The notes beneath the pieces were generated by a model that saw only the letters and a program-made list of their open reading frames with translations, was not told the origin of the DNA and ran no database searches. The translations under genes were made by a program, and so were the position numbers. From positions 62,001 to 126,000 of the forward strand of contig DATJAY010000005.1 of NCBI GenBank assembly GCA_035515795.1: a stretch of 64,000 bases of DNA, in the 5' to 3' direction. This document shows, one piece after another, positions 1-64,000 of the stretch. How positions within the stretch are numbered: the stretch's first letter is position 1; each line of letters begins with the position of its first letter. This DNA is from Candidatus Acidiferrales bacterium. GTDB lineage: Bacteria > Bacteroidota > Ignavibacteria > Kryptoniales > JAKASW01.

Positions 1-1
1 C

Positions 2-2002
2 GAAACCAGGAAGCGCTACGGTGCAAATCTAATTCTTGATTACAGCCTCCCTTCGGGCTCTATAAAGTCGGTAAATATGATAAGCCGCCTCAATTCCAAT
101 TATCAAGATTACCAGGAGAACCTGGACTATTCGACCGTGACGAAACTGCTTGCTTTCACATATGGAGCAGGTAACGACAATACTGATCTCGCCATCAACA
201 CATTAAATATTACGAATGATTTTGGATTCATGTCTGTGGAATTATTAGCTGCGAATACTTATTCCCGCAATCATCTTCCATCCTTCCCTGATTTTCAGTT
301 TCAACAGCAGCAATCATATCCTCCAACTCCTCTCAATACACCTCCAGAGGGTTTAATAAATGAGACAAAGTATGCAGGTGACAGTGTGACCACATTGACC
401 AATATGGGTTTGTTTAGTTCCGATTATCATGAGAACGACCAGGTTTACAAGGGGGACTTCAAAATGCCTTTTGATTTGGGGACATCGGTTTCGGGCTACT
501 TCAAATTCGGCGGTGAGTATCGTTACAATTATCACACTAATGCTCAAAGTACCCCTTACGGCAATGTAAGCGGACCTGTGACCGGAGGAGGGACTACCAC
601 CGATCCCAATACAATAATGGGTGATTCCCTCATAGCCCATTTTCCCCAGCTGGCAGGGGCCAGCGGTAATTTCACCGCTAATTTTTTCACAACACCTCGC
701 AGTTCAAATCTCTATGACAGTTTCCTAAGCGATAGGTTTGGAAGGATGTACTGGGTTGTCGACCCAACTATTTTGAATTATGCCGTTAATTATCTCTCCA
801 GGGATACCGTGTTCCGTGCGATAAGTGGTGCGGGCGGGTGGTATGATGGCATATATCAAAATTATCCTAACGACTATAAATATATAGAGAGGTATTATGC
901 AGCGTACTTGATGTCAGAATTGGATTTCGGACCTGACTTTATGGTGGTTGGCGGTGCGAGATTTGAAGAGGACAAATCATTGTTTGCTGCATGGGATGTG
1001 CTCGATGATCCTACTCCCTCAGGTCAACGTAAATACCCTGTGACTGCCTATCCAGAAAATCATTACTGGCTCCCCATGGTAACGGCAAGATATAACGTTC
1101 TTGATTGGGTTGACGTACGATATGCTTACACTCAGACACTTGCGCGGCCTGGTTATTCGCAGCTTGATCCACACTTCTACCTGGATTACAGCCATAATAA
1201 TGTTTGGGCAGGGAACCCTGATCTCAGGCCTGCACAGGCATACAATCACGACGTCGAGATTACGTTTCACAGCAACACCATTGGCCTCCTGACAATAGGA
1301 GGATTTTACAAAACCATTTCTCACTTTACATTCTCCACGAACTACCCGATGTTTGATAATCCAAAGTCCGTTCCAGCAGGGTTCGATTCTACCGGGTCGT
1401 TCGTCTTTCCCAATGGAGTTCGGCCAAATCAGCAAGTTGGGGCAGTGTATACTTACATAAATAGCCCTTACAAGGCCTATGTCAAAGGTGTAGAAGCAGA
1501 TTTCGAAACGAGATTTTGGTACCTGCCGGCTCCGTTAAATGGGGTCGTTTTCGGCATTAACTATACTCACATTTCGTCGTCAGCGACCTATCCGTTCCTG
1601 TTCCCTCGTACTATTAACAATCCTACTCCGCCGCCGAGGTTCACGACCATTTTGATCGATAGTTCACGCAGTGGAAGATTGATTGACCAGCCAAACGACA
1701 TAATGAATTCCTATATCGGATACGACTATAAAGGCTTCTCTGCCAGAGTCTCTTTTGTCTTCCAGGGTAATTCCGTCAACTACGTCGGAGGTTTTCCTTA
1801 CCAGGATGGATTTACCAGGAACTACTTTCGAATAGATGCCTCTGTGAGGCAGATGCTTCCCTGGGCAGGTCTCCAGCTTTATGCGGATGCCAACAACTTG
1901 AACAGTGAATCCAATATTGCTGCTCAGCAGACGATCGGTGGTTTCACTTCCGAAAACTTTTATGGTTTAACAGCAGACCTTGGAGTTAGGGTTACACTGT
2001 GA
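2..2002 (+). CDS. TonB-dependent receptor, C-terminal part (5' end outside window)
   Basis: The reading frame is already open at the window edge, so the plug domain and signal peptide lie upstream. What remains, about 667 residues, alternates aromatic-rich amphipathic strands and loops, as expected for the outer-membrane beta-barrel of a TonB-dependent receptor. Receptor-like landmarks are the 'YTQTLARPGYSQLDP' segment followed by 'GNPDLRPAQAYNHDVEI', a typical late-barrel signature, and the closing strand 'YGLTADLGVRVTL'. Such receptors import ligands, often oligosaccharides, across the outer membrane using TonB energy. No SusD-like partner follows; two T9SS-tailed proteins do. Its position before the xylan locus makes oligosaccharide uptake plausible, but the substrate cannot be read from sequence. 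Confidence 0.85.
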   Translation, partial: ETRKRYGANLILDYSLPSGSIKSVNMISRLNSNYQDYQENLDYSTVTKLLAFTYGAGNDNTDLAINTLNITNDFGFMSVELLAANTYSRNHLPSFPDFQFQQQQSYPPTPLNTPPEGLINETKYAGDSVTTLTNMGLFSSDYHENDQVYKGDFKMPFDLGTSVSGYFKFGGEYRYNYHTNAQSTPYGNVSGPVTGGGTTTDPNTIMGDSLIAHFPQLAGASGNFTANFFTTPRSSNLYDSFLSDRFGRMYWVVDPTILNYAVNYLSRDTVFRAISGAGGWYDGIYQNYPNDYKYIERYYAAYLMSELDFGPDFMVVGGARFEEDKSLFAAWDVLDDPTPSGQRKYPVTAYPENHYWLPMVTARYNVLDWVDVRYAYTQTLARPGYSQLDPHFYLDYSHNNVWAGNPDLRPAQAYNHDVEITFHSNTIGLLTIGGFYKTISHFTFSTNYPMFDNPKSVPAGFDSTGSFVFPNGVRPNQQVGAVYTYINSPYKAYVKGVEADFETRFWYLPAPLNGVVFGINYTHISSSATYPFLFPRTINNPTPPPRFTTILIDSSRSGRLIDQPNDIMNSYIGYDYKGFSARVSFVFQGNSVNYVGGFPYQDGFTRNYFRIDASVRQMLPWAGLQLYADANNLNSESNIAAQQTIGGFTSENFYGLTADLGVRVTL

Positions 2003-2095
2003 ATAACGTGAATAGTGTCCCGGAGGGATTCCTTTGGGAAAAAGTGAATGACGAAAAGTCATTTGAAACGCAAATCAACTATAAGGAGAAGTAAA

Positions 2096-3958
2096 ATGAG
2101 ACATTTTATTTGGGCTCTGCTTTTCGCAGCAGCCATGATACCGGTATCGTTATACGCACAAACCGATACTTTAGATGTTCCTCCTGATGGCGCCAGTGGT
2201 GGAAATCTTGATCATGCGATTGACTCTGTCATCAGTGCAGGAACGCTTTCAAACACCGTTTTCAGATTAGTTCCCTCCGGATTTGGATATGGTCAGGATT
2301 ATGTCTTGAATGGCATAGTCACCACTCCGGTCCATCAGAAACTCACCATTATTGCGCCCGATCCGACACCGACATCACCTCCACCGCAAATAGTTATGCA
2401 AACTGGCAATGGAGTAACATGGACACAGAATTTCGACTGTTTCGGTGATCTCTACATGAAGAATATCTGGATGATGTATGTAAACACCAGCGGCACTCAA
2501 AATGGAGCAGGTATATTCATAGAGGACGATAGTATTGCAAATAATAGCGGTGAAGGAGAACATGCCTATTTTGAAAATTGCATATTCGATTTGCAGAAAA
2601 CCAGTGCGAATGGTTGTATAAATCCAGAATGCCAGCATTTCAGAGGGACTTTCAAGAACTGCTATTTCCGGAATGACGTTGATAATTACTTCATCTATTA
2701 TGGCAGAGCAATCTCGTGGCAATTTGGTGATACCAAATGGCACACCGACAGTCTCTCGTTCGAGAATTGTACCTTTGCTAACATGGGGTACGTTCTCATG
2801 AATGAGAAGCCTTGCTACTCAGACTATGTGTGGCTCAATCATTGCACGTTCCTAAATATTTGCTGTTTCCCTCTGGAAGGAGACGTGTGGCACTGGCTTG
2901 ACGTCACTAACTGCATTTTCGTGAATACATGGATGTACGGTGACAACATGAGTGCTACTTATAGTAGATTCTCGAGGGCTGCAGGTACTAATCCGATCGG
3001 CGCCATACTTCAGGTTGACAGTTTGGCAGCCAGCAACTATTCTCAAGGCACTGACGCAGTAACTTTTCCTTACACCGATGCCGATCGGCATATACTTTTT
3101 GCCAACAACAGCTTTTATGAAGAGAAATGGCTGACCGACTTCTGGTTTAGCAACCCTGTCACGGTCAATCCGGCCAGCGACACTTCTCAGCCGCGTCCCC
3201 AGCCGATGATGAATTTACCTGCACGTCAAATGTTTGGGAACGATTCTCTGGGGAATAAGCGCTTTCCCTATATTAACTTAGCCAATCTTTATCCTTCCGA
3301 CGATACTTCCTATAACGCTTCCATCGCAAATCCAAACTTCAACTTGCCGCCGACCCAGGTCGACAGCATCGAAGGTTTCTTGGATGGGAGATACTTTACC
3401 AGCGCGCAAATTAATTGGGCATACAATCAAGGTAGTGATGACAAAAATGGAGCATGGCCAATGAGCGAAGATTTATCCTACGACACTAAATCCGCATTAT
3501 ACACTGCAGGAATAGGTGGATTCCCGCTTGGAGATTTGTATCATTGGTGGGGACCTAATTCATCGACGGGAATAGACCAATATACTCCGTGGAAAGCACA
3601 GGCAGCTGGTGAAGATTCAGTTATCCTTCATGCGCTTACTACAGGAGATCTTACTGGAATTATGGCCGGCGTGAAGTCGCGTCCCGGTACGCCTGAGAGT
3701 TATGTGCTTTCTCAAAACTATCCGAACCCGTTCAACCCGTCAACCACGATCGAGTATTCTGTGCCACGAAATGGTTTTGTAACGCTGAAAGTCTATAACA
3801 TTCTTGGACAGGAAGTATCGACGTTGTTCTCCGGTGTTCAGCACGCAGGAAATTATCAAGCTACATTCGATGGTGCAAAGTTCGCCAGCGGAGTCTATTT
3901 CTATCGCTTGCAGGCTGGAAATGTTTCAATTACGAAAAAACTTGTTTTGATAAAGTAA
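2096..3958 (+). CDS. T9SS-exported surface protein, function unknown
   Basis: About 620 residues. The ATG at 2096 is chosen because AAGGAGAA lies just upstream and it gives a clean signal peptide ('MRHFIWALLFAAAMIPVSLYAQ'). The in-frame ATG at 2048 would add 16 basic residues without a good ribosome site. The central part repeats short units such as 'FENCIF', 'FKNCYF', 'FENCTF' and 'LNHCTF', resembling rungs of a right-handed parallel beta-helix. The last ~85 residues are a type IX secretion sorting domain (NYPNPFNPSTT..., SGVYFYRLQ...). It follows the TonB receptor by about 95 bases and may be co-transcribed. A polysaccharide-binding or lyase-like role is possible from the fold, but no catalytic residues are recognised. 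Confidence 0.8.
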   Translation: MRHFIWALLFAAAMIPVSLYAQTDTLDVPPDGASGGNLDHAIDSVISAGTLSNTVFRLVPSGFGYGQDYVLNGIVTTPVHQKLTIIAPDPTPTSPPPQIVMQTGNGVTWTQNFDCFGDLYMKNIWMMYVNTSGTQNGAGIFIEDDSIANNSGEGEHAYFENCIFDLQKTSANGCINPECQHFRGTFKNCYFRNDVDNYFIYYGRAISWQFGDTKWHTDSLSFENCTFANMGYVLMNEKPCYSDYVWLNHCTFLNICCFPLEGDVWHWLDVTNCIFVNTWMYGDNMSATYSRFSRAAGTNPIGAILQVDSLAASNYSQGTDAVTFPYTDADRHILFANNSFYEEKWLTDFWFSNPVTVNPASDTSQPRPQPMMNLPARQMFGNDSLGNKRFPYINLANLYPSDDTSYNASIANPNFNLPPTQVDSIEGFLDGRYFTSAQINWAYNQGSDDKNGAWPMSEDLSYDTKSALYTAGIGGFPLGDLYHWWGPNSSTGIDQYTPWKAQAAGEDSVILHALTTGDLTGIMAGVKSRPGTPESYVLSQNYPNPFNPSTTIEYSVPRNGFVTLKVYNILGQEVSTLFSGVQHAGNYQATFDGAKFASGVYFYRLQAGNVSITKKLVLIK

Positions 3959-3992
3959 TAACTATTTGTGACAGCCGCTTTCACTCTTGTCA

Positions 3993-4157
3993 GCCTTGCG
4001 AAGGTTTCATCGAACAAGTCCGGTGATCTTCGCAAGGCCCGGAGAGAAGCGGGTCGCAATTTGGCCAAAGGAGGTGATTGGGTTCAGAGCTTATCCTGAC
4101 GAATGTCAGGATCGAAAATCTTTTGAAAGAATCTCATTTGAAGAAATCCTTCAAAAG
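3993..4157 (+). other. Structured intergenic leader with three inverted repeats
   Basis: The 260-base gap before the gene at 4219 holds an 11-bp inverted repeat (GCCTTGCGAAG at 3993-4003 pairing with CTTCGCAAGGC at 4028-4038). It also holds an 8-bp stem with a 4-base loop (ATCCTGAC/GTCAGGAT, 4093-4112) and a CTTTTGAA/TTCAAAAG pair (4120-4127 with 4150-4157). The third arm could instead fold locally as TTTGAAG/CTTCAAA. None is followed by a T-run, so these do not look like simple terminators. I do not recognise a riboswitch class. A TTG-started 64-codon frame here has no supporting features. Confidence 0.4.
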
Positions 4158-4218
4158 AAGTTGTTCGGTAATCAAACTTAACTAAACAACTCCGATAACA
4201 AAAAACTTAGGAGGAAGT

Positions 4219-7200
4219 ATGAAAACTTTTCTACGCTCGCTCGCGGCCGGAGTATTTCTGCTCCTGCTGGGATTGAGCACATCCGACGCACAGGAAGTGA
4301 CATTCACTGCCGGTCCGTCAGTTACGGCAACGGGAGGCGCCGGAAACGGCGGCTTCGCTTGGGGAGATTTGGATGGGAGCGGTAATCTAAGCATCTTTAT
4401 CCCGTACAATATTGTTGAGCTGAATAGTATCACTGCATTCACTAAGGCAGCGTCAACGGCGACGGCGAACATCCCGATTAATACTAACTCAACAGGCCTG
4501 TTGCTCGCCGATTTCAACGGCGACGGCGTTCCCGACCTGTTTACAACAAATGGCGGCAATCCAAGCACTAGTGGCGTTAATTCCAGTCTATTTTATGACA
4601 GCGCTGGTGTATTTATACTGGCTACCGGGGTTGGCGATCTTGCCACGGCGGGAGCTACCGGCGAAGTCTTCCAGGGAGCTTCGGCGGCACCAATCGATCA
4701 CAGCAATTACCTTAGCATCGCCTATCCTGGAGGCTTTACAGGCATCGCCGGCAGTAATCAGGCAGCACCGGTACCACCCAACGGTGGTGTATGGCTTCTC
4801 AAAGGAGGTCCGACTGGATTTACTGACATAGGCAAAGGAGCCGCTGCTGGAAATCTTGGCATAGACAGTACCCTTTCATATGAATCGTGGGATGTGCGTT
4901 TCTTCGATGCGAATAATGACGGCTACCTGGATTTGTTGATGCCGAGCTTCCGAAATGGATTCTCAAAAATTGACACGGGTACGTCGGGCGCTCGAAAAGG
5001 ATGCGTCATGCTCTTGAACGACGGGACCGGGAAGTTTATTATTCCAACAGCAGCGACTCTTGGACGATCAATCTATGCTCTTGATTCAGTGAAGCTTAAC
5101 AAAGCCGGGACTGCTGACAGTATTGAATATTCCAGCGTTCATGGAGATACAGGAATCATTGTCGATGATACAGTCCGCCACTTCGCTGCCATTGGAGAAC
5201 AATGGGGTGATCTCAACAACGATGGTATCGAGGATCTTGTATTGAACGGGCTTAACGCAACCGATAACAGAGACGGCAACGATACTTTAAGGGCCGATGT
5301 TATCCTCTACGGAAAGGGAGACGGCACGTTTACGTACAAGTGGGATGGAGTACACGTTGTTGCCAACAACGGATTGGTTCAGAGTACGGCGCAACGCGCA
5401 ATATCCATTGGCGACTACAACAATGATGGGCTACTGGATATATACACGGCCCAAACATTCACCCCCCAACATCTGTACAGGAACAATGGTGATGGCACGT
5501 TCACAGACATCGCAAGCACGGATGGCGTGACTGGAGGTCCTGGTACTCAGCGAGGAGCACAGCTCGTTGATTACGACAACGACGGCTTCCTTGACGTATT
5601 CGTATATACCGGTGGCAATACTCTTTTGCTGAAGAACGGCGGCAACACCAACAACTGGATTGCATTCAAGCCGATTGGCACAGGTAATAACAAATCGGCA
5701 ATCGGAGCAAAGTTCACCGTGTGGACTGGAGGGCATAAGCAGATTCGCGAGATCAGCGCTTCGGGCGGTTCCGCAGGCATGGGCGGAACATTGAGAGCAA
5801 ACTTCGGACTTGGAACGGCGACCGCGGTTGACAGCGTGCACGTTCAGTGGCCCGACGGCAACAGCCAGACCCTTGTCCTCAAAGATGGCGTTAACCGATA
5901 TTATACCGTCAGAGAAGGCGACCTTGTTCCCGCGGTCCCGGTGCTTGTAAGTCCGAAGAATGACTCGACTGGAGCTCCGACATCCATGACGTTAAACTGG
6001 AACAGCTCCGCAAATGCTGCCCATTATCAGGTACAGCTCTCTCTTGATCGGACGTTTGCAACAAATGTCGTTGCGAACGATTCTTCGTTGACCACAACGA
6101 GCAAATCGGTCAGCGGACTCGGCTATAGTTCATGGTACTACTGGCGTGTCCTTGCTTACGATACGTTCTACACAAGCGGCTATTCAGTTGTAGATTCTTT
6201 CCAGACGATCGTGCAAGCTCCGACAGCAGTGCCGACGTTGCTGTCGCCGGCAAACAATGCAACGAACCAGCCTTACAAGCTTAAACTGGTGATAAGCAAG
6301 ACATCGGATGCTGCGCAATATAACTGGCAGGTGACGACAGACGGTACATTCGGTTCGACCTTCGCCGTCAACGATTCAACTATCGACACGACGAATACCG
6401 TGACATTAGCAGGCGGCACGAAGTATTTTTGGCGTGTACGCGGAGTTAATCCCGGCGGTGCGGCCAACTTCTCGTCTGCCGATACGTTTACTGTCATGAC
6501 AGTTCCGGCGGTAGCGGTGCTCGCGTTCCCGGCCCAGGGTCAAGTCTCAATTCCTGCCGACACTCTGGTTCTGAAGTGGCATTCGGTGGCGGCTGACACC
6601 GGCTACATTTGCCAAATTTCTACCAGCAAATCGTTCTCGTCGTTGGTTTTCACTTCCGATACGACGAGAGACACGACGTTTAAAGCTACGTCGCTGCAGA
6701 CTCTAACGTGGTATTACTGGCGCGTAGCCTCGTACAACGCCGGCGGCGCGAGTGCGTTTACTGCGGTGGACTCTTTCCAGACGATCGTTCCGATCCCTGC
6801 TGCTCCGTTGCTTTCTTCGCCTCTAGCCAGCGCAACGGGCGTGGCGCGATTGACCACCTTTGTATGGCGCTCGGTAACGTACGCGTCAAAGTATCACCTC
6901 CAGGTTTCTACAGCCAACGACTTCTCCGCTGTGGTTCGCGACACGACTGTAGGTGATACGACCGCGACTTTGACGAATCATTTGGACGCCAGCACAAGAT
7001 ACTATTGGCATGTCAGCGCAATAGATACTGCTGGAGAAGGTGCGTTCGCGTCAACCAGGTTATTCACCACAGGATTAGTGGATGCACTCAACGAACAAGG
7101 CGGTCCTCCAAAAGAGTTCGCTCTGTTCCAGAACTATCCGAATCCTTTCAATCCATCTACAATGATTAACTATGACATACCAAAGAATGCGTATGTCAAG

Positions 7201-7392
7201 GTAGTTATCTACGATGTACTTGGCCGAGTCGTTGCAACGCTGGTAAACGGTGTGCAGCAGCCAAGCCATTATAGTGTAGAATGGAACCCGGCAGGCTTGA
7301 GCAGCGGAATTTATTTCTGCCGTATCCAGGCCCAAAGCCAGGATGGATCAGGCAATTTTGTCTCGGTGAAAAAACTGGTTTACATGAAGTAA
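4219..7392 (+). CDS. Large T9SS surface protein: VCBS/FG-GAP repeats, ASPIC/UnbV domain, FN3-like repeats
   Basis: 1057 residues, with a strong AGGAGG site and a signal peptide ending near 'TSDAQ'. Residues ~30-470 contain calcium-loop repeats of FG-GAP/VCBS type (DFNGDGVPDLF, DANNDGYLDLL, DLNNDGIEDLV, DYNNDGLLDIY, DYDNDGFLDVF). Next comes an ASPIC/UnbV-like segment ('NNWIAFKPIGTGNNKSAIGA' through 'VQWPDGNSQ'). Residues ~575-950 hold four fibronectin-III-like repeats, each marked by 'YYWRV' or a close variant ('KYFWRVRG', 'YYWHVSA'). The final ~85 residues are the T9SS sorting tail. This looks like a cell-surface adhesion or substrate-contact protein rather than an enzyme. A perfect terminator at 7470 closes the unit. 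Confidence 0.85.
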   Translation: MKTFLRSLAAGVFLLLLGLSTSDAQEVTFTAGPSVTATGGAGNGGFAWGDLDGSGNLSIFIPYNIVELNSITAFTKAASTATANIPINTNSTGLLLADFNGDGVPDLFTTNGGNPSTSGVNSSLFYDSAGVFILATGVGDLATAGATGEVFQGASAAPIDHSNYLSIAYPGGFTGIAGSNQAAPVPPNGGVWLLKGGPTGFTDIGKGAAAGNLGIDSTLSYESWDVRFFDANNDGYLDLLMPSFRNGFSKIDTGTSGARKGCVMLLNDGTGKFIIPTAATLGRSIYALDSVKLNKAGTADSIEYSSVHGDTGIIVDDTVRHFAAIGEQWGDLNNDGIEDLVLNGLNATDNRDGNDTLRADVILYGKGDGTFTYKWDGVHVVANNGLVQSTAQRAISIGDYNNDGLLDIYTAQTFTPQHLYRNNGDGTFTDIASTDGVTGGPGTQRGAQLVDYDNDGFLDVFVYTGGNTLLLKNGGNTNNWIAFKPIGTGNNKSAIGAKFTVWTGGHKQIREISASGGSAGMGGTLRANFGLGTATAVDSVHVQWPDGNSQTLVLKDGVNRYYTVREGDLVPAVPVLVSPKNDSTGAPTSMTLNWNSSANAAHYQVQLSLDRTFATNVVANDSSLTTTSKSVSGLGYSSWYYWRVLAYDTFYTSGYSVVDSFQTIVQAPTAVPTLLSPANNATNQPYKLKLVISKTSDAAQYNWQVTTDGTFGSTFAVNDSTIDTTNTVTLAGGTKYFWRVRGVNPGGAANFSSADTFTVMTVPAVAVLAFPAQGQVSIPADTLVLKWHSVAADTGYICQISTSKSFSSLVFTSDTTRDTTFKATSLQTLTWYYWRVASYNAGGASAFTAVDSFQTIVPIPAAPLLSSPLASATGVARLTTFVWRSVTYASKYHLQVSTANDFSAVVRDTTVGDTTATLTNHLDASTRYYWHVSAIDTAGEGAFASTRLFTTGLVDALNEQGGPPKEFALFQNYPNPFNPSTMINYDIPKNAYVKVVIYDVLGRVVATLVNGVQQPSHYSVEWNPAGLSSGIYFCRIQAQSQDGSGNFVSVKKLVYMK

Positions 7393-7469
7393 GATTTAAT
7401 AGCGTTTAGCCAAGAACCGATAGCTAATAGCTAACGGACTTATTGCAAGTAAATCTTCTCCTTATGGTT

Positions 7470-7506
7470 ATCCCGACCCGGCCTCATCCGGGTCGGGATA
7501 TTTTTT
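7470..7506 (+). terminator. Intrinsic terminator
   Basis: A perfect 12-bp GC-rich stem (ATCCCGACCCGG at 7470-7481 pairing with CCGGGTCGGGAT at 7488-7499) has a 6-base loop and is followed by A then six Ts. It ends the transcript of the surface protein at 4219-7392 and separates it from the xylan locus. Confidence 0.92.
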
Positions 7507-7532
7507 CGGATCTACTAATTGTCGGAAAGGTT

Positions 7533-8804
7533 ATGCAGACGAAAACACGGGCAATGTTTTTTCTAATCATAGCGACAATTATGCTCGTCAATCCGGCAAT
7601 CGTACCGGGGGCTGATAAGAAGGGAGCTTACTATACAGGGGTTTATGAAAACCTGTTTGCAGAATTGTTGGGTAAGAATGAGTCACAGGTAAAATCCAAA
7701 CTCGACAGCGCTTTCAGCCAGTTATTTTTTGGGAACGACAGCACACAGCGGGTGTATTTCCCTGACAGCTCCGACTCTACCATGGCATATGTCGAGGATA
7801 TTGCGAACCATGATGTCCGGACTGAAGGCATGTCTTATGGGATGATGATTGCGGTGCAAATGGATAACAAGAATGTGTTCAATCGGATTTGGAAGTGGGC
7901 AAAGTCTTACATGCAGGTCAAAAGTGGTCCGCACGAAGGATATTTCGCATGGCACTGCAGACCCGACGGGACACTTCTTGACTCGAACGCCGCGTCCGAC
8001 GGTGAGCAATGGTTCGTGATGTCCCTGTTTTTCGCGTCGGCGAGATGGGGAAACGGCGATGGGATTTACAATTATACGGCAGAAGCGCAAAAGATTTTGT
8101 ACACCATGATGCACAAGGAAGACGACCCGGCGCATGACAAAGTAACTAATATGTTCAATAATGAGAGGAGGCTGGTCGTTTTCGTCCCGACTGTTAGCGC
8201 CGACGGATTTACTGACCCATCATACCAGCTTCCTCATTATTATGAGCTTTGGTCGCGATGGGCAGATAAGGATAATCAATTTTGGTGTGATGCTGCTTCA
8301 ACAAGTCGAAAGCTTATAAGGGAGGCCGCAAACCCGACCACCGGATTGTGCCCCGACTACTGCAACTTCGACGGAACCATTGTGACTTTTTGGCATGGTG
8401 GACATCAGGATTTCAGATTTGATGCCTGGCGTGTTGCCATGAACGTTGCCGTTGATTATGAATGGTTCATGGCTGATGATTGGGAATCAACCGAATGCAA
8501 CCGCCTGCTGGCTTTTTTTCGATCGGAGGGAATAAATAGTTATGGAAATCAATACGCGCTTGAGGGGAAGAGACTTGGAAACGATCACAGCACGGGTTTG
8601 GTAGCGATGAACGCAGTCGCTGCGCTCGCTTCCACGAGTGATGACAGGAAAGCGTTTGTCGAAGCATTGTGGAATGCCAGAGTGCCGGCTGGTCTGTACC
8701 GATACTATGACGGCATGCTATACATGCTGGCAATGCTGCAAGTGAGCGGAAATTTTAAAATTTATGACCCGACGGGCAAGCCGGTTCCGGCCTGCGGGAA
8801 ATAA
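7533..8804 (+). CDS. GH8 reducing-end xylose-releasing exo-oligoxylanase
   Basis: 423 residues from the ATG at 7533, which gives a normal signal peptide ('AMFFLIIATIMLVNPAIVPGA') and has GGAAAGG just upstream. The longer frame starting at 7443 would run through the terminator hairpin and is rejected. The conserved GH8 segment 'DVRTEGMSYGMM' places the proton donor at about Glu98, and 'HQDFRFDAWR' supplies the likely base Asp297. A His in 'GNDHSTGLVAMNA' may match the residue that blocks the distal subsite in Rex enzymes. Rex enzymes (EC 3.2.1.156) trim xylose from the reducing end of xylo-oligosaccharides. No T9SS tail is present, so a periplasmic site is likely. It is the first gene of the xylan locus. 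Confidence 0.88.
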   Translation: MQTKTRAMFFLIIATIMLVNPAIVPGADKKGAYYTGVYENLFAELLGKNESQVKSKLDSAFSQLFFGNDSTQRVYFPDSSDSTMAYVEDIANHDVRTEGMSYGMMIAVQMDNKNVFNRIWKWAKSYMQVKSGPHEGYFAWHCRPDGTLLDSNAASDGEQWFVMSLFFASARWGNGDGIYNYTAEAQKILYTMMHKEDDPAHDKVTNMFNNERRLVVFVPTVSADGFTDPSYQLPHYYELWSRWADKDNQFWCDAASTSRKLIREAANPTTGLCPDYCNFDGTIVTFWHGGHQDFRFDAWRVAMNVAVDYEWFMADDWESTECNRLLAFFRSEGINSYGNQYALEGKRLGNDHSTGLVAMNAVAALASTSDDRKAFVEALWNARVPAGLYRYYDGMLYMLAMLQVSGNFKIYDPTGKPVPACGK

Positions 8805-8827
8805 ATCAGGCAGGAGATCACTTAATT

Positions 8828-11800
8828 ATGGAACGGTGGAGTAATGGATCAGGATGGAACGCGAGAGCGGGAGCGAGAATCCAGGAACTAGAATCCAGAA
8901 ACAAAGAGACTTATTTATCACCTTTTGCCACCTGCGTCTTGCTTCTTGCATCATGGCTTGTGTTTCCGCAAACCGCATTTTCCATCGGAGGCGAACGATA
9001 TGTCAGGTTCGAGAACGGAAGAGGCTACTTCCCTCTTGTCGTAAATGGCAAGTCCGCACCGCTATGCGTGAGCTCGGATGACTTTCCGGGAGTCAGACTC
9101 ATTCTGAAATATTTCCAGACCGACATTGCAAATGTTGCTGGAACGAAACCTGAAATCTCGATTGATACCATCCCACCGTCGAAAAATATTGTCATGGTCG
9201 GCACAATCGGGAAGAGTCCGGTGATCGATCGGTTGATTTCAAAAAAGAAAATAGACGTATCCGGAGTCGAGGGAGAATGGGAAACTTCATTGATTCAGGT
9301 CGTGAACAACCCATACCCAGGCGTGGATCATGCTCTGGTAATTGCGGGAAGTGACAAACGTGGTACGATATATGGGATGTTCAGCATCTCCGAAAGGATC
9401 GGCGTGTCCCCTTGGTACTGGTGGGCAGACGTGTCGATAAAGCAACACAGGGATATTTTCATACTCCCCGGCCGACACTCGGATGGGCCGCCCTCAGTCA
9501 GATACCGGGGAATTTTCCTTAACGACGAGTGGCCGGATTTGACGAACTGGGTGGCGGCGAAATACGGTTTCGCGACACAGAGCGAGAATCCTCCAGTCCC
9601 GCCGGGAGTTGCAAACTACGGGCACGAATTCTATGAACGGATATTTGAGCTGCTTCTGAGATTGAAGGCAAATTATCTCTGGCCCGCCATGTGGGACAAC
9701 GCGTTCAATGAAGACGACACTTTGAATCCGAAGCTCGCCAATGAGTACGGCATCGTCATGGGAACGTCTCATCAGGAGCCGATGCTGAGAGCACAGAAAG
9801 AATGGGACCGGCGCTATCTCAATACCATCGGCACCTGGAACTTTGCCAAATATCCAGATACGCTGGAGAATTTCTGGCGCGCTGGTGTCAGACGAAATAA
9901 GGATTATGAAAGCATTATCACGATCGGCCTTCGCGGTGCGAACGACACTCCGATGGCTCCCGGAGGACCGGAAGCGAACATGGCTTTGCTGGGAAAGATC
10001 GTGGACCTCCAACGGAGAATTTTGAAAGAAGAGGTGAATCCTGACGTTACGAAAGTGCCTCAGTTGTGGTGTCCCTATAAAGAAGTGCTTGATTTCTACA
10101 ACGCTGGATTCCGCGTTCCCGATGACGTCACGATCCTCTGGACTGACGACAACTGGGGAAATATTCGCCGACTTCCGAGTCTCGAAGAGCGCGCGCGGAT
10201 CGGTCGAGCGGGGGTCTATTATCATTTCGATTATCATGGCGGCCCGCGGAATTATCAATGGATCAACACAAACCCGATCTCCAAAATATGGGATCAGATG
10301 TCGCTGGCAAAGAAGTACAGTGCAGATGAAATTTGGATCGTAAATGTCGGCCATCTGAAAGGATATGAGCTGCCGATCAGCTATTTCATGGATCTTGCCT
10401 GGAACACAAATAGATGGACGGACAGCAACATCGACGACTATACGAGGCTTTGGGCGGAACAACAATTTGGTGATGAGTACGCGAAAGAGATTGCCGACGT
10501 ACTTGCAAAATACACGAAGTATAATGGCCGAAGAAAGCCTGAGCTATTGAGTCCGACGACCTACAGCTTGGTCAACTATCAGGAGGCTGACAACATCGTG
10601 GCTGACTTCGAGTCGATTACTGCCAAAGCCGAAGAGATTGGTAGCAAATTACCCGAAGACGAACGAGATGCATTCTGCGAGCTGGTGTTGTTGCCGACGA
10701 AGGCTAGCGAAATTGTGAACGAGCTCTACGTTGCAGCAGGTAAGAATGAATTATATGGCGAACAGAAACGGGCGAGCACAAATGATATGGCTGCTGAGGT
10801 CCATTCGCTGTTCGAGGCAGACACAAGCTTAATGGGGTATTTCAATAGAACGTTCGCCCGAGGGAAGTGGGATCATTTCATGGATCAACCGGTACTTGGA
10901 TATACAAGCTGGAACCAGCCGCAGAACAATAATCTCGATGCTATTCACCTCGTGGAGCTAAGCGTGCCGGATACTGCGTCGATGGGCGTCGCTGTTGAAG
11001 GCTCTGAATCAGCCTGGCCGGGAACGGAGAATGATCCAACATTGCCGATTTTTGACCCATTTGGCGAGAGGCAGCATTACATTGATGTATTCAACAAGGG
11101 AAAGACTCCGTTCGAATATACCGCGGAGGCTGACAAACCCTGGATAAAAATATTATTGCCAAACGGGAAGGTCGATAAGGAGAGCCGGATCTGGATCAAC
11201 ATTGATTGGAGCGCTTCGCCAAAGGGCACATCAAACGGTATTGTCAAGATAAACGGGGGGAATCGCGTAGTATCAGTGAATGTCAAGATTAACAATCCAT
11301 CGGGCATCACACGCAGGTCTTTGCATGGGTTCATTGAAGGGGATGGATGTGTTTCGATTGAAGCGGCGCACTATACGAAACTAACGGACGCCGGCAGTAA
11401 CCGATGGATTAATGTCGAAGACTATGGAAATACATTATCCGGAATGAGAGCTACATCTGCCGCAGATGCGCCGGCCGCCGCGCCCGGTAAAAACTCACCA
11501 TGTCTGGAGTATAGAGTGTTCTTATTTGATACGGGGAAAGTCGACGTCGAAGGAATTTTCGGTTCATCTTTGAACTTCATGCCGGGCAGTGGTCTTCGGT
11601 ACGAGGTTTCACTTGATGATGCGGATCCACAACCCGTTGAGCTTGTCCGAGAAAATTATAATGCACAGAACGGAAATTTGGACTGGGAAAGGTCTGTCGC
11701 GCACGATGTGCGCTGCGGGCACAGCAGATTCACGATTACGGAGCCGGGCTATCATACGTTGAAAGTGTGGATGATAGATCCCGGAGTTGTGCTCGAAAAA

Positions 11801-11884
11801 ATTGTCGTGAATCTTGGTGGAGTGAGGCCGAGTTATTTGGGACCGCCGGAGAGTTTTCACAGAGATGTCGCAAATAGTGAATGA
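8828..11884 (+). CDS. GH115 xylan alpha-1,2-glucuronidase
   Basis: 1018 residues, 23 bases after the GH8 gene. The GH115 fold is recognised from 'LWPAMWDNAFNEDD', 'YGIVMGTSHQEPMLRAQKEW' and 'ITIGLRGANDTPM'. The C-terminal ~170 residues resemble the family's C-terminal domain. GH115 enzymes remove (4-O-methyl)glucuronate branches from xylan, including internal ones. The N-terminus is odd: some 30 hydrophilic residues precede the hydrophobic core of the signal peptide ('CVLLLASWLVFPQTAFS'). A later non-ATG start is therefore possible, although a GGAG site supports the ATG at 8828. No T9SS tail; probably periplasmic. Confidence 0.92.
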   Translation: MERWSNGSGWNARAGARIQELESRNKETYLSPFATCVLLLASWLVFPQTAFSIGGERYVRFENGRGYFPLVVNGKSAPLCVSSDDFPGVRLILKYFQTDIANVAGTKPEISIDTIPPSKNIVMVGTIGKSPVIDRLISKKKIDVSGVEGEWETSLIQVVNNPYPGVDHALVIAGSDKRGTIYGMFSISERIGVSPWYWWADVSIKQHRDIFILPGRHSDGPPSVRYRGIFLNDEWPDLTNWVAAKYGFATQSENPPVPPGVANYGHEFYERIFELLLRLKANYLWPAMWDNAFNEDDTLNPKLANEYGIVMGTSHQEPMLRAQKEWDRRYLNTIGTWNFAKYPDTLENFWRAGVRRNKDYESIITIGLRGANDTPMAPGGPEANMALLGKIVDLQRRILKEEVNPDVTKVPQLWCPYKEVLDFYNAGFRVPDDVTILWTDDNWGNIRRLPSLEERARIGRAGVYYHFDYHGGPRNYQWINTNPISKIWDQMSLAKKYSADEIWIVNVGHLKGYELPISYFMDLAWNTNRWTDSNIDDYTRLWAEQQFGDEYAKEIADVLAKYTKYNGRRKPELLSPTTYSLVNYQEADNIVADFESITAKAEEIGSKLPEDERDAFCELVLLPTKASEIVNELYVAAGKNELYGEQKRASTNDMAAEVHSLFEADTSLMGYFNRTFARGKWDHFMDQPVLGYTSWNQPQNNNLDAIHLVELSVPDTASMGVAVEGSESAWPGTENDPTLPIFDPFGERQHYIDVFNKGKTPFEYTAEADKPWIKILLPNGKVDKESRIWINIDWSASPKGTSNGIVKINGGNRVVSVNVKINNPSGITRRSLHGFIEGDGCVSIEAAHYTKLTDAGSNRWINVEDYGNTLSGMRATSAADAPAAAPGKNSPCLEYRVFLFDTGKVDVEGIFGSSLNFMPGSGLRYEVSLDDADPQPVELVRENYNAQNGNLDWERSVAHDVRCGHSRFTITEPGYHTLKVWMIDPGVVLEKIVVNLGGVRPSYLGPPESFHRDVANSE

Positions 11885-11893
11885 AAAGAAAAA

Positions 11894-13441
11894 ATGGTGT
11901 CTGTATTACCTCGCAAGATCGGATTGTTACTGAGTGGTTTGTTTCGCCATGTCTCAGTCGTGAAAATCGGTATCATCTGTGTTATCAGCATCTGGTTACT
12001 TGCTTCTCCCCCGGTTGCTTATGCGCAGACGAAAGATGTTTTTCAGATGTCTCCAGATGAGCGTCTAGCCTATCTCGCGAAGATCAACGCAGAATCAGAA
12101 AAGGATTGGCGACGAACAATCAATGTTCTGAACATCAAGCTTCCAGATTCCTTGCCGCCGGTGGCTGAGGACCAAAATCGCCCAAAGAATACATTCCAGA
12201 AGAAAGGATCATCGAACTGGAATGACAGCACCGGAAACACATATACTCGTTCTGCGTGGGGAACATGGAACAACTACGATGAGGCAACGGCAAACCTATT
12301 TGCGAAACTGCCGGATCCTTTGGTCCTGGATGACGGCGCACCTGTGAAGAGTGCGGAGATGTGGTGGAAAGTCCGGAGACCTCAGATCATGGCACAGTTT
12401 GACAGTGAGATCTTCGGTGAGGTGCCGAAGAACATACCACCTGTGCGGTGGGAAATTGTCTCAACGAAAGACACAGCGGTTGGCAACATTGCCGTTATTA
12501 CGAAAGAGATCGTGGGACATGTGGAAAACTCGGCGGATACGGATACGCATGTGGATATCCGCTTGACTCTGACGATCCCCGTGAAAGCAAATCACCCCGT
12601 GCCGGTCATAATGGAATTTGGTTTCGTTTTCCCGCCTGGGTTCAAATTCCCGGGGATGCCTCAACAGGAAGGTCCGAGCTGGCAGGAGCAGGTTCTCGGC
12701 AAAGGCTGGGGTTACGCGATCTACGTCCCGACCAGTGTTCAGCCGGACAACGGTGCCGGATTGACCCAGGGAATTATCGGACTGGTGAACAAAGGTCAGC
12801 CGCGCACTCCTGAACAGTGGGGAGCACTGCGAGCCTGGGCTTGGGGAGCAAGCAGGGTTTTGGATTACTTCGAAACCGACAAGTCAGTGGATGCGAGGAA
12901 AGTCGGCATCGAAGGTGTATCCCGATATGGGAAAGCGGTTCTTCTAACCATGGCCGAAGACCAGCGGTTTGCTATTGTACTTGTCGGCTCCTCTGGCAAA
13001 GGCGGAGCAGCGCTTTACCGGCGCGACTTCGGAGAAGACATGGGAAATATTTGTTCGTCAGGCGAGTACCATTGGTTCTCGGAAAACTTTCTCAGATACG
13101 TCTTGACACCGGAGACCTTATCCGTGGATTCACACGAATTAATCTCTGCATGTGCGCCGCGCCCCGTCTTCATAAGTTGTGGCTCTCCAGAGAAAGAAGG
13201 AAACTGGGTCGATGACAAAGGACAATTCATGGCAGCGGTCGCCGCCGGACCTGTCTATGAATTACTCGGCCAAAAAGGTCTAGGTACGTCAAGTATGCCC
13301 CAGATCGGTGTTCCGCTTATGGATGGTGCTCTTGCATTCCGTCAGCACGATGACGGACATACGGTTGGACCAAACTGGCCATACTTCTTGAAGTTTGCGG
13401 AAAAATGTTTTAACGTCTCCAATTCACCCGACTCTAAGTAG
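11894..13441 (+). CDS. CE15 glucuronoyl esterase
   Basis: 515 residues, nine bases after GH115 and so almost certainly co-transcribed. The CE15 nucleophile motif G-V-S-R-Y-G-K is at residues 341-347 (Ser343), and the catalytic His is about His489 in 'HDDGHT'. The segment after the nucleophile ('GSSGKGGAALYRRDFGED') matches the family, but Ser stands where fungal enzymes carry the acidic triad member. The acid may lie instead in 'SPEKEGNWVDD' (residues ~431-441), as described for some bacterial members. The enzyme hydrolyses ester links between lignin alcohols and the 4-O-methylglucuronate of xylan. Signal sequence near residues 22-44; no sorting tail. Confidence 0.92.
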   Translation: MVSVLPRKIGLLLSGLFRHVSVVKIGIICVISIWLLASPPVAYAQTKDVFQMSPDERLAYLAKINAESEKDWRRTINVLNIKLPDSLPPVAEDQNRPKNTFQKKGSSNWNDSTGNTYTRSAWGTWNNYDEATANLFAKLPDPLVLDDGAPVKSAEMWWKVRRPQIMAQFDSEIFGEVPKNIPPVRWEIVSTKDTAVGNIAVITKEIVGHVENSADTDTHVDIRLTLTIPVKANHPVPVIMEFGFVFPPGFKFPGMPQQEGPSWQEQVLGKGWGYAIYVPTSVQPDNGAGLTQGIIGLVNKGQPRTPEQWGALRAWAWGASRVLDYFETDKSVDARKVGIEGVSRYGKAVLLTMAEDQRFAIVLVGSSGKGGAALYRRDFGEDMGNICSSGEYHWFSENFLRYVLTPETLSVDSHELISACAPRPVFISCGSPEKEGNWVDDKGQFMAAVAAGPVYELLGQKGLGTSSMPQIGVPLMDGALAFRQHDDGHTVGPNWPYFLKFAEKCFNVSNSPDSK

Positions 13442-13443
13442 GA

Positions 13444-15447
13444 ATGCTCTTAATGATTTCTAAGTTAAACAAACAAGGTTGTTTTCGAATGAGAACCAGC
13501 AGAATGTTCCTTGTACCTTTTTCCGTTCTTGTCCTCTTTGCTGCGGAGACAGCCTATTCTTACGTGAGGCTTCCGCACCTGATCAGCGATGGGATGGTGT
13601 TGCAAAGAGACGATTCGGTCCGTATTTGGGGCTGGGCTTCGCCGGGCGAGAAGGTGGTCGTCAGGTTCTTGGGTCGAGCCGATTCTATTATGGCTGGTTC
13701 AGACGGGAGGTGGGCGATCATGCTTTCTCCGATGAATGCCGGCGGACCATACAGTATGGAGATTGATGGGAGCAATCACATTGTGTTGAATGATATCCTG
13801 GTCGGCGACGTATGGGTTTGTTCGGGTCAGTCGAACATGCAGTTGCCGATGGCAAGAGTCAAGTGGAAGTACGAAGATGTGGTTGCCAATTCCGCCAATC
13901 CTTACATAAGACAACTGCTCGTTCCCAATGCGTACGACTTCGGCGCGCCAAAGGAAGATATTCAATGGGCACAATGGCAGCCGGCGAATCCTTGGACAGT
14001 ACTTCAGTTTACTGCCGCGGGTTACTTTTTTGCGAAAACGCTGTATGAAAAATATCACGTGCCAATCGGTCTGATCAATGCAAGCGTAGGCGGGACGCCC
14101 ATCGAGGCATGGATGAGTAAGGATGCATTGAAGGATTTTCCTTTAATTCTCGAAAGAGGCGAAAAGTTCAGCGACAGTGCCTTCAGGGACAGCATTACGA
14201 AGGTAAATAATTCTGTAAGCGATGAGTGGAATAGCAATGTGTGGCAGCAGGATGAAGGATTGAAGGGCGACAGGCCGTGGTATGATCCGACATGTGATGA
14301 CTCTCAGTGGTCTACGATGGATTTGCCGGCATATTGGGCAGATGAGGGTCTGAAGAATACGAATGGGGTCGTCTGGTTCAGAAGACAGTTTAACGTTCCG
14401 GCGTCCCTGGCAGGTAAACCGGCAAAGCTAATCATGGGCAGGATAGTCGATGCTGATTATGATTATGTCAACGGTGTCTTTGTTGGTTCCGTTTCATATC
14501 AATATCCGCCGCGTAGATACGACGTTGCGCCGGGAGTACTTAAGGCAGGCAGGAACACAGTAGTAGTACGTGTGATTAATTCAGGCGGTCGAGGGGGGTT
14601 CATAAAAGATAAACAATATGCACTGGTGATTGGAAATCACACGATCAATCTCGCCGGGAGTTGGAAATGTAAAGTAGGCGTTGCCGTGCCGCCGATGCCG
14701 TTTGGCGGGCCGACAATAATCTATCAACCCTTCGGGTGCTTCAACGCGATGATCGCTCCGCTTTTGAACTACACGATCAAAGGTGTCATATGGTATCAGG
14801 GCGAATCGAACGCGGGCAATCCCGGTGGGTATGCTGAGAAATTTGCAGCGATGATCACAGATTGGAGAAAAAAATGGCACGAAGGGGATTTTCCATTCTT
14901 ATACGTCCAGCTTCCCAACTATGGCGAACCCGTCGTGCAACCAGCCGAAAGCGGCATGGCACGGCTGAGGGAAGCGCAGCTTCAAACACTCTCAGTTCCA
15001 AACACCGGCATGGCAATCACGATTGACATCGGCGAGTGGAACGATATTCATCCTCTGGACAAGGGTGACGTTGGGAAAAGACTGACGCTCGCTGCCGAGC
15101 GTGTTGCGTACCATGATACCACCGTAGTTTATTCAGGTCCAATCTTCAAATCGATAGAGTTCAAGGATAACAAAGCGATCCTTTCGTTTACGAATATTGG
15201 AAAAGGTTTGATTTCCAGAGGTGGTCCGCTTAAGACCTTTGAGGTATGTGGAGGAGACGGTAAGACTGTTTGGGCGAAGGCAATAATCAAACGAGACCAA
15301 GTGATTGTTTGGAGCGACTCCATCTCTGATCCAACCGGTGTTCGCTATGCATGGGCAGACACTCCACAGGGCGCAAACCTCTACAACAAGGAAGGCTTGC
15401 CTGCATCGCCTTTCGTGGCTGGGACATGGGTACAAAGGGAATATTGA
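13444..15447 (+). CDS. Sialate-O-acetylesterase-type (SASA/CE20-like) carbohydrate acetylesterase
   Basis: 667 residues starting two bases after the CE15 stop. An alternative ATG at 13489 gives a more usual signal peptide ('MRTSRMFLVPFSVLVLFAAETAYS'). The catalytic Ser lies in 'GDVWVCSGQSNMQLPM', and the His partner is probably in 'WNDIHPLDKGDVG'. A galactose-binding-like jelly-roll insert ('VWFRRQFNVPASLAGKPAKL' to 'GRNTVVVRVINSGG') splits the catalytic domain, as in this family. Despite the family name, such enzymes in plant-fibre loci remove acetyl groups from xylan or xyloglucan oligosaccharides. The context favours xylo-oligosaccharides. No sorting tail; probably periplasmic. Confidence 0.85.
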   Translation: MLLMISKLNKQGCFRMRTSRMFLVPFSVLVLFAAETAYSYVRLPHLISDGMVLQRDDSVRIWGWASPGEKVVVRFLGRADSIMAGSDGRWAIMLSPMNAGGPYSMEIDGSNHIVLNDILVGDVWVCSGQSNMQLPMARVKWKYEDVVANSANPYIRQLLVPNAYDFGAPKEDIQWAQWQPANPWTVLQFTAAGYFFAKTLYEKYHVPIGLINASVGGTPIEAWMSKDALKDFPLILERGEKFSDSAFRDSITKVNNSVSDEWNSNVWQQDEGLKGDRPWYDPTCDDSQWSTMDLPAYWADEGLKNTNGVVWFRRQFNVPASLAGKPAKLIMGRIVDADYDYVNGVFVGSVSYQYPPRRYDVAPGVLKAGRNTVVVRVINSGGRGGFIKDKQYALVIGNHTINLAGSWKCKVGVAVPPMPFGGPTIIYQPFGCFNAMIAPLLNYTIKGVIWYQGESNAGNPGGYAEKFAAMITDWRKKWHEGDFPFLYVQLPNYGEPVVQPAESGMARLREAQLQTLSVPNTGMAITIDIGEWNDIHPLDKGDVGKRLTLAAERVAYHDTTVVYSGPIFKSIEFKDNKAILSFTNIGKGLISRGGPLKTFEVCGGDGKTVWAKAIIKRDQVIVWSDSISDPTGVRYAWADTPQGANLYNKEGLPASPFVAGTWVQREY

Positions 15448-15557
15448 AATGCCATACAAAGAAATAATAAATGGATTTGTAGAATGCATGTTCGCGATGG
15501 ATGAAACGTCCCCCGGAAAATCGAGCCAAAGCATAGGTTACTTCAGTTGGTTCAGAT

Positions 15558-16358
15558 ATGAAGGTCACGATGAAGCATACGTCAAATGAAATATCGTCTG
15601 CAGGCACTTATAGGGATCTACGGGATAAGGTCGTTCTTGTGACAGGCGGTGCAAGCGGCATAGGTTATGCGATTACGCAAGCGTTCTCGGCAAATGGTTC
15701 GAAGGTGGTCGTCGTCGGAAGAGACAGGGAGAAACTTGAGTCTGCCAAAAAGGAAATTGGTGGAAAGATCAACTCCATTCGATTTGACCTGAATGAAACA
15801 GACAGTTTATCCGATTTGGTTAATGAAATAAGGATCGATATTGGCGAGGTTGACGTGCTGGTGAATAATGCCGGAATCAACTTGAAAAAAGATGCGCTCG
15901 ACGTTTCTAATGAAGAATATGAGAACATAGTTAGGACAAACCAGACAGCAGTTTTCGCGCTGACAAGAGAAGTCGGCAAAGCGATGGTCGCCCGTAGTTC
16001 CGGAAGCATAATAATGATCAGCTCGATGGCATCGCAATATGGCATTCCGAAAGTGGTTGCATATACGGCTTCAAAGTCTGCCATCGAAGGGATGACCCGA
16101 GCGCTCGCCGTCGAATGGTCACCGCACGGTGTGCGTGTCAATTGCATCGCTCCCGGTTTCATCAAAACCGCGATGTCGTCAAGAGCGCTCGACAATGACT
16201 CGGAGCGGAAGAGGAAAGTTCTATCTCGCACACCGGTGGGCAAACTTGGTGAGCCTTCCGATGTGGCTGATGCAGCATTGTTCCTTGCATCATCCCAATC
16301 GAAATACATCACTGGTGTGGTCCTGCCGGTCGACGGGGGGAACTCAATAGGGTTTTGA
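15558..16358 (+). CDS. SDR-family NAD(P)-dependent oxidoreductase, candidate uronate/mannonate step
   Basis: 266 residues with the classical short-chain dehydrogenase layout: dinucleotide motif TGGASGIG (29-36), 'NNAGIN', catalytic Ser in 'IMISSMASQYG', the YTASK pair, and a C-terminal 'PVDGGNSIGF'. The ATG at 15570 may be the true start because AAGG lies five bases before it. It is the only cytoplasmic enzyme inside the glycosidase run. SDRs serve as D-mannonate (fructuronate) oxidoreductases or gluconate 5-dehydrogenases in hexuronate pathways, and UxuA is encoded at 36564-37751, so a uronate step is plausible. Substrate assignment is inference. Confidence 0.8.
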   Translation: MKVTMKHTSNEISSAGTYRDLRDKVVLVTGGASGIGYAITQAFSANGSKVVVVGRDREKLESAKKEIGGKINSIRFDLNETDSLSDLVNEIRIDIGEVDVLVNNAGINLKKDALDVSNEEYENIVRTNQTAVFALTREVGKAMVARSSGSIIMISSMASQYGIPKVVAYTASKSAIEGMTRALAVEWSPHGVRVNCIAPGFIKTAMSSRALDNDSERKRKVLSRTPVGKLGEPSDVADAALFLASSQSKYITGVVLPVDGGNSIGF

Positions 16359-16447
16359 AAGGAGAAGTCAAGTGTGAACAACGAGAAACGGAAAGACCAG
16401 AGTTCGGTTTTTTTGAAATATAAATTAGTTTATGAAGGAGAATGATC

Positions 16448-18118
16448 ATGTCAACGCGGTTCTTTTTGAACAACATATGCAAAAACTTTTTTTGTCAGTC
16501 CGAGGGAAGCGGAAAATCTTCCCATCACTGTCGCACAGGCGGAGTTTTTCTTGTGTCGCAAATGATAGTGGCTGTCGTCATTTTGTGCTTCTTATCCACT
16601 CCGTCATTTTCACAGTTGGCTCTCGGCAGGAGCAAGTTTGTTGGAAACGCGATTACTTATGGTTTCCAGATGCCGGATAATTTCCTGACATATTGGAACC
16701 AGGTTACGCCGGGGAACGATGGCAAGTGGGGGAGCGTCGAAAACAGTCAAGGCGCGTTCGGCTGGTCCGGACTTGATGTCATTTACAGCTTTGCCCTGAC
16801 GAACGGCATTCCTTTCAAGTATCACAACTTGATATGGGGATCGCAGCAACCTGGATGGATTAGTTCACTCGACTCAGCCAGTCAGAGGGCCGCCGTGGAA
16901 GCCTGGATCGACAGCGTCGGAAGCCGGTATCGAAATATGGATTTCATTGACGTTGTCAACGAGCCTTTCAACTCGCCTCCGGATGGGCAGAACGGAAGGG
17001 CAAATTACATTCGCGCGCTGGGAGGAACTGGAGCCACAGGTTGGGATTGGATCGTCACGGCATTTACGTGGGCGAGACAGTACTGCGCACCAGGCGTGAA
17101 GCTCCTGATTAACGAGTACAATATTTTGCAGGACAACAGTAGAACGAGCAATTACATTGCACTGATCGATACGCTTAAGGTAAGAGGTTTGATTGATGGA
17201 ATCGGAATCCAGGGTCATTACTTCGAATTCAAGGATGCGGCTTATCTCGGCTCGAGATACTCTTATCCGGTAAGCACGCTGAAAAATAACCTTGACAGGA
17301 TAGCCTCCGCCACGGGTTTACCAATCTACATTTCTGAATTTGATATTGACGAAAAAGATCCTATCGTTCAACTTCATAACTTTCAAATATATTTTCCTCT
17401 CTTCTGGACCGATCCTGCAGTGAAAGGCATGACTCTGTGGGGATATAATTTTGGTGACACATGGAAGCCTTATGCTTACCTGGATTCACTCGGGGTGGAG
17501 CGTCCGGCCCTTAAGTGGCTTCGGACGTATCTTGCACAATATTTGCTGCAGCCGGTAGTTATATCGCCTATCGATACGGTCGGCGAGTCAACCACCCCCA
17601 CCATGATATGGCATTCATCAGAAGCTGCATCGTCGTATCGTTTGCAGGTAGCTACTGACGATATATTCTCCGCGGTCGTGGTAGATTCGACAGTTGGAGA
17701 TACTCTTTTGCAGCTGCCCTCGTTAAATGAGAATACGAAATATTATTGGCGTGTTGCGGCGATGAATGCGAGTGACACAGGCGATTACAGTTCTTCAGTG
17801 AGCTTTGTTGTAGGAGATACGATCGATGCGGTAAGAAAGTTGGAAGGAATCCCGGCACAGTTCGCGCTTAGCCAGAATTATCCGAATCCATTTAACCCAT
17901 CGACAGTGATCAGCTATCAGTTGCCGTCCGTCAGTCATGTTACATTGAAAGTCTACGATGTACTTGGCAGAGAAGTGGCAATGCTGGTGGATCAGAAGCA
18001 AGGAGCTGGATATTACAATGTCACGTTCAATGCCGGCAATCTGCCCAGCGGTGTGTACTTTTACCGTTTATCGGCCGACAGCAAGTTGATCACAAGAAAA
18101 TTAGTTCTGGTGAAATAA
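16448..18118 (+). CDS. GH10 endo-1,4-beta-xylanase with T9SS tail
   Basis: About 556 residues. The ATG at 16448 sits seven bases after AAGGAG, whereas the ATG at 16442 is too close. GH10 catalytic residues are visible: acid/base Glu in 'DVVNEPF' (about 172) and nucleophile Glu in 'YISEFDID' (about 297), together with 'HNLIWGSQQPGW' at the glycone subsites. One FN3-like domain (~360-460, 'YYWRVAAM') and the T9SS sorting tail (~470-556) follow. The signal-peptide hydrophobic core begins only near residue 40, so an internal start at 16562 is an alternative. The protein is probably secreted and anchored at the cell surface to cut the xylan backbone. Confidence 0.93.
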   Translation: MSTRFFLNNICKNFFCQSEGSGKSSHHCRTGGVFLVSQMIVAVVILCFLSTPSFSQLALGRSKFVGNAITYGFQMPDNFLTYWNQVTPGNDGKWGSVENSQGAFGWSGLDVIYSFALTNGIPFKYHNLIWGSQQPGWISSLDSASQRAAVEAWIDSVGSRYRNMDFIDVVNEPFNSPPDGQNGRANYIRALGGTGATGWDWIVTAFTWARQYCAPGVKLLINEYNILQDNSRTSNYIALIDTLKVRGLIDGIGIQGHYFEFKDAAYLGSRYSYPVSTLKNNLDRIASATGLPIYISEFDIDEKDPIVQLHNFQIYFPLFWTDPAVKGMTLWGYNFGDTWKPYAYLDSLGVERPALKWLRTYLAQYLLQPVVISPIDTVGESTTPTMIWHSSEAASSYRLQVATDDIFSAVVVDSTVGDTLLQLPSLNENTKYYWRVAAMNASDTGDYSSSVSFVVGDTIDAVRKLEGIPAQFALSQNYPNPFNPSTVISYQLPSVSHVTLKVYDVLGREVAMLVDQKQGAGYYNVTFNAGNLPSGVYFYRLSADSKLITRKLVLVK

Positions 18119-18133
18119 GAAAGGAGAATATCA

Positions 18134-19531
18134 ATGGCTACGCGAGCGTGGGATTCTTACAAAGCATTCGATCATCGCGGAATTAAATCCCGAACTGCAA
18201 ATCATCCGGAGGTGCCGGTGATCACATTGTTGCTGTTTCTTTTGTCATTTAGCCATGGTGGCATCGCCCAGACACTCTCGGGTCCCTATCAGGTGGGGAC
18301 ATGGCAGGGATTTCGTTCCGCGGCTGTGAGCTACACGTTCGATGATAATTGTCCCAATCAGCTTTCAATTGCCGTCCCCATGTTCGATGAGTTTGGGTTC
18401 AAGCTGACGCTGTTCACGGTAACGAGCTCCAGCTGGGGTTGGAAAGCTGACTGGAGTGGATTGCAGAAAGCCGCCTCAGAAGGACACGAAATTGCAAGCC
18501 ACACGATCACTCATCCTAATTTCAGTACGCTGGCCGATTCGCTGCAGAAACAGGAACTGGAGTTTTCTCAGGATACTATCAATGCTCATGTCACAGGCCA
18601 GAAGTGCATAACGATCGCCTATCCTTATTGTGTCACAGGTAACAGTGCATTGGTCGCCAGCTATTACATTGCGGCACGCGGCTGCTCGGGTCAGATAGTG
18701 GCTAAGACCCCGAGCGATTTTATGAATATTAGTTCCATTGTCTTAGGTGATCAGGGCCTGAACGCGGTCGCTGCTATCGAGTCTCCGGCGAACAGTGCAG
18801 TTGCTGCAAAAGGATGGTGCGTGTATCTGATTCATGGAATCAACGGGACCGAGCCAGGAGCATATTCGCCCATTTCACAAGATACGTTGCTCGCCACTCT
18901 CCAATACTTGAATGCCAATCCGGATGAATTCTGGGTTGCACCTTTCGGTACCGTGGCGAGATATATCATAGAAAGAAATTCAACGTCGGTCACGGAGATC
19001 TCTAATTACGGAGATAGTATTAGAGTTCAATTGACCGACAATTTGGATAGCGACTACTATGACATTCCGATCACGATCAGGCGTTCTCTTCCCGAAGGCT
19101 GGGATTCGGTGGTTGTCCTGCAAAATGGCGACACCCTGTCTTCACAAATGGTCAAGGTCGACACAGTTAAATACGTAATGTTTGATGGAGTGCCCAACGC
19201 CGGCAATATTACAATCGTCAACGAAACCGGAACGGCGGTCGGCCTGCGTGGTGGATTTGCTTCGCCCGAAGCGTTTGGACTCCTGCAAAATTATCCGAAT
19301 CCGTTCAACCCTAGCACAAAGATCACTTATCAATTATCGAAAAGTGGTTACGTGACATTGAAAGTTTACGATGTACTTGGAAGGGCTGTGGCGGTGCTGG
19401 TAAATCAAAGGCAGAATGCGGGCAACTACAATGTCACTTTCGACGCAAACAATTTGTCGAGCGGTGCATATTTCTACAGAATCTCAACGGAAGAGTTTTC
19501 GGATGTAAAAAAACTTGTGTTAGTCAGATAA
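18134..19531 (+). CDS. CE4-like polysaccharide deacetylase with T9SS tail
   Basis: 465 residues, 15 bases after the xylanase. The NodB-type fold is recognised from the first motif T-F-D-D (Asp70/Asp71) and the metal motif H-T-I-T-H (His123, His127). The usual Gly after the Asp pair is Asn here. About 25 polar residues precede the hydrophobic signal segment ('VITLLLFLLSFSHGGIAQ'). The last ~85 residues are the T9SS sorting domain. In this setting it most likely removes acetyl groups from xylan outside the cell, opening the chain to the GH10 enzymes. Other acylated glycans cannot be excluded. Confidence 0.82.
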   Translation: MATRAWDSYKAFDHRGIKSRTANHPEVPVITLLLFLLSFSHGGIAQTLSGPYQVGTWQGFRSAAVSYTFDDNCPNQLSIAVPMFDEFGFKLTLFTVTSSSWGWKADWSGLQKAASEGHEIASHTITHPNFSTLADSLQKQELEFSQDTINAHVTGQKCITIAYPYCVTGNSALVASYYIAARGCSGQIVAKTPSDFMNISSIVLGDQGLNAVAAIESPANSAVAAKGWCVYLIHGINGTEPGAYSPISQDTLLATLQYLNANPDEFWVAPFGTVARYIIERNSTSVTEISNYGDSIRVQLTDNLDSDYYDIPITIRRSLPEGWDSVVVLQNGDTLSSQMVKVDTVKYVMFDGVPNAGNITIVNETGTAVGLRGGFASPEAFGLLQNYPNPFNPSTKITYQLSKSGYVTLKVYDVLGRAVAVLVNQRQNAGNYNVTFDANNLSSGAYFYRISTEEFSDVKKLVLVR

Positions 19532-19545
19532 AGTGAGATGATACA

Positions 19546-20787
19546 ATGTGCCATCACGTGTTGAGCATTAGATCGACAATCATTGCATTGATGATTGGGT
19601 TAATGGCCGCGGGTTGCTCAAAAAAAAATTCGGTCACCGGCCCTGGTGTAATACCAAATTCTGCAAATATCGATCTAAACAATACCCAGCAGATCATCAG
19701 GGGATTTGGTGCCGCCAACATTGTCGGCTGGCGGCCTGATATGACTCCTGCGCAAATCCAGACCGCTTTCGGCGACGGCGATGGACAGGTTGGTTTGACA
19801 ATAATGCGGCTGCGAATCCCTCCCGACTCGACGGAGTTCGGCATCGATGTTCCTTCGGCACTGTCGGCGGAAGCGCTCGGTGTGACTGTCATTGCAACGC
19901 CGTGGACGCCTCCGGCGTGGATGAAGATAAATGATAACTTAGTCGGAGGCTACCTCGATCCTAACGAGTACGCGGCCTACGCCGCCCATCTTAAGGCATT
20001 TGCCGATACGATGAAAAACAACGGTGTCTCAATCTACGCCATCTCGGTTCAGAATGAACCCGATGCCCAAGTGGTGTACGAATCATGTTTTTGGAATGCA
20101 ACACAGTTTCTCAGCTTCATGAAACATTATGCGCCGTCCGTTGGTGTTCCGGTTTTCATGCCTGAGTCGGAGAGTTTCGATCACCAGTTCTCAGACTCCA
20201 CGCTGAACGATCCTGTCGCCTGCGCCAATGTCGCATTGATTGGAGGACACCTGTACGGGAACACGAATTTGGGTTACCCTTTAGCTATTGCCAAAGGGAA
20301 GGAATTGTGGATGACCGAATACCTCCTCACCGATACATCGTGGGCGGCAGTGCTCGGAACTGCGAAGCAGATCAATGATTGCATGAACGCTCAAATGAGC
20401 GCATATATATGGTGGTACATAGTAAGATATTACGGTCCGATCGCCGAAACGGGTAATGCGCCGACGAAGCGCGGTTACGTCATGTCCCAGTATGCGAGAT
20501 TTGTAAGACCGGGCTTTTACAGAGTTTCTGCCACAGCTAACCCGCAATCAAATGTTTACGTGACGGCATACAAGAATAGCTCCAAAGTGGTCATCGTGGC
20601 ACTGAACATGGACACGTCTGCAGTCAGTCAGACATTTACGATGCAGAACGGAAGCGCTGCTACCTTTACGCCTTACGTCACATCGGTCAATGTGAATTGT
20701 GTCCAGGGAAGGGTCGATACCGTATCGAGCGGATACTTCACGACCACTCTTGAGCCGTCGAGCGTAACGACTTTTGTGTCGAACTGA
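19546..20787 (+). CDS. GH30 glucuronoxylan-type endo-xylanase, lipoprotein
   Basis: 413 residues. A lipobox-like 'GLMAAGC' places the lipidated Cys at 24. GH30 catalytic residues are acid/base Glu171 (SVQNEP) and nucleophile Glu258 (WMTEYL). The segment 'AYIWWYIVRYYGP' resembles subfamily 8 glucuronoxylanases, where an Arg in this loop binds the glucuronate side chain; Arg294 is retained here. Subfamily 8 enzymes cut xylan next to a (methyl)glucuronate branch. Because it is lipid-anchored and lacks a T9SS tail, it may sit on the outer membrane, acting on chains made by GH10. Subfamily assignment is by eye. Confidence 0.88.
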   Translation: MCHHVLSIRSTIIALMIGLMAAGCSKKNSVTGPGVIPNSANIDLNNTQQIIRGFGAANIVGWRPDMTPAQIQTAFGDGDGQVGLTIMRLRIPPDSTEFGIDVPSALSAEALGVTVIATPWTPPAWMKINDNLVGGYLDPNEYAAYAAHLKAFADTMKNNGVSIYAISVQNEPDAQVVYESCFWNATQFLSFMKHYAPSVGVPVFMPESESFDHQFSDSTLNDPVACANVALIGGHLYGNTNLGYPLAIAKGKELWMTEYLLTDTSWAAVLGTAKQINDCMNAQMSAYIWWYIVRYYGPIAETGNAPTKRGYVMSQYARFVRPGFYRVSATANPQSNVYVTAYKNSSKVVIVALNMDTSAVSQTFTMQNGSAATFTPYVTSVNVNCVQGRVDTVSSGYFTTTLEPSSVTTFVSN

Positions 20788-22975
20788 GAGGGCTCTGACA
20801 GAGTATATCTTTGTTAGATCAATAACTAGGTTGCATCACGACGTGAAAAACATAATCTTGAAGATTGTTTCGACCATGCTTCTTGTCGCAGCTTGCATTA
20901 CCGTCCGTGCCGAAAACGGACACGGTCTCTGGCTGAGATATAAGCTTGTCTCAGATAAGCATCTGCGGGAAGAGTACACAAAGTTAGTCGATGGAATGAT
21001 CGTAGAAGGAGAATCGCCGACAATCCAGGCTGCTAAGAATGAACTTCAGAAAGGATTAAGCGGATTGTTGGGAAGGATGGTTCCTGAAATCAAAAGTGTA
21101 AATCATAACGGAGAAATATTAGTAGGGAGCTATAAAAGTTCGCCATTGATCGAACATGCCGGTGTGAAAAGTGATCTGTCGAAAACCGGACCGGAAGGTT
21201 TTGTCATCAAAAGTTTAGAGGTCGGCGGACGAAGAGTAACTGTCATCACCGCTAACGAAGATGTAGGCGTGCTTTACGGCGCTTTCCATTTCTTAAATTT
21301 ACTGCAGACGAACCAGGATATTTCCCACATCAACATTGTCTCCTTTCCGAGAATTAAACTGAGAATGTTAAATCACTGGGACAATCTTGATGGTACAAGA
21401 GTCTATCCTGGTTTTTCAATCTGGGATTGGCACACGCTTCCAACTTACATAAAGCAGATATATGTCGATTACGCCCGCGCCGACGCATCGATCGGCATCA
21501 ATGGTACCGTGTTGAACAACGTCAACGCTGATCCGCGAATTATTACTCATGATTATCTTGTTAAGATTGCCGCGCTCGCAGATGTGTTCCGTCCTTATGG
21601 AATAAAAGTTTTTCTCAGTGCCAATTTCGACTCGCCCGTGAAATTGGGAGAATTGAAATCTGCAGATCCATTCGATCCACAAGTAAGAGAATGGTGGAAA
21701 AACAAAGTCAAGGAAATTTATTCCTTCATTCCGGATTTCGGAGGCTTTCTCGTGAAGGCCAATTCGGAAGGTGAACCCGGACCCGGAGACTACAATAGAA
21801 CTCAGGCCGATGGTGCAAACGTGCTCGCGGAAGCGGTGAAACCTTATGGCGGAATCGTGATCTGGAGAGCTTTCGTCTATGCTTACAACCCCAAGGATCG
21901 TGCGCGCGAAGCCTACGATATATTCAAGCCGCTGGACGGAAAGTTCGACAGCAACGTCCTGCTACAGGTGAAGAACGGTCCGCTTGATTTTCAGCCGCGC
22001 GAACCGTTCAGCCCCTTGTTCGGCGCCATGCCAAAGACACCTCTGATGATGGAATTGGACATAGGTCAAGGTGCTTTGGGCGAAGATGTGGGTTTAGTTT
22101 ATCTTGCTCCGATGTGGAGAGAGTGTCTTATGTCGGATACTTACTGCAGAGGAAAAGGATCCACGGTCGCGAAAGTCGTCGACGGCTCAATCGATGGTTA
22201 CGAAACAACTGGCATTGCGGGAGTTTCAAATGTCAGCAACGAATGCAGCTGGACGGGGAACATTTTCGGACAGGCGAACTGGTACGCGTTCGGCCGCCTT
22301 GCCTGGGACTATGATCTTACTTCGAGTCAGATAGCCGACGAATGGATCAGGATGACCTTTTCGAACGACACGTCCGTAATAAATCCCGTTGAAGAAATAA
22401 TGATGACTTCGCGAGAGAATGTAGTGAACTATAGAGATCCGATCGGTCTCAACATGTTAGGCGGGTGGAGTGTTTATCATGGACCATGGGTTAACAATTC
22501 GGTACATGCCGATTGGAATTCTCCATATTACCACAGAGCCGACAGCATCGGCATCGGCTTCGATCGTACGAGAACCGGCAGCGATGCCGTGGACCAGTAT
22601 TATCCGCCGGTCGCCGACCAATTAAATTCCCTCGACACTTGCCCGGAAGAATATCTCCTCTGGTTTCATCATGTACCATGGAACTACAAGATGAGATCGG
22701 GTAATACCCTCTGGGATGAGCTTTCCTATCATTATTATAGAGGCGTCGAAGGCGTACAGGAAATTCAGAGCATATGGAATTCTTTAAAAGGGAAAGTAGA
22801 CAGCGAGGAGTTCAATTCGGTACGAATGCTGCTAAAGATACAGCATGACGATGCTGTCAGCTGGAGAGACGGTTGCGTTCTATATTTCCAGACTTTTTCT
22901 CATTTGCCCATTCCTGCCGGATTACCTGCACCTGAACACGATCTTGAATATTACGAGGAGCATAATCCGAGGTGA
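20774..22975 (+). CDS. GH67 alpha-glucuronidase
   Basis: Up to 733 residues. The ATG at 20774 overlaps the GH30 gene by 14 bases. The GTG at 20843 is an attractive alternative because it starts directly at the signal peptide ('VKNIILKIVSTMLLVAACITVRA'). GH67 hallmarks are 'NHWDNLDGT', 'KANSEGEPGPGDYNRTQADG' (likely acid Glu) and 'QVKNGPLDFQPREPF' with 'MMELDIGQ' (likely Asp/Glu base pair). GH67 enzymes remove 4-O-methylglucuronate only from the non-reducing end of xylo-oligosaccharides, complementing GH115, which also attacks internal branches. Probably periplasmic. Confidence 0.94.
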   Translation: MCRTERALTEYIFVRSITRLHHDVKNIILKIVSTMLLVAACITVRAENGHGLWLRYKLVSDKHLREEYTKLVDGMIVEGESPTIQAAKNELQKGLSGLLGRMVPEIKSVNHNGEILVGSYKSSPLIEHAGVKSDLSKTGPEGFVIKSLEVGGRRVTVITANEDVGVLYGAFHFLNLLQTNQDISHINIVSFPRIKLRMLNHWDNLDGTRVYPGFSIWDWHTLPTYIKQIYVDYARADASIGINGTVLNNVNADPRIITHDYLVKIAALADVFRPYGIKVFLSANFDSPVKLGELKSADPFDPQVREWWKNKVKEIYSFIPDFGGFLVKANSEGEPGPGDYNRTQADGANVLAEAVKPYGGIVIWRAFVYAYNPKDRAREAYDIFKPLDGKFDSNVLLQVKNGPLDFQPREPFSPLFGAMPKTPLMMELDIGQGALGEDVGLVYLAPMWRECLMSDTYCRGKGSTVAKVVDGSIDGYETTGIAGVSNVSNECSWTGNIFGQANWYAFGRLAWDYDLTSSQIADEWIRMTFSNDTSVINPVEEIMMTSRENVVNYRDPIGLNMLGGWSVYHGPWVNNSVHADWNSPYYHRADSIGIGFDRTRTGSDAVDQYYPPVADQLNSLDTCPEEYLLWFHHVPWNYKMRSGNTLWDELSYHYYRGVEGVQEIQSIWNSLKGKVDSEEFNSVRMLLKIQHDDAVSWRDGCVLYFQTFSHLPIPAGLPAPEHDLEYYEEHNPR

Positions 22976-24810
22976 ACTATTGTGGTGTTAGGTTGGTCAT
23001 GCGAATGTTCATTTTGTTCCTAACTTTGGCACTCCATTCAACAACTCTCCGTGCTCAGGATTTTGGGAATTCGGCATTGATACCACCGATGGGATGGAAC
23101 AGCTGGGATTGCTATGGACCTACTGTCACCGAGCAGGAAGTAAAGGCAAACGCAGATTATATGGCTGCTCATCTAAGAAATTTTGGATGGAATTATATCG
23201 TGGTCGATATTCGCTGGTATGTCTCAAATGACAAAGCGCATGGATACAATGAAACGGACCCCGCCATTAACATGGACGAATACGGCAGGCTTTTGCCTGC
23301 AGTTAATCGATTCCCCTCCGCTGCGGACGGCGAGGGATTCAGACCGCTTGCGGACTACGTTCACGGCAAGGGATTGAAATTTGGTATTCATATTATGCGC
23401 GGTATCCCGAAGCTGGCAGTTGAAAAAAACACACCGATCTTCCGGACCAGCGCGACTGCCAGAGATATTTACAGCGATAAGGAATTATGCGCGTGGCTCG
23501 GCGACATGTACACAGTGGACGCGAGCAAACCGGGCGCGCAGGAATATTACAATTCACTTTTCAAAATGTACGCATCATGGGGGGTTGATTTTGTAAAAGT
23601 GGACGACATCTCGCGTCCTTATCATAAAGATGAAATCGACATGATCCGCAAAGCCATAGACAGCTGCGGACGGCCGATCGTCCTTAGCCTGTCGCCGGGC
23701 GAAACGCCTATGGAAGACGCCCGGCATGTCAGCACCCACGCAAACATGTGGCGCATCATAGACGATTTCTGGGACAACTGGTCTCAACTGGAGTCGCACT
23801 TTGTACTCTTCGAGAAATGGATTCCGTACATGAGTCCGGGTCATTGGCCGGACGGTGACATGCTTCCGCTGGGGATGATTGGCGTCCGTGCGGAGAACGG
23901 CAACGCCCGTATGACCAGGTTCACCAAAGACGAGCAGAGTACTCTGATGTCGCTATTCTTAATCTGCCGATCGCCGTTGATGTTCGGCGGCAATCTTCCT
24001 GATAATGACGAATTTACTTACGGCCTGATCACGAATGAGGAGGCGCTCGCCGTCCTGCAAAGAAGCAATAACAACAGATTGCTTTTCGATGATGGGGACA
24101 AAATCGCGTGGGTAGCCGATGATGCAGGGAGCGGCGACAAATATGTCGCTCTCTTCTATGCCGCTGACAGGAAACCGATATTGGAAAGCAATGCAATATG
24201 GAACAGCAAACTTCTTACATATAAACCGTCTGAACAAAGTGCCGATGTGAAAGTGAGAATTGACGGGGCCAAGAAACTTTACCTTGTAGTCACCGACGGC
24301 GGAGACGGAAACAATTGGGATCATGCCGATTGGATAGAACCGAAACTTACGGGCAAGAAAGGCTCACTGAACCTGACAGCTCTTGAATGGTCAAGCGCAA
24401 CTTCAGGATGGGATACGCCAAAGATAGACAGAAGCGTGGGCGGAAATAAATTGATCGTCGGCGGCAAAGAATATGCTGACGGGATCGGCACACATGCCAC
24501 GTCGGTCATAGAATATGATATCCCTGAAGGATATGATACTTTTTCTTCCATCGTGGGGCTCGATAAAGAATGTGTTGACCATACCGAAGGAGCAACCGTC
24601 AAGTTCCAGGTGTTCACCCGGTATCCCACCGGCACTATGCCGGAAGATTCGATTGAAATTTTTCTGGATACTGAGCAACTGGGTTTCAAAGGGACATGTA
24701 AAGTTCGCGACCTGTGGGCGAATGGGGATATTGGAGAATACACGAATGCGATACCGCTGAACGTGAGGAATCATGGAGCGAGGCTGCTGAAGATCAGTGA
24801 AGTCAAATGA
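22972..24810 (+). CDS. GH27 alpha-galactosidase-like enzyme with C-terminal NPCBM-like domain
   Basis: 612 residues from a GTG that overlaps the GH67 stop by four bases, suggesting translational coupling; ATG 22999 also fits the signal peptide. GH27 features are 'PPMGWNSWDCYG', 'NYIVVDIRW' and the nucleophile Asp211 in 'DFVKVDD'. The later 'MWRIIDDFWDNW' may contain the acid. Residues ~470-600 ('NLTALEWSSATSGWDTPKID', 'DGIGTHATSVIEYDIP') match an NPCBM-type carbohydrate-binding module. The family cleaves alpha-galactosides, and some members release beta-L-arabinopyranose, both possible xylan side groups. No sorting tail. Confidence 0.87.
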   Translation: MNYCGVRLVMRMFILFLTLALHSTTLRAQDFGNSALIPPMGWNSWDCYGPTVTEQEVKANADYMAAHLRNFGWNYIVVDIRWYVSNDKAHGYNETDPAINMDEYGRLLPAVNRFPSAADGEGFRPLADYVHGKGLKFGIHIMRGIPKLAVEKNTPIFRTSATARDIYSDKELCAWLGDMYTVDASKPGAQEYYNSLFKMYASWGVDFVKVDDISRPYHKDEIDMIRKAIDSCGRPIVLSLSPGETPMEDARHVSTHANMWRIIDDFWDNWSQLESHFVLFEKWIPYMSPGHWPDGDMLPLGMIGVRAENGNARMTRFTKDEQSTLMSLFLICRSPLMFGGNLPDNDEFTYGLITNEEALAVLQRSNNNRLLFDDGDKIAWVADDAGSGDKYVALFYAADRKPILESNAIWNSKLLTYKPSEQSADVKVRIDGAKKLYLVVTDGGDGNNWDHADWIEPKLTGKKGSLNLTALEWSSATSGWDTPKIDRSVGGNKLIVGGKEYADGIGTHATSVIEYDIPEGYDTFSSIVGLDKECVDHTEGATVKFQVFTRYPTGTMPEDSIEIFLDTEQLGFKGTCKVRDLWANGDIGEYTNAIPLNVRNHGARLLKISEVK

Positions 24811-24853
24811 AGCAGACTAAATTTTTTGTTACAAATGCTTACGGGAGAAATTC

Positions 24854-27148
24854 ATGTCAAGAATATTTACAGTTGTGAGTTGCTTTTTGTTTTTTATCAA
24901 TTCAGGATTCGGGCAGTCAGCATCGTTCCAGACTTACATGAATCCTGTGATCCCCGGTGACCACCCCGATTGCACATTAACAAAGGTTGGCAATGACTTT
25001 TACACGACCGGGTCATCGTTCAATCCGACGCCGGTCATTTATCATTCCACCGATCTGGTTCATTGGGAAGCGATAGCCCAGCCTGTGAGCGCTGCCTGGT
25101 CAAACTACGGAGATGCGCCCGCCGGCGGATGCTGGGGCGGTCAGGTAGTTTATTATAACAATAAGTGGTGGGATTTCTTCTGTCGAAATTGGCAAATGTA
25201 TTTTGTCACTGCTGACAGCGTCAGAGGGCCATGGTCGATGCCGACGTTGGTGAATAATCCTTCGAGTGTCTCCGGCGGCTTGGGCTACGACAACTCTATC
25301 TTTGTCGACGACGACAGCACGTGGTATTTATTGGTGAAAAACGGTCAGGCAGGTAACTGGATAGTGCAGCTGGGGAATAACGGTCAGCCAAGCGGGAAGG
25401 TTTTGAATTTGACGTGGATAAATCCCGCACCTTCGTATCCATACAGTTGGGCGGAAGGACCGGTTATGTGGAAGCACGGCGGCTATTACTACTATGCTTT
25501 TGCTCAGAACGTCGCCGGTGGGGAATACGTCATGAGAAGCAAGACTCTGACGGATAGCTCATCTTCCTGGACGACGCCGGTTAATTTCTTCAACACGAGC
25601 GATCCGCAAGCTTCATCAGCAGTGTTCGGCAATCCTAATCATTGCTCAGCTGCGGTAGTGATTGATGACAGTACGGTCTGGATTCTCCATCCGGTGTGGC
25701 GCACCGGAAGCAGCAATGAATGGTACAGTCAGGGACGGCAGGGATTGCTCAATCAAGTTCGTTATGATTCCACCGGCGAACCGACTGCCGACTACCCGGT
25801 GAATGCTCCGAAGGATGCGCCCAAATTACCAAGCAGCGGTATTCCGTGGATGGTGCCGCATTCAGATTTTTTTGATTCGAACAAACTGAATCCCGAGTGG
25901 TCGTTCCTGGGATATACCGCTTCCAATGCATATTCTCTCACCGCTCGTCCGGGGTGGCTGACACTTTCTCCAAGAGGCGGAGAGTTCAATACAGTAATCA
26001 AGAATGACGGTGAACATAATTATTCAGTAACCACCAGATTGGAATTCAAACCGCAATCAGTCAGTGATGAAGCCGGCATCTGGATCGTAAACGGACCGGA
26101 AGCTATAAGCGCAAAATTGTTCAGCTCGATCGACAGTTCAGGAAACAAGATCGTGACGTTCAGTTATGAAATCACTCGTTACACAATTCCTGACCCTGCA
26201 GGTGTCGGTGATAGTACATTGTGGCTTAAGCTTGTCCGTGTCAACCATATGCTTACCGGTTATTGCAGCACTGATGGTTATGACTGGATCCGCGTGGGAA
26301 GCAGTATCAATGTAACCGATCTGGATGGGTATCAATCCAATTACAACAGCTCATGGACAGGAAACCGACAGGGGTTGTTTGTACAAGGAGGAGTCCCGGC
26401 CGGCTTTGATTTTTATATTTATCGCGACGCTTATACACCGATATTGGCCGAATGTCCCGCGAACCAGTACGGCACGACCGTTTCGGCAAGAGTCAACGGA
26501 ATGAGTTCGTTGACCAATATACATGATGGTGACTGGGCATTATATGCCGGCCTGGAGTTTGGGAACTCGGAATACGTAATTGAACCTGATTCTATTCATA
26601 TTACGGCTTCATGTGCTTCTTCGGGTGGTGTTGTCGAAGTCTGGCTTGATTCGATCGATACCGGTACCAAAATAGCTGAATGCAATATCACCAATACCGG
26701 CAGCTGGAGTAATTACGAAACATTCTCCACCAATGTTCTCACAACCGTTTCGGGCAACCGTGATGTCTACTTGAAATTCAAAGGTGCAGGCTCGGGTAAT
26801 CTTTTTATGCTCCAGTGGGTGAGTTTTGTTGATAAATCCCATCCTTTAACATCTATCCACGAATCACGATCAGGACTGCTTCCGAAACACTTTGAGCTTG
26901 AACAAAATTATCCCAACCCATTTAACCCGGCGACAAGGATCAGCTACCAGTTGCCGGTTGCAAGTAACGTCACTCTGAAGATTTATGATGTGTTGGGCCG
27001 AGAAGTTGCGACACTGGTGGATGAGAGACAGAGCGCGGGATACCATGGCGTCACATTCGACGCAGGAAATTTGGCGAGTGGTGTGTATTTCTATCGAATC
27101 GGGACAGAGATGTCTTCTGCAGTGAAGAAGCTTACGTTAGTGAAGTAA
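24854..27148 (+). CDS. GH43 beta-xylosidase/arabinofuranosidase with CBM6 and T9SS tail
   Basis: 764 residues with a clear signal peptide. The five-bladed GH43 triad is visible: base Asp39 (GDHPDCTL), pKa modulator Asp145 (GYDNSIF) and acid Glu200 (WAEGPVMW). A beta-sandwich GH43 C-terminal domain spans ~290-530. A CBM6-like module ('AECPANQYGTTVSARV' to 'GNLFMLQWVSF') covers ~535-665, and the T9SS sorting tail ends the protein. Such enzymes release xylose or arabinose from xylan; which one cannot be decided by eye. Secretion with a CBM implies direct action on polymeric substrate. Confidence 0.92.
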   Translation: MSRIFTVVSCFLFFINSGFGQSASFQTYMNPVIPGDHPDCTLTKVGNDFYTTGSSFNPTPVIYHSTDLVHWEAIAQPVSAAWSNYGDAPAGGCWGGQVVYYNNKWWDFFCRNWQMYFVTADSVRGPWSMPTLVNNPSSVSGGLGYDNSIFVDDDSTWYLLVKNGQAGNWIVQLGNNGQPSGKVLNLTWINPAPSYPYSWAEGPVMWKHGGYYYYAFAQNVAGGEYVMRSKTLTDSSSSWTTPVNFFNTSDPQASSAVFGNPNHCSAAVVIDDSTVWILHPVWRTGSSNEWYSQGRQGLLNQVRYDSTGEPTADYPVNAPKDAPKLPSSGIPWMVPHSDFFDSNKLNPEWSFLGYTASNAYSLTARPGWLTLSPRGGEFNTVIKNDGEHNYSVTTRLEFKPQSVSDEAGIWIVNGPEAISAKLFSSIDSSGNKIVTFSYEITRYTIPDPAGVGDSTLWLKLVRVNHMLTGYCSTDGYDWIRVGSSINVTDLDGYQSNYNSSWTGNRQGLFVQGGVPAGFDFYIYRDAYTPILAECPANQYGTTVSARVNGMSSLTNIHDGDWALYAGLEFGNSEYVIEPDSIHITASCASSGGVVEVWLDSIDTGTKIAECNITNTGSWSNYETFSTNVLTTVSGNRDVYLKFKGAGSGNLFMLQWVSFVDKSHPLTSIHESRSGLLPKHFELEQNYPNPFNPATRISYQLPVASNVTLKIYDVLGREVATLVDERQSAGYHGVTFDAGNLASGVYFYRIGTEMSSAVKKLTLVK

Positions 27149-27251
27149 GAGAGGGGAGCAAAATTGCGGTGCCGGGAAGGTTTCTCCCGACCGGATGTAA
27201 AATAATGGATGTTAGATACGATTAATTTAATTCCAGATAGAAAGGTGCTAT

Positions 27252-29303
27252 ATGAAAAAGATTTCATTATATATAAAGAAAGATTTTAAGAGGTGGATTA
27301 TCCTGGTATTGCTGGCAGTATCTGCCTCGCAAGCGCACGCCCAAACAGGTTGGGGCAATATTCAAACAAACGTGCCGGAGCTTAAGAATGTTTATGCAAA
27401 GGATTTTTATATCGGTTGCATCTTATCATATCCGCACATTGGGTTCACCACTGATCCGCCCGTCCCGGGTCAATCGGCTGTAGTAGATACCAATGGCGGG
27501 TACTTAGTGAAATTTCATATGAACTCCATGTCGCCCGGCAACAATATGAAACCGATGTATACCGTCAATATTAGTGCGAGTGCTGCGGCTTATTCTGCCG
27601 CAACTACTCAGGCGCAGAAGGATTCGATCAACACCCACCCGATAATAACTTTCAATGGCAACCTGATTGCTCAACTCAATTGGGCACAAAGGCAGGGCTT
27701 TACGTTTCGAGGACATACGCTGGTTTGGCATAACCAGACTCCGACACAGTTCTTCCGGACAGGTTATACGACTACGGGCGGTTACGTGTCAAAGGATACG
27801 ATGATCCAGCGTATGGGGTGGTACATACACGAGGTGATTCGATCAATTCACCAGAGTTGGCCGGGCTTATTATCCGCAATCGACGTGGTGAACGAAGCGA
27901 TCGCTGACGGCACAGGAGCAGTCCGCACCACCGGCAACGAATGGTACACCGTGTTTGGTGATTCAACTTATGTCATGACTGCCTTCCAACTGGCCCGCCA
28001 ATATACTCAGCAATACGGCGAGACGCAGATCAAGCTGTATTATAATGATTACAATACCGAGGTCCCAACGAAGGCTGACGGCATCGTGAGACTACTGACT
28101 CCGATTTATCAGGCAGGTTATCTCGATGGTATCGGAATGCAAAATCACAATAGCCTTTCAACTCCGACCGCGCAAACTTTCATAGACTCGTACAATAAAT
28201 TCTATCCGATATGCAACGAGATGGCCGTAACAGAATTGGATGTAACGACCGGCACCAGTACCCCTTCTGCTTCGCAACTGGCCGCACAGGCGAACCAATA
28301 CGGCATGCTTTTCAAATGTTTTGTTGAGCGCAGTTATAGATCCGGCAGGGGAAAGATTGTCAATGTTACGAAAGATGGTTTGAATGATAAGTATACATTC
28401 GTGACTACGGGGGCCACCTCATTATGGGATTCCAACGACCAGTGCAAGCCGGCGTTCTTCGCGGTCGCAGATGTTGGTACCAACTATAACGCTTTAGACT
28501 CGCTCATCTCGTATGCTGATTCTTTGCACGAAAGCAAATATACCGCATCATCATGGTCGCAATTTGCTGCAGCATTGGACTCGTCGAAGAGCGCCATGGC
28601 ACAGGAATATTCAGTATCTGTATCGGCGGATACCGCTTTAAGCAATGCAAGAGTCGGTCTTCAGACTGCCATTGCAGGATTGGTACTGAACATCGTGAAG
28701 ATGCCTGTCATCAATATTTCATCGCACTCCATCGATTTTGGAGCGGTCCCTTACGGTTCTACCAAGAAAGATACCGTTCAAATTTACAATACTGGTACAG
28801 ACACACTGAAGGTAACCTCGATCACCTCGACTGACACGACATTCACTTTTGCGCCGGCCGCTTTCAACATCGCACCATCGGACAGCCTTAATTTTGTAGT
28901 AACATTCGCGCCGAGAGAAATTGCGAACTATACTGGATTCATCATTCTCACCCACGATGCTGCCGGATCGCCGGATTCGATTCCGGTCAGCGGTCAAGGC
29001 ATTGAAATATATGCGGTTCATAATGGAGGGGGGTTGCCGACTGAGTTTGCATTAAGTCAGAACTATCCCAATCCATTTAATCCGTCGACAACGATCAATT
29101 ATCAATTGCCTGTACATAGTCGAGTAACGTTGAAGGTCTATGATGTTCTCGGAAGAGAAGTCGCAACGTTGGTGAATGAAAGGAAAGACGCGGGCTATTA
29201 TAATGTTTCGTTGGATGCGGGCGATTTGCCGAGCGGTGTGTATTTTTACAGGATTGAGACCGAGAAATTTACCGATGTCAAGAAATTTATCCTGATAAAA
29301 TGA
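27252..29303 (+). CDS. GH10 endo-xylanase with FIVAR-like and ASH/HYDIN-like insert domains and T9SS tail
   Basis: 683 residues. AAAGGTG precedes the ATG, and a signal peptide ends at 'SQAHAQ'. The catalytic domain occupies ~35-415, with acid/base Glu215 (DVVNEAI) and nucleophile Glu328 (AVTELDV). Residues ~418-490 form an alpha-helical FIVAR-like segment ('ALDSLISYADSL', 'WSQFAAALDSSKSAM'). Residues ~495-590 resemble an ASH/HYDIN immunoglobulin domain ('IDFGAVPYGSTKKDTVQIYN'). The T9SS tail follows. It differs clearly from the other GH10 at 16448, suggesting division of labour on substituted versus bare xylan. Confidence 0.92.
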   Translation: MKKISLYIKKDFKRWIILVLLAVSASQAHAQTGWGNIQTNVPELKNVYAKDFYIGCILSYPHIGFTTDPPVPGQSAVVDTNGGYLVKFHMNSMSPGNNMKPMYTVNISASAAAYSAATTQAQKDSINTHPIITFNGNLIAQLNWAQRQGFTFRGHTLVWHNQTPTQFFRTGYTTTGGYVSKDTMIQRMGWYIHEVIRSIHQSWPGLLSAIDVVNEAIADGTGAVRTTGNEWYTVFGDSTYVMTAFQLARQYTQQYGETQIKLYYNDYNTEVPTKADGIVRLLTPIYQAGYLDGIGMQNHNSLSTPTAQTFIDSYNKFYPICNEMAVTELDVTTGTSTPSASQLAAQANQYGMLFKCFVERSYRSGRGKIVNVTKDGLNDKYTFVTTGATSLWDSNDQCKPAFFAVADVGTNYNALDSLISYADSLHESKYTASSWSQFAAALDSSKSAMAQEYSVSVSADTALSNARVGLQTAIAGLVLNIVKMPVINISSHSIDFGAVPYGSTKKDTVQIYNTGTDTLKVTSITSTDTTFTFAPAAFNIAPSDSLNFVVTFAPREIANYTGFIILTHDAAGSPDSIPVSGQGIEIYAVHNGGGLPTEFALSQNYPNPFNPSTTINYQLPVHSRVTLKVYDVLGREVATLVNERKDAGYYNVSLDAGDLPSGVYFYRIETEKFTDVKKFILIK

Positions 29304-29373
29304 TGATTGGTTTACCTTTCGTTAGGAAAAGCGTATGCAGTATTCAGAACTATAACAAATACAGGGACAACTA

Positions 29374-31230
29374 ATGAAACATTCCTTCCAAATAAATATT
29401 AGCGTTACTGCTTTTTGTCTGAGTCTGATTTTTACTACAGCCACCGCTCAGCCTTCCGGAGGCCCTTACGGTCCGGTCCGCCAAAGTTACAGGTTGCCGA
29501 CAGCGACGGGAAAAATATATTACGTCGCAACGGATGGCGATTCAAGCGCGTCAGGCGAATCTCTGAGTAAACCGGCTACGTTGGAAGCAGCCATCGCGCA
29601 AGTGCAAACCGGTGACGCTATCGTCATGCGCGGCGGGATATACCGTATCGGCAATCTTGAATTGAATCAGGGAATCACGATCCAGCCGTATGAGGATGAA
29701 CGGCCCGTACTGAAAGGAACTGAAGTTGCCTCGGACTGGAAGAACCTCGGAAACGGTGTCTGGGTAACAAGATGGGCTCACCTGTTTCCTGCTCAGCCCG
29801 CGGACTGGTGGCAGCGCGGAATCGATGGGAGGAAAACTCCGTTGTGGCGTTTCAACAACGACATGGTTTTTATTGACGGCAGATATCTACGATCTGCCGG
29901 ATGGGTGGGAGCCGTGGATTCAAATTTATACTATATCGATTACTCAGATAGTCTCGTTTACATCGGTACCAACCCGGCGAACCGGCTCATCGAAATCACT
30001 GCCCATGATGCTGCGATAGTTAGAGCCACCGGCGAATGCCACGGTAAAGAATCGGACCACAAGGGATATGCCATTCGCGGGATCACATTCACGCAGTATG
30101 CGTATCGCGCGCTTGAGGTCGAAGGTACCGAGCCTGAAGGAGTAGCCGACGAGTCGAAGTATGGAAAGGATGTAGTTGGTACAACGTTAGATAATTGCAC
30201 CATTTCTTACTGCTCGCGCGTCGCAGGCTATTTCCGCGGAGATCATCTGACGATTCGCCACTGCAAAATAAGTGACACAAGGACCGAAGGTATCTACGTA
30301 ATAGCTTCAAATGACATTCTGCTGGAAGGAAATATTTTTACTCGCAATAACATCGACAGCATAAGCGGATATTTCCCCGCAGCGGTAAAGATATTCAACC
30401 AGTGCCATCATGCGGAGTGTCGCGATAATCTGATAATTGATCTGCCTAACTCGAACGGCGTGTGGTACGATGTCGGTGAAGTTGATGGCGTATTCGTCGA
30501 TAATTGGGTCGAAGGAGTCGGCGCGGTTATCAAGACAACTCCAACTGATCAGCTCTGGCCGAGCAACAACGGGTTCTTCTTTGAAATCTCAAAGGGTGTC
30601 GTGGTGGCCGGAAATGTGTTCGTGAATTGCGACCATGGCATGATGATTCTCAACAGCTCGGACGCTAAAATTTACCAGAACACTTTTGTGAACAGCATGG
30701 CGTGCATCGGACGGAATGGGCGTACTCCGGCGGGGGATCGCTTCGGCTGGCATTCCAGCACGGGGCCAGCAGTTGATGAGCGGGAAGGCCACATATTCGA
30801 GAACAATCTTCTCACAGGTGATGCTGACTTTAGCAGGCCGCTTCTCTTTGTCTGGCAGCCGGCCTCGCTTTGCGGTCAACTCACAAAACCTCAGCTAAGC
30901 GAGATGGATCACGACGCTTACGTGCGTGCAGCCGAGAAAATATCTTATCCGTTGATTCTTTGGAGCCCTGCAGAAAACGAAAAATGCCAATTAGGATTCG
31001 ATTCGTTGGATGGTTTGCGAAGACTCTATCCTGAGTTCGAGGCGAACAGCCGCTTTTACACTAACTATGATGGACCTTTGTTCAAAAGTGCTCAACTAGG
31101 CAATTACGAATTGCTAACCAGCTTTCCAGGAGCGAAATTAGGAACGAGGCTGCCGGATGAAATCAGAGTTCTCCTTGAGAATTCCAGGAATGAACAGCGA
31201 TATGTTGGAGCGTTCCCTCCAGTCCAATGA
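29374..31230 (+). CDS. Secreted right-handed beta-helix protein, possibly a glycosidase or lyase
   Basis: 618 residues with a signal peptide ending near 'TTATAQ'. The N-terminal 'YYVATDGDSSASGES' to 'AIAQVQTGDAIVMRGGIYRIG' is the standard opening of DUF1565/pectate-lyase-like beta-helices. Helix rungs such as 'LDNCTISYCSRVAGYFRGDH' and 'GIYVIASNDILLEGNIF' follow. There is no sorting tail. Related folds include polysaccharide lyases and GH120 beta-xylosidases, and the context would suit the latter, but I cannot identify catalytic residues and leave the activity open. It lies between a xylanase and a GH35-like gene on the same strand. Confidence 0.75.
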   Translation: MKHSFQINISVTAFCLSLIFTTATAQPSGGPYGPVRQSYRLPTATGKIYYVATDGDSSASGESLSKPATLEAAIAQVQTGDAIVMRGGIYRIGNLELNQGITIQPYEDERPVLKGTEVASDWKNLGNGVWVTRWAHLFPAQPADWWQRGIDGRKTPLWRFNNDMVFIDGRYLRSAGWVGAVDSNLYYIDYSDSLVYIGTNPANRLIEITAHDAAIVRATGECHGKESDHKGYAIRGITFTQYAYRALEVEGTEPEGVADESKYGKDVVGTTLDNCTISYCSRVAGYFRGDHLTIRHCKISDTRTEGIYVIASNDILLEGNIFTRNNIDSISGYFPAAVKIFNQCHHAECRDNLIIDLPNSNGVWYDVGEVDGVFVDNWVEGVGAVIKTTPTDQLWPSNNGFFFEISKGVVVAGNVFVNCDHGMMILNSSDAKIYQNTFVNSMACIGRNGRTPAGDRFGWHSSTGPAVDEREGHIFENNLLTGDADFSRPLLFVWQPASLCGQLTKPQLSEMDHDAYVRAAEKISYPLILWSPAENEKCQLGFDSLDGLRRLYPEFEANSRFYTNYDGPLFKSAQLGNYELLTSFPGAKLGTRLPDEIRVLLENSRNEQRYVGAFPPVQ

Positions 31231-31267
31231 AAATCTCGAGTACCATTAAATTAGGTTAACTCTACCC

Positions 31268-32905
31268 ATGCAGAAGCTGAGACTATCCTTGTTGATCATT
31301 TCGTTACTGTTGTTCGGACATTCTATTAAGGTCCTATCACAGAACTCTAGCAGTATCTTTGATTTGCCTCATCTGGCGAGGCATGGTACAGCGACTCAAC
31401 TTATTGTTGACGGCAAGCCTTTCCTTATGCTCGCAGGTGAGTTGGGAAATTCCAGTGCGTCGAGTTTGGATTACATGGAGCCGAATTGGATTAAACTGAA
31501 AAAGATGCACCTGAACACCGTGCTTGTTCCTGTCTACTGGGAGCTCATAGAGCCGACTGAAGGGTCATTCGATTTCACTCTCGTTGATGGCGCCGTCTAT
31601 GCTGCGAGAGAAAACAATCTGAGGATCGTCTTCTTGTGGTTTGGAACATGGAAGAATAGCATGTCGTGCTACGCGCCGTACTGGATCAAATCTGGCGAAA
31701 ATAGATTTCCCCGGGCTCGAACTAAAGACCGGAAAGTGGAAGAAATACTTACCCCGTTCAGCGACGAGAACATGAATACTGACGCGCGCGCGTTTGCGGC
31801 GCTGATGAAACACATCTGCGCTATGGACACGAAGAAGCACACTGTCATCATGGTACAAGTCGAGAATGAAATTGGAATGATTCCAGACGCACGTGATTAT
31901 TGTGATTTGGCAAATGGGGCATTCTCAAAGGGAGTGCCGTCAGAATTGATGACGTACCTCTTGAAGGACAGGGACTCATCGAGCCTGGAGCTTCGTAAGC
32001 TGTGGCAGGATGCTGGTTTCAAAACTTCCGGTACCTGGGAGGAAGTGTTCGGGAGTAGCTTGCAGACGGATGAACTGTTTATGGCCTGGTACTTTGCGAA
32101 GTACACGAACTATGTTGCCGAAGCGGGAAAAAAGGAATATCCACTTCCCATGTACGTGAACGCAGCGTTGATCCGGCCCGGCTACAAACCGGGCCAGTAT
32201 CCGAGTGCCGGTCCATTACCACACCTTTTCGATATTTGGAAACTCGCTGCGCCAGAAATAGATTTCCTGTCGCCGGATATTTATTTCAAGAATTTTGCGG
32301 AATGGACCGAGAAGTATGCCCGGCCGGACAATCCGATGTTCATACCGGAGGCGGCCAACTTTCAAAGTATCGCGAATGCCTATTACGCCTTTGCCCAGGA
32401 GAATGCGATGGGGTACAGCCCATTCTCGATTGAATCGCTTGATCCCGATAACAGCCAGGTTACAAAGGGGTATGACGTTCTTCGCCAACTGGAACCTTTG
32501 ATTCTTGAGAATCAGGGAACGGACAAGATTGCCAGCGTGCTGATCGACAGTGTGAACCAGAAAGCACAAGTTAAAATTGGAGATTATTTGATTAACGTCA
32601 GGCATGAGTATAGCTGGCCTTATGCCGTCCGCTCAGGTGTCGACACTCCGAGGGTCGGCGGAATGATTATCATGCTTTCGCCTGATGAGTTCCTGATCGC
32701 AGGGAGCGGTATCGTAGTGACATTTCAGTCCGCTACAGATGACAGCACCGCCGGAATTGCAGGTATGGAAGAAGGTAAGTTTGTCGATGGGAAATGGATT
32801 GCCGGCAGAAGAATGAACGGCGATCAGGACAACCAGGGGCGGCAGATGCACCTGCCGGGCGGAACTTTCGGCATTCAGAAAGTAAAACTTTATAAGTATA
32901 AATAA
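31268..32905 (+). CDS. GH35-like glycoside hydrolase (DUF5597-type beta-galactosidase family)
   Basis: 545 residues with a signal peptide ending near 'IKVLSQ'. The GH35/GH42-like barrel shows 'LNTVLVPVYWELIEPTEGSFDF', acid/base Glu201 in 'VQVENEIG' and nucleophile Glu361 in 'MFIPEA'. The C-terminal ~120 residues form a beta domain of the DUF5597 type. Family members hydrolyse terminal beta-galactosides, but the exact substrate of this subgroup is unknown to me. Galactose would feed the galK/galT operon downstream. It ends the glycosidase run, and the C1-metabolism genes begin 54 bases later. Confidence 0.85.
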   Translation: MQKLRLSLLIISLLLFGHSIKVLSQNSSSIFDLPHLARHGTATQLIVDGKPFLMLAGELGNSSASSLDYMEPNWIKLKKMHLNTVLVPVYWELIEPTEGSFDFTLVDGAVYAARENNLRIVFLWFGTWKNSMSCYAPYWIKSGENRFPRARTKDRKVEEILTPFSDENMNTDARAFAALMKHICAMDTKKHTVIMVQVENEIGMIPDARDYCDLANGAFSKGVPSELMTYLLKDRDSSSLELRKLWQDAGFKTSGTWEEVFGSSLQTDELFMAWYFAKYTNYVAEAGKKEYPLPMYVNAALIRPGYKPGQYPSAGPLPHLFDIWKLAAPEIDFLSPDIYFKNFAEWTEKYARPDNPMFIPEAANFQSIANAYYAFAQENAMGYSPFSIESLDPDNSQVTKGYDVLRQLEPLILENQGTDKIASVLIDSVNQKAQVKIGDYLINVRHEYSWPYAVRSGVDTPRVGGMIIMLSPDEFLIAGSGIVVTFQSATDDSTAGIAGMEEGKFVDGKWIAGRRMNGDQDNQGRQMHLPGGTFGIQKVKLYKYK

Positions 32906-32959
32906 AATCAGATCCGACGTTGGAAATTCATAATTTAAAAATTTCAGGAGGGGCTTGTT

Positions 32960-33823
32960 GTGGTTGAGAATAAATCGACGGCAATCTTATTACTCTCGTG
33001 CAAAGATCGGACGGGATTGATCTCCAGGATTTCTCACTTCGTGTTCGAACGCGGTGGAAATATTCTCGACCTGGATGAGCATGTAGACGTAGATGACAAA
33101 CAGTTCTTTATCAGGATAGCATGGGATATGAAAAATTTTACAGTCCCGGAGTCCGAAGTGGCGGATGCGTTTACGCCTCTGGCGAAAGAATTCGGCGCGA
33201 CATATAAGATCAATTTCACCGGCAAGAATCTGAGAGTAGCGGTCTTCGTATCGAAGCTTGAACATTGCCTTCAGGAGATTTTATGGCGCCAGAGGCTCGG
33301 TGAGTTTAATATTGAAATCCCGCTGATCGTATCGAATCATGAAGATCTTCGGCACCTCGCCGAGCAGTACAGCATCCCGTTTTTCGTTTTTCCCGTGACA
33401 AAAGAAAATAAACCTGAGCAGGAAAGGAAAGAATTGGCATTGCTGGAGGAACAGCGGATCAATACAATTGTGCTGGCGCGCTACATGCAGGTTTTGTCTC
33501 CGCAGATTGTCTGCAAATTTCAGAATGAGATCATCAACATTCATCATTCATTCCTTCCTGCGTTTGCAGGGAGCGATCCATACAGGCAGGCCTATGAGCG
33601 GGGCGTAAAAATAATCGGCGCGACGAGCCACTATGTTACTGAAGAACTCGACGAGGGCCCGATCATCGAGCAGGACATCATCCGGATATCTCATAAAGAC
33701 ACAGTGAGCGATCTCGTGCGCAAAGGAAGAGATCTCGAGCGCCTGATACTCGCTCGCGCTATGTATTTCCACGCCCAGCACCGCATACTGGTTCATGGCA
33801 AACGAACTATTGTCTTCGAATAA
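32960..33823 (+). CDS. purU: Formyltetrahydrofolate deformylase
   Basis: 287 residues from a GTG eight bases after AGGAGG. Residues ~1-85 are an ACT domain ('TAILLLSCKDRTGLISRIS'). Residues ~88-287 are the formyltransferase-fold hydrolase with 'LARYMQVLSPQIV', 'INIHHSFLPAF' (catalytic His region) and 'EELDEGPIIEQD' (catalytic Asp). PurU hydrolyses 10-formyl-THF to formate and THF. In several demethylating bacteria it serves as the exit for oxidised methyl groups, so its place directly before a methyltransferase gene (14 bases) is suggestive. A plain role in balancing formyl-THF remains possible. Confidence 0.95.
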   Translation: MVENKSTAILLLSCKDRTGLISRISHFVFERGGNILDLDEHVDVDDKQFFIRIAWDMKNFTVPESEVADAFTPLAKEFGATYKINFTGKNLRVAVFVSKLEHCLQEILWRQRLGEFNIEIPLIVSNHEDLRHLAEQYSIPFFVFPVTKENKPEQERKELALLEEQRINTIVLARYMQVLSPQIVCKFQNEIINIHHSFLPAFAGSDPYRQAYERGVKIIGATSHYVTEELDEGPIIEQDIIRISHKDTVSDLVRKGRDLERLILARAMYFHAQHRILVHGKRTIVFE

Positions 33824-33837
33824 GGAGAGAGCATAAA

Positions 33838-34875
33838 ATGACTGATCAGCAATGGGATACACTTCTTAGAATAGTCAAGGGGGAGAGAGTCAGGCCGCTT
33901 CCGGCCGGTTTCATCATTGACAGTCCGTGGCTTCCAAACTGGTACGGAGTGAAGATATTGGATTATTTTTCAAACGACGAGGTTTGGCTGAATGCGAACC
34001 TGAAAGCCATGAATGATTTTCCCGACGTTATGTTCCTGCCCGGATTTTGGTCGGAATTTGGAATGTGCACTGAGCCGTCTGCATTTGGCGTGCGTTGCAC
34101 CTTCCCGCCGAACGAATTCCCGTTTGCGCACAAGGTCATTCAGTCGTCGGATGATATCGATTCGCTGCCTCAGCCGAATCCGAAGACGGATGGGCTTTTG
34201 CCTTTTGTCTTGAATAGGTTGAAGCTTGCCCAGCCAAAAATCGAGGCGGCCGGTCATAAGATTCGGTTTGCCGTCGCTCGCGGTCCATTGAACATCGCCA
34301 GCTATTTGATGGGCTCGACGGAATTCTTGACGACCATGATGATGGAACCGGAGAAGGCAGAATTGCTTATGAAGAAGATCACTATCTATTTGAAAGATTG
34401 GCTTCATCTCCAAATGGAGACCTTCCCTTCAATCGATGGCATCCTCATGCTCGATGATATCATCGGATTCATGGGGGCAGATCAATTTGAAGCTTTCGGC
34501 ATGTCGTATTTCAAAGAGTTGTACAATCAAAATGTTTCCGTGAAGTTCCTTCACAACGACGCACCGAGCAGGGAATCGGCGAAATTCCTTCCGGAAATTG
34601 GAGTGAACTTATTCAACATGGGATTCGATGTCACTCTGAACGAGTTAAAGCAGTTAACCCAGAACAAGGTGGCGTTGCTTGGAAATATTCCTCCACGCGA
34701 TGTTCTTGCGAGCGGAACACCGGAACAGGTGACAGAGACGATCGTTGACTTGATGAATTCGCTCAAAGACAATTCAAGGGTGATATTATCTTGCGGAGGA
34801 GGAATGCCTCCAGCGGTCAGCACGGAAAATATAGAAGCGTTTGTCCGGGCAGTTAAAGACAATTCGCTCGTCTGA
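33838..34875 (+). CDS. UroD-fold corrinoid methyltransferase (MtaA/CmuA-like), H-N-D variant
   Basis: 345 residues, 14 bases after purU with an AAGGAGAG site, so almost certainly the same transcript. The UroD fold is recognised, but the N-terminal substrate motif of heme-pathway HemE (P-x-W-x-M-R-Q-A-G-R) is absent. Methyltransferases of this superfamily bind zinc through H-x-C...C. Here the first part reads His239-Asn-Asp241 and the distal Cys319 is kept (ILSCGGGMPP). The altered ligand suggests a substrate different from that of the paralogue at 41415. I propose it moves a methyl group from a methoxylated sugar or aromatic to the corrinoid protein at 40742. Substrate is unproven. Confidence 0.8.
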   Translation: MTDQQWDTLLRIVKGERVRPLPAGFIIDSPWLPNWYGVKILDYFSNDEVWLNANLKAMNDFPDVMFLPGFWSEFGMCTEPSAFGVRCTFPPNEFPFAHKVIQSSDDIDSLPQPNPKTDGLLPFVLNRLKLAQPKIEAAGHKIRFAVARGPLNIASYLMGSTEFLTTMMMEPEKAELLMKKITIYLKDWLHLQMETFPSIDGILMLDDIIGFMGADQFEAFGMSYFKELYNQNVSVKFLHNDAPSRESAKFLPEIGVNLFNMGFDVTLNELKQLTQNKVALLGNIPPRDVLASGTPEQVTETIVDLMNSLKDNSRVILSCGGGMPPAVSTENIEAFVRAVKDNSLV

Positions 34876-34892
34876 AGATTTGATGTGAACTA

Positions 34893-34922
34893 AATGTCTC
34901 AGGAGTCTGTTGTTGAGACATT
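34893..34922 (+). other. Inverted repeat in intergenic region
   Basis: AATGTCTCA (34893-34901) pairs perfectly with TGAGACATT (34914-34922) around a 12-base loop, 18 bases after the methyltransferase stop. No T-run follows, so it is at best a weak terminator or a processing/stability hairpin. Confidence 0.4.
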
Positions 34923-35038
34923 GAATGTGAGAAGAAAAGTTCATGCTGCTATTTCAATCTAAGGTCCTGTAAGTTCATGAATATTCGTTGTAATGAGGGG
35001 TTAGGAAATTGAGGGATGATGAGTAAGGAGAGATCACG

Positions 35039-35896
35039 ATGAAAAGAAGAGACTTTATCAGATACACTGCTCTTTCTGCAGGAGCGGTCACATTTTCGCC
35101 TTACACGAAGCTCTTCCCGCCTGATGATAAGAAGAAATATGCGAGCGATGTGGTGACGTTAGGCAAGACCGGGATCAAAGCGTCCCGGCTTGCGATGGGG
35201 ACAGGGACTCATGGCTATAATCATCAATCTGATCAATCGAGAAGTGACTTACCGGGTTTACTCCGCGCCGCCTTCGACCATGGTATCAACTTTTGGGATT
35301 CAGCGGATCAATACGGCACGCACCCCGATCTGAAAGAAGCTCTCAAAAGTGTGCCGCGCGAGAAAGTTGTTATCCTGACAAAGACGGAGGCGACGACAGC
35401 TGATGAGATGAAGTCCGATCTCGACCGTTTTCGCGAAGAGATCGGCACCGACTATATTGACGTCGTCCTCCTGCACATGATGACGAGCGCCGATTGGCCA
35501 ACCGAGAAACAAGGCACCATGGAAGTGCTGGAACGAGCGCGGCAGGAGGGAACGATTCGTGCCCACGGCGTCTCATGTCATACGTTTGAAGCGCTCGAGG
35601 CAGCATCGAACTCGGATTGGGTGCAGGTTGATTTCGCGAGGATCAATCCGGCAGGTATCATCATGGATGCGGAAGTGAATGCAGTTGTGAAGGTACTGAA
35701 AAAAATGCATGACGATGGCAAGGGTGTGGTGGGAATGAAAATCTTTGGGGCGGGACGGCTTGTCGATAGAAGAGACGAATGCCTGCGATATGTCTTGAGT
35801 CTCGATTTTGTCGATGCATTTACAATCGGCCAGCGCAGCCAGGATGAGATGCTCGATTTGGTGAAACGCATACCGGCGGTGAGCACTTCAGACTGA
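35039..35896 (+). CDS. Tat-exported aldo/keto reductase
   Basis: 285 residues with an AAGGAGAG ribosome site. The N-terminus 'MKRRDFIRYTALSAGAVTFS' is a twin-arginine signal. The AKR catalytic tetrad can be placed at Asp87, Tyr92 (DSADQYGTH), Lys115 (ILTKTEA) and His146 (VLLHMM). Export of a folded, cofactor-loaded AKR fits the Tat route, as in several Bacteroidota. It lies between the PurU-methyltransferase pair and the convergent uxuA region, so a sugar or uronate carbonyl could be its substrate, but nothing in the sequence fixes this. Confidence 0.87.
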   Translation: MKRRDFIRYTALSAGAVTFSPYTKLFPPDDKKKYASDVVTLGKTGIKASRLAMGTGTHGYNHQSDQSRSDLPGLLRAAFDHGINFWDSADQYGTHPDLKEALKSVPREKVVILTKTEATTADEMKSDLDRFREEIGTDYIDVVLLHMMTSADWPTEKQGTMEVLERARQEGTIRAHGVSCHTFEALEAASNSDWVQVDFARINPAGIIMDAEVNAVVKVLKKMHDDGKGVVGMKIFGAGRLVDRRDECLRYVLSLDFVDAFTIGQRSQDEMLDLVKRIPAVSTSD

Positions 35897-35912
35897 TCTG
35901 AAATTTCTTACC

Positions 35913-36503
35913 TCATTTTTTTCTGCACACGAATTCTCCTTTTCCTATGGGAACCAGTAAACAGTCGAGCCCCGGATCCTTTTCCGCCTTATCTATCATC
36001 GGTCTAATCATTTCATAATGACTGATCGCGTTGTCCGCCACTATAAAACCGTTCTTAATCAACTTCGGTAACACAAGATCAAAGCATCTTTCATAGATCT
36101 CTTTCTCCGCATCCAAAAAACAGAATGCGATGTCGTCAATTTTTTTCTCTTCGTTCAAAAAGTCCCCCTCGATTAATTCCACATAGTTTTCTATGCCTGC
36201 CGTTTTAATAGTTTCCCTTGCCAGTCTCGCCTTCTCAGGTAATATCTCGAAAGTTTTTATTTTCGTGTTTCTTTCTTTTGCAGCTAGCGACAGCCACATT
36301 GTCGAGTAACCGGCGCTCGTGCCTATCTCTATGAACTCGCCCGTCGGACAATTAGCCGCCATCAATGATATGAATCTGCCGGTTTCAGGAGGGATTTGAC
36401 GCAGCCTTTGATTTTTGGGCGTACCATCATGTCTGTCTTTCCTGTCAATCTCCTCCAAATAGTTCATCCGTTTTAACATCGCGTCGGAAATATCATGGAA
36501 CAT
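35913..36503 (-). CDS. Class I SAM-dependent O-methyltransferase (CCoAOMT/COMT-like)
   Basis: 196 residues. The SAM site is 'EFIEIGTSAGYST', followed by 'IKTFEILPEKARLA'. The metal-binding set of cation-dependent O-methyltransferases is visible as Asp in 'CFLDAEKE' and Asp-Asn in 'FIVADNAISH'. It is somewhat shorter than the usual ~220 residues, mainly at the N-terminus. It lies downstream of uxuA on the same strand and runs into the convergent AKR gene. Family members methylate catechol-like hydroxyls. Why one sits in a locus that otherwise looks demethylating is unclear. Confidence 0.85.
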   Translation of the reverse strand: MFHDISDAMLKRMNYLEEIDRKDRHDGTPKNQRLRQIPPETGRFISLMAANCPTGEFIEIGTSAGYSTMWLSLAAKERNTKIKTFEILPEKARLARETIKTAGIENYVELIEGDFLNEEKKIDDIAFCFLDAEKEIYERCFDLVLPKLIKNGFIVADNAISHYEMIRPMIDKAEKDPGLDCLLVPIGKGEFVCRKK

Positions 36504-36563
36504 TTTTTCTCCTTCAGCTAGGCATTCCTGGAATGTGAGATGAGACTCCGCAGATTAGGCCCG

Positions 36564-37751
36564 CTATTGTAACCCAAGCGAGCGTCTGATTCCAAGTTCC
36601 AGTCCGCGCAGTTCGGAAAGTCCCCGCATCCGGCCGAACAGTGAGTATCCTGGGTAGATCCCTTTCCTGTTCATGTCGGGAATCATGAGATGGCCGTGGT
36701 CGGGCCGCATCGGCAGACTCTTCAATCCTTTCTCCGCGCGCCGCTCCTGTTCGAGTACGAGCGGTTTCATCACGCGGTACATATCCACGTCGCCGTCGAG
36801 GTGATTGTCTTCGATAAAGCCTCCCGTCCCGTCCCGCTTCACATTCCGAAGGTGGATAAAATTTATACGAGATGCGAACGCTTCGGCCATTTCCACGATG
36901 TTGTTTCCCGTAGAAGCCGCTAGCGAACCCGGGCAATAAGTAATTCCGTTCGACTGCGAATCCGAGACGCTTAGTATCTGCTCGAAATCTTGCTTGCTGC
37001 TGACTACTCTCGGCAGGCCGAAGAACTGAAATGGCGGATCATCGGGGTGAATGCCCAAGAGCACATCCGATTCTTCGGCGGAGGCGATTATTTCCTTGAT
37101 GAAAAAATACAAATTTTCCCGGAGTTCGCCCGCGTCGATCTTTTCATATTTTGCCAACTCCGACCTGAATCCATCCAGCGTGTAAGCATCAAGGGAACCC
37201 GGAAAGCCGAGAAGAATTGTCCGGTGCAGAGTATCCCGTTGCTCGCTTGTCATGGCGCGAAAATATTTTTCGGCTTCTTTTATTTCCTGGTTGCGATAAT
37301 CTTTTTCGGAATCTTTTCTTTTCAACATGAAGATATCGAACGCGGCAAGAACCCGTCTCTCAAATTTCGTGGTTATCGATCCGTCTTTGAAAACGACCCG
37401 CAGATCTGTGCGCAGCCAATCGAGCACCGGCATGAAATTGTAGCACACGACGCCGATTCCGCATTGACCGAGATTTCTTATCGTCTCTTTGTAATTGTCG
37501 ATATACTTGCGATAATTACCTATTCGTTTCTTGATATCCTCATGTACCGGGATACTTTCGGTGACGGACCACCTTAGTCCCGCCTTCTCGATCAGATTTT
37601 TTCGCTCGAGGATTTTTTCGATACTCCATGTTTCTCCAGTCGGGATTTGATGGAGCGAAGTAACGATGCCGGTCGCGCCGGTTTGCCTTACTTCCTCAAG
37701 CGAGATCGGATCGTTCGGACCGAACCATCTCCACGTTTGTTCGAATGGCAT
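36564..37751 (-). CDS. uxuA: D-mannonate dehydratase
   Basis: 395 residues, matching the usual ~394. Family landmarks are 'EQTWRWFGPNDP', 'ATGIVTSLHQIPTGE', 'GIGVVCYNFMPVLDW', 'GIHPDDPP', 'GITYCPGSLAA' and 'LPMRPDHGHLM'; several of these His, Asp and Cys positions bind the divalent metal. It converts D-mannonate to 2-keto-3-deoxy-gluconate in glucuronate catabolism (EC 4.2.1.8). Together with the GH67/GH115 enzymes this marks glucuronate as a real carbon source. It sits 47 bases after the LacI regulator gene on the same strand. Glucuronate isomerase, KDG kinase and KDPG aldolase are not in the window. Confidence 0.97.
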   Translation of the reverse strand: MPFEQTWRWFGPNDPISLEEVRQTGATGIVTSLHQIPTGETWSIEKILERKNLIEKAGLRWSVTESIPVHEDIKKRIGNYRKYIDNYKETIRNLGQCGIGVVCYNFMPVLDWLRTDLRVVFKDGSITTKFERRVLAAFDIFMLKRKDSEKDYRNQEIKEAEKYFRAMTSEQRDTLHRTILLGFPGSLDAYTLDGFRSELAKYEKIDAGELRENLYFFIKEIIASAEESDVLLGIHPDDPPFQFFGLPRVVSSKQDFEQILSVSDSQSNGITYCPGSLAASTGNNIVEMAEAFASRINFIHLRNVKRDGTGGFIEDNHLDGDVDMYRVMKPLVLEQERRAEKGLKSLPMRPDHGHLMIPDMNRKGIYPGYSLFGRMRGLSELRGLELGIRRSLGLQ

Positions 37752-37798
37752 TTATTTATTTTCCCCAACAGGCCTAGCGCAATCCCGGCCTGCTTCAT

Positions 37799-38833
37799 TC
37801 AGTCGTTCAATACCCTCGTTGATTCTCTGATGACAAATTCCGTCTCGAAGACAACTTTTTCGACAGGGAGCAATTTCGGAGATTCGATATTTCGAATAAG
37901 TATTTCGGCTGCCCTTCGTCCTATCTCATGTTGAGGCGCCCTTATCGTCGTCAATGGTACCGGATAGATTTTCGCATAGTAGATATCGTCGTTACCGACG
38001 ATCGATATATCGCCCGGCACCGAGATATTCAACTGTTTCAGCGCCATCATGACGGCGAGCGCCTGATGGTCGTTAAAGCAGACAATCGCCGTAGGATATT
38101 GGTCTTTCGTTTTCTTCTTAAAATATTCTACCGTCTTCGGGAACACTTCATCGTAATGAGAACCGATGGGTACGATCATATCCCTGTTGAACACCGAGGT
38201 ACTCTCGCTGAAAGCGTCGCGGAATCCTTCAATGCGCTCCTGTGTGTGAGACGACTGATGGGGGCCGGCAAAGTGCACGATTTTTTTATGGCCGCTTTCT
38301 ATCAGATACTTCACAGCTTTCTTGATGGCCCTCAAGTTGTCAATCGCCACGACATTTGCCTGAATCCCTTTGACTTCTTCCAGCAGAACGAACGGATAAT
38401 TTATCATTTTCAATTTGAAGAGATGTTCAATCTCCGCCGTCCCCTCGACAACCGGAGCTATTATAGTCCCTTTGATGTCCTTCGTCGAGAAAAGATGGGA
38501 CAGCTTCTTCTCGTTCTCATGATTATCATCCGAGCTTGTCACGATCACGGAGTATCCCTTGGTACTTGCGTAGTCCTTCACGCCGGTTGCTATGGAAGTA
38601 TAAAAAGGATAGTTTAAGTCTTTTATGATTATCGCGATGGATTTGTCCTGAGTTCCGTTCTTCAGATTTCTTGCGACTCCCCTTGGCCGGAAGTTCAGTT
38701 CTTTCATTACTTCGAGTATGTGGTCCCTCGTTCCGGGTCTCACAGAGTTTTTCGCATTGATGACGGCGGAGACTGTTCCTTTCGAGACCCCTGCTCTCTT
38801 CGCAACATCGTCTATCGTTATTCTTTTCAGCAA
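37799..38833 (-). CDS. LacI-family transcriptional regulator of the uronate/methyltransferase region
   Basis: 344 residues with an N-terminal LacI helix-turn-helix ('ITIDDVAKRAGVSKGTVSAVIN', residues ~4-25), hinge region, and a periplasmic-binding-protein-like effector domain ('SIVGNDDIYYAKIYPVPLTTI'). It precedes uxuA on the minus strand and faces the T9SS gene at 39075 across a 240-base promoter region. It is therefore likely to respond to a uronate-derived sugar and control both directions. The effector is not deducible from sequence. Confidence 0.94.
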   Translation of the reverse strand: MLKRITIDDVAKRAGVSKGTVSAVINAKNSVRPGTRDHILEVMKELNFRPRGVARNLKNGTQDKSIAIIIKDLNYPFYTSIATGVKDYASTKGYSVIVTSSDDNHENEKKLSHLFSTKDIKGTIIAPVVEGTAEIEHLFKLKMINYPFVLLEEVKGIQANVVAIDNLRAIKKAVKYLIESGHKKIVHFAGPHQSSHTQERIEGFRDAFSESTSVFNRDMIVPIGSHYDEVFPKTVEYFKKKTKDQYPTAIVCFNDHQALAVMMALKQLNISVPGDISIVGNDDIYYAKIYPVPLTTIRAPQHEIGRRAAEILIRNIESPKLLPVEKVVFETEFVIRESTRVLND

Positions 38834-38861
38834 AATTCCTGCCCTTTTGGATTTATTAAAT

Positions 38862-38874
38862 TGAAACGGTTTTG
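38862..38874. promoter_or_regulatory. Candidate LacI-type operator
   Basis: TGAAACGGTTTTG contains an odd-length palindrome, AAAC-G-GTTT, centred on 38868, about 30 bases upstream of the LacI gene's start. LacI-family sites often have this AAAC/GTTT form. The outer bases do not match, so this is only a candidate autoregulatory site. Confidence 0.3.
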
Positions 38875-38942
38875 TGAATTCCTACACAGTTCAAATTACC
38901 TCACAATTGTTTGAAAATCAACTAACTACGTGACTGTGTCAA

Positions 38943-38971
38943 TTGAAAGTATTATCAAGAGGTAGTATAAT
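38943..38971 (+). promoter_or_regulatory. Sigma-70-like promoter for the gene at 39075
   Basis: TTGAAA (38943-38948), a 17-base spacer and a perfect TATAAT (38966-38971) lie about 100 bases before the start codon of the DUF4380-like gene. The long leader leaves room for regulation. Some Bacteroidota use a different -33/-7 promoter, so functional use of this one is an inference. Confidence 0.6.
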
Positions 38972-39074
38972 TCACACGAAATGAATGGCTTGCGCGTCGG
39001 TTAATGTGCAATGATTGTGACACCGAAAAAAACAATTCGCCGAATTTTCTGATTAAGTGAAAAGGGAGACTGTA

Positions 39075-40673
39075 ATGTCCAAGATATTTTTTCTTTTATT
39101 TTATTTCCTTTCGTCAGCTTTGTCCGCTCAAACATCGAACGTTTCTCTTCAGACAATTTCAAATTATGACAAATGGGGATGGGGTGCGATCGTTATTCAA
39201 AACGGTGTCATAACTCTTGCTACAGTGCCTGCCATTGGAGCCCGCGTCATGCAGTACGACTTGGACACTCTGCAGTCAATAATGGTAAATCCAAGTTTGT
39301 TGGGAAAAACTTACACACCTTCGACCAGTATTCCGTGGCCGAATTTCGGCGGATACAAAACATGGCCGTCACCTCAGAGTAACTGGAACTCTGGACAGTG
39401 GCCTCCACCGCCGACGCTGGACTACGGTGCATATACTGTCACCGACACCATTCGGGCAAGCGACTCCGTAACAGTGGGAGTAGCCAGCCAAACTGAACAG
39501 TGGTACGCACCGGGGATCCAGTTCACGCGTAAGGCGACGATCTATAACGGAACCAGTCGCGTAAAGATGGAACAAACAATAATCAACCAGGGAACAACAG
39601 ACGTGACCTGGGGCGTCTGGAGTATCATTCAATCGGTCGTGAATCATACAGGGAAAAGTGATAACCAGAACTTCTGGGCATATTTTCCTATCAATCCCAC
39701 CAGCATTTTTGGGAGTGGCGGCGTCGGAATGCCTCAAGGTCAAAGCAGAGCATGGAAAGGTGAAGTAGCACCCGGCATCTACGGCGTTCAGTTCTATCCG
39801 GACAACAACAAGATCTTTGCTGATCCTGACAAAGGTTGGATTGCGTACACAAGTCTTTCTGACACTGTCGTGTTTGCAAGGACATTCCCAATTTATGATT
39901 CGCTTCAATACCCTGATGGTGGTGCGAGAGTTTCGGTGTATGTAAGTTCTCCAAGCTCAAGCAGCGCGCCTGCATATATGGAAGTGGAAGTGAAAGGTCC
40001 GCTGGTGAGCCTCGCTGCCGGCGGTGGAGAATACACCTTCACGGAAAATTGGTGGGCTGCTAAGGTTCGCGCGCCTGTTCTCGATGTGGATTCCGCGGGC
40101 GCTGTCGGTGAACGTATGTCATACGGCGCAACGACTCATGTGATATCCGCCGCCTACGGCGTATTTTATAATGGTACAGCCAAATTGTCATTTGTCGACA
40201 GGCAGGGAAATATTATAGCCGAAGGACAGGAACATCCGGTCTCTCCGCTTAATGAATTTCGACTCGGGGAAACAGTCGCTATACCCGATAGCGCAAGTGC
40301 GGTGGAAGTCTTGATTCGCGACGGCAGCGGAACATTGATGGGCATATTGGAGAAGGAGGATATTTCTCAACTTCTATCAGTAGTGAATCCAAAGACGCAG
40401 GCCGGCGCTTCGAATTATCGTCTCGCTCGAAATTATCCCAACCCGTTCAATGGAGGCACGGTGGTTACATTCTTCTGCCCGGTGGTCACGCGTGGCTCGC
40501 TCAAGATTTACGATATACTGGGAAGAGAAGTGGCGCAGCTCGCATCAGGAAGATTTGAAGCGGGTGAGCATCGTTACAACTGGAATCCTGAGAATCTTGC
40601 CAGCGGTGTTTACATAGCAACCTTTGAAGCTAACGGCCTTCGGCTGACTCAAAAAATGTTATACCTCCGGTGA
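39075..40673 (+). CDS. T9SS-exported DUF4380-like (aldose-epimerase-fold) protein
   Basis: About 532 residues from the ATG at 39075, which follows GGGAG and begins a good signal peptide ('MSKIFFLLFYFLSSALSAQ'). The body ('GVITLATVPAIGARVMQYDLD', 'PNFGGYKTWPSPQSNW', 'KMEQTIINQGTTDVTWGVW') matches the beta-rich DUF4380 family, related to galactose-mutarotase folds. The T9SS tail has a slightly divergent motif (NYPNPFNGGT). Placed directly after the promoter shared with the LacI regulator and just before the corrinoid operon, it may bind or process a sugar outside the cell. No catalytic role can be claimed. Confidence 0.78.
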   Translation: MSKIFFLLFYFLSSALSAQTSNVSLQTISNYDKWGWGAIVIQNGVITLATVPAIGARVMQYDLDTLQSIMVNPSLLGKTYTPSTSIPWPNFGGYKTWPSPQSNWNSGQWPPPPTLDYGAYTVTDTIRASDSVTVGVASQTEQWYAPGIQFTRKATIYNGTSRVKMEQTIINQGTTDVTWGVWSIIQSVVNHTGKSDNQNFWAYFPINPTSIFGSGGVGMPQGQSRAWKGEVAPGIYGVQFYPDNNKIFADPDKGWIAYTSLSDTVVFARTFPIYDSLQYPDGGARVSVYVSSPSSSSAPAYMEVEVKGPLVSLAAGGGEYTFTENWWAAKVRAPVLDVDSAGAVGERMSYGATTHVISAAYGVFYNGTAKLSFVDRQGNIIAEGQEHPVSPLNEFRLGETVAIPDSASAVEVLIRDGSGTLMGILEKEDISQLLSVVNPKTQAGASNYRLARNYPNPFNGGTVVTFFCPVVTRGSLKIYDILGREVAQLASGRFEAGEHRYNWNPENLASGVYIATFEANGLRLTQKMLYLR

Positions 40674-40741
40674 GGGTATTGGTATTAGTGACCGCGGGAA
40701 AACTATATTAAGCAAGCGGATCGATTCTTGAAGATGATGAT

Positions 40742-41410
40742 ATGCACGAAATACTGGAACAATTGACAACCTGCATCGAGCTTGGAAAAATCAATAAGGC
40801 TTCACCATACCCGCCTGCTTTGAAAGGACAAGATGGAGCCGATGAGCTTTGCAAGATGGCACTGGATCAGGGGATAGCCCCGGACGATGTTTTGAACAAG
40901 GCGTTGATACCGGGAATGTCGAGAATCGGTCAAAAATTTTCACAAGGTAAGGCGTTCGTTCCGGAGATGTTGATCGCCGCGAAGGCGATGACGGCGGCAA
41001 TGAAACACCTGAAGCCATTTTTTACGTCGGGCGAAATAAAGAGGAAAGGCACATTCGTTGTCGGAACCGTCATGGGTGACCTCCACGATATAGGTAAAAA
41101 TATTTTGTCGATGACTATTGAAGGCGCAGGATGGGAAGTGGTAGATTTGGGCGTCGATGTGAAGGCAGAGAAATTCTTAGAGGCAATTGACAAACACCCG
41201 GATTGCGTTGTCGGTTTGTCTGCACTGCTTACAACTACGATGGCAAATATGGAGTCGATCGTGAAGACAATCAGAGACAAATACCCCAACAAGGTAATCC
41301 TCGTAGGCGGGGCGCCGTTATCGATGGACTTCTGCAAAAAGATCGGAGCGAATTTTTATTCTCCTGACCCTCATGGAGCTGTCGAGTTTCTGAACAAACT
41401 TGCAGCATGA
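40742..41410 (+). CDS. Corrinoid (B12-binding) methyltransferase protein, MtaC/MtbC-like
   Basis: 222 residues. An N-terminal helical cap (~1-98, 'ALIPGMSRIGQKFSQGKAFVPEMLIAAKAM') precedes a Rossmann-like B12 domain. The cobalt-ligating motif is G-D-L-H-D-I-G (His115), followed by 'VVGLSALLTTTM' and 'VILVGGAPLS'. Such proteins shuttle a methyl group on a bound corrinoid between a substrate methyltransferase and an acceptor methyltransferase. It starts a tight operon with a UroD-fold methyltransferase, a reactivation protein and a homocysteine methyltransferase. Confidence 0.95.
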   Translation: MHEILEQLTTCIELGKINKASPYPPALKGQDGADELCKMALDQGIAPDDVLNKALIPGMSRIGQKFSQGKAFVPEMLIAAKAMTAAMKHLKPFFTSGEIKRKGTFVVGTVMGDLHDIGKNILSMTIEGAGWEVVDLGVDVKAEKFLEAIDKHPDCVVGLSALLTTTMANMESIVKTIRDKYPNKVILVGGAPLSMDFCKKIGANFYSPDPHGAVEFLNKLAA

Positions 41411-41414
41411 GCAT

Positions 41415-42419
41415 ATGAACGTATCCGAGTGGATAGTCTCCTTAGGTAATTCTCCGAACAGACTTGCGGTCCCGATCATGACGCATCCGGGTATTGAATC
41501 TACAGGCAAGACCATTGTCGAAGCGGTCAGTGACGGCGAGACACAATTCCGGGCAATCAAAGCAGTTCAGGAAAAATATTCGCCTGATGCTGCAACGATG
41601 ATCATGGATCTGACGGTTGAAGCTGAGGCTTTTGGCAGCAGGATAAATTTGTCCGACAAAGAAATACCTTCACTCACCGACAGACTTGTGGGTGATCAGG
41701 AATCTGTGGAAAGGTTGAGGGTTCCTTCACTTGAATCCGCACGCGTTCCACAGTATCTCAGGGCTGCTCAGCTTGCGGTTAAGGAAATAAAAGATAAGCC
41801 GGTGTTTGCGGGATGCATCGGACCTTTCTCGCTTGCCGGAAGATTGTTCGGCATGTCCGAAATTATGACCTCGCTTTTCATCGAGCCTGATGTAATTAAA
41901 CTTCTCCTGGACAAGTGTTCTTCATTTTTGCGTTCGTACATCGGAGCGATGAAAAATCTCGGCACTGATGGAATTCTAATGGCTGAGCCGGCTGCAGGAC
42001 TTTTATCGGCGGAAATGTGCGATGAGTTTTCCTCGGATTACATAAAAGGAATCGTAGATGATGTTCAGGACGGGGATTTTCTTTTTATACTCCACAACTG
42101 CGGGAACACGGGTCACGTAACGCAATCCATGATATACACGGGCTCCGGCGGGCTGCATTTTGGAAACAGGGTCAGTATGGTCGAGGTACTGAATGAAGTA
42201 CCCAAAAACAGACTTGTGTTCGGCAATCTCGATCCTGTTAGCGTTTTCAAGTCAGGCTCGCCAAAACATGTTTTCGATGAGACGACTAAACTCTTGCGCC
42301 AGACTACCGATCATAGAAATTTCATAATATCTTCCGGCTGTGATACCCCGCCCGGCTCTCCTCCGGAAAATGTGGAAGCTTTCTTTCACGCCGTCAGAAT
42401 ATTCAATGCTGGAGACTGA
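41415..42419 (+). CDS. UroD-fold corrinoid methyltransferase (MtaA/MtbA-like), H-x-C...C zinc type
   Basis: 334 residues from the ATG at 41415, four bases after the corrinoid gene; an upstream in-frame TTG at 41400 is inside that gene and less likely. The zinc-site pattern of methylcobamide methyltransferases is intact: His227-Asn-Cys229 (ILHNCGNTGH) and Cys309 (ISSGCDTPPGS). HemE's N-terminal arginine motif is absent, so it is not uroporphyrinogen decarboxylase. It probably exchanges methyl groups between the corrinoid protein and a thiol or another partner. Which direction it works in cannot be decided here. Confidence 0.88.
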   Translation: MNVSEWIVSLGNSPNRLAVPIMTHPGIESTGKTIVEAVSDGETQFRAIKAVQEKYSPDAATMIMDLTVEAEAFGSRINLSDKEIPSLTDRLVGDQESVERLRVPSLESARVPQYLRAAQLAVKEIKDKPVFAGCIGPFSLAGRLFGMSEIMTSLFIEPDVIKLLLDKCSSFLRSYIGAMKNLGTDGILMAEPAAGLLSAEMCDEFSSDYIKGIVDDVQDGDFLFILHNCGNTGHVTQSMIYTGSGGLHFGNRVSMVEVLNEVPKNRLVFGNLDPVSVFKSGSPKHVFDETTKLLRQTTDHRNFIISSGCDTPPGSPPENVEAFFHAVRIFNAGD

Positions 42420-43150
42420 TGCTGTTGGCAAAGACTTTTGCGAGTGCCGAGACTTTTTCTTTTGATCATGACGAGATAAGGATTTCGCGAAATGCCTTTG
42501 CATGTGCATTGGGCTACGATCCGGATTCAATGCCCGCTCCGCTAATCGAATCGATCGATGATATTCTCGAAAATGGTAACACATTATGTAACATTGAAGG
42601 TGGATACAAAATAATCGGCCCGGTTCAGTTTGATCGTGTTAGCCATTCCCTTATGCTAAGTTCTTATAGCTTCAATGTAAAGAAAGTGGTTTTCCAGCAG
42701 TTGAAGAAAGCCGAGAACATCGCCCTTTTTGCATGCACTGCGGGAAACGAAATAATCGAAAAGTCGAGAGATTTGATGAAGGGGGGAGAGCTCCTGAAAG
42801 GTTATGTCTACGACGTGTTCGGGTCCTTGGTAGTTGAAGAGGCGATGGATCACATACAGAACGCGCTTAGAAACAAAATGCTGGAAGAAAAGCTGAAGAT
42901 TACAAATCGCTACAGCCCGGGATATTGCGGATGGGATGTGTCGGAGCAGAAAAAGCTGTTCAGTATGCTGCCTAAAAAATTCTGCGGTATTGAGCTAACC
43001 GATTCATGTCTCATGCGGCCGATCAAGTCGGTCAGCGGAATCATCGGCATCGGGAAATCCGTCAAGTTCAATGAGTACACGTGCAATTTGTGCGATGAAG
43101 CAGACTGTCTTTATAGAAATCTGAGACACAAGACAGCGTTATCAAGTTAA
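42419..43150 (+). CDS. Stand-alone MetH-type reactivation (AdoMet-binding) domain protein
   Basis: 243 residues. Its ATG overlaps the previous stop in TGATG, indicating translational coupling. The C-terminal half carries the MetH activation-domain features 'RYSPGYCGWD' (164-173) and 'LTDSCLMRPIKSVSG' (193-207), which bind S-adenosylmethionine. A Cys cluster, C-x-x-C-x4-C (Cys222, Cys225, Cys230), follows. Such proteins reductively methylate corrinoid that has become inactive cob(II)alamin. Its place in the operon indicates it services the protein at 40742. Confidence 0.88.
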   Translation: MLLAKTFASAETFSFDHDEIRISRNAFACALGYDPDSMPAPLIESIDDILENGNTLCNIEGGYKIIGPVQFDRVSHSLMLSSYSFNVKKVVFQQLKKAENIALFACTAGNEIIEKSRDLMKGGELLKGYVYDVFGSLVVEEAMDHIQNALRNKMLEEKLKITNRYSPGYCGWDVSEQKKLFSMLPKKFCGIELTDSCLMRPIKSVSGIIGIGKSVKFNEYTCNLCDEADCLYRNLRHKTALSS

Positions 43151-43161
43151 AGGACTGAAAA

Positions 43162-44043
43162 ATGAAGAGAATCAAAGAGAGAGTTCTATTCGGCGAGATT
43201 CTACTGTCGGATGGTGCATGGGGTACCATGCTACACTCGAAAGGTTTAAAAATAGGAGATTGTCCTGAAAGATGGAATCTCGAAAGACGCGCCGACGTGC
43301 TGGACGTGGCAAAAAGTTACGTCGATGCGGGTTCAGACATGATTGAGACGAATAGCTTCGGCGGAAGCAAATTCAAGTTGGACTATTACGGATTGGGAGA
43401 TAGAGTCGTTGATGTAAACAGAATTGCCGCCGAGATATCCAGGGAAGCCGCCGGAGACATAGTTTATGTCCTCGGATCCGTCGGGCCGACGGGAAAGATG
43501 CTGCTGACAGGCGATGTGACCAAGGAAGAGTTATATGAATGCTTTGGGGAGCAGGCAAAGGCACTCGAGGCTGGCGGGGCGGATGCTATTGTTGTAGAAA
43601 CGATGTTCGATTTAGATGAAGCGAAGTGTGCGATAAAGGCGGCGAAGGAAAACACAAAGTGCGAAGTCATTTGTACCATGACGTTCGATTCCAGCGGAAC
43701 GGGATTCCACACCATGATGGGGACAACTCCCGAAGTCGCTGCACGATCATTGATGGAAGCCGGCGCAGACATCATCGGATCAAACTGCGGCAACGGTGTT
43801 GAGAATATGGTTAGCATTGTGAGACAAATGCGCTCCGTCGATGGGAAGATCCCAATCTTAGTCCAGGCAAACGCCGGCCTGCCGATGGTAGTTGAAGGTA
43901 AAACAATATTTCCCGAAACGCCTGAAGCGATGGCAAGGTGGATCAATCCATTGATAGACGGAGGCGCCAACATAATCGGTGGATGCTGTGGAACTACCCC
44001 GGAGCACATCAGGAAAATTGCCGAAGTCGTCAGAGCAAGTTGA
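43162..44043 (+). CDS. Homocysteine S-methyltransferase (MetH N-terminal-domain type)
   Basis: 293 residues, 11 bases after the reactivation gene. The zinc ligands of the family are present: Cys209 in 'IIGSNCGNG' and the Cys275-Cys276 pair in 'GGCCGTTPEH'. The opening 'LSDGAWGTML' and 'MIETNSFGGSKFKL' also match. It transfers a methyl group from methylcobamide or another donor to homocysteine, yielding methionine. With the free corrinoid protein and reactivase it forms a split methionine-synthase-like set that lacks a pterin (methyl-THF) binding domain. Confidence 0.93.
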   Translation: MKRIKERVLFGEILLSDGAWGTMLHSKGLKIGDCPERWNLERRADVLDVAKSYVDAGSDMIETNSFGGSKFKLDYYGLGDRVVDVNRIAAEISREAAGDIVYVLGSVGPTGKMLLTGDVTKEELYECFGEQAKALEAGGADAIVVETMFDLDEAKCAIKAAKENTKCEVICTMTFDSSGTGFHTMMGTTPEVAARSLMEAGADIIGSNCGNGVENMVSIVRQMRSVDGKIPILVQANAGLPMVVEGKTIFPETPEAMARWINPLIDGGANIIGGCCGTTPEHIRKIAEVVRAS

Positions 44044-44076
44044 AAATAATATCAATATTATGAAAGGGTATGCTTG

Positions 44077-45486
44077 ATGAGCTCGACTCAATTCTTTCCT
44101 TCTGAAGAAATGATCTTGAAAGAACGGCTGAAGAACTGCAGAGAGTTATGCGATGACCCGCAGCTGATCGGAGATCCGGGTTTCAAAAATCCAATAGCCG
44201 AATCGCGTATCGGTCGATATGTAACAGGTAAAAGAATTTGTGCGACCGGAGATATCGATATCATTAAGGCTTATTTAGATGTGAATCGGAACCTGCCGAG
44301 TTTTCCTGCAGCGGGCCCGCGGGAGCACCTGTTCTTTGACCCCGCCGAAGTGAGAGTTGGAATCGTGACTGCCGGCGGAATCGCACCGGGACTTAACACC
44401 GTGATTCATTCGATTGTGAATATGCACTCGACCGTTTACGGAACGCGGGAGAAGGCGGTCGGTTTCCTCGGCGGATTCCGCGGTATTGAACAGCAGCATA
44501 CCGTTGAGTTGGAGCCGATGAAGACAATCGAATGGCTTCAAAAAGGGGGAACGGGGATCTACACGGGCCGCGACAAAGCAGATGTGAAAGCAATCGTGAC
44601 GAGTATCGTGCAATTGGATATCAATATCCTTTATGTAATCGGCGGAGATGGATCGTTGAGCATGGCCCATGCAATCGCGAAAGAAATCGAGGCGAGGAGG
44701 CTTAAGATTGTGGTGGCAGGGATCCCTAAGACGATGGACAATGACGTGATGTGGATTTCCCACTCATTCGGATTCGATACGGCGGTCGAAGAGGCGGCTC
44801 GCATCGTAAACGCGATCCATGATGAGGCAAAGTCTACGAGAAGAATTTGTCTCCTGCCGCTTTTCGGAAGGGAAGCAGGCTTCGTCGCAGCCCATGCAGC
44901 GCTCGCATGCGGGCATGTCGACGCAATCCTTGTTCCCGAAGTGGAATTCAAACTCGAGCCGCTTCTCGAATATGTGGATAAACTTGTCAAGCGGAAGGGG
45001 CACGCGCTTATTGTTTTGGCAGAGGGTGCGTGCCCGTGGGGTTATGCCGAGAAGGACATTGAGAGAGAACTAAGAGGACGTGGACTCGATCCGGCGGATA
45101 GAACTAACCCGCATGTCAGCGATGCGCTGCGTTCGTGGCGCCTGAACGTGATCCTCGACAGATTCAGGGAATACTTCGGAAAGTTGTGGGGAGATGAACA
45201 TCAGGTTTTTGTAGAAGAACCGCGATACCTTATCCGCGCGATTCCTGCGAACTCGGTCGACCAGATTTACTGCCAGCGGCTTGCTGACCTTGCCGTCCAC
45301 AATGCGCTTGCCGGTTATACCGATTTCATGATAAGCCAGTGGCTCGATGAGTATGTGTTGGTTCCGTTGAAGCTGGTCGCAGAAGAGAAGGGTCCGGACG
45401 GGAGGCGGCTCACAAAAAAAATTCATCCGGGGAGTGTCTTCTGGGCAACAGTCATAAACAGCACAGACCAGCCGTCGTTCGCGTGA
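44077..45486 (+). CDS. 6-phosphofructokinase family protein
   Basis: About 469 residues from the ATG at 44077 (a TTG directly before it is in frame). The PFK fold is clear from 'VGIVTAGGIAPGLNTVI', 'GGTGIYTGRDK', 'VIGGDGSLSMA', 'GIPKTMDNDV' and 'LFGREAGFVA'. Gly in GGDGS is the residue usual in ATP-dependent enzymes, while Lys in PKTMDND is usual in pyrophosphate enzymes. The combination occurs in long ATP-dependent members. The phosphoryl donor is therefore unsettled. It follows the methyl-transfer operon by 33 bases and could process sugars from the degradation locus. Confidence 0.9.
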   Translation: MSSTQFFPSEEMILKERLKNCRELCDDPQLIGDPGFKNPIAESRIGRYVTGKRICATGDIDIIKAYLDVNRNLPSFPAAGPREHLFFDPAEVRVGIVTAGGIAPGLNTVIHSIVNMHSTVYGTREKAVGFLGGFRGIEQQHTVELEPMKTIEWLQKGGTGIYTGRDKADVKAIVTSIVQLDINILYVIGGDGSLSMAHAIAKEIEARRLKIVVAGIPKTMDNDVMWISHSFGFDTAVEEAARIVNAIHDEAKSTRRICLLPLFGREAGFVAAHAALACGHVDAILVPEVEFKLEPLLEYVDKLVKRKGHALIVLAEGACPWGYAEKDIERELRGRGLDPADRTNPHVSDALRSWRLNVILDRFREYFGKLWGDEHQVFVEEPRYLIRAIPANSVDQIYCQRLADLAVHNALAGYTDFMISQWLDEYVLVPLKLVAEEKGPDGRRLTKKIHPGSVFWATVINSTDQPSFA

Positions 45487-45522
45487 CAGCACTCTTCACG
45501 TTTGAAGATAAGAGAGCCCTGC

Positions 45523-46071
45523 ATGTTCAATGACGCAAGAAGCAAGAAAATAGTCGTTACCGCTCACTGTTTGTTGAATCAGAATTCAATATCAGATGGC
45601 ACCGCAGACATGCCGAGCCAGTTCGACACCATCGTAAACCTGCTCATCACTAACAAAGTCGGAATAATTCAATTGCCATGTCCAGAATTCCTATGTTTGG
45701 GATTGGCACGAAGAGATGAAGGTGGCGCAAATAGAGAGCTGCTGGCCGAAAATACCAGGATAAGAGCTTTAATGCGCGAAGAAAGGAATAAAGAGATATT
45801 AATAAAAAAGGCACAAGAAATAGCAGAACAATTACGGGACTACCAAAAGTATCATTTCAAAATTCTTGGTCTGATCGGAATAAATAGATCTCCTAGCTGT
45901 GGAGTAGATACGACTACCTTGGATGGGCGAGAGATGGAGGGACACGGAGTTTTCATGGAAATACTCGAAGGGGAATTATCGCGGAAGAAAATCCGATTGA
46001 ACATGGTAGGGGTAAAAACGAATCGGGAAGAAGAGTCCATAGAAAAAGTGAGAAATCTGCTTGAAGAATGA
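45523..46071 (+). CDS. TudS/DUF523-related cysteine protein
   Basis: 182 residues from the ATG at 45523; the in-frame TTG at 45502 is less likely. It resembles the TudS/DUF523 desulfidase superfamily, with 'TAHCLLNQNS' (Cys16), 'QLPCPEFLCLGL' (Cys53, Cys58) and 'NRSPSCGV' (Cys116). In TudS three Cys hold a [4Fe-4S] cluster, and the pattern here could do so. It is the last gene of the plus-strand run that begins with the corrinoid protein. An iron-sulfur role in corrinoid reduction is possible but is my inference. No substrate is known to me for this subgroup. Confidence 0.7.
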   Translation: MFNDARSKKIVVTAHCLLNQNSISDGTADMPSQFDTIVNLLITNKVGIIQLPCPEFLCLGLARRDEGGANRELLAENTRIRALMREERNKEILIKKAQEIAEQLRDYQKYHFKILGLIGINRSPSCGVDTTTLDGREMEGHGVFMEILEGELSRKKIRLNMVGVKTNREEESIEKVRNLLEE

Positions 46072-46218
46072 AGGAGAGATTGCTCCTGATTTTTTACAAA
46101 AATTCAGTCCCACGTTTCAAACCAGAATTCGTGGGTGTTGCCTAATCCTATATTGGCATTTTAGGATTAAAGATTATTCTCAACAAAGTTTTTCAGTCGT
46201 CAAATTTGAACTAAAAGA

Positions 46219-47349
46219 ATGATATTCATAACGGGGACAGCAATAGCTTTTTTCCTGGAGCTCCTGCTTCTGAGTAAGAGAGGCAAAGCTAAATCGGATA
46301 TCATTCTTGCTCTCTGGATTTTTTTTATAGGGCTGCATCTGTTTTTGTTTTACTTGCAATATGCCGGTCTTTACAGCAAATTCCCCATGACTATCGGGCT
46401 GTTGTTTCCGCTTCCTTTAGTACATGGTCCTTTCCTGTACTTGTACGTCTCAACGCTAACCGGCCAACAGCCCAGGAGGAAAATTCTCCTGCTCATCCAT
46501 TTTATTCCTCCTCTGTTCATGTACCTGTACTTGCTTCCCTTTTTCTTTTTGCCGGCCAGTGAAAAGATTGCGGTCGTGAGATCAGGCGGAGGCGGACACG
46601 AGGTATTCAGTGCCATAAATCTGGCTTTGATTATCGTTTCCGGCATTACTTATGTCACATGGTCTCAGATTATCCTGTACAGGCATAGGAAAAACATTGA
46701 AGAACAATTTTCGAATATTGAAAAGATTAACCTGAACTGGTTGCGATACCTTGTCGGAGGTATGGCTATTATCTGGTTTGTTATCTTATGCGTCAGCCTG
46801 ATTTTCTCGGAATTTTTGAAAACGAATGGTCTCGATGCCGATGCGCTTATCTACACTACCGTGGTACTGTTCGTCTGCTTCTTGGGTTTCTTTGGATTGA
46901 AACAGACCAATGTCTTCATTGCTTCAATAAGCCTGGTGCCGCAAATTCAGGAAGCCCAACCTTTTGTGCATACAGAAAAATATGCTAAGTCGGGATTAAA
47001 AGATGCAGATGCCGAACGGTTGCATAAAAATCTAAATGAATATATGAAGGTTGGAAAGCCTTACCTCGACAGTGATTTGTCATCATCAAAGCTGGCAGAA
47101 CAATTCGACGTTCATCCTAATTATCTCTCTCAGGTTATCAACGAAAGGGAGCGGAAGAATTTTTATGATTTTGTGAATACTTACCGCATCGAGGAATTCA
47201 AGCGAACGATATCTGATTCCCAGAAAAAGAACTTAACCATATTAGCGCTGGCCCTGGAATGCGGTTTTAAATCCAAATCTGCTTTCAATAAGTGTTTCAA
47301 AAAAATGACAGGGCAAACTCCTTCCGAATATATAAAGCAGATAAAGTAG
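46219..47349 (+). CDS. Membrane-anchored AraC-family regulator
   Basis: 376 residues. The first ~235 residues hold about seven hydrophobic segments ('FITGTAIAFFLELLLL', 'ILALWIFFIGLHLFLFYL' and so on). An AraC-type DNA-binding domain occupies ~270-376 ('LAEQFDVHPNYLSQVINE', 'LALECGFKSKSAFNKCFKKMTG'). This membrane-sensor/AraC architecture is common in Bacteroidota. The target may be the lipoprotein gene downstream, where a phased pair of palindromes lies. The stretch 46.1-49.2 kb looks more AT-rich than its surroundings by eye; this was not calculated. Confidence 0.92.
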   Translation: MIFITGTAIAFFLELLLLSKRGKAKSDIILALWIFFIGLHLFLFYLQYAGLYSKFPMTIGLLFPLPLVHGPFLYLYVSTLTGQQPRRKILLLIHFIPPLFMYLYLLPFFFLPASEKIAVVRSGGGGHEVFSAINLALIIVSGITYVTWSQIILYRHRKNIEEQFSNIEKINLNWLRYLVGGMAIIWFVILCVSLIFSEFLKTNGLDADALIYTTVVLFVCFLGFFGLKQTNVFIASISLVPQIQEAQPFVHTEKYAKSGLKDADAERLHKNLNEYMKVGKPYLDSDLSSSKLAEQFDVHPNYLSQVINERERKNFYDFVNTYRIEEFKRTISDSQKKNLTILALALECGFKSKSAFNKCFKKMTGQTPSEYIKQIK

Positions 47350-47437
47350 ATTATCTGCGAGTTACTTTACTGCTTTCTTGGAACGCCTCCTGTTTCCTCA
47401 CCCAAACTACTTATGTCAATACCCTCATAAGCTTCTC

Positions 47438-47476
47438 CTTGCAAGACGGTGCTTCTATTTGGTGCAGCCTTGCAAG
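47438..47476. promoter_or_regulatory. Pair of phased palindromes, candidate operator
   Basis: CCTTGCAAG occurs twice, with its palindromic core CTTGCAAG at 47438-47445 and 47469-47476. The copies are 31 bases apart, close to three helical turns, so both would face the same side of DNA. The pair lies between the AraC regulator and the lipoprotein hydrolase. It could be a regulator site or, because the copies are self-complementary, a hairpin in RNA. Confidence 0.4.
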
Positions 47477-47538
47477 CAAAGTCGATTAGCTCTCCTCGCC
47501 TTTGTATTTTTTTAAGCGAAAATTAAAAAGGAGAAATC

Positions 47539-48507
47539 ATGAGAAGATATTATTTCTTTCCTATCGTAATAGTATTAGCACTTGCAATAATGGGAGGTTG
47601 CGAACCCTTCGATCCGATGGAACCGGGCAACCTAGTTCCGAAGACCGTCGATGAAGACAGCACTTTGCCTTTCATCGAGGTAAACGGGACGAAACTCCAT
47701 GTAGAAACCTTCGGCAATCCCTCAGATCCTATTATTATCATCCTTCATGGCGGCCCCGGAAACGATTATCGTTATATGCTCAACTGCAGAAAGTTTACGG
47801 ATGACGGCTTCTTCGTTGTGTTCTTCGATCAGCGCGGCGCAGGTCTTTCAAGACGCCATAGTTCGGATGTTTTTACCGGGAAAACGTATCTGGAAGATTT
47901 GCGTCAGGTCATCGATCATTATCGCCGCTCACCAGATCAAAAGGTCTATCTCATGGGACATTCATGGGGTGCCATGTACGCCACAATGTATATCAATGCT
48001 TATCCCGCTGAAATTGCAGGAGCAATATTATCTGAACCAGGAGGTTTTACTTATGACGATATGTATGGATATGTTAGCAGAGTTTCTTCAGGAGTGAATG
48101 TTTTTTCAGAGAACACAAATGATGTATTGTGGCAGGATCAGTTTCTTACAGGGAAAGGCCACGAAATGCTCGATTACAAATACATGCTCTCGACTGTCGG
48201 CGAGAGCAGCGCAACAGGCGACACGGCTAATGTGCCGATTTGGAGACTTGGAAAAGTATGTTGTCAGGCCATGATGGAAAACAACAAAAGTTTTGACTGG
48301 ACAACAAACTTACATTCATTCAACATCAAGGTTTTGTTTTTCTACAGCGAGAGAAACAAAGCCTATGGAGACGAATACGCCAGGAAAGTGTCATCGGCCT
48401 ATCCGAATGTCGAATTGGTGAAAATCAATGGTGTTGGGCATGAGTTGACGTATTTCGCCTTTGATACCTATTACCAGCATTGCCTTACTTATCTGCGGAA
48501 TTTATAA
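47539..48507 (+). CDS. Lipoprotein alpha/beta hydrolase, proline-iminopeptidase-like
   Basis: 322 residues with an AAGGAG site. The signal ends in a lipobox ('LAIMGGC', Cys21). The alpha/beta-hydrolase S33 features are 'HGGPG' (70-74), 'DQRGAGLS' (97-104), nucleophile Ser142 in 'GHSWGA' and His in 'GVGHEL'. Proline iminopeptidases and related lactonases or epoxide hydrolases share this set, so the substrate is open. Its lipid anchor puts it in the cell envelope. It follows the AraC regulator and may be under its control. Confidence 0.87.
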   Translation: MRRYYFFPIVIVLALAIMGGCEPFDPMEPGNLVPKTVDEDSTLPFIEVNGTKLHVETFGNPSDPIIIILHGGPGNDYRYMLNCRKFTDDGFFVVFFDQRGAGLSRRHSSDVFTGKTYLEDLRQVIDHYRRSPDQKVYLMGHSWGAMYATMYINAYPAEIAGAILSEPGGFTYDDMYGYVSRVSSGVNVFSENTNDVLWQDQFLTGKGHEMLDYKYMLSTVGESSATGDTANVPIWRLGKVCCQAMMENNKSFDWTTNLHSFNIKVLFFYSERNKAYGDEYARKVSSAYPNVELVKINGVGHELTYFAFDTYYQHCLTYLRNL

Positions 48508-48541
48508 AAACCACTTAAATAGCATTGAGAGTCTAAAAGTC

Positions 48542-49234
48542 ATGAAAATAATATTGTTCTCATTAATCATTACGACAGCAATCTTTCAGAAATCTTACTC
48601 GCAACAATACAACTGGCATGAATTATCGGGCAAAACAAATCACGTCGTTTCGTTGAGCTATGGATTGGACTACGGCATGACAACTTGTCTTGGATACGGT
48701 TATAGTTCGTCTGTGGCAGGTCTTCCTTTGGTACTTGCAGTGGATTACAGTTTCCCGTCCGGAAATAAACTATTTGATGATTTCAAAGTGCATACGGGTT
48801 TCCATATATGCAGTCCAACGTTCGACAATTTTAGAGCAATCGGCAAATTATGTGCAGACTTCAGGCGTTTGGAGTCCGACTACACGCGCCAATTCAATTT
48901 TGGAAGCGATGCAAGTCTCGTTGCAGGCTATTTCCCATCGTCTTTTTTTGTTGCGGCGGAATTCGGATTCGATAAAGCGATCGTTTCATATATCAAACAT
49001 AAGGAAATGTATTTGGAAATTTATCCAGAGGCGAAAAGCGGCTGGTACATTCCGATGGGCGGGAATTATTATTATGGTTTACAAACAGGTTACTCGTTCG
49101 GAAGGCTGAGTTTTATCCTGCGTGTCGGCCAAACCAAAGCCGAGACTAATTTTGATGAGAACTTCTTGCCTTATTACCTAACTCTGGGTGTCAATTTCAG
49201 AATAGGTGAAGAGCGATGGAACGCAGGTGAATAG
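48542..49234 (+). CDS. Small outer-membrane beta-barrel protein, unknown function
   Basis: About 230 residues from the ATG at 48542, which begins a signal peptide ('MKIILFSLIITTAIFQKSYSQ'). An earlier in-frame ATG at 48461 lies inside the hydrolase gene and is rejected. Alternating aromatic and glycine strands ('GMTTCLGYGYSSSVAGLPLVLAVDY', closing 'YYLTLGVNFRIG') suggest an eight- to ten-stranded barrel. I recognise no family. It sits 34 bases after the lipoprotein hydrolase and is probably in the same unit. Confidence 0.65.
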   Translation: MKIILFSLIITTAIFQKSYSQQYNWHELSGKTNHVVSLSYGLDYGMTTCLGYGYSSSVAGLPLVLAVDYSFPSGNKLFDDFKVHTGFHICSPTFDNFRAIGKLCADFRRLESDYTRQFNFGSDASLVAGYFPSSFFVAAEFGFDKAIVSYIKHKEMYLEIYPEAKSGWYIPMGGNYYYGLQTGYSFGRLSFILRVGQTKAETNFDENFLPYYLTLGVNFRIGEERWNAGE

Positions 49235-49377
49235 GAAAATTGTCGAAAGTAGAACGGGAATATTTCTCAATCGCTAAACTGCATAGGCCGGGAGCTGTCG
49301 TCTCTGCGGTTGCTTTGAGCATTTGGTATAAATTAAAGGACATGAATAATGAGAGCCGCTGCAGGAGAAGGCAGTAG

Positions 49378-50481
49378 TTATTTGTCCAATGAACTTAGCG
49401 CGAACGCGTAAGCTCCAATTGAAATTGCCCTACTGGTTCCGATCTTCGATATCCCCACGCCCGTTCTCATTTCTGCGTCATACTTTATTTTCTTGCTCGT
49501 TCCATAAACCTCAATTTCTTTTGCAACGCCTTTCAAAAATTTTTCAAGTTCGGCATCATCTTCCAGGTTATAAGCGTTTTGGACCAGTCTTCGAAATGGT
49601 TTCCCTTCCGAACCGACAAAACTGCTGTTCATCTCCTTGACAACATATGGCAGGAAAATCTCTGACGCGCCTGCAAGTCCTCCGCCGATGACTGCGATTC
49701 CATCGATCAGAGTGAGCGCGCTCGAAATCGCATCGCCGACGGCCTCTCCCATTTCCTGGAACGATCTGAATCCTGCTTGCTTGTCGCCAATCTTATTCCC
49801 AATGCAAATCTCAAAAATATCCTTCGGTTCGGGAGCATCTTCGAATCTGATTCCCGCCTCGCGTGCGTAGACTCTTCTAACTCCGCGGATGCTCGCGTGC
49901 TCTTCGATGTTTGCCCTCGGACTCAGCTTGTCTCTCAGCAGCCAGATCTCGGCAGCATTGGAATTATCTCCTATAATGAGCATCCCATCATGGACTATTC
50001 CCGCCCCGAAGCCGGTTCCGAGTGTTAATCCCAGCAGGCTCTTATATCTCTTCGGATTTCCTGCTTCAGCTAGAAGACCGTTAATGTAAGGCAAGTAACC
50101 TGCATTAGCCTCACCGTAAGCAAACAAGTTACCGTCATTATTGATGAACACCGGAAGTCCGAATTTCTCTTGAAGCATCGGACCCAGGGCAACATCGCCT
50201 CTGAAAGCCGGAAGGTTCGGAAGTGCACCGATGATTCCCTTCGGATAGTCTGCCGGGCCGGGAAAAGCGAAGCTTATCGCAACCGGTTTATCCTTGAGCT
50301 TACTTTTTATCTGAGAGAATCCATCGACAATATTCGACAGGCATTTATCCAGGTCGTCTGCATCTGATGGCACTGCGATTTCTTCCACGGTTTGGTCGTT
50401 TCCTCGGATCGCAGCGAACACGAGGTTTGTCCCACCTGCGTCAAGTGTCATGACGGTCCTTTTGTCGGAGTCAAAATTCAT
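49378..50481 (-). CDS. ROK-family sugar kinase lacking the usual zinc motif
   Basis: About 367 residues from the ATG at 50481; a GTG three codons earlier is also possible. The ATP-binding 'TLDAGGTNLVFAAI', 'FINNDGNLFAYGEA' and 'GLTLGTGFGAGIVHDG' match ROK glucokinase/fructokinase-type enzymes. The Cys-rich C-x-C-G-x-x-G-C zinc motif normally found after the active site is missing; the region reads 'EIWLLRDKLSPRANIEEHASIRG'. It is the last gene of the galactose operon and probably phosphorylates a hexose brought in by the neighbouring transporters. Confidence 0.85.
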   Translation of the reverse strand: MNFDSDKRTVMTLDAGGTNLVFAAIRGNDQTVEEIAVPSDADDLDKCLSNIVDGFSQIKSKLKDKPVAISFAFPGPADYPKGIIGALPNLPAFRGDVALGPMLQEKFGLPVFINNDGNLFAYGEANAGYLPYINGLLAEAGNPKRYKSLLGLTLGTGFGAGIVHDGMLIIGDNSNAAEIWLLRDKLSPRANIEEHASIRGVRRVYAREAGIRFEDAPEPKDIFEICIGNKIGDKQAGFRSFQEMGEAVGDAISSALTLIDGIAVIGGGLAGASEIFLPYVVKEMNSSFVGSEGKPFRRLVQNAYNLEDDAELEKFLKGVAKEIEVYGTSKKIKYDAEMRTGVGISKIGTSRAISIGAYAFALSSLDK

Positions 50482-50532
50482 TGATCGCACCTGCCGCCGA
50501 TTCGTTCTGTCCGTTTGACACCCGACTTCATG

Positions 50533-51948
50533 TCAAGCGGTCTCGGAAAGTCTGCTGCGGCCAACACTGTGTCCTCTGAGACCATAAAACCCGACGTATG
50601 CATACGCGATCAGCGGGACGATGTAAGAAATCTGGAGTCCACCTAGATCGGCGATGTGACCTTGTAGCGGAGGCAGAATTGCGCCGCCGAGAATTGCGGC
50701 GACAAGTAACGACGAAACCTGACTCTTATATATACCGGTTCCTTCAAGGGCGAGAGAAAATGTGTTCGACCAACCAATCGAAGTGAACAATCCGACGCCT
50801 ACTACGCACCACATCGCGATTTTACCTCCTGCCGCGATAGCCGTGAATAATAACAGAACTATAGCTGCCATAAAAATCGTCAGCGTGCGTGCGGCATTCG
50901 CTTTTCCGAATTGAAAAAGGAGCCAGCAAGCTGCGAGGAGCGGAAGATAATTCTGTACCATTTGCCACCCGCTGATGAAACCCAAAACAATGAATGCGGC
51001 GATCGGAATGCCGGCGAGGAGTACGCGCTTGTTCCTCTGTTTCATTTCGCCGAGCTCAACCGCCCCCATGAATCTGCCGATCAGCATCCCGCCCCAGAAC
51101 AGAGATACGAACCTGCTTGCTTCTACCGGTGATAAGCCGGCGATGCTTTTCTGTCCGAGAAAGTTGATTATGGAGCTGCCGATTGAAACTTCACCTCCGA
51201 CGTACATGAAAATCGCGATTACACCGAGGATCACGTGAGGGAACTTTAGTGCTCGCGCACCGCGCTCGATTTTTCCTTCGCCGACGTGTGGTAAATGTAC
51301 GAAGAAGAAGATAACAGCGAGAATCAGAAATACGATGCAAAATGCGAGATATGGAACTCTGACAGACTCTGCTCCATTAACACCCGCTCTGTTGAAGTAT
51401 TCGAAGATCAGGTAGCCGCCGATCAAGGGTCCCAAAGTGGTTCCCACGGAGTTGAAGCCTTGAGCGAGGTTCAATCGGCTCGAAGCTGTTCTTTCCGGAC
51501 CGAGTATAGTGACGTAAGGATTCGCGGCGATCTGCAGCATTGCGAAACCAAGTCCGACAATGAAGAGAGCTATCAGAAACAGCGGGTATGAAATTGCCCC
51601 CGCGGCAGGCCAGAACAACGAGCTTCCGACCGCCGAAATCAGCAGGCTGATGACAACTGCATTCTTATACCCGATCTTTGCGATCGGATCTCCGGTCGTC
51701 GAGGAAATCAGGAAGTAAAGGAGTGAGCCGATAAAATAAGCGCCGAAAAAGGCGAATTGTACCAGCATCGCCTGGAAATAATTCAGCGTAAAAGCTTCTT
51801 TGAACCGTGGTATTAGGATATCGTTCCACGCGGTCATGAAACCCCACATGAAGAAAAGTGTGGTCATGATTGCAAAAGGGCCGCGATATGTCGGTGTCCT
51901 GCGAAAGTTTTCGCGCGAGACCGTGTTTTCGCCTTGTGCGTTCGTCAT
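50533..51948 (-). CDS. FucP/GluP-type sugar:proton symporter (MFS)
   Basis: 471 residues with about twelve hydrophobic segments. The opening 'TTLFFMWGFMTAWNDILIPRFK' and 'GLGFAMLQIAANPYVTILGP' are characteristic of the fucose/glucose-galactose permease branch of the MFS. It would import a monosaccharide across the inner membrane. Its place after galK-galT and beside another sugar porter suggests galactose or glucose; the substrate cannot be fixed by eye. Confidence 0.92.
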   Translation of the reverse strand: MTNAQGENTVSRENFRRTPTYRGPFAIMTTLFFMWGFMTAWNDILIPRFKEAFTLNYFQAMLVQFAFFGAYFIGSLLYFLISSTTGDPIAKIGYKNAVVISLLISAVGSSLFWPAAGAISYPLFLIALFIVGLGFAMLQIAANPYVTILGPERTASSRLNLAQGFNSVGTTLGPLIGGYLIFEYFNRAGVNGAESVRVPYLAFCIVFLILAVIFFFVHLPHVGEGKIERGARALKFPHVILGVIAIFMYVGGEVSIGSSIINFLGQKSIAGLSPVEASRFVSLFWGGMLIGRFMGAVELGEMKQRNKRVLLAGIPIAAFIVLGFISGWQMVQNYLPLLAACWLLFQFGKANAARTLTIFMAAIVLLLFTAIAAGGKIAMWCVVGVGLFTSIGWSNTFSLALEGTGIYKSQVSSLLVAAILGGAILPPLQGHIADLGGLQISYIVPLIAYAYVGFYGLRGHSVGRSRLSETA

Positions 51949-52023
51949 CGGTAGACTCCAATCAGATTAGTTCATAGCATGATCTTACATTGGCTGAGAA
52001 GAAATATCTCCTGTCGCGCTATC

Positions 52024-53352
52024 TCATGCACCAGCGACGACAATTTTCTCGAGCTCCTCCAGCGATTTCCCTTTTGTCTCGGGCATGATCTTCCATACGA
52101 AGAAGAAGAATGGAATCATCATGATCGCGAAGAACATAAACACGTTTCCCCCGCCGAAATTTGTGAGTGCCATGGGAAAAACCAGCCCGATGACCGCGTT
52201 CATGATCCAATGTGTAAATGAACCAAGCGCCTGGCCCTTCGATCTAACCTTGTTCGGGAATATTTCCGCCAGGAAAACCCAGATGACTGCTCCTTGTGAG
52301 AATGCAAAAAATGCTATAAAGCCGATAATAAATGCTACGACTCCGGTGGCACCGAAAAGCGTCTCATCATAATAGTGAAGTGCGGCGCCGCCGAGCGAGA
52401 GAAACATTCCTACGGCTCCCACCAGGAGCAAGCTCTTTCGCCCGAATCTGTCGATAAAAAACATGGCTACTATGGTGAACGCCATGTTGGTGACACCGAC
52501 GGCGACGGCCTGGAGCATCGCAGCGTTTGTGCTTGCGCCCGCCTTCTCAAATATCATGGGGGCATAATACATTATTACGTTTATTCCGGACAACTGGTTG
52601 AATATCGCAAGCAGCACGGCGCATGTGATTGCGAATCTATACTTCTTCTGGAAAAGGCTCGTTGTCTTCCGGCCGGATTCGTCTTTTAAAGAGTTGACGA
52701 TGTCATTTAGTTCGGATGCCGCGTTGAGTGCTCCGACTTTCCGGAGGACTGATCTTGCTTTTTCAACATGATTTTTCTTGACTAGCCATCGTGGACTCTC
52801 CGGCACTAAGAAGAGGAGAACGAAAAATATTGCGGCGGGTACCGCCATCACGCCGAACATCCAGCGCCAGTTGTCTGAGCCGGTACTGACAAGTAGATAG
52901 TTCGAGAAAAATGCGACGAGAATCCCGAACACTATGTTGAATTGGGCAATCGCAACCAGCCTTCCTCTCAATCGACCGGGGGAAATTTCGGCGATATACA
53001 TCGGCGCCATTACGGAGGCAGCTCCAATTGCCAGACCTCCGACAAATCTTGAGACAAGGAGCGTCCACCATGCGGTCGACAACGCACAACCGATGGCAGA
53101 GACGAAGTACATCGCTCCGCAGATGAAAAGCATGATGCGCCTCCCGAAGGTATCCCCGGGTTTGCCGACTGAAATCGCTCCGACAACTGTGCCCCACAAG
53201 GCGACCGACACCGTAATCCCGAGAGTTGCATCGGAGAGGCTAAAATATTGCGATATGAATTTTGTCGTTCCCGAAATTACTGCCGTATCGAAGCCAAACA
53301 GGAAGCTCCCCAAAGCCGACACAACTGTGGCAAACAAGAGGTTTCTGTTCAT
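52024..53352 (-). CDS. Sugar porter family MFS transporter (XylE/GalP-like)
   Basis: 442 residues and twelve predicted membrane segments. Sugar-porter signatures are present: 'GKPGDTFGRRIML', 'RFVGGLAIGAASVMAPMYIAEISPGRLRG', 'PESPRWLV' and the C-terminal 'PETKGKSLEELEK'. This family includes xylose:H+ (XylE) and galactose:H+ (GalP) symporters. Either sugar would fit, since xylose comes from the xylan locus and galactose from GH27/GH35, but the operon favours galactose. Confidence 0.93.
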   Translation of the reverse strand: MNRNLLFATVVSALGSFLFGFDTAVISGTTKFISQYFSLSDATLGITVSVALWGTVVGAISVGKPGDTFGRRIMLFICGAMYFVSAIGCALSTAWWTLLVSRFVGGLAIGAASVMAPMYIAEISPGRLRGRLVAIAQFNIVFGILVAFFSNYLLVSTGSDNWRWMFGVMAVPAAIFFVLLFLVPESPRWLVKKNHVEKARSVLRKVGALNAASELNDIVNSLKDESGRKTTSLFQKKYRFAITCAVLLAIFNQLSGINVIMYYAPMIFEKAGASTNAAMLQAVAVGVTNMAFTIVAMFFIDRFGRKSLLLVGAVGMFLSLGGAALHYYDETLFGATGVVAFIIGFIAFFAFSQGAVIWVFLAEIFPNKVRSKGQALGSFTHWIMNAVIGLVFPMALTNFGGGNVFMFFAIMMIPFFFFVWKIMPETKGKSLEELEKIVVAGA

Positions 53353-53479
53353 CGCATCACCGGATGATTGAAGGATTTGGAATGAAGTTCCTCATAGTGC
53401 CACAATATGAGAACGTTAAACTTTATTTTAAAGAGAGAAAATAGGGAATGAACGAGGCCGTCGGTGAAGCACCGGAGAA

Positions 53480-54526
53480 TTAGCGATTCTCTCGGTTCTC
53501 GTAATGCACTTCCGACATCTCGCGGAGCCTTTCGGCAGCCGCTTCGGCAGTAATGTCACGCTGCGGATTCGCGAGCATCTCATAGCCGACCATGAACTTC
53601 TTTACGGAAGCCGACCTTAGAAGCGGAGGATAAAAATGCATATGAAGATGCCATTCCGGATGATTCACGGCATCAGTGGGCGATTGATGTATTCCTGAGG
53701 AATAAGGAAATGACGTCTCGAATAGATTGTCGTACCGAACGGTAATTTTTTTCAGCGCCGATGCAAAATCTTCATTGTCATCTCCGTTAAACTCAGCTAG
53801 ACTAGCTTGATGTTTCTTCGGTGCGATTAGAACTTCGAATGGCCACACAGCCCAGAAAGGAACGACAGCAACGAACCGGTCGGTTTCAAAAACGACCCTG
53901 TCCTTTTGCTCCAACTCCAATGCAATATAATCACAAATAATACATCGGCCGGTCCGTCTTCGAAATTCCTCAAAGTTTCTCGATTCTTTCGAAGGTTCAA
54001 CCGGGATTGAGCTCTCGGCCCAAATCTGGCAGTGCGGATGCGGATTGCTGCACCCCATCAGCTCACCTTTGTTTTCAAATATCTGGACATAGTTGACATC
54101 ATCAAGCTTTCCGAGACTAATATATTCCGACCTCCACACCTCAACAACGCCGGCAATCTGTCGTTCATCCATTTCGGCCAGGGTTAGGTGATGGCGAGGA
54201 GAAAAGCAAACGACGCGACAGATTCCGCTTTCACTTTCAGCTTGTATCAACCCGTCGACATTGATCTTTGTCGTCTCGTGACTGAGTGCGCTGAAATCAT
54301 TGTCAAACACGAAAGTATTTTGATAATCGGGATTTTTCTCTCCGTTTGCCCGTTCATTGCCGGGGCATAGATAACATCCCGGATCGTATGTGGGAAGAAC
54401 GGTTGCGGATACCCTTTCTACTTTTCCGAGCCATGGCCGCTTGAGTCGTCCGGGAGAAACGAGTATCCATTCTCCGGTCAGGATGTTTCTTCTTCTGTGA
54501 GTCTTGGATTGTAGATTCCGATCCAT
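53480..54526 (-). CDS. galT: Galactose-1-phosphate uridylyltransferase
   Basis: 348 residues. The active-site motif is 'NPHPHCQIW', with nucleophile His165, and a structural zinc pair is at Cys51/Cys54 (CYLCPGN). The C-terminal '[13 protein letters not shown]' is also typical. It exchanges UMP between UDP-glucose and galactose-1-phosphate in the Leloir pathway. It lies 67 bases after galK on the same strand. UDP-galactose 4-epimerase is not encoded in the window. Confidence 0.97.
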
Positions 54527-54593
54527 GCTGTCGCTACATGTTGATTAAGCCTTGCCGAAAAAAAATTCAAGGAGACAGTTACAGGCGTTTCGT

Positions 54594-55778
54594 TCACCTC
54601 GAGACAACATCGGCCCCGGAGACAAGTTTACATTCGTAGAACTCTGGCTCTTTTCCCGTTTTCCTCTGATACTCTCTTTTTACACCTACTCTGAAATCCT
54701 GTAGAGAATCTTTTTCGATCAAATTGATTGTGCACCCGCCGAACCCGGCACCCATCATTCTTGCTCCGAGTACACCGTCGATCTGGGATGCCGTGTCGAC
54801 AAGCAAATCAAGCTCATTGCAGCTGACACTATATTTATTCCGAAGGCCGTCATGGGATGCGTAGAGCAGATCACCCAATTTTTCGTACTCTTTCATTTCG
54901 AGGGCTTTGCTGGCAGATCTTACCCTGTCATTTTCTTCAAGCACATAACGGCACCTGTCGTAGACGACCGGTTCGAGCTCGTGTCTGCAGTTCTCCAATA
55001 GATCGATACTCACATCGCGCAATCTAGAAACCGGATGACCGACGGATGCAATTTTCCTTACGCCGGACTCGCACTGGCGACGACGAAGATTATATTCCGA
55101 ATTCGCAAGGTCGTGCTTAATGCCGGTGTCACAAAGGACGAGACTTAGATTTTTCATGTCAAATGGGATGTACCTGTAATCCAGTGAACGGCAGTCGAGC
55201 TGGAATACCGAGTCCTCTTTCGCGATGAGATTTGCAAATTGATCCATGATGCCGCACATTACGCCGACAAATTGGTGCTCTGATTCCTGTGCCATTGCGG
55301 CGAGCTGGACACGTTCGATTCCCAGTTCAAAAATTTCATTTAGCGCAAATGCAAGCCCTGCTTCGATGGCAGCGGAAGACGATAGCCCTGCGCCAATTGG
55401 AATATCTCCTCCGAATAAACAATCAAACCCGTGCAGTGCATATCCATTCTTCTGCAATTGATCCACGACGCCGATAAGATAATTTGCCCAGCGCTTTGAG
55501 GATTTTTCAGGTGCGTTCACATCAAATTCGCAGCTGTCTTGAATGTCGCTTGCATACAATCTGCATCTCGAGTCTTTCCTTCTTGAGATGACGAAATTTA
55601 TGGAGCGATTTATTGCCGCGGGAAGGACAAGCCCGTCATTGTAGTCGGTGTGTTCGCCGATGAGATTTATTCTTCCTGGCGAGCGAACGACGATTACTTC
55701 GTCCTTCTTTCCGTAAGAGCCGAAGAACTTTTCTCTGACAGCCCGGAAGAGATCGTTGGAAGCACTCAACGTTTCCAT
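54594..55778 (-). CDS. galK: Galactokinase
   Basis: 394 residues. GHMP-kinase motifs are clear: galactokinase signature 'GRINLIGEHTDYNDG' (35-49), ATP loop 'PIGAGLSSSAAIE' (127-139) and C-terminal 'GARMMGAGFGGCTINL'. It phosphorylates alpha-D-galactose at C1. It is the first large gene of the minus-strand operon (galK, galT, sugar porter, FucP-type permease, ROK kinase). The divergent LacI gene and the 14-bp operator palindrome lie directly upstream. Confidence 0.97.
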   Translation of the reverse strand: METLSASNDLFRAVREKFFGSYGKKDEVIVVRSPGRINLIGEHTDYNDGLVLPAAINRSINFVISRRKDSRCRLYASDIQDSCEFDVNAPEKSSKRWANYLIGVVDQLQKNGYALHGFDCLFGGDIPIGAGLSSSAAIEAGLAFALNEIFELGIERVQLAAMAQESEHQFVGVMCGIMDQFANLIAKEDSVFQLDCRSLDYRYIPFDMKNLSLVLCDTGIKHDLANSEYNLRRRQCESGVRKIASVGHPVSRLRDVSIDLLENCRHELEPVVYDRCRYVLEENDRVRSASKALEMKEYEKLGDLLYASHDGLRNKYSVSCNELDLLVDTASQIDGVLGARMMGAGFGGCTINLIEKDSLQDFRVGVKREYQRKTGKEPEFYECKLVSGADVVSR

Positions 55779-55828
55779 CAGAATTCCTTAAAACACTCTT
55801 CTTTTGTTGAAGTCACAGCGTCATTCAT
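55778..55828 (-). other. Possible 16-codon leader ORF before galK
   Basis: On the minus strand a short frame (M-N-D-A-V-T-S-T-K-E-E-C-F-K-E-F) starts at 55828 behind AAGGA and stops at 55778-55780. Its stop overlaps the galK start in TGATG. Such an arrangement allows translational coupling, but nothing shows that the peptide is made or matters. Confidence 0.3.
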
Positions 55829-55921
55829 GTTTAGATTTCCGAATTCCTTTATGACGTAAAAAAACAGCACGGTTTCGCGCGGTTCTCAAAAAGATGTCGA
55901 ATTTGAACGATTCGACGCTTA

Positions 55922-55935
55922 TGTTAGCGCTAACA
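55922..55935. promoter_or_regulatory. LacI-family operator palindrome
   Basis: TGTTAGCGCTAACA is a perfect 14-bp palindrome with the central CpG usual for LacI-family operators. It lies in the 364-base divergent region between galK (minus strand) and the LacI gene at 56143. It is well placed to control both the galactose operon and the regulator itself. The rest of this gap shows nothing else I can name. Confidence 0.8.
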
Positions 55936-56142
55936 AAATTTAATTGCTTTTCGTGTAAATATCAAGTGGCTATCAGTCTTTCTATTGTAATCATTGGGCG
56001 GGGTGCATAAATTCAATGAGGGTTGTCTCAGCATTGTCAAGAGAGGCCATCGTTGGAAAAATTGGCGCAACTTGTCTCAAAATCTTATAAGAATATGTCT
56101 TATGTTCGATCCTCGCATCATAAGAAGTGATGAATAAGAATA

Positions 56143-57195
56143 ATGCCTCCAAAAATAAGAACGCGAAGCTCATCCAAGCATGTAACAGTTGAGGCGATCG
56201 CCTTACGTCTTGGAATATCTGCAATGACGGTTTCAAGGGCGCTCAATGGTCGGCCTAATGTCAGCAAGGAAACCAAAGAGCGAGTCCTGGCCGCTGCAAA
56301 GAAATATGGCTACGTCCCCAATCACATAGCACGGAGCCTCGCCACCAAGAAGACAGATACAATCGGCGTCGTTGTACCGGAGATCACTCACTCTTTTTTT
56401 CCGGAAGTCATACGCGGAATTGAAGATGCCGCATACGCAGCGGGCTACCATCTTATCCTGGCCCACTCTGCAGAAGACTATAACAGGGAGCTTGATGCGA
56501 TGAATACCCTGAAGTCAAAGAGAGTGGATGGCATGTTGATTTCCATTGCACAAACGGTCACGGATCATTCTGCATACGGAGAGACCATAGGCCGCGGAAT
56601 CCCCATCGTGTTCTTCGATCGAGTTGCCCGTGATATCGGCGCGAGCAGCGTAAGTATCGACGATGAAAATTGTTGTACCATGATAACTGAGCATTTGATT
56701 GATCATGGTTATAAATCCATTGCTCATCTGAGTGGTCCAACTACAGTATCGATAGGGAAAGAAAGGCTCGCTGGATTCAGGAAGGCATTGAAACACCACG
56801 ACTTGAGATTTAGACCGGAGCTTGTCGTTCAGTCCGGTTTTCATGAGAACGGCGGATATGCCGCGATGGAGAAAATTCTGCAATTACCGCCGGCTGAAAG
56901 GCCGGACGCGGTAGTCGCGGTTAACGATCCGGCGGCATTCGGGGCAATGAAGGCCATGATGGAACACGGACTCAGAATTCCTGAGGACATTGCAATCGTC
57001 GGGATGTCGGATGACGTTAGAGCAGAACTTGCTTCAACTCCACTGACTACTATGAGACAGCCGGCATATGAGATTGGAAAGACGGCGGCGGCAACTCTCA
57101 TATCTGAAATTGAGGGAAAATCAAAACCGGGGAAGAGAATAACTGTCGACACTGAACTGATCGTGAGAAAATCCTGCGGTTGCGGAATTAACTAA
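56143..57195 (+). CDS. LacI-family regulator of the galactose operon
   Basis: 350 residues. The helix-turn-helix 'VTVEAIALRLGISAMTVSRALN' is at ~14-35, with hinge 'HIARSLATKKTDTIGVVVPE' and a ligand-binding domain ending in 'DDVRAELASTPLTTMRQP'. The C-terminus carries 'KSCGCG'. Divergent placement from galK and the palindrome at 55922 point to local control, probably by a galactose-related effector. It is clearly different from the LacI regulator at 37799. Confidence 0.94.
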   Translation: MPPKIRTRSSSKHVTVEAIALRLGISAMTVSRALNGRPNVSKETKERVLAAAKKYGYVPNHIARSLATKKTDTIGVVVPEITHSFFPEVIRGIEDAAYAAGYHLILAHSAEDYNRELDAMNTLKSKRVDGMLISIAQTVTDHSAYGETIGRGIPIVFFDRVARDIGASSVSIDDENCCTMITEHLIDHGYKSIAHLSGPTTVSIGKERLAGFRKALKHHDLRFRPELVVQSGFHENGGYAAMEKILQLPPAERPDAVVAVNDPAAFGAMKAMMEHGLRIPEDIAIVGMSDDVRAELASTPLTTMRQPAYEIGKTAAATLISEIEGKSKPGKRITVDTELIVRKSCGCGIN

Positions 57196-57524
57196 TACTT
57201 TTCGAGATAAGACGACAACAAGAAACCTCACATCCGAAGAAGATGTTCAAGTCGTCATTCAACTATTGCTATAGGCAGGGATAACCCAGATGTCCATGGC
57301 CGCCAAGTTGGATTCCGCGGGGAAGCGAGAAATGTTCTTTATGTATTGCCTTCTCAAGGTTGGTCACGGTATCTGAAGTCGCAGTATGTCGTGGTCTCTT
57401 GGATAAGAGAAGGAGCAAACTTCATGTTTTGAAGTTTCATTATCAATCGAGGAACGATTTCGGGAACAAATTGTTGGCAATTGGGAATCCACTTTGACAT
57501 AAACCAAAATTTATTGGAGGAGGA
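57196..57524. other. Intergenic region, no gene recognised
   Basis: The 329-base gap has no convincing frame. It contains a small hairpin (AAACTTCA at 57417-57424 pairing with TGAAGTTT at 57430-57437, 5-base loop) without a T-run. A strong GGAGGAGG ribosome site for the next gene lies at its end. I see no promoter or RNA class that I can name. Confidence 0.5.
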
Positions 57525-58172
57525 ATGAAAATAGGAGTTTTTGGTACCGGAATGGTAGGGAATACTATCGGTACAAAGCTCATCCAACTAGGCCATGAAG
57601 TAAAAATGGGATCGCGGACTGCGGATAATCAAAAAGCGGCAGAATGGGTGAAAGCAAACGGATCGAAAGCTTCGCAGGGAACATTTTCCGATGCTGCAGC
57701 TTTCGGAGAGATACTCTTCAACTGCACGTCAGGGATGAAATCAATCGATGCGTTGAAACTTGCCGGTGAAAAGAACATGGAAGGCAAAATCTTGGTCGAT
57801 GTCGCAAACCCGCTCGACTTCTCGAAGGGAATGCCCCCGGCCTTGAGTGTTTGCAACACCGACTCCTTGGGGGAACAGATTCAGCGTACGTTTCCGAAAG
57901 TGAAAGTTGTCAAATCGCTCAACACTGTTAATTGTAAGATCATGGTCGAACCCTCGCTTGTGAAGGGTGACCACGATATCTTCGTGGCAGGCAACGACAA
58001 AGCTGCAAAGGATAAAATTAGTCAAATGATGAAAGATTGGTTTGGGTGGAAATCTGTTATCGACCTCGGCGACATCACTGCCGCCCGATCTCTTGAAATG
58101 TTACTCCCTATCTGGGTGAGGCTGATGGGGATTTTCCAAACGCCGAATTTTAATTTCAGGATCGTGAAATAA
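57525..58172 (+). CDS. NADP-dependent F420-reductase-like oxidoreductase (NAD(P)-binding)
   Basis: 215 residues preceded by GGAGGAGG. The Rossmann motif 'IGVFGTGMVGNTIG' opens the protein, followed by the NADP-type 'KMGSRTADNQKA' and 'ILVDVANPLDFSKGMPP'. It belongs to the group named after coenzyme F420:NADP reductase. In bacteria without F420 these proteins have other, mostly unknown, redox roles. No neighbour explains its function. Confidence 0.85.
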   Translation: MKIGVFGTGMVGNTIGTKLIQLGHEVKMGSRTADNQKAAEWVKANGSKASQGTFSDAAAFGEILFNCTSGMKSIDALKLAGEKNMEGKILVDVANPLDFSKGMPPALSVCNTDSLGEQIQRTFPKVKVVKSLNTVNCKIMVEPSLVKGDHDIFVAGNDKAAKDKISQMMKDWFGWKSVIDLGDITAARSLEMLLPIWVRLMGIFQTPNFNFRIVK

Positions 58173-58247
58173 ATGTCTTGCCCCCGTCAGGCCGAAAGCG
58201 GCATTGATGGGGTCTCTCTTGTTGCAACTCTCCGTCATACCGAATAA

Positions 58248-59678
<1,431 letters not shown>

Positions 59679-59689
59679 GTACCAGCTCA

Positions 59690-60253
59690 TCATCTTGAAC
59701 CATTAATTTCTGGCCGATAATCACTCCTGAATAATCTGAACAGGACGTGGCGCCTCAACCGGTGTCCTTCCTTAATGTTGGGATGATCAAATTCTCTCAC
59801 TCTTTCCATCCCGATCCTTTCCATCACCTTTATTGAACGCCAATTCAAAAGGGACGTGAAAGAATATACTTCAGTGAATTGAAACTCATCGAATCCATAA
59901 CGAAGGCAAGCCCTTGCTCCTTCCGTCGCGTAACCTTTTCCCCATGCCTCTTTTCTCAAACGCCACCCGATTTCAACGCAAGGTGTGAAGTCAGATCGAA
60001 ATGTAGTAAGGTTGAATCCCGTGAAACCTATGAATCCCCGATCCTTTTTTGTTTCAACCGCCCAGAGCCCGTAACCATTTTCATCCATGTTCTTTACAAT
60101 TCTCTCAAGGAATTGGTCGCTTTCCTCGCTCTTCAACGAGTTAGGAAAATATTCCATCACCTGCGGATCGGAATTCATCTTTCGGAACTCAATCCTGTCG
60201 GCGTCTGTCCACCGTCGAATACATAGCCTTTCGGTTTCAATGATGCATTTCAT
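59690..60253 (-). CDS. GNAT-family N-acetyltransferase (RimJ/RimL-like)
   Basis: 187 residues with the GNAT layout. 'IETERLCIRRWTDADRIEF' opens the fold, 'EIGWRLRKEAWGKGYATEGARACLRYGF' holds the acetyl-CoA pyrophosphate loop, and 'SFTSLLNWRSIKVMERIGMERVREFDHP' ends it. This subgroup acetylates N-termini of ribosomal proteins or small amines; the substrate is unknown. It converges with the lyase gene, leaving only 11 bases. Confidence 0.9.
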   Translation of the reverse strand: MKCIIETERLCIRRWTDADRIEFRKMNSDPQVMEYFPNSLKSEESDQFLERIVKNMDENGYGLWAVETKKDRGFIGFTGFNLTTFRSDFTPCVEIGWRLRKEAWGKGYATEGARACLRYGFDEFQFTEVYSFTSLLNWRSIKVMERIGMERVREFDHPNIKEGHRLRRHVLFRLFRSDYRPEINGSR

Positions 60254-60309
60254 TGAGTAGCTCCGTGCGGAAGTCGATAGGAGAATTTTGGAATTTCAAT
60301 CGCGGCATG

Positions 60310-60729
60310 TTATTGCGTGGAGCGAAAAAGGGCCTTGAGCATCTCTGCAACTGTATGTGGGTTTCTTCCTTCAATGTCGCTTCTATGGATCATGCCTGCA
60401 AACTTTCCGTCTTTCATGATTGCAAACGAAGGCGATGATGGCGGCTGGCCTATGAAATAATTTCGCGCGCGCTCCGTCGCCAGGCTGTCCTGTCCGGCAA
60501 AGACCGTCGCCAGATCATCAGGAATGATTTTTCCGTTGAGTGCCATCTCGACCGCCGGTCTGGCGATTCCCCCGGCACAACCGCAGGTCGAATTGACAAA
60601 GATCAGTAGAGTCCTCTTGTTATTTTTTATAGCTTCATCGACATCCTCTGGAGTTCGCAATTCCTTGAAGCCGAGCGATCTGACCTTATGTCGAATGTCC
60701 TCAACGAATAAATCGATTGTAGCAACCAT
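60310..60729 (-). CDS. BrxA/BrxB-type bacilliredoxin
   Basis: 139 residues. A thioredoxin-like fold carries the Cys49-Gly-Cys51 motif in 'FVNSTCGCAGGIARPA', and 'GQDSLATERARNYFIGQPPSSPSFAI' follows. This matches the YphP/YqiW (bacilliredoxin) family, which removes bacillithiol from proteins after oxidative stress. The Cys-Gly-Cys active site is fully present. Whether this organism makes bacillithiol cannot be told from the window. Confidence 0.92.
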   Translation of the reverse strand: MVATIDLFVEDIRHKVRSLGFKELRTPEDVDEAIKNNKRTLLIFVNSTCGCAGGIARPAVEMALNGKIIPDDLATVFAGQDSLATERARNYFIGQPPSSPSFAIMKDGKFAGMIHRSDIEGRNPHTVAEMLKALFRSTQ

Positions 60730-60863
60730 ATATTTCTCCGTTCGTTTGTATGATTAAACAACGAATCGGCAAAAATAGTTTTTAGGATTAACAGCAAAGC
60801 TGCGAAGACACAAAGATGCCTAATTTTTTATTCGTGGCTTTGCGTCCCGGCGGTAAAAATATC

Positions 60864-62264
60864 TTATAGATGTGTGATCGCTTCGAGAACCTTATCGACT
60901 TTCTCTTTTGATTCGGCTTCGCAGTAATAACGGATGAGAGGCTCCGTCCCGGATGCGCGGACCAGCATCCAGCCGCCGTCTGCAAAGAAATACTTGTATC
61001 CGTCGATTTTCAGGACGTGATCGATTTTGTGTCCTGCGACTTCCTTCAAACCCTTCTTCAACTTTCCGAGAACTCTTTGTTTGTACTGCTCCGTTGTGCG
61101 CACGTCGATTCTTCTGTAAACGTGTGGTCCAACCTGATCGAATAGTTCTTTCACAAGTTCTCCGAGAGTTTTTGTGCGCTTCGCCATCATTTCGCAAATC
61201 GTCAGTCCGAGGAACAGGCCGTCCCGTTCGGGTATGTGTCCTTTGAGTCCGACTCCTCCGCTCTCTTCGCCGCCGATGAGAACATCGCGGCTAATCATCA
61301 CCGCGGCTACGTGTTTGAATCCAACGGGCAACTCCGTCAAAGTGAGGTTATATTTCTTTGCGAGAATGTCCGGCATATCGCCGACCGAAACAGTTTTCAC
61401 GACTTCACCCCGAAGCCCTTTCGTCTCATAGTAATATTTTAGAAGGAGGGCGTATACTTCCTGAGGTCCGACAAAATTTCCGTTCTCATCAACCGCGCCG
61501 ATCCTGTCTGCATCGCCATCGGTCGCAAGTCCGACACTGTAATTTCCTTTCGGCACGAACTTCAACAATTCACCGAGATGCATCGCGATTGGTTCCGGAT
61601 GCTCGCCGCCGAATGATGGATTGAACTCATCATGAATTACAGTTGCATCGCCGATGAGGTGTTTCAGAATCCCTTGTCCCGCACCGTACATTGCATCGTG
61701 GACGATTCTCAGCTGGGCATTTTTGATTGTCTCAATGTCGATCTTTTTTTTCAGATCATCTATGTAAATCTGGCGAAGATTCTCCTTACTGATCAGACCC
61801 TTCTTGCTCAAGTCATCAAAACTTTTCTTTATCGAGTCGATCGATTTCTGAGAGGTCCGGTTTGCGTCCTTCTCGACTTTTGCGACGTATTCGACTTCTT
61901 CCGGTCCGCCGAAATCGGCCTTCAACTTAAAGCCGTTGTACCTCGCAGGGTTGTGGCTCGCAGTTATTACGACTCCACCCGCGGCACCGAATTTCGGAAT
62001 CGCCAGTGAAAGGGCTGGCGTCGGACAATATCCATCCGAAAGAATAACTTTCAGACCGGTGCTCGCGATCACTTGAGCCGCTCTTTCCGCGAACTCCTGC
62101 GACTGAAATCGCGTGTCGTATCCTATCAGTATCCCGTTTCTAGCCTTCTTATGCTTTTTGTAAAATCTAGCAGTGGCTAGGGCGACTTTCGATACGTTGT
62201 CGAAAGTGTAATCTTGTGCGATGATTCCGCGCCAGCCGTCGGTTCCGAATTTTATTTTTGCCAT
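60864..62264 (-). CDS. Phosphoglucomutase/phosphomannomutase family protein
   Basis: 466 residues with all four alpha-D-phosphohexomutase motifs: phosphoserine Ser103 in 'TASHNP', metal site 'DGDADR' (249-254), sugar-specificity loop 'GGEESGG' and phosphate-binding 'RASGTEPLIRYY'. It interconverts hexose-1- and hexose-6-phosphates. With galK and galT it would carry galactose carbon from glucose-1-phosphate into glycolysis. Glucose versus mannose preference is not decided. Confidence 0.94.
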   Translation of the reverse strand: MAKIKFGTDGWRGIIAQDYTFDNVSKVALATARFYKKHKKARNGILIGYDTRFQSQEFAERAAQVIASTGLKVILSDGYCPTPALSLAIPKFGAAGGVVITASHNPARYNGFKLKADFGGPEEVEYVAKVEKDANRTSQKSIDSIKKSFDDLSKKGLISKENLRQIYIDDLKKKIDIETIKNAQLRIVHDAMYGAGQGILKHLIGDATVIHDEFNPSFGGEHPEPIAMHLGELLKFVPKGNYSVGLATDGDADRIGAVDENGNFVGPQEVYALLLKYYYETKGLRGEVVKTVSVGDMPDILAKKYNLTLTELPVGFKHVAAVMISRDVLIGGEESGGVGLKGHIPERDGLFLGLTICEMMAKRTKTLGELVKELFDQVGPHVYRRIDVRTTEQYKQRVLGKLKKGLKEVAGHKIDHVLKIDGYKYFFADGGWMLVRASGTEPLIRYYCEAESKEKVDKVLEAITHL

Positions 62265-62466
62265 GGTGATTCCTTTTGATTTTAATGGAATAAAATAAAA
62301 TTCAACCGTTTAAGTTGCAAAGACGTGACTCAGGAGTGCCATTTCAAAATCAGGGGATTGAATTGGTGCGAAACAATGTCTATGATATTTTCTGGATAGG
62401 ATATAATTAAGAATGATTTTCTGCGTCTTATGGATGTAAAGTCCTAAAGCTTTCTTTGGAGATAAC

Positions 62467-63270
62467 ATGAAATTGCTAATCATCGCTTGCTCCTTTTGTG
62501 CCTCGGTCATTGTTTGCTCCTGCATTCGCACTGGCTCCGGCACAACTGGACCTAAGATTCCGCAAACGATAGCCCTCGATGGTTATGGAGAGGAGCTTGA
62601 TTCTACATACTACAAGGTTTGGTCGGATAGCTCATGGGAGGAGTTCTATCAGGATACGACTATAAACGGAGTGACCTACACCGTACTTCTTGATGCCTAC
62701 GGCGAAGAAAGTCTTTACGACTCGGCAGGCTACTCCGGCTTCATTCTTCCTCAAACAATCTTTGGGGATACCGTTATTATATTTGATGCGCCGCTTCCTT
62801 CCCTGCCTGATACCATGGTTTCTGGTCAAACATACGTATTGAAGACAACTTTCTCTTTTCAGGGAGTGAGTTTTGTTCTTGAAGACGACGAATCCTTTCA
62901 GGGTGCGACCGCTTCGATCAACCTCCCATTCGGCACGTTCACGAATTGTCCGGACCTTGTATCAACCCAATCGATAACCGGCGGCGGGGAGACTGTGGCA
63001 GGAGGAGACCTCGAATATTGGCTAGCCAAAGGTCCTTCAGACATCCAGCAGAATATAAATTTGAACAATGGATACACATACACCATCGAAATGGTCTACG
63101 GAGTGGTCAACGGACAAGGCTGGGGTGTGAAGTATCCGAAAGCGCGGCTAAGTTACAAAGCATTTTCTAATGGGACGGTCACAGGACGGCGGCTCATTAT
63201 AGACTCTTACCGATCAATATCTCGAATTTATACTATTGTACCTCCGATTCGTAGCAGGAAAAGTAGATGA
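62467..63270 (+). CDS. Hypothetical envelope protein, probable lipoprotein
   Basis: 267 residues preceded by a GGAG site. The N-terminus 'MKLLIIACSFCASVIVCSC' is a short signal with Cys residues near 17-19, a loose lipobox. The remainder is beta-rich and Ser/Thr/Gly-rich with no motif I recognise ('GYTYTIEMVYGVVNGQGWGVKYPKARLSY'). The basic C-terminal end ('PPIRSRKSR') is unusual for such a protein. It is flanked by a phosphohexomutase and an OPT transporter, which give no clue to its role. Confidence 0.6.
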   Translation: MKLLIIACSFCASVIVCSCIRTGSGTTGPKIPQTIALDGYGEELDSTYYKVWSDSSWEEFYQDTTINGVTYTVLLDAYGEESLYDSAGYSGFILPQTIFGDTVIIFDAPLPSLPDTMVSGQTYVLKTTFSFQGVSFVLEDDESFQGATASINLPFGTFTNCPDLVSTQSITGGGETVAGGDLEYWLAKGPSDIQQNINLNNGYTYTIEMVYGVVNGQGWGVKYPKARLSYKAFSNGTVTGRRLIIDSYRSISRIYTIVPPIRSRKSR

Positions 63271-63446
63271 ATGTGAGTCAGGGCAGGATAGCTTTCGGCC
63301 TGTCCGATCTGTTGTTGAAATTCCTGTTCATTACATTTATATTCACGAAACGAAAATCGCCTTGAACTACCATACAAGATTTCGTGTCGACTCATTTCTT
63401 ATCAAGGGGCAAACAATTTTTCCCATAAACTAAAAAGGAGCTACTC

Positions 63447-64000
63447 ATGGCTGAAGAAGTGAAAACCATTTCACGTACCCAGTCTTTTGTGCCTGCCGAA
63501 ACTACGATGAAGGAGTTCACTCTAAGAGCGTTGCTGCTAGGATTGGTAATGTGTGTCATACTTGGAGCGGCAAATGCATATCTGGGTTTGAAAGCGGGAA
63601 TGACTATCGCTGCTACTTATCCGGCGGCAGTCATCGGAATGGCAGTGCTCAGGATAATGAAAGGGAGCCTGCTCGAGGAAAATTTTGCAAGAACAGTCGG
63701 CGCAATCGGCGAGTCGATTGCAGCGGGAGCAGTATTCACTATTCCGGCGTTTTATATTGCCGGGATCTGGAAGCAATTCGACAGCTCTCATTATCTGGAA
63801 GCGACCTCGATCATGTTAGTCGGAAGCGTGGTCGGAATTTTGTTTGTCACGGTTCTCAGGCGCGTCATGGTGGAAGACAGAGAGCTTCCGTTTCCGGAGT
63901 CAGTAGCGGCATCCGAGATTCATAAAGCAGGCAGGACGGGCGGAACAGGTGCGAAGTATCTTTTCAGCGCGATGGGACTTGGAGCCCTGATTCAGGCGCT
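63447..64000 (+). CDS. OPT-family oligopeptide transporter, N-terminal part (runs off window)
   Basis: The ATG at 63447 follows AAAAAGGAG by six bases, and the frame stays open to the window end (about 184 codons). Typical OPT features are 'FTLRALLLGLVMCVILGAANAYLGLKAGMTIAATYPAAVIG', 'NFARTVGAIGESIAAGAVFTIPAFYI' and 'RELPFPESVAASEIHKAG'. Members import oligopeptides or metal chelates across the inner membrane. The C-terminal two thirds lie outside the window. Confidence 0.92.
   Translation, partial: MAEEVKTISRTQSFVPAETTMKEFTLRALLLGLVMCVILGAANAYLGLKAGMTIAATYPAAVIGMAVLRIMKGSLLEENFARTVGAIGESIAAGAVFTIPAFYIAGIWKQFDSSHYLEATSIMLVGSVVGILFVTVLRRVMVEDRELPFPESVAASEIHKAGRTGGTGAKYLFSAMGLGALIQA

Follow-up and report, generated by a model that had tools for sequence, protein, structure and literature searches.

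The window, the whole stretch of DNA analysed here (64,000 nucleotides, G000:C5:62001-126000), comes from a genome whose closest named relatives are Ignavibacteria-type MAGs. A long plus-strand string of glucuronoxylan genes, which starts before the window, ends with a gene for PurU followed by one for a UroD-fold protein, UroD1; a mannonate dehydratase gene, a regulator gene and a group of corrinoid genes lie beyond it. The open reading frame list and the profile searches placed every gene named in the original prediction where it had been claimed and in the claimed family, and the full upstream glucuronoxylan set proved real, comprising GH8, GH115, CE15, a SASA esterase, two GH10, a polysaccharide deacetylase, GH30, GH67 and GH43. 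The features are as follows.

8828..11884, plus strand: GH115 alpha-glucuronidase (PF15979)
11894..13441, plus strand: CE15-type glucuronoyl esterase (PF22244)
15558..16358, plus strand: SDR oxidoreductase, possible uronate-route reductase (PF13561), near UroD1 in several relatives
20774..22975, plus strand: GH67 alpha-glucuronidase (PF07488)
32960..33823, plus strand: PurU (TIGR00655, 389 bits against a cut-off of 286), directly before UroD1
33838..34875, plus strand: UroD1 (PF01208, 122 bits), proposed substrate methyltransferase (4-O-methylglucuronate:corrinoid protein)
36564..37751, minus strand: UxuA mannonate dehydratase (TIGR00695, 496 bits)
37799..38833, minus strand: LacI-type regulator (PF00356)
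38860..38875, plus strand: putative operator ATTGAAACGGTTTTGT, differing from ATTGAAACGGTTNNAT by one mismatch (0.04 such sites expected) and lying where LacI-UxuA and DUF4380-CorrP diverge
39057..40673, plus strand: DUF4380 T9SS-exported protein (PF14315, PF18962)
40742..41410, plus strand: CorrP, corrinoid protein (PF02310 and PF02607; two B12-binding domains, DLHDIG motif)
41400..42419, plus strand: UroD2, second UroD-fold methyltransferase (PF01208, 194 bits), MtaA/CmuA-like with a His-Cys-Cys site
42419..43150, plus strand: Act, small putative corrinoid reactivase of the MetH activation-domain type (PF02965)
43162..44043, plus strand: HcyMT, homocysteine methyltransferase (PF02574, GGCC zinc motif), proposed methyl acceptor side

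CorrP, UroD2, Act and HcyMT form the tight operon that had been claimed, in which the genes overlap or nearly touch (an overlap of 11 bases between CorrP and UroD2 and of 1 between UroD2 and Act, and a gap of 11 between Act and HcyMT). The predicted layout needs some correction: the genes for UxuA and LacI run on the minus strand and separate the two parts of the proposed system. The gene that closes the interval (44074-45486) encodes a phosphofructokinase, and nothing indicates its membership in the system. UxaC is present in the genome.

By PF01208, predicted model (pLDDT 94) and fold search, UroD1 is of the UroD-fold type expected of the substrate methyltransferase of a corrinoid O-demethylase, and its highest TM-score is to MtaA (4ay7, 0.82/0.84). 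UroD1 and UroD2, two mutually unlike proteins, were rejected as HemE, scoring 62 and 78 bits against the TIGR01464 equivalog cut-off of 303 bits; the best PF01208 match of the genome, on contig C12, is probably HemE. The curated profile cut-offs for MtaA and MtbA were all missed by far. In the UroD superfamily, S-methyltransferases carry a His-Cys-Cys zinc site, and in O-methyltransferases carboxylates or non-ligands stand in for one or both of the Cys (Kountz and Balskus, PMC10418091). In every UroD1 inspected, the metal-site positions, judged by alignment and not by model geometry, are His239, Asp241 and Gly321, and Asp206, Asp207 and Arg148 are likewise invariant; UroD2 and nearly all members of UroD3, a third UroD protein of related loci, have His-Cys-Cys and no Arg at the Arg148 position. 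By the rule cited above, the His-Asp-Gly site of UroD1, lacking the Cys-Cys pair, therefore fits the O-demethylase pattern. The identity of its metal is uncertain, since the chloromethane enzyme CdmB functions without zinc (PMC13222342). One might speculate that Arg148 clamps the sugar carboxylate.

UroD2 is disfavoured as the enzyme that demethylates the sugar here: it bears the His-Cys-Cys motif, is absent from most congeners and occurs in other contexts. Its orthologues adjoin GH42 and additional UroD proteins (G007), GH3 (G067), L-fucose isomerase and an FGGY kinase (G058), and GH31/GH2/GH38 with three more UroD proteins (G112). These contexts hint at a family of methyl-sugar enzymes, and the His-Cys-Cys motif counsels caution.

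The remaining proteins keep the signatures of their families. CorrP retains DLHDIG, of the DxHxxG type (nearest solved structure, 1y80), HcyMT retains GGCC, and Act resembles the MetH activation domain (structure match 1j6r) and has a C-terminal CxxCxxxxC motif, possibly binding an iron-sulfur cluster. The methyl acceptor had been predicted to be homocysteine or THF, with PurU releasing formate. Only two Pterin_bind proteins are encoded in the genome, one in a MetH split over two adjacent genes elsewhere and a second that, by size and score, is probably FolP. No pterin-binding methyl-THF domain was found within the CorrP operon, and no stand-alone methyl-corrinoid:H4folate methyltransferase (MTII) in the genome of the window, so that homocysteine, via HcyMT, is the likely acceptor in this organism and the THF half of the proposal lost ground. 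The formate step is weak, as PurU does not accompany the system in relatives; only one other UroD1 locus has it within 10 kb, there on the opposite strand, and it was rejected as a conserved partner and core part. E. coli PurU is regulated by methionine, and by analogy PurU may relieve a surplus of C1-THF when sugar methyl groups supply methionine. Xylan may deliver more methyl groups than methionine formation requires, and a sink of homocysteine only is possibly too small, which is a real weakness of the proposal.

The linkage of the UroD1 and corrinoid orthologues with glucuronoxylan genes was surveyed in relatives, with an outcome in favour of the prediction. UroD1 orthologues in related genomes were those of seven congeners (71-79% identity), G071 (72%) and G031 (60%), with distant ones (32-33%) in G075, G087 and G092. 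CorrP, HcyMT, Act and UroD1 are contiguous in five congeners (G001, G005, G009, G010 and G012), with partial strings in G071 (CorrP-HcyMT-UroD1) and, at a contig start, in G008 (HcyMT-Act-UroD1). The strings of the congeners, G008 and G071 sit in or beside xylan clusters, several of them coming immediately after the beta-helix, GH30 and GH10 genes there, and UxuA and UroD3 often come next. UroD1 and the CorrP operon, neighbours in most relatives, lie about 6 kb apart in the window. Contiguity in relatives thus marks the separated arrangement as unusual and supports the predicted link between the 33838 protein and the corrinoid operon; G007 likewise has a CorrP-UroD2 operon away from UroD1. The distance between UroD1 and CorrP in the window, and the place of UroD2 within the corrinoid operon, count against the proposal.

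The distant locus of G075 holds UroD1' (the distant orthologue), CorrP, an HcyMT-like protein, MTHFR, a Pterin_bind methyltransferase, a reactivase of the RACo type found only in this form, mannonate oxidoreductase and UxuA. It appears to be a demethylase set with a THF exit, since its MTII-type Pterin_bind methyltransferase, MTHFR and RACo imply transfer to THF.

Scanning public genomes yielded 80 UroD1 loci, 72 of them non-redundant. In one locus, L106, from a MAG labelled Melioribacter roseus, the entire CorrP-HcyMT-Act-UroD1 string comes after GH115. CorrP, HcyMT or Act lies within 400 bp of UroD1 in 27 of these 72, and GH115 or GH67 within 10 kb in 24, some flanks being cut by short contigs. 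The hosts include, among others, Ignavibacteriota, Calditrichota, KSB1, Fibrobacterota, Spirochaetota, Fidelibacterota, WOR-3, Verrucomicrobiota and Bacteroidota, and UroD1 forms one supported clade (99/96) in a tree that was used only for its unity and spread, the deep branches being long and the MtaA and HemE rows unreliable.

Genome content agrees with this linkage. Among 119 related genomes (UroD1 called at >220 bits; alpha-glucuronidase taken as GH115 or GH67), 12 have both, one (G001) has UroD1 only, none has alpha-glucuronidase only and 106 have neither, a near-perfect co-occurrence within the class of the window (Fisher 1.4e-15) that speaks for what had been proposed. At the genus level the two mark the identical 6 of 60 genera (2e-8); the compared genomes of one class share ancestry, and kinship makes both p values overstate independence. 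The co-occurrence is not merely one of neighbourhood, since in three of the 6 shared genera UroD1 and alpha-glucuronidase are on different contigs. Within a phylum-wide sample of 396 genomes, alpha-glucuronidase was present in 10 of the 11 with UroD1, while 64 of the 74 with alpha-glucuronidase, nearly all of these from other classes, were without UroD1. UroD1 thus implies alpha-glucuronidase and not the converse, and it is not obligatory for glucuronoxylan use.

A further connection is offered by regulation. Relatives of the LacI regulator (71-83% identity) adjoin GH115, GH8, CorrP or UroD1 genes elsewhere, and a 16-bp LacI-type putative operator, ATTGAAACGGTTCAAT, recurs. At 18 bits or more its motif has 32 sites, where 200 column-permuted motifs averaged 0.8 and reached at most 15; about ten of the 32 served to build the motif, so the excess is partly built in. 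Putative sites precede LacI, GH115, GH8, SDR-UxuA, CorrP (L042), UroD1 (L049) and the distant UroD1' (L052), and another lies between SDR-UxuA and UroD1 in L077. In the window there is a single one-mismatch site, that at 38860; the first gene after it is DUF4380, which ends 68 bases before CorrP. A perfect putative operator lies outside the window, upstream of a GH3 gene at C5:56394 (L155:1394). A first symmetric pattern did no better than chance in the window, and the rebuilt motif with three mismatches was at chance there; only the one-mismatch site is claimed. From these sites we infer a co-regulation that would tie the corrinoid genes to glucuronate catabolism.

At the level of sequence, there is strong support for the core of the original prediction, in which the 33838 protein is the substrate methyltransferase of a corrinoid O-demethylation of 4-O-methylglucuronate. 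It comes from linkage, from co-occurrence with GH115/GH67, from shared LacI operators and from the metal-site pattern. We consider it probable that the locus encodes a corrinoid-dependent O-demethylase that acts anaerobically on a sugar and serves glucuronoxylan use, in which donor, metal and acceptor are assigned by inference. Xylanases and the alpha-glucuronidases GH67 and GH115 would free 4-O-methylglucuronate; UroD1 would bind this sugar or an early derivative of the Uxu route, so that demethylation may come before or after isomerisation, activate the ether oxygen at its His/Asp metal site, and methylate the cob(I)alamin carried by CorrP. The demethylated sugar acid would proceed to UxaC, mannonate oxidoreductase and UxuA. 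HcyMT would transfer the methyl group from CorrP to homocysteine, forming methionine, and Act would restore oxidised corrinoid to activity. The whole set would thus resemble a split methionine synthase in which UroD1, as a sugar-ether module, takes the place of the methyl-THF module.

Such a set has recognisable kin. Like the corrinoid O-demethylases MtvB, OdmB, VdmB and MtoB of acetogens and archaea (compared by description) and the chloromethane system CdmBCA (PMC13222342), it has a UroD-fold methyltransferase, a corrinoid protein and, in Act, a putative reactivase in one cluster, and a profile search matched CdmB (9rui, E 2.9e-9) over part of the protein. It differs from all of these in its sugar and UxuA context, in having, in the form of the window, HcyMT and not an H4folate methyltransferase, and in its short MetH-type reactivase, theirs being ATP-dependent. 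With MetH and its split forms it shares homocysteine, corrinoid and activation domains (HcyMT, CorrP and Act), but UroD1 stands in place of the pterin module. MtaA/MtbA and the type 1 mlp clusters (PMC10418091) share the UroD fold, and UroD2 and UroD3 share their His-Cys-Cys; they differ from the His-Asp-Gly of UroD1, and their gene content and the sugar context here differ as well. We take the system to be a variant of corrinoid O-demethylation and not a category of its own.

It is unlikely that UroD1 acts on other O-methylated sugars or on a range of them, 4-O-methylglucuronate being just one substrate. Many of the Bacteroidota and Spirochaetota loci among the 72 have no glucuronoxylan genes nearby, UroD1 in these phyla lying mostly outside such loci, and its neighbours there include DUF6807, GFO/IDH/MocA oxidoreductases and once a sulfatase; against this stand the near-perfect co-occurrence in the class of the window and the family-wide invariance of the putative active-site residues Arg148, Asp206, Asp207, His239 and Asp241, which suggests one type of substrate. 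Quite improbable, too, is a corrinoid O-demethylase whose substrates would be methoxylated aromatics set free along with xylan, such as ferulate, vanillate or syringate. All well-known UroD-superfamily O-demethylases do use methoxyaromatics (PMC13222342), xylan clusters encounter lignin-bound phenolics, and a PF00756 esterase comes after UroD1 in several loci; yet UroD1 follows alpha-glucuronidases by genome, even across contigs, and shares its putative operator with UxuA and GH115, and aromatics give no reason for that co-occurrence, for a common operator or for the UxuA/SDR company in G075. Very improbable indeed is a reading modelled on the type 1 mlp clusters (His-Cys-Cys Mlp1-3 with a Ram/RACE activase; PMC10418091), which the His-Cys-Cys motifs of UroD2 and UroD3, the HcyMT of the operon and the general company of several UroD proteins, a corrinoid protein and an activase might suggest. 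Against it, neither Cys ligand is present in UroD1, which among the linked components is the most conserved, the motif occurs in the window only in UroD2, the xylan-gene linkage recurs in several phyla and Act is a short domain of the MetH type.

The substrate proposed for the demethylase comes from a major hemicellulose, glucuronoxylan, in which the side sugar is largely 4-O-methylated. In the open-access literature searched we found no description of an enzyme for the oxygen-free removal of this 4-O-methyl group, and the system is apparently undescribed there. More tentatively, the locus could belong to a general anaerobic methyl-sugar route in many phyla, with UroD1 for 4-O-methylglucuronate, proteins like UroD2 and UroD3 for other O-methyl sugars, and the methyl group going to methionine or folate. 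If the proposed function is true, a gap in xylan catabolism would be filled, the anaerobic use of a plant sugar would depend on vitamin B12, corrinoid O-demethylation would be widened from aryl to alkyl ethers, and a methionine-synthase-like assembly would be supplied by the methyl groups of sugars.

The gene set of the loci that carry UroD1', a distant form of the UroD-fold protein UroD1 (the proposed 4-O-methylglucuronate methyltransferase), apparently makes up an entire demethylase system for sugars in which THF is the exit, and L052 has the corrinoid protein CorrP in addition:

L052:347-13028: UroD1', CorrP, HcyMT-like protein, MTHFR, Pterin_bind methyltransferase, RACo-type reactivase, UxuA
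L053 and L054: UroD1', HcyMT-like protein, MTHFR, Pterin_bind methyltransferase, RACo-type reactivase, UxuA

In Bacteroidales and other Bacteroidota (L117, L120, L123, L126, L138), the genes after UroD1 encode a DUF6807 protein and oxidoreductases of the GFO/IDH/MocA type, and no glucuronoxylan genes were found within reach of UroD1 at these five loci. Downstream of UroD1 in most congeners lies UroD3, a third UroD-fold protein with His-Cys-Cys, usually accompanied by an MFS or TRAP transporter (L035, L037, L041, L044, L046, L047).

Within the window operon, Act (42419-43150) is short and of the MetH-activation type, with CxxCxxxxC at its C-terminal end, and judged from its sequence it is possibly a small one-cluster corrinoid reactivase. 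The canonical MetH of the source genome is encoded by two adjacent genes (L154:4138-7878, contig C4), the break falling between the pterin and corrinoid parts. Two further genes were seen in the window:

35913-36503, - strand: catechol-type O-methyltransferase (PF01596), adjoining UxuA, between the system's two parts
45502-46071: small protein next after the phosphofructokinase gene, with a weak, below-cut-off match to PF04463 (2-thiouracil desulfurase)

Orthologues of UroD2, the second UroD-fold methyltransferase, have as neighbours GH42, L-fucose isomerase/FGGY kinase, GH31/GH2/GH38 and GH3 genes (L147, L148, L149, L150), and this gene company suggests that the relatives of UroD2 have roles with other, perhaps methylated, sugars.

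Follow-up and report, generated by a model that had tools for sequence, protein, structure and literature searches.

A four-gene corrinoid methyltransferase operon in a xylan locus as a candidate module for sugar O-demethylation

Four adjacent genes (positions 40742-44043) in the window, the stretch of 64,000 nucleotides analysed here, appear to encode the shared chassis of a corrinoid O-demethylase for a methylated plant sugar, with 4-O-methylglucuronate as the candidate substrate and homocysteine as the methyl acceptor, rather than a stand-alone methionine synthase. We regard this as the probable reading and hold it with moderate confidence. By its predicted gene content (GH67, GH10, GH43 and UxuA), the window is a xylan locus.

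The first gene (40742-41410, + strand; 222 aa) encodes an MtgC/MtbC-like corrinoid (B12-binding) carrier protein with PF02607 and PF02310 domains and the DxHxxG motif in the form GDLHDIGKN; its best NCBIfam match was MtgC_2, at 182 bits under the cut-off of that model. It is followed by a UroD-fold methyltransferase, UroD1 (41415-42419, +; 334 aa from the ATG at 41415; URO-D, 5e-57), a predicted short MetH-type (AdoMet-dependent) corrinoid reactivation protein, Act (42419-43150, +; 243 aa; Met_synt_B12, PF02965, 1.7e-10), and a homocysteine S-methyltransferase, Hcy (43162-44043, +; 293 aa; PF02574, S-methyl_trans, 1.5e-71), in which the zinc ligands NCG...GGCC are present. The PF02965 match of Act is short, covering positions 119-253 of the 273 in the profile, and divergent, with the RYSPGY motif present, and exactly two PF02965 genes, one of the MetH type and one short, were found in 16 of the 17 related genomes checked. 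Pfam matches and motifs agree with the sequence-only reading of the set as separate corrinoid, reactivation and homocysteine modules together with a UroD-fold protein. The tight coupling it described (a 4-base gap, a TGATG overlap and an 11-base gap) was obtained again on re-measurement and, as it had held, there was no pterin-binding domain (PF00809) among the Pfam matches of the operon.

About 150 related loci were compared, and co-occurrence was counted over 391 genomes. The corrinoid, UroD1 and reactivation genes were found together repeatedly in Bacteroidota, and the adjacency of corrinoid, Hcy and reactivator genes was repeated in several families of the class to which the window genome belongs; these recurrences indicate that the operon is not a chance arrangement. 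A standalone Hcy gene was present in 35 of 41 genomes with UroD1 or UroD1b against 88 of 391 overall, a comparison uncorrected for shared ancestry. Each complete system that could be checked held at least one of Hcy and UroD1/UroD1b.

The H-x-C...C site of UroD1 had been described as intact, and its ligands (H227, C229 and C309) were found to be invariant in 38 relatives. The best PDB sequence match of UroD1 was MtaA (4ay7), which was also the best fold match of its AlphaFold model (TM 0.88; pLDDT 95). Scores fell under threshold for both the MtaA/CmuA family model TIGR01463 (139.3 bits, cut-off 235.4) and the MtaA equivalog NF040654 (113.7 bits, cut-off 400). That UroD1 comes closest to MtaA by sequence, by zinc ligands and by predicted fold suggests that it is probably an MtaA-type methylcorrinoid:thiol methyltransferase acting on the acceptor side, and the earlier view of UroD1 as a stand-in for the pterin (donor) module was not supported by this comparison. 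UroD1 and UroD1b were never found in the same genome (0 of 391). Several gut genomes hold UroD1 and no PF02574 protein except MetH, so that UroD1 would be the only evident acceptor enzyme there. A role as universal acceptor enzyme was nevertheless dropped, since UroD2-B12-Hcy(-Act) operons occur in four genomes without UroD1 or UroD1b (G180, G211, G285 and G372).

A second UroD-fold methyltransferase, UroD2 (33838-34875, +; URO-D, 4.1e-35), is located 6 kb upstream of the four genes and outside their operon; three opposite-strand genes lie between. In the window, UroD2 and the corrinoid gene thus share a locus but not an operon. Where UroD1 has H-x-C, UroD2 carries an invariant H239-N-D241. 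The AlphaFold model of UroD2 (pLDDT 89) also had MtaA as its top TM match (0.81-0.83). Both proteins were rejected as HemE paralogs, with TIGR01464 scores of 77.7 bits (UroD1) and 62.0 bits (UroD2) against a cut-off of 302.95; the strongest URO-D match in the genome, on another contig (C12), is presumably hemE.

Orthologs of UroD2 (59-81% identical) were found in operons with the order GH115, GH43, corrinoid protein, Hcy, reactivator and UroD2, often adjoining mannonate dehydratase and a D-mannonate oxidoreductase that scored above its NCBIfam cut-off. Compact B12-Hcy-Act-UroD2 operons were present at 14 loci, and operons of this kind are spread over four families of the class; when UroD2 alone was searched, five of seven strong orthologs had B12 and Hcy as direct neighbours. 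Among 20 UroD2 loci, GH43 was found at 18, GH115 at 12, UxuA at 7 and D-mannonate oxidoreductase at 5, compared with 3, 2, 0 and 0 of 80 UroD1 loci, although these loci are kin by descent, Fisher tests overstate their independence and around half of the UroD2 loci were found via Hcy. The GH115 assignment was confirmed by Pfam (6.8e-157); outside the window no GH67 adjoined UroD2, its place being taken by GH115. A neighbouring transporter matched TIGR00893, a sugar-acid group, at a score under the cut-off. These neighbourhoods suggest that UroD2, not UroD1, is the likely donor enzyme, a proposed donor-specific sugar O-demethylase (MT1).

The window genes fit such a substrate. A GH67 alpha-glucuronidase (20774-22975, +; PF07488, 1.3e-137), an enzyme type that can free (4-O-methyl)glucuronate from xylan oligosaccharides, is accompanied by a GH43 beta-xylosidase-type enzyme with CBM6 (24854-27148, +; PF04616, 1.6e-37) and a GH10 xylanase (27252-29303, +; PF00331, 2.6e-56). 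The mannonate dehydratase UxuA of glucuronate catabolism (36564-37751, - strand; PF03786, 2.5e-121; TIGR00695, 495.8 bits, above cut-off) also adjoins UroD2 orthologs at seven other loci, and close relatives of the LacI-type regulator (37799-38833, -; PF00356/PF13377) adjoin UroD2 operons at three (phmmer 536-586 bits). The formyltetrahydrofolate deformylase PurU (32960-33823, +; TIGR00655, 388.9 bits, above cut-off) ends 14 bases upstream of UroD2 and is possibly an outlet for one-carbon units.

In the proposed pathway, GH10, GH43 and GH67 would cut glucuronoxylan to free 4-O-methyl-D-glucuronate, and UroD2 would methylate the cob(I)alamin of the corrinoid protein with the O-methyl group of this sugar. 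The demethylated glucuronate would then be converted to mannonate and passed to UxuA; the methyl group would have to leave before this step because the carbon that bears the 4-O-methyl group becomes C3 of mannonate, whose hydroxyl UxuA eliminates. Hcy would move the methyl group from methylcob(III)alamin to homocysteine, yielding methionine, and UroD1 would most likely serve as a parallel or alternative zinc-dependent thiol-acceptor methyltransferase of the MtaA type. Act would draw on AdoMet and an electron donor to restore inactive cob(II)alamin. Several points count against this scheme, among them the 6 kb and the three opposite-strand genes between UroD2 and the operon. We infer the donor and the acceptors from neighbourhood and fold, homocysteine alone could not take up all methyl groups from a bulk carbon source, and UroD1 beside Hcy would be redundant. 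Chemically, alkyl ethers give up a methyl group less readily than aryl ethers. We know of no corrinoid sugar demethylase, and no published description of corrinoid sugar demethylation or of 4-O-methylglucuronate demethylation was found in the open-licence literature.

Related arrangements were found at other sugar loci. At one of these (L133), Hcy, a reactivator and MT1X (remotely related to UroD2; hhalign 94.7%) adjoin GH31, GH141 and a sugar symporter; UroD2 and MT1X share H-x-D, in contrast to the H/C/C of UroD1. MT1X-Hcy-B12 fusions occur in 18 loci, and related cores in gut Bacteroidales, MT-homocysteine-B12 fusions among them, are accompanied by GH31, GH141 and fucose isomerase. The MT1X loci and fusions form an independent link between the homocysteine module and sugar loci, and the gut cores suggest a wider family of methyl-sugar demethylases. 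We give even chances to the broader proposal of a corrinoid sugar O-demethylase family with a wide spread among Ignavibacteria-type and gut Bacteroidota. Its UroD-fold donors (UroD2 for xylan 4-O-methylglucuronate, MT1X for methylated sugars at GH31/GH141 loci) would be interchangeable and would feed a common corrinoid protein, from which the methyl group would go straight to homocysteine; some gut Bacteroidales would do this with one MT-homocysteine-B12 fusion.

The operon had been likened to a methionine synthase, but that it is the one of this cell was not supported, a complete two-gene MetH being present on contig C4; MetE, core-MetE and Mes (PF01717) had no match in the genome. A genome-wide search for a separate pterin-binding methyltransferase returned PF00809 only in a dihydropteroate synthase-like protein (C20) and in MetH. 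Because the genome has a complete MetH and no other pterin partner, the four-gene set is an extra, accessory system. UroD1 is itself accessory within the genus (two of 13 sampled genomes, the window genome and G007), and a role as main methionine synthase was rejected. The same distribution is unlike that of a core methionine enzyme and argues against a split MetH using methyl-THF with a pterin protein in trans, which we consider highly improbable. The corrinoid, Hcy and reactivation modules are indeed MetH-like, and the L147 lineage has a methyl-THF:corrinoid methyltransferase and an MTHFR-like gene adjoining a UroD2-like/B12/Hcy set, so folate can be a partner elsewhere; in a genome with its own dedicated MetH, without a free pterin partner and with xylan genes as conserved neighbours, this reading was rejected. 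The suggestion of a methyl source other than methyl-THF very likely holds, given the lack of a spare pterin methyltransferase and the donor-type UroD-fold enzymes and sugar genes that adjoin relatives of the operon.

It is unlikely that UroD1 is itself the donor methyltransferase for some methyl compound, with Hcy as sole acceptor and UroD2 unrelated. Within the MtaA/CmuA group, MtsA-type members can serve either side and CmuA can serve the donor side (PMC8630106), UroD1 lies inside the operon and UroD2 outside it, and three loci show only UroD1 and B12 side by side. The donor role was downgraded in view of the invariant MtaA-like zinc set of UroD1 and its many, varying UroD-fold partners across loci; the gut genomes in which it is the only evident acceptor enzyme, and the B12-Hcy-Act-UroD2 operons of G285, G372 and G211, which lack UroD1 and UroD1b, point the same way. 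The same machinery acting on a methoxylated aromatic, such as ferulate and its relatives from arabinoxylan or lignin, is quite improbable in our view. The acetogen O-demethylases MtvB, OdmB and VdmB are UroD-superfamily proteins, and known UroD-fold MT1 enzymes use methoxyaromatics (PMC13222342); PF00756 esterases inside several UroD2 operons give ferulate, a methoxyaromatic, some plausibility as donor. However, these loci also hold UxuA, D-mannonate oxidoreductase, GH115/GH67 and transporters of the sugar-acid type, which point to a uronate; the sister systems carry GH31, GH141 and fucose isomerase, and the neighbours that were examined included no recognisable gene of aromatic catabolism.

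Methyl ethers occur on xylan (as 4-O-methylglucuronate), on rhamnogalacturonan II and on many algal and bacterial glycans. For enzymatic removal of sugar O-methyl groups, only an O2-dependent P450 route was found described in the open-licence literature. If correct, the sugar-demethylase reading would let xylan degraders dispose, independently of O2, of a methyl group that stands in the way of mannonate dehydratase, and would link glycan breakdown to the supply of methionine and S-adenosylmethionine. It would also account for unnamed 'uroporphyrinogen decarboxylase family' and 'methionine synthase activation' genes in polysaccharide loci of gut Bacteroides and Prevotella.

Compared with known systems, the operon has the corrinoid and homocysteine (PF02574) modules of MetH and a short, divergent counterpart of its reactivation module, on separate chains and without the pterin module. 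UroD1 resembles the methylcobamide:coenzyme M methyltransferases MtaA and MtbA in fold and H-x-C...C pattern but scores far under the MtaA equivalog cut-off, and to our knowledge these bacteria would not be expected to use coenzyme M as acceptor. The three-component O-demethylases known from acetogens and methanogens (MtvABC, OdmB, VdmB, MtoB) and CdmBCA likewise combine a UroD-superfamily donor, a small corrinoid protein and a separate acceptor enzyme and reactivator (PMC13222342, PMC8630106). A UroD-superfamily donor candidate linked to a corrinoid gene was found here in the UroD2 ortholog operons; the window genome had no pterin-type acceptor apart from MetH and dihydropteroate synthase, and such an enzyme was present only in the L147-type lineage. 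The proposed acceptor enzyme here is a homocysteine methyltransferase rather than a THF/H4MPT enzyme, the predicted reactivator is of the MetH type rather than the usual ATP-dependent RamA/RACo, and the context is xylan and uronate rather than aromatics or haloalkanes. In MtgBCDE of marine bacteria, the corrinoid protein of a demethylation system also serves methionine synthesis, but glycine betaine is the substrate of the donor enzyme, which is of the pfam06253 type, and the pterin protein MtgD is essential (PMC12478193). The core methionine synthases MesA-D and core-MetE make methionine independently of folate, core-MetE from methylcobalamin (PMC7857596, PMC7005905), but are PF01717-like MetE relatives, a type with no member in this genome. 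In porphyran-degrading marine bacteria, a P450 removes the O-methyl group of 6-O-methyl-galactose before catabolism, as proposed here for another polysaccharide sugar; that route is O2-dependent and releases formaldehyde (PMC10033563), whereas the route proposed here would transfer the methyl group without oxygen chemistry.

The four-gene operon at window positions 40742-44043 (forward strand) was re-read and its four proteins were named with Pfam and NCBIfam. The ORF boundaries and tight spacing proposed from sequence alone were recovered, and the operon was confirmed as being without a pterin-binding domain. The first gene encodes a small corrinoid protein carrying the DxHxxG motif, and the second, UroD1, a URO-D family protein whose nearest models are of the MtaA/MtbA type, at scores below their cut-offs. 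The third, Act, is a short Met_synt_B12 reactivation protein with RYSPGY, read here as the motif by which MetH binds AdoMet; the fourth, Hcy, is a homocysteine S-methyltransferase (PF02574) with all three cysteines present. On the same strand 3' of the operon (44074-46071) are a phosphofructokinase-family gene and then a CD3072-type TudS-related putative desulfidase gene (30- and 15-base gaps), neither with an evident connection to demethylation.

The sequence-only reading had described the operon as split and methionine-synthase-like and had proposed looking for a complete metH or metE elsewhere. A search of the genome (4.08 Mb, 100% complete) found no MetE but did find a complete MetH, encoded by two genes on contig C4 (116254-119877): adjacent ORFs of 637 aa (homocysteine and pterin domains) and 612 aa (with the reactivation domain at its end). 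The operon thus comes on top of ordinary methionine synthesis and is not the cell's methionine synthase. The genome also encodes one dihydropteroate synthase-like protein and, on contig C35, an ORF of 645 aa that contains a homocysteine methyltransferase domain and is YitJ-like by length; a same-genus genome (G007) has a similar second MetH ORF of 597 aa. The MetH-type reactivation domain was present in all 17 genomes checked and the short reactivation protein in 16 of them as well; the short type is therefore dedicated to the corrinoid/UroD system. In Phocaeicola vulgatus, Bacteroides fragilis and other Bacteroides (G391, G392, G393, G397, G398) the MetH ORF reaches only about 916-938 aa, the reactivation domain being encoded elsewhere in the genome as a separate protein of about 300 aa.

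The candidate donor enzyme is UroD2, a second UroD-fold methyltransferase (33838-34875, forward strand). Searching with UroD2 alone gave seven strong orthologs from outside the window, at 59-76% identity. Five of these lie in a compact operon with corrinoid and homocysteine methyltransferase genes, which in four cases includes the short reactivator gene as well (L139-L143). Further loci were taken from members of the class whose homocysteine methyltransferase is closely similar, adding families f4, f10 and f22. The usual order is GH115, GH43, corrinoid, Hcy, Act and UroD2, optionally followed by an esterase, the UroD1-like UroD1b and a TIGR00893-type transporter; UxuA and D-mannonate oxidoreductase typically face this operon. 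The GH115 assignment is confirmed by Pfam (6.8e-157) and the oxidoreductase scores over its NCBIfam cut-off. GH43, GH115 and UxuA occur in 18, 12 and 7 of the 20 UroD2 loci, against 3, 2 and 0 of 80 UroD1 comparison loci, p-values here being only indicative, since the 20 loci are related by descent and part of them were reached through Hcy. The window has GH67, GH43, GH10, UroD2 and UxuA, with GH67 instead of the relatives' GH115, and its LacI regulator has close relatives in L128, L153 and L159. A PurU formyl-THF deformylase gene (32960-33823) lies 14 bases upstream of UroD2, and another near the UroD1 locus L061; surplus one-carbon units may be disposed of as formate.

GH67 and GH115 act on glucuronate side chains of xylan, and these often carry a 4-O-methyl group. 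In the isomerase route, C4 of glucuronate becomes C3 of mannonate, from which UxuA removes the hydroxyl. A methyl ether at this position should block the enzyme. A demethylase gene next to a glucuronidase and UxuA would be what a xylan-degrading organism with such a block needs.

A search of 391 genomes of the class detected UroD1 in 25, of which only the window genome and one relative belong to the genus. Across 80 Bacteroidota loci, the corrinoid protein, UroD1 and the short reactivator were found together repeatedly, many loci adding a variable UroD-superfamily protein (MT1X, UroD2, UroD9, UroD12 or UroD16) and sugar transporters. About a third have GH31 and GH141, and five have L-fucose isomerase. 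In 18 loci, mostly Prevotella-like, MT1X is fused to homocysteine methyltransferase and B12 domains in one protein of about 930-1050 aa (L066, 11881-14775; L038, L039, L045, L047, L053-L056, L058, L060, L064, L069, L073, L079, L082, L086, L090). This fusion resembles a methionine synthase in which another domain has taken the place of the pterin domain. PF01208 does not recognise MT1X, but hhalign matches the MT1X and UroD2 profiles with a probability of 94.7%. Many fusion loci adjoin GH31, GH141 and a sodium:solute symporter, and four also fucose isomerase, which suggests that methylated xylose or fucose, such as that of rhamnogalacturonan II, is demethylated. In seven rumen Bacteroidales loci (L036, L044, L048, L050, L051, L059, L062), a UroD2-like gene of about 33% identity lies next to the B12-Act-UroD1 genes or is divergent from them; in most of these loci GH10 is found at a distance of two genes. 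One genome (G207) has 20 URO-D family genes, and another (G172, C33:159911-170252, L131) has six clustered beside a corrinoid protein and reactivator, which suggests that many donor enzymes share a single corrinoid protein.

The sequence-only reading had placed UroD1, with its H-x-C...C site, on the donor side. This is probably wrong, UroD1 being MtaA-like in ligands, profile match and predicted fold: the H/C/C set is invariant in 38 relatives including UroD1b, the best PDB match by profile is MtaA (4ay7, 1.5e-45), and the AlphaFold model (pLDDT 95) fits MtaA best (TM 0.88). UroD2 and MT1X have H-x-D in place of this set, and UroD9 and UroD16 have H-x-C...H. UroD1 and UroD1b never occurred together in the 391 genomes sampled, as expected if they are equivalents. 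Several UroD1-bearing gut genomes, including P. vulgatus ATCC 8482, have no PF02574 protein besides MetH, and UroD2-B12-Hcy(-Act) operons occur in four genomes with neither UroD1 nor UroD1b (G180, G211, G285, G372). Most simply, Hcy and UroD1 would both be acceptor enzymes, every complete system checked having one or the other or both; homocysteine would be the acceptor for Hcy and probably, though not certainly, for UroD1. The methyl group can alternatively go to folate, as indicated by the methyl-THF:corrinoid methyltransferase in L147 (8722-17295), an apparent folate-linked version of the system in which this gene accompanies UroD2-like, corrinoid, homocysteine methyltransferase and MTHFR-like genes, with an AcsV/RamA-like activator nearby. 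L146 has the same apparent folate-linked set and activator, apart from the homocysteine methyltransferase gene of L147. For the operon itself, which has no pterin-binding domain, a methyl source other than folate, as proposed earlier, is very likely. From the genes, motifs, folds and conserved linkage observed, we infer a substrate, a path for the methyl group and a role for UroD1: most probably, the system removes the O-methyl group of a methylated xylan sugar by a corrinoid-dependent route and passes it directly to homocysteine.

For methoxyaromatics and haloalkanes, systems are known in which a UroD-superfamily donor enzyme works with a separate corrinoid protein (PMC8630106, PMC13222342). 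The sugar O-demethylation found in the literature is oxidative (PMC10033563), and no paper on corrinoid demethylation of sugars was found in the open-licence literature. Core methionine synthases are relatives of MetE (PMC7857596). In MtgBCDE, betaine demethylation is linked to methionine synthesis through a system that uses a pterin protein (PMC12478193), whereas the operon described here has no pterin domain.
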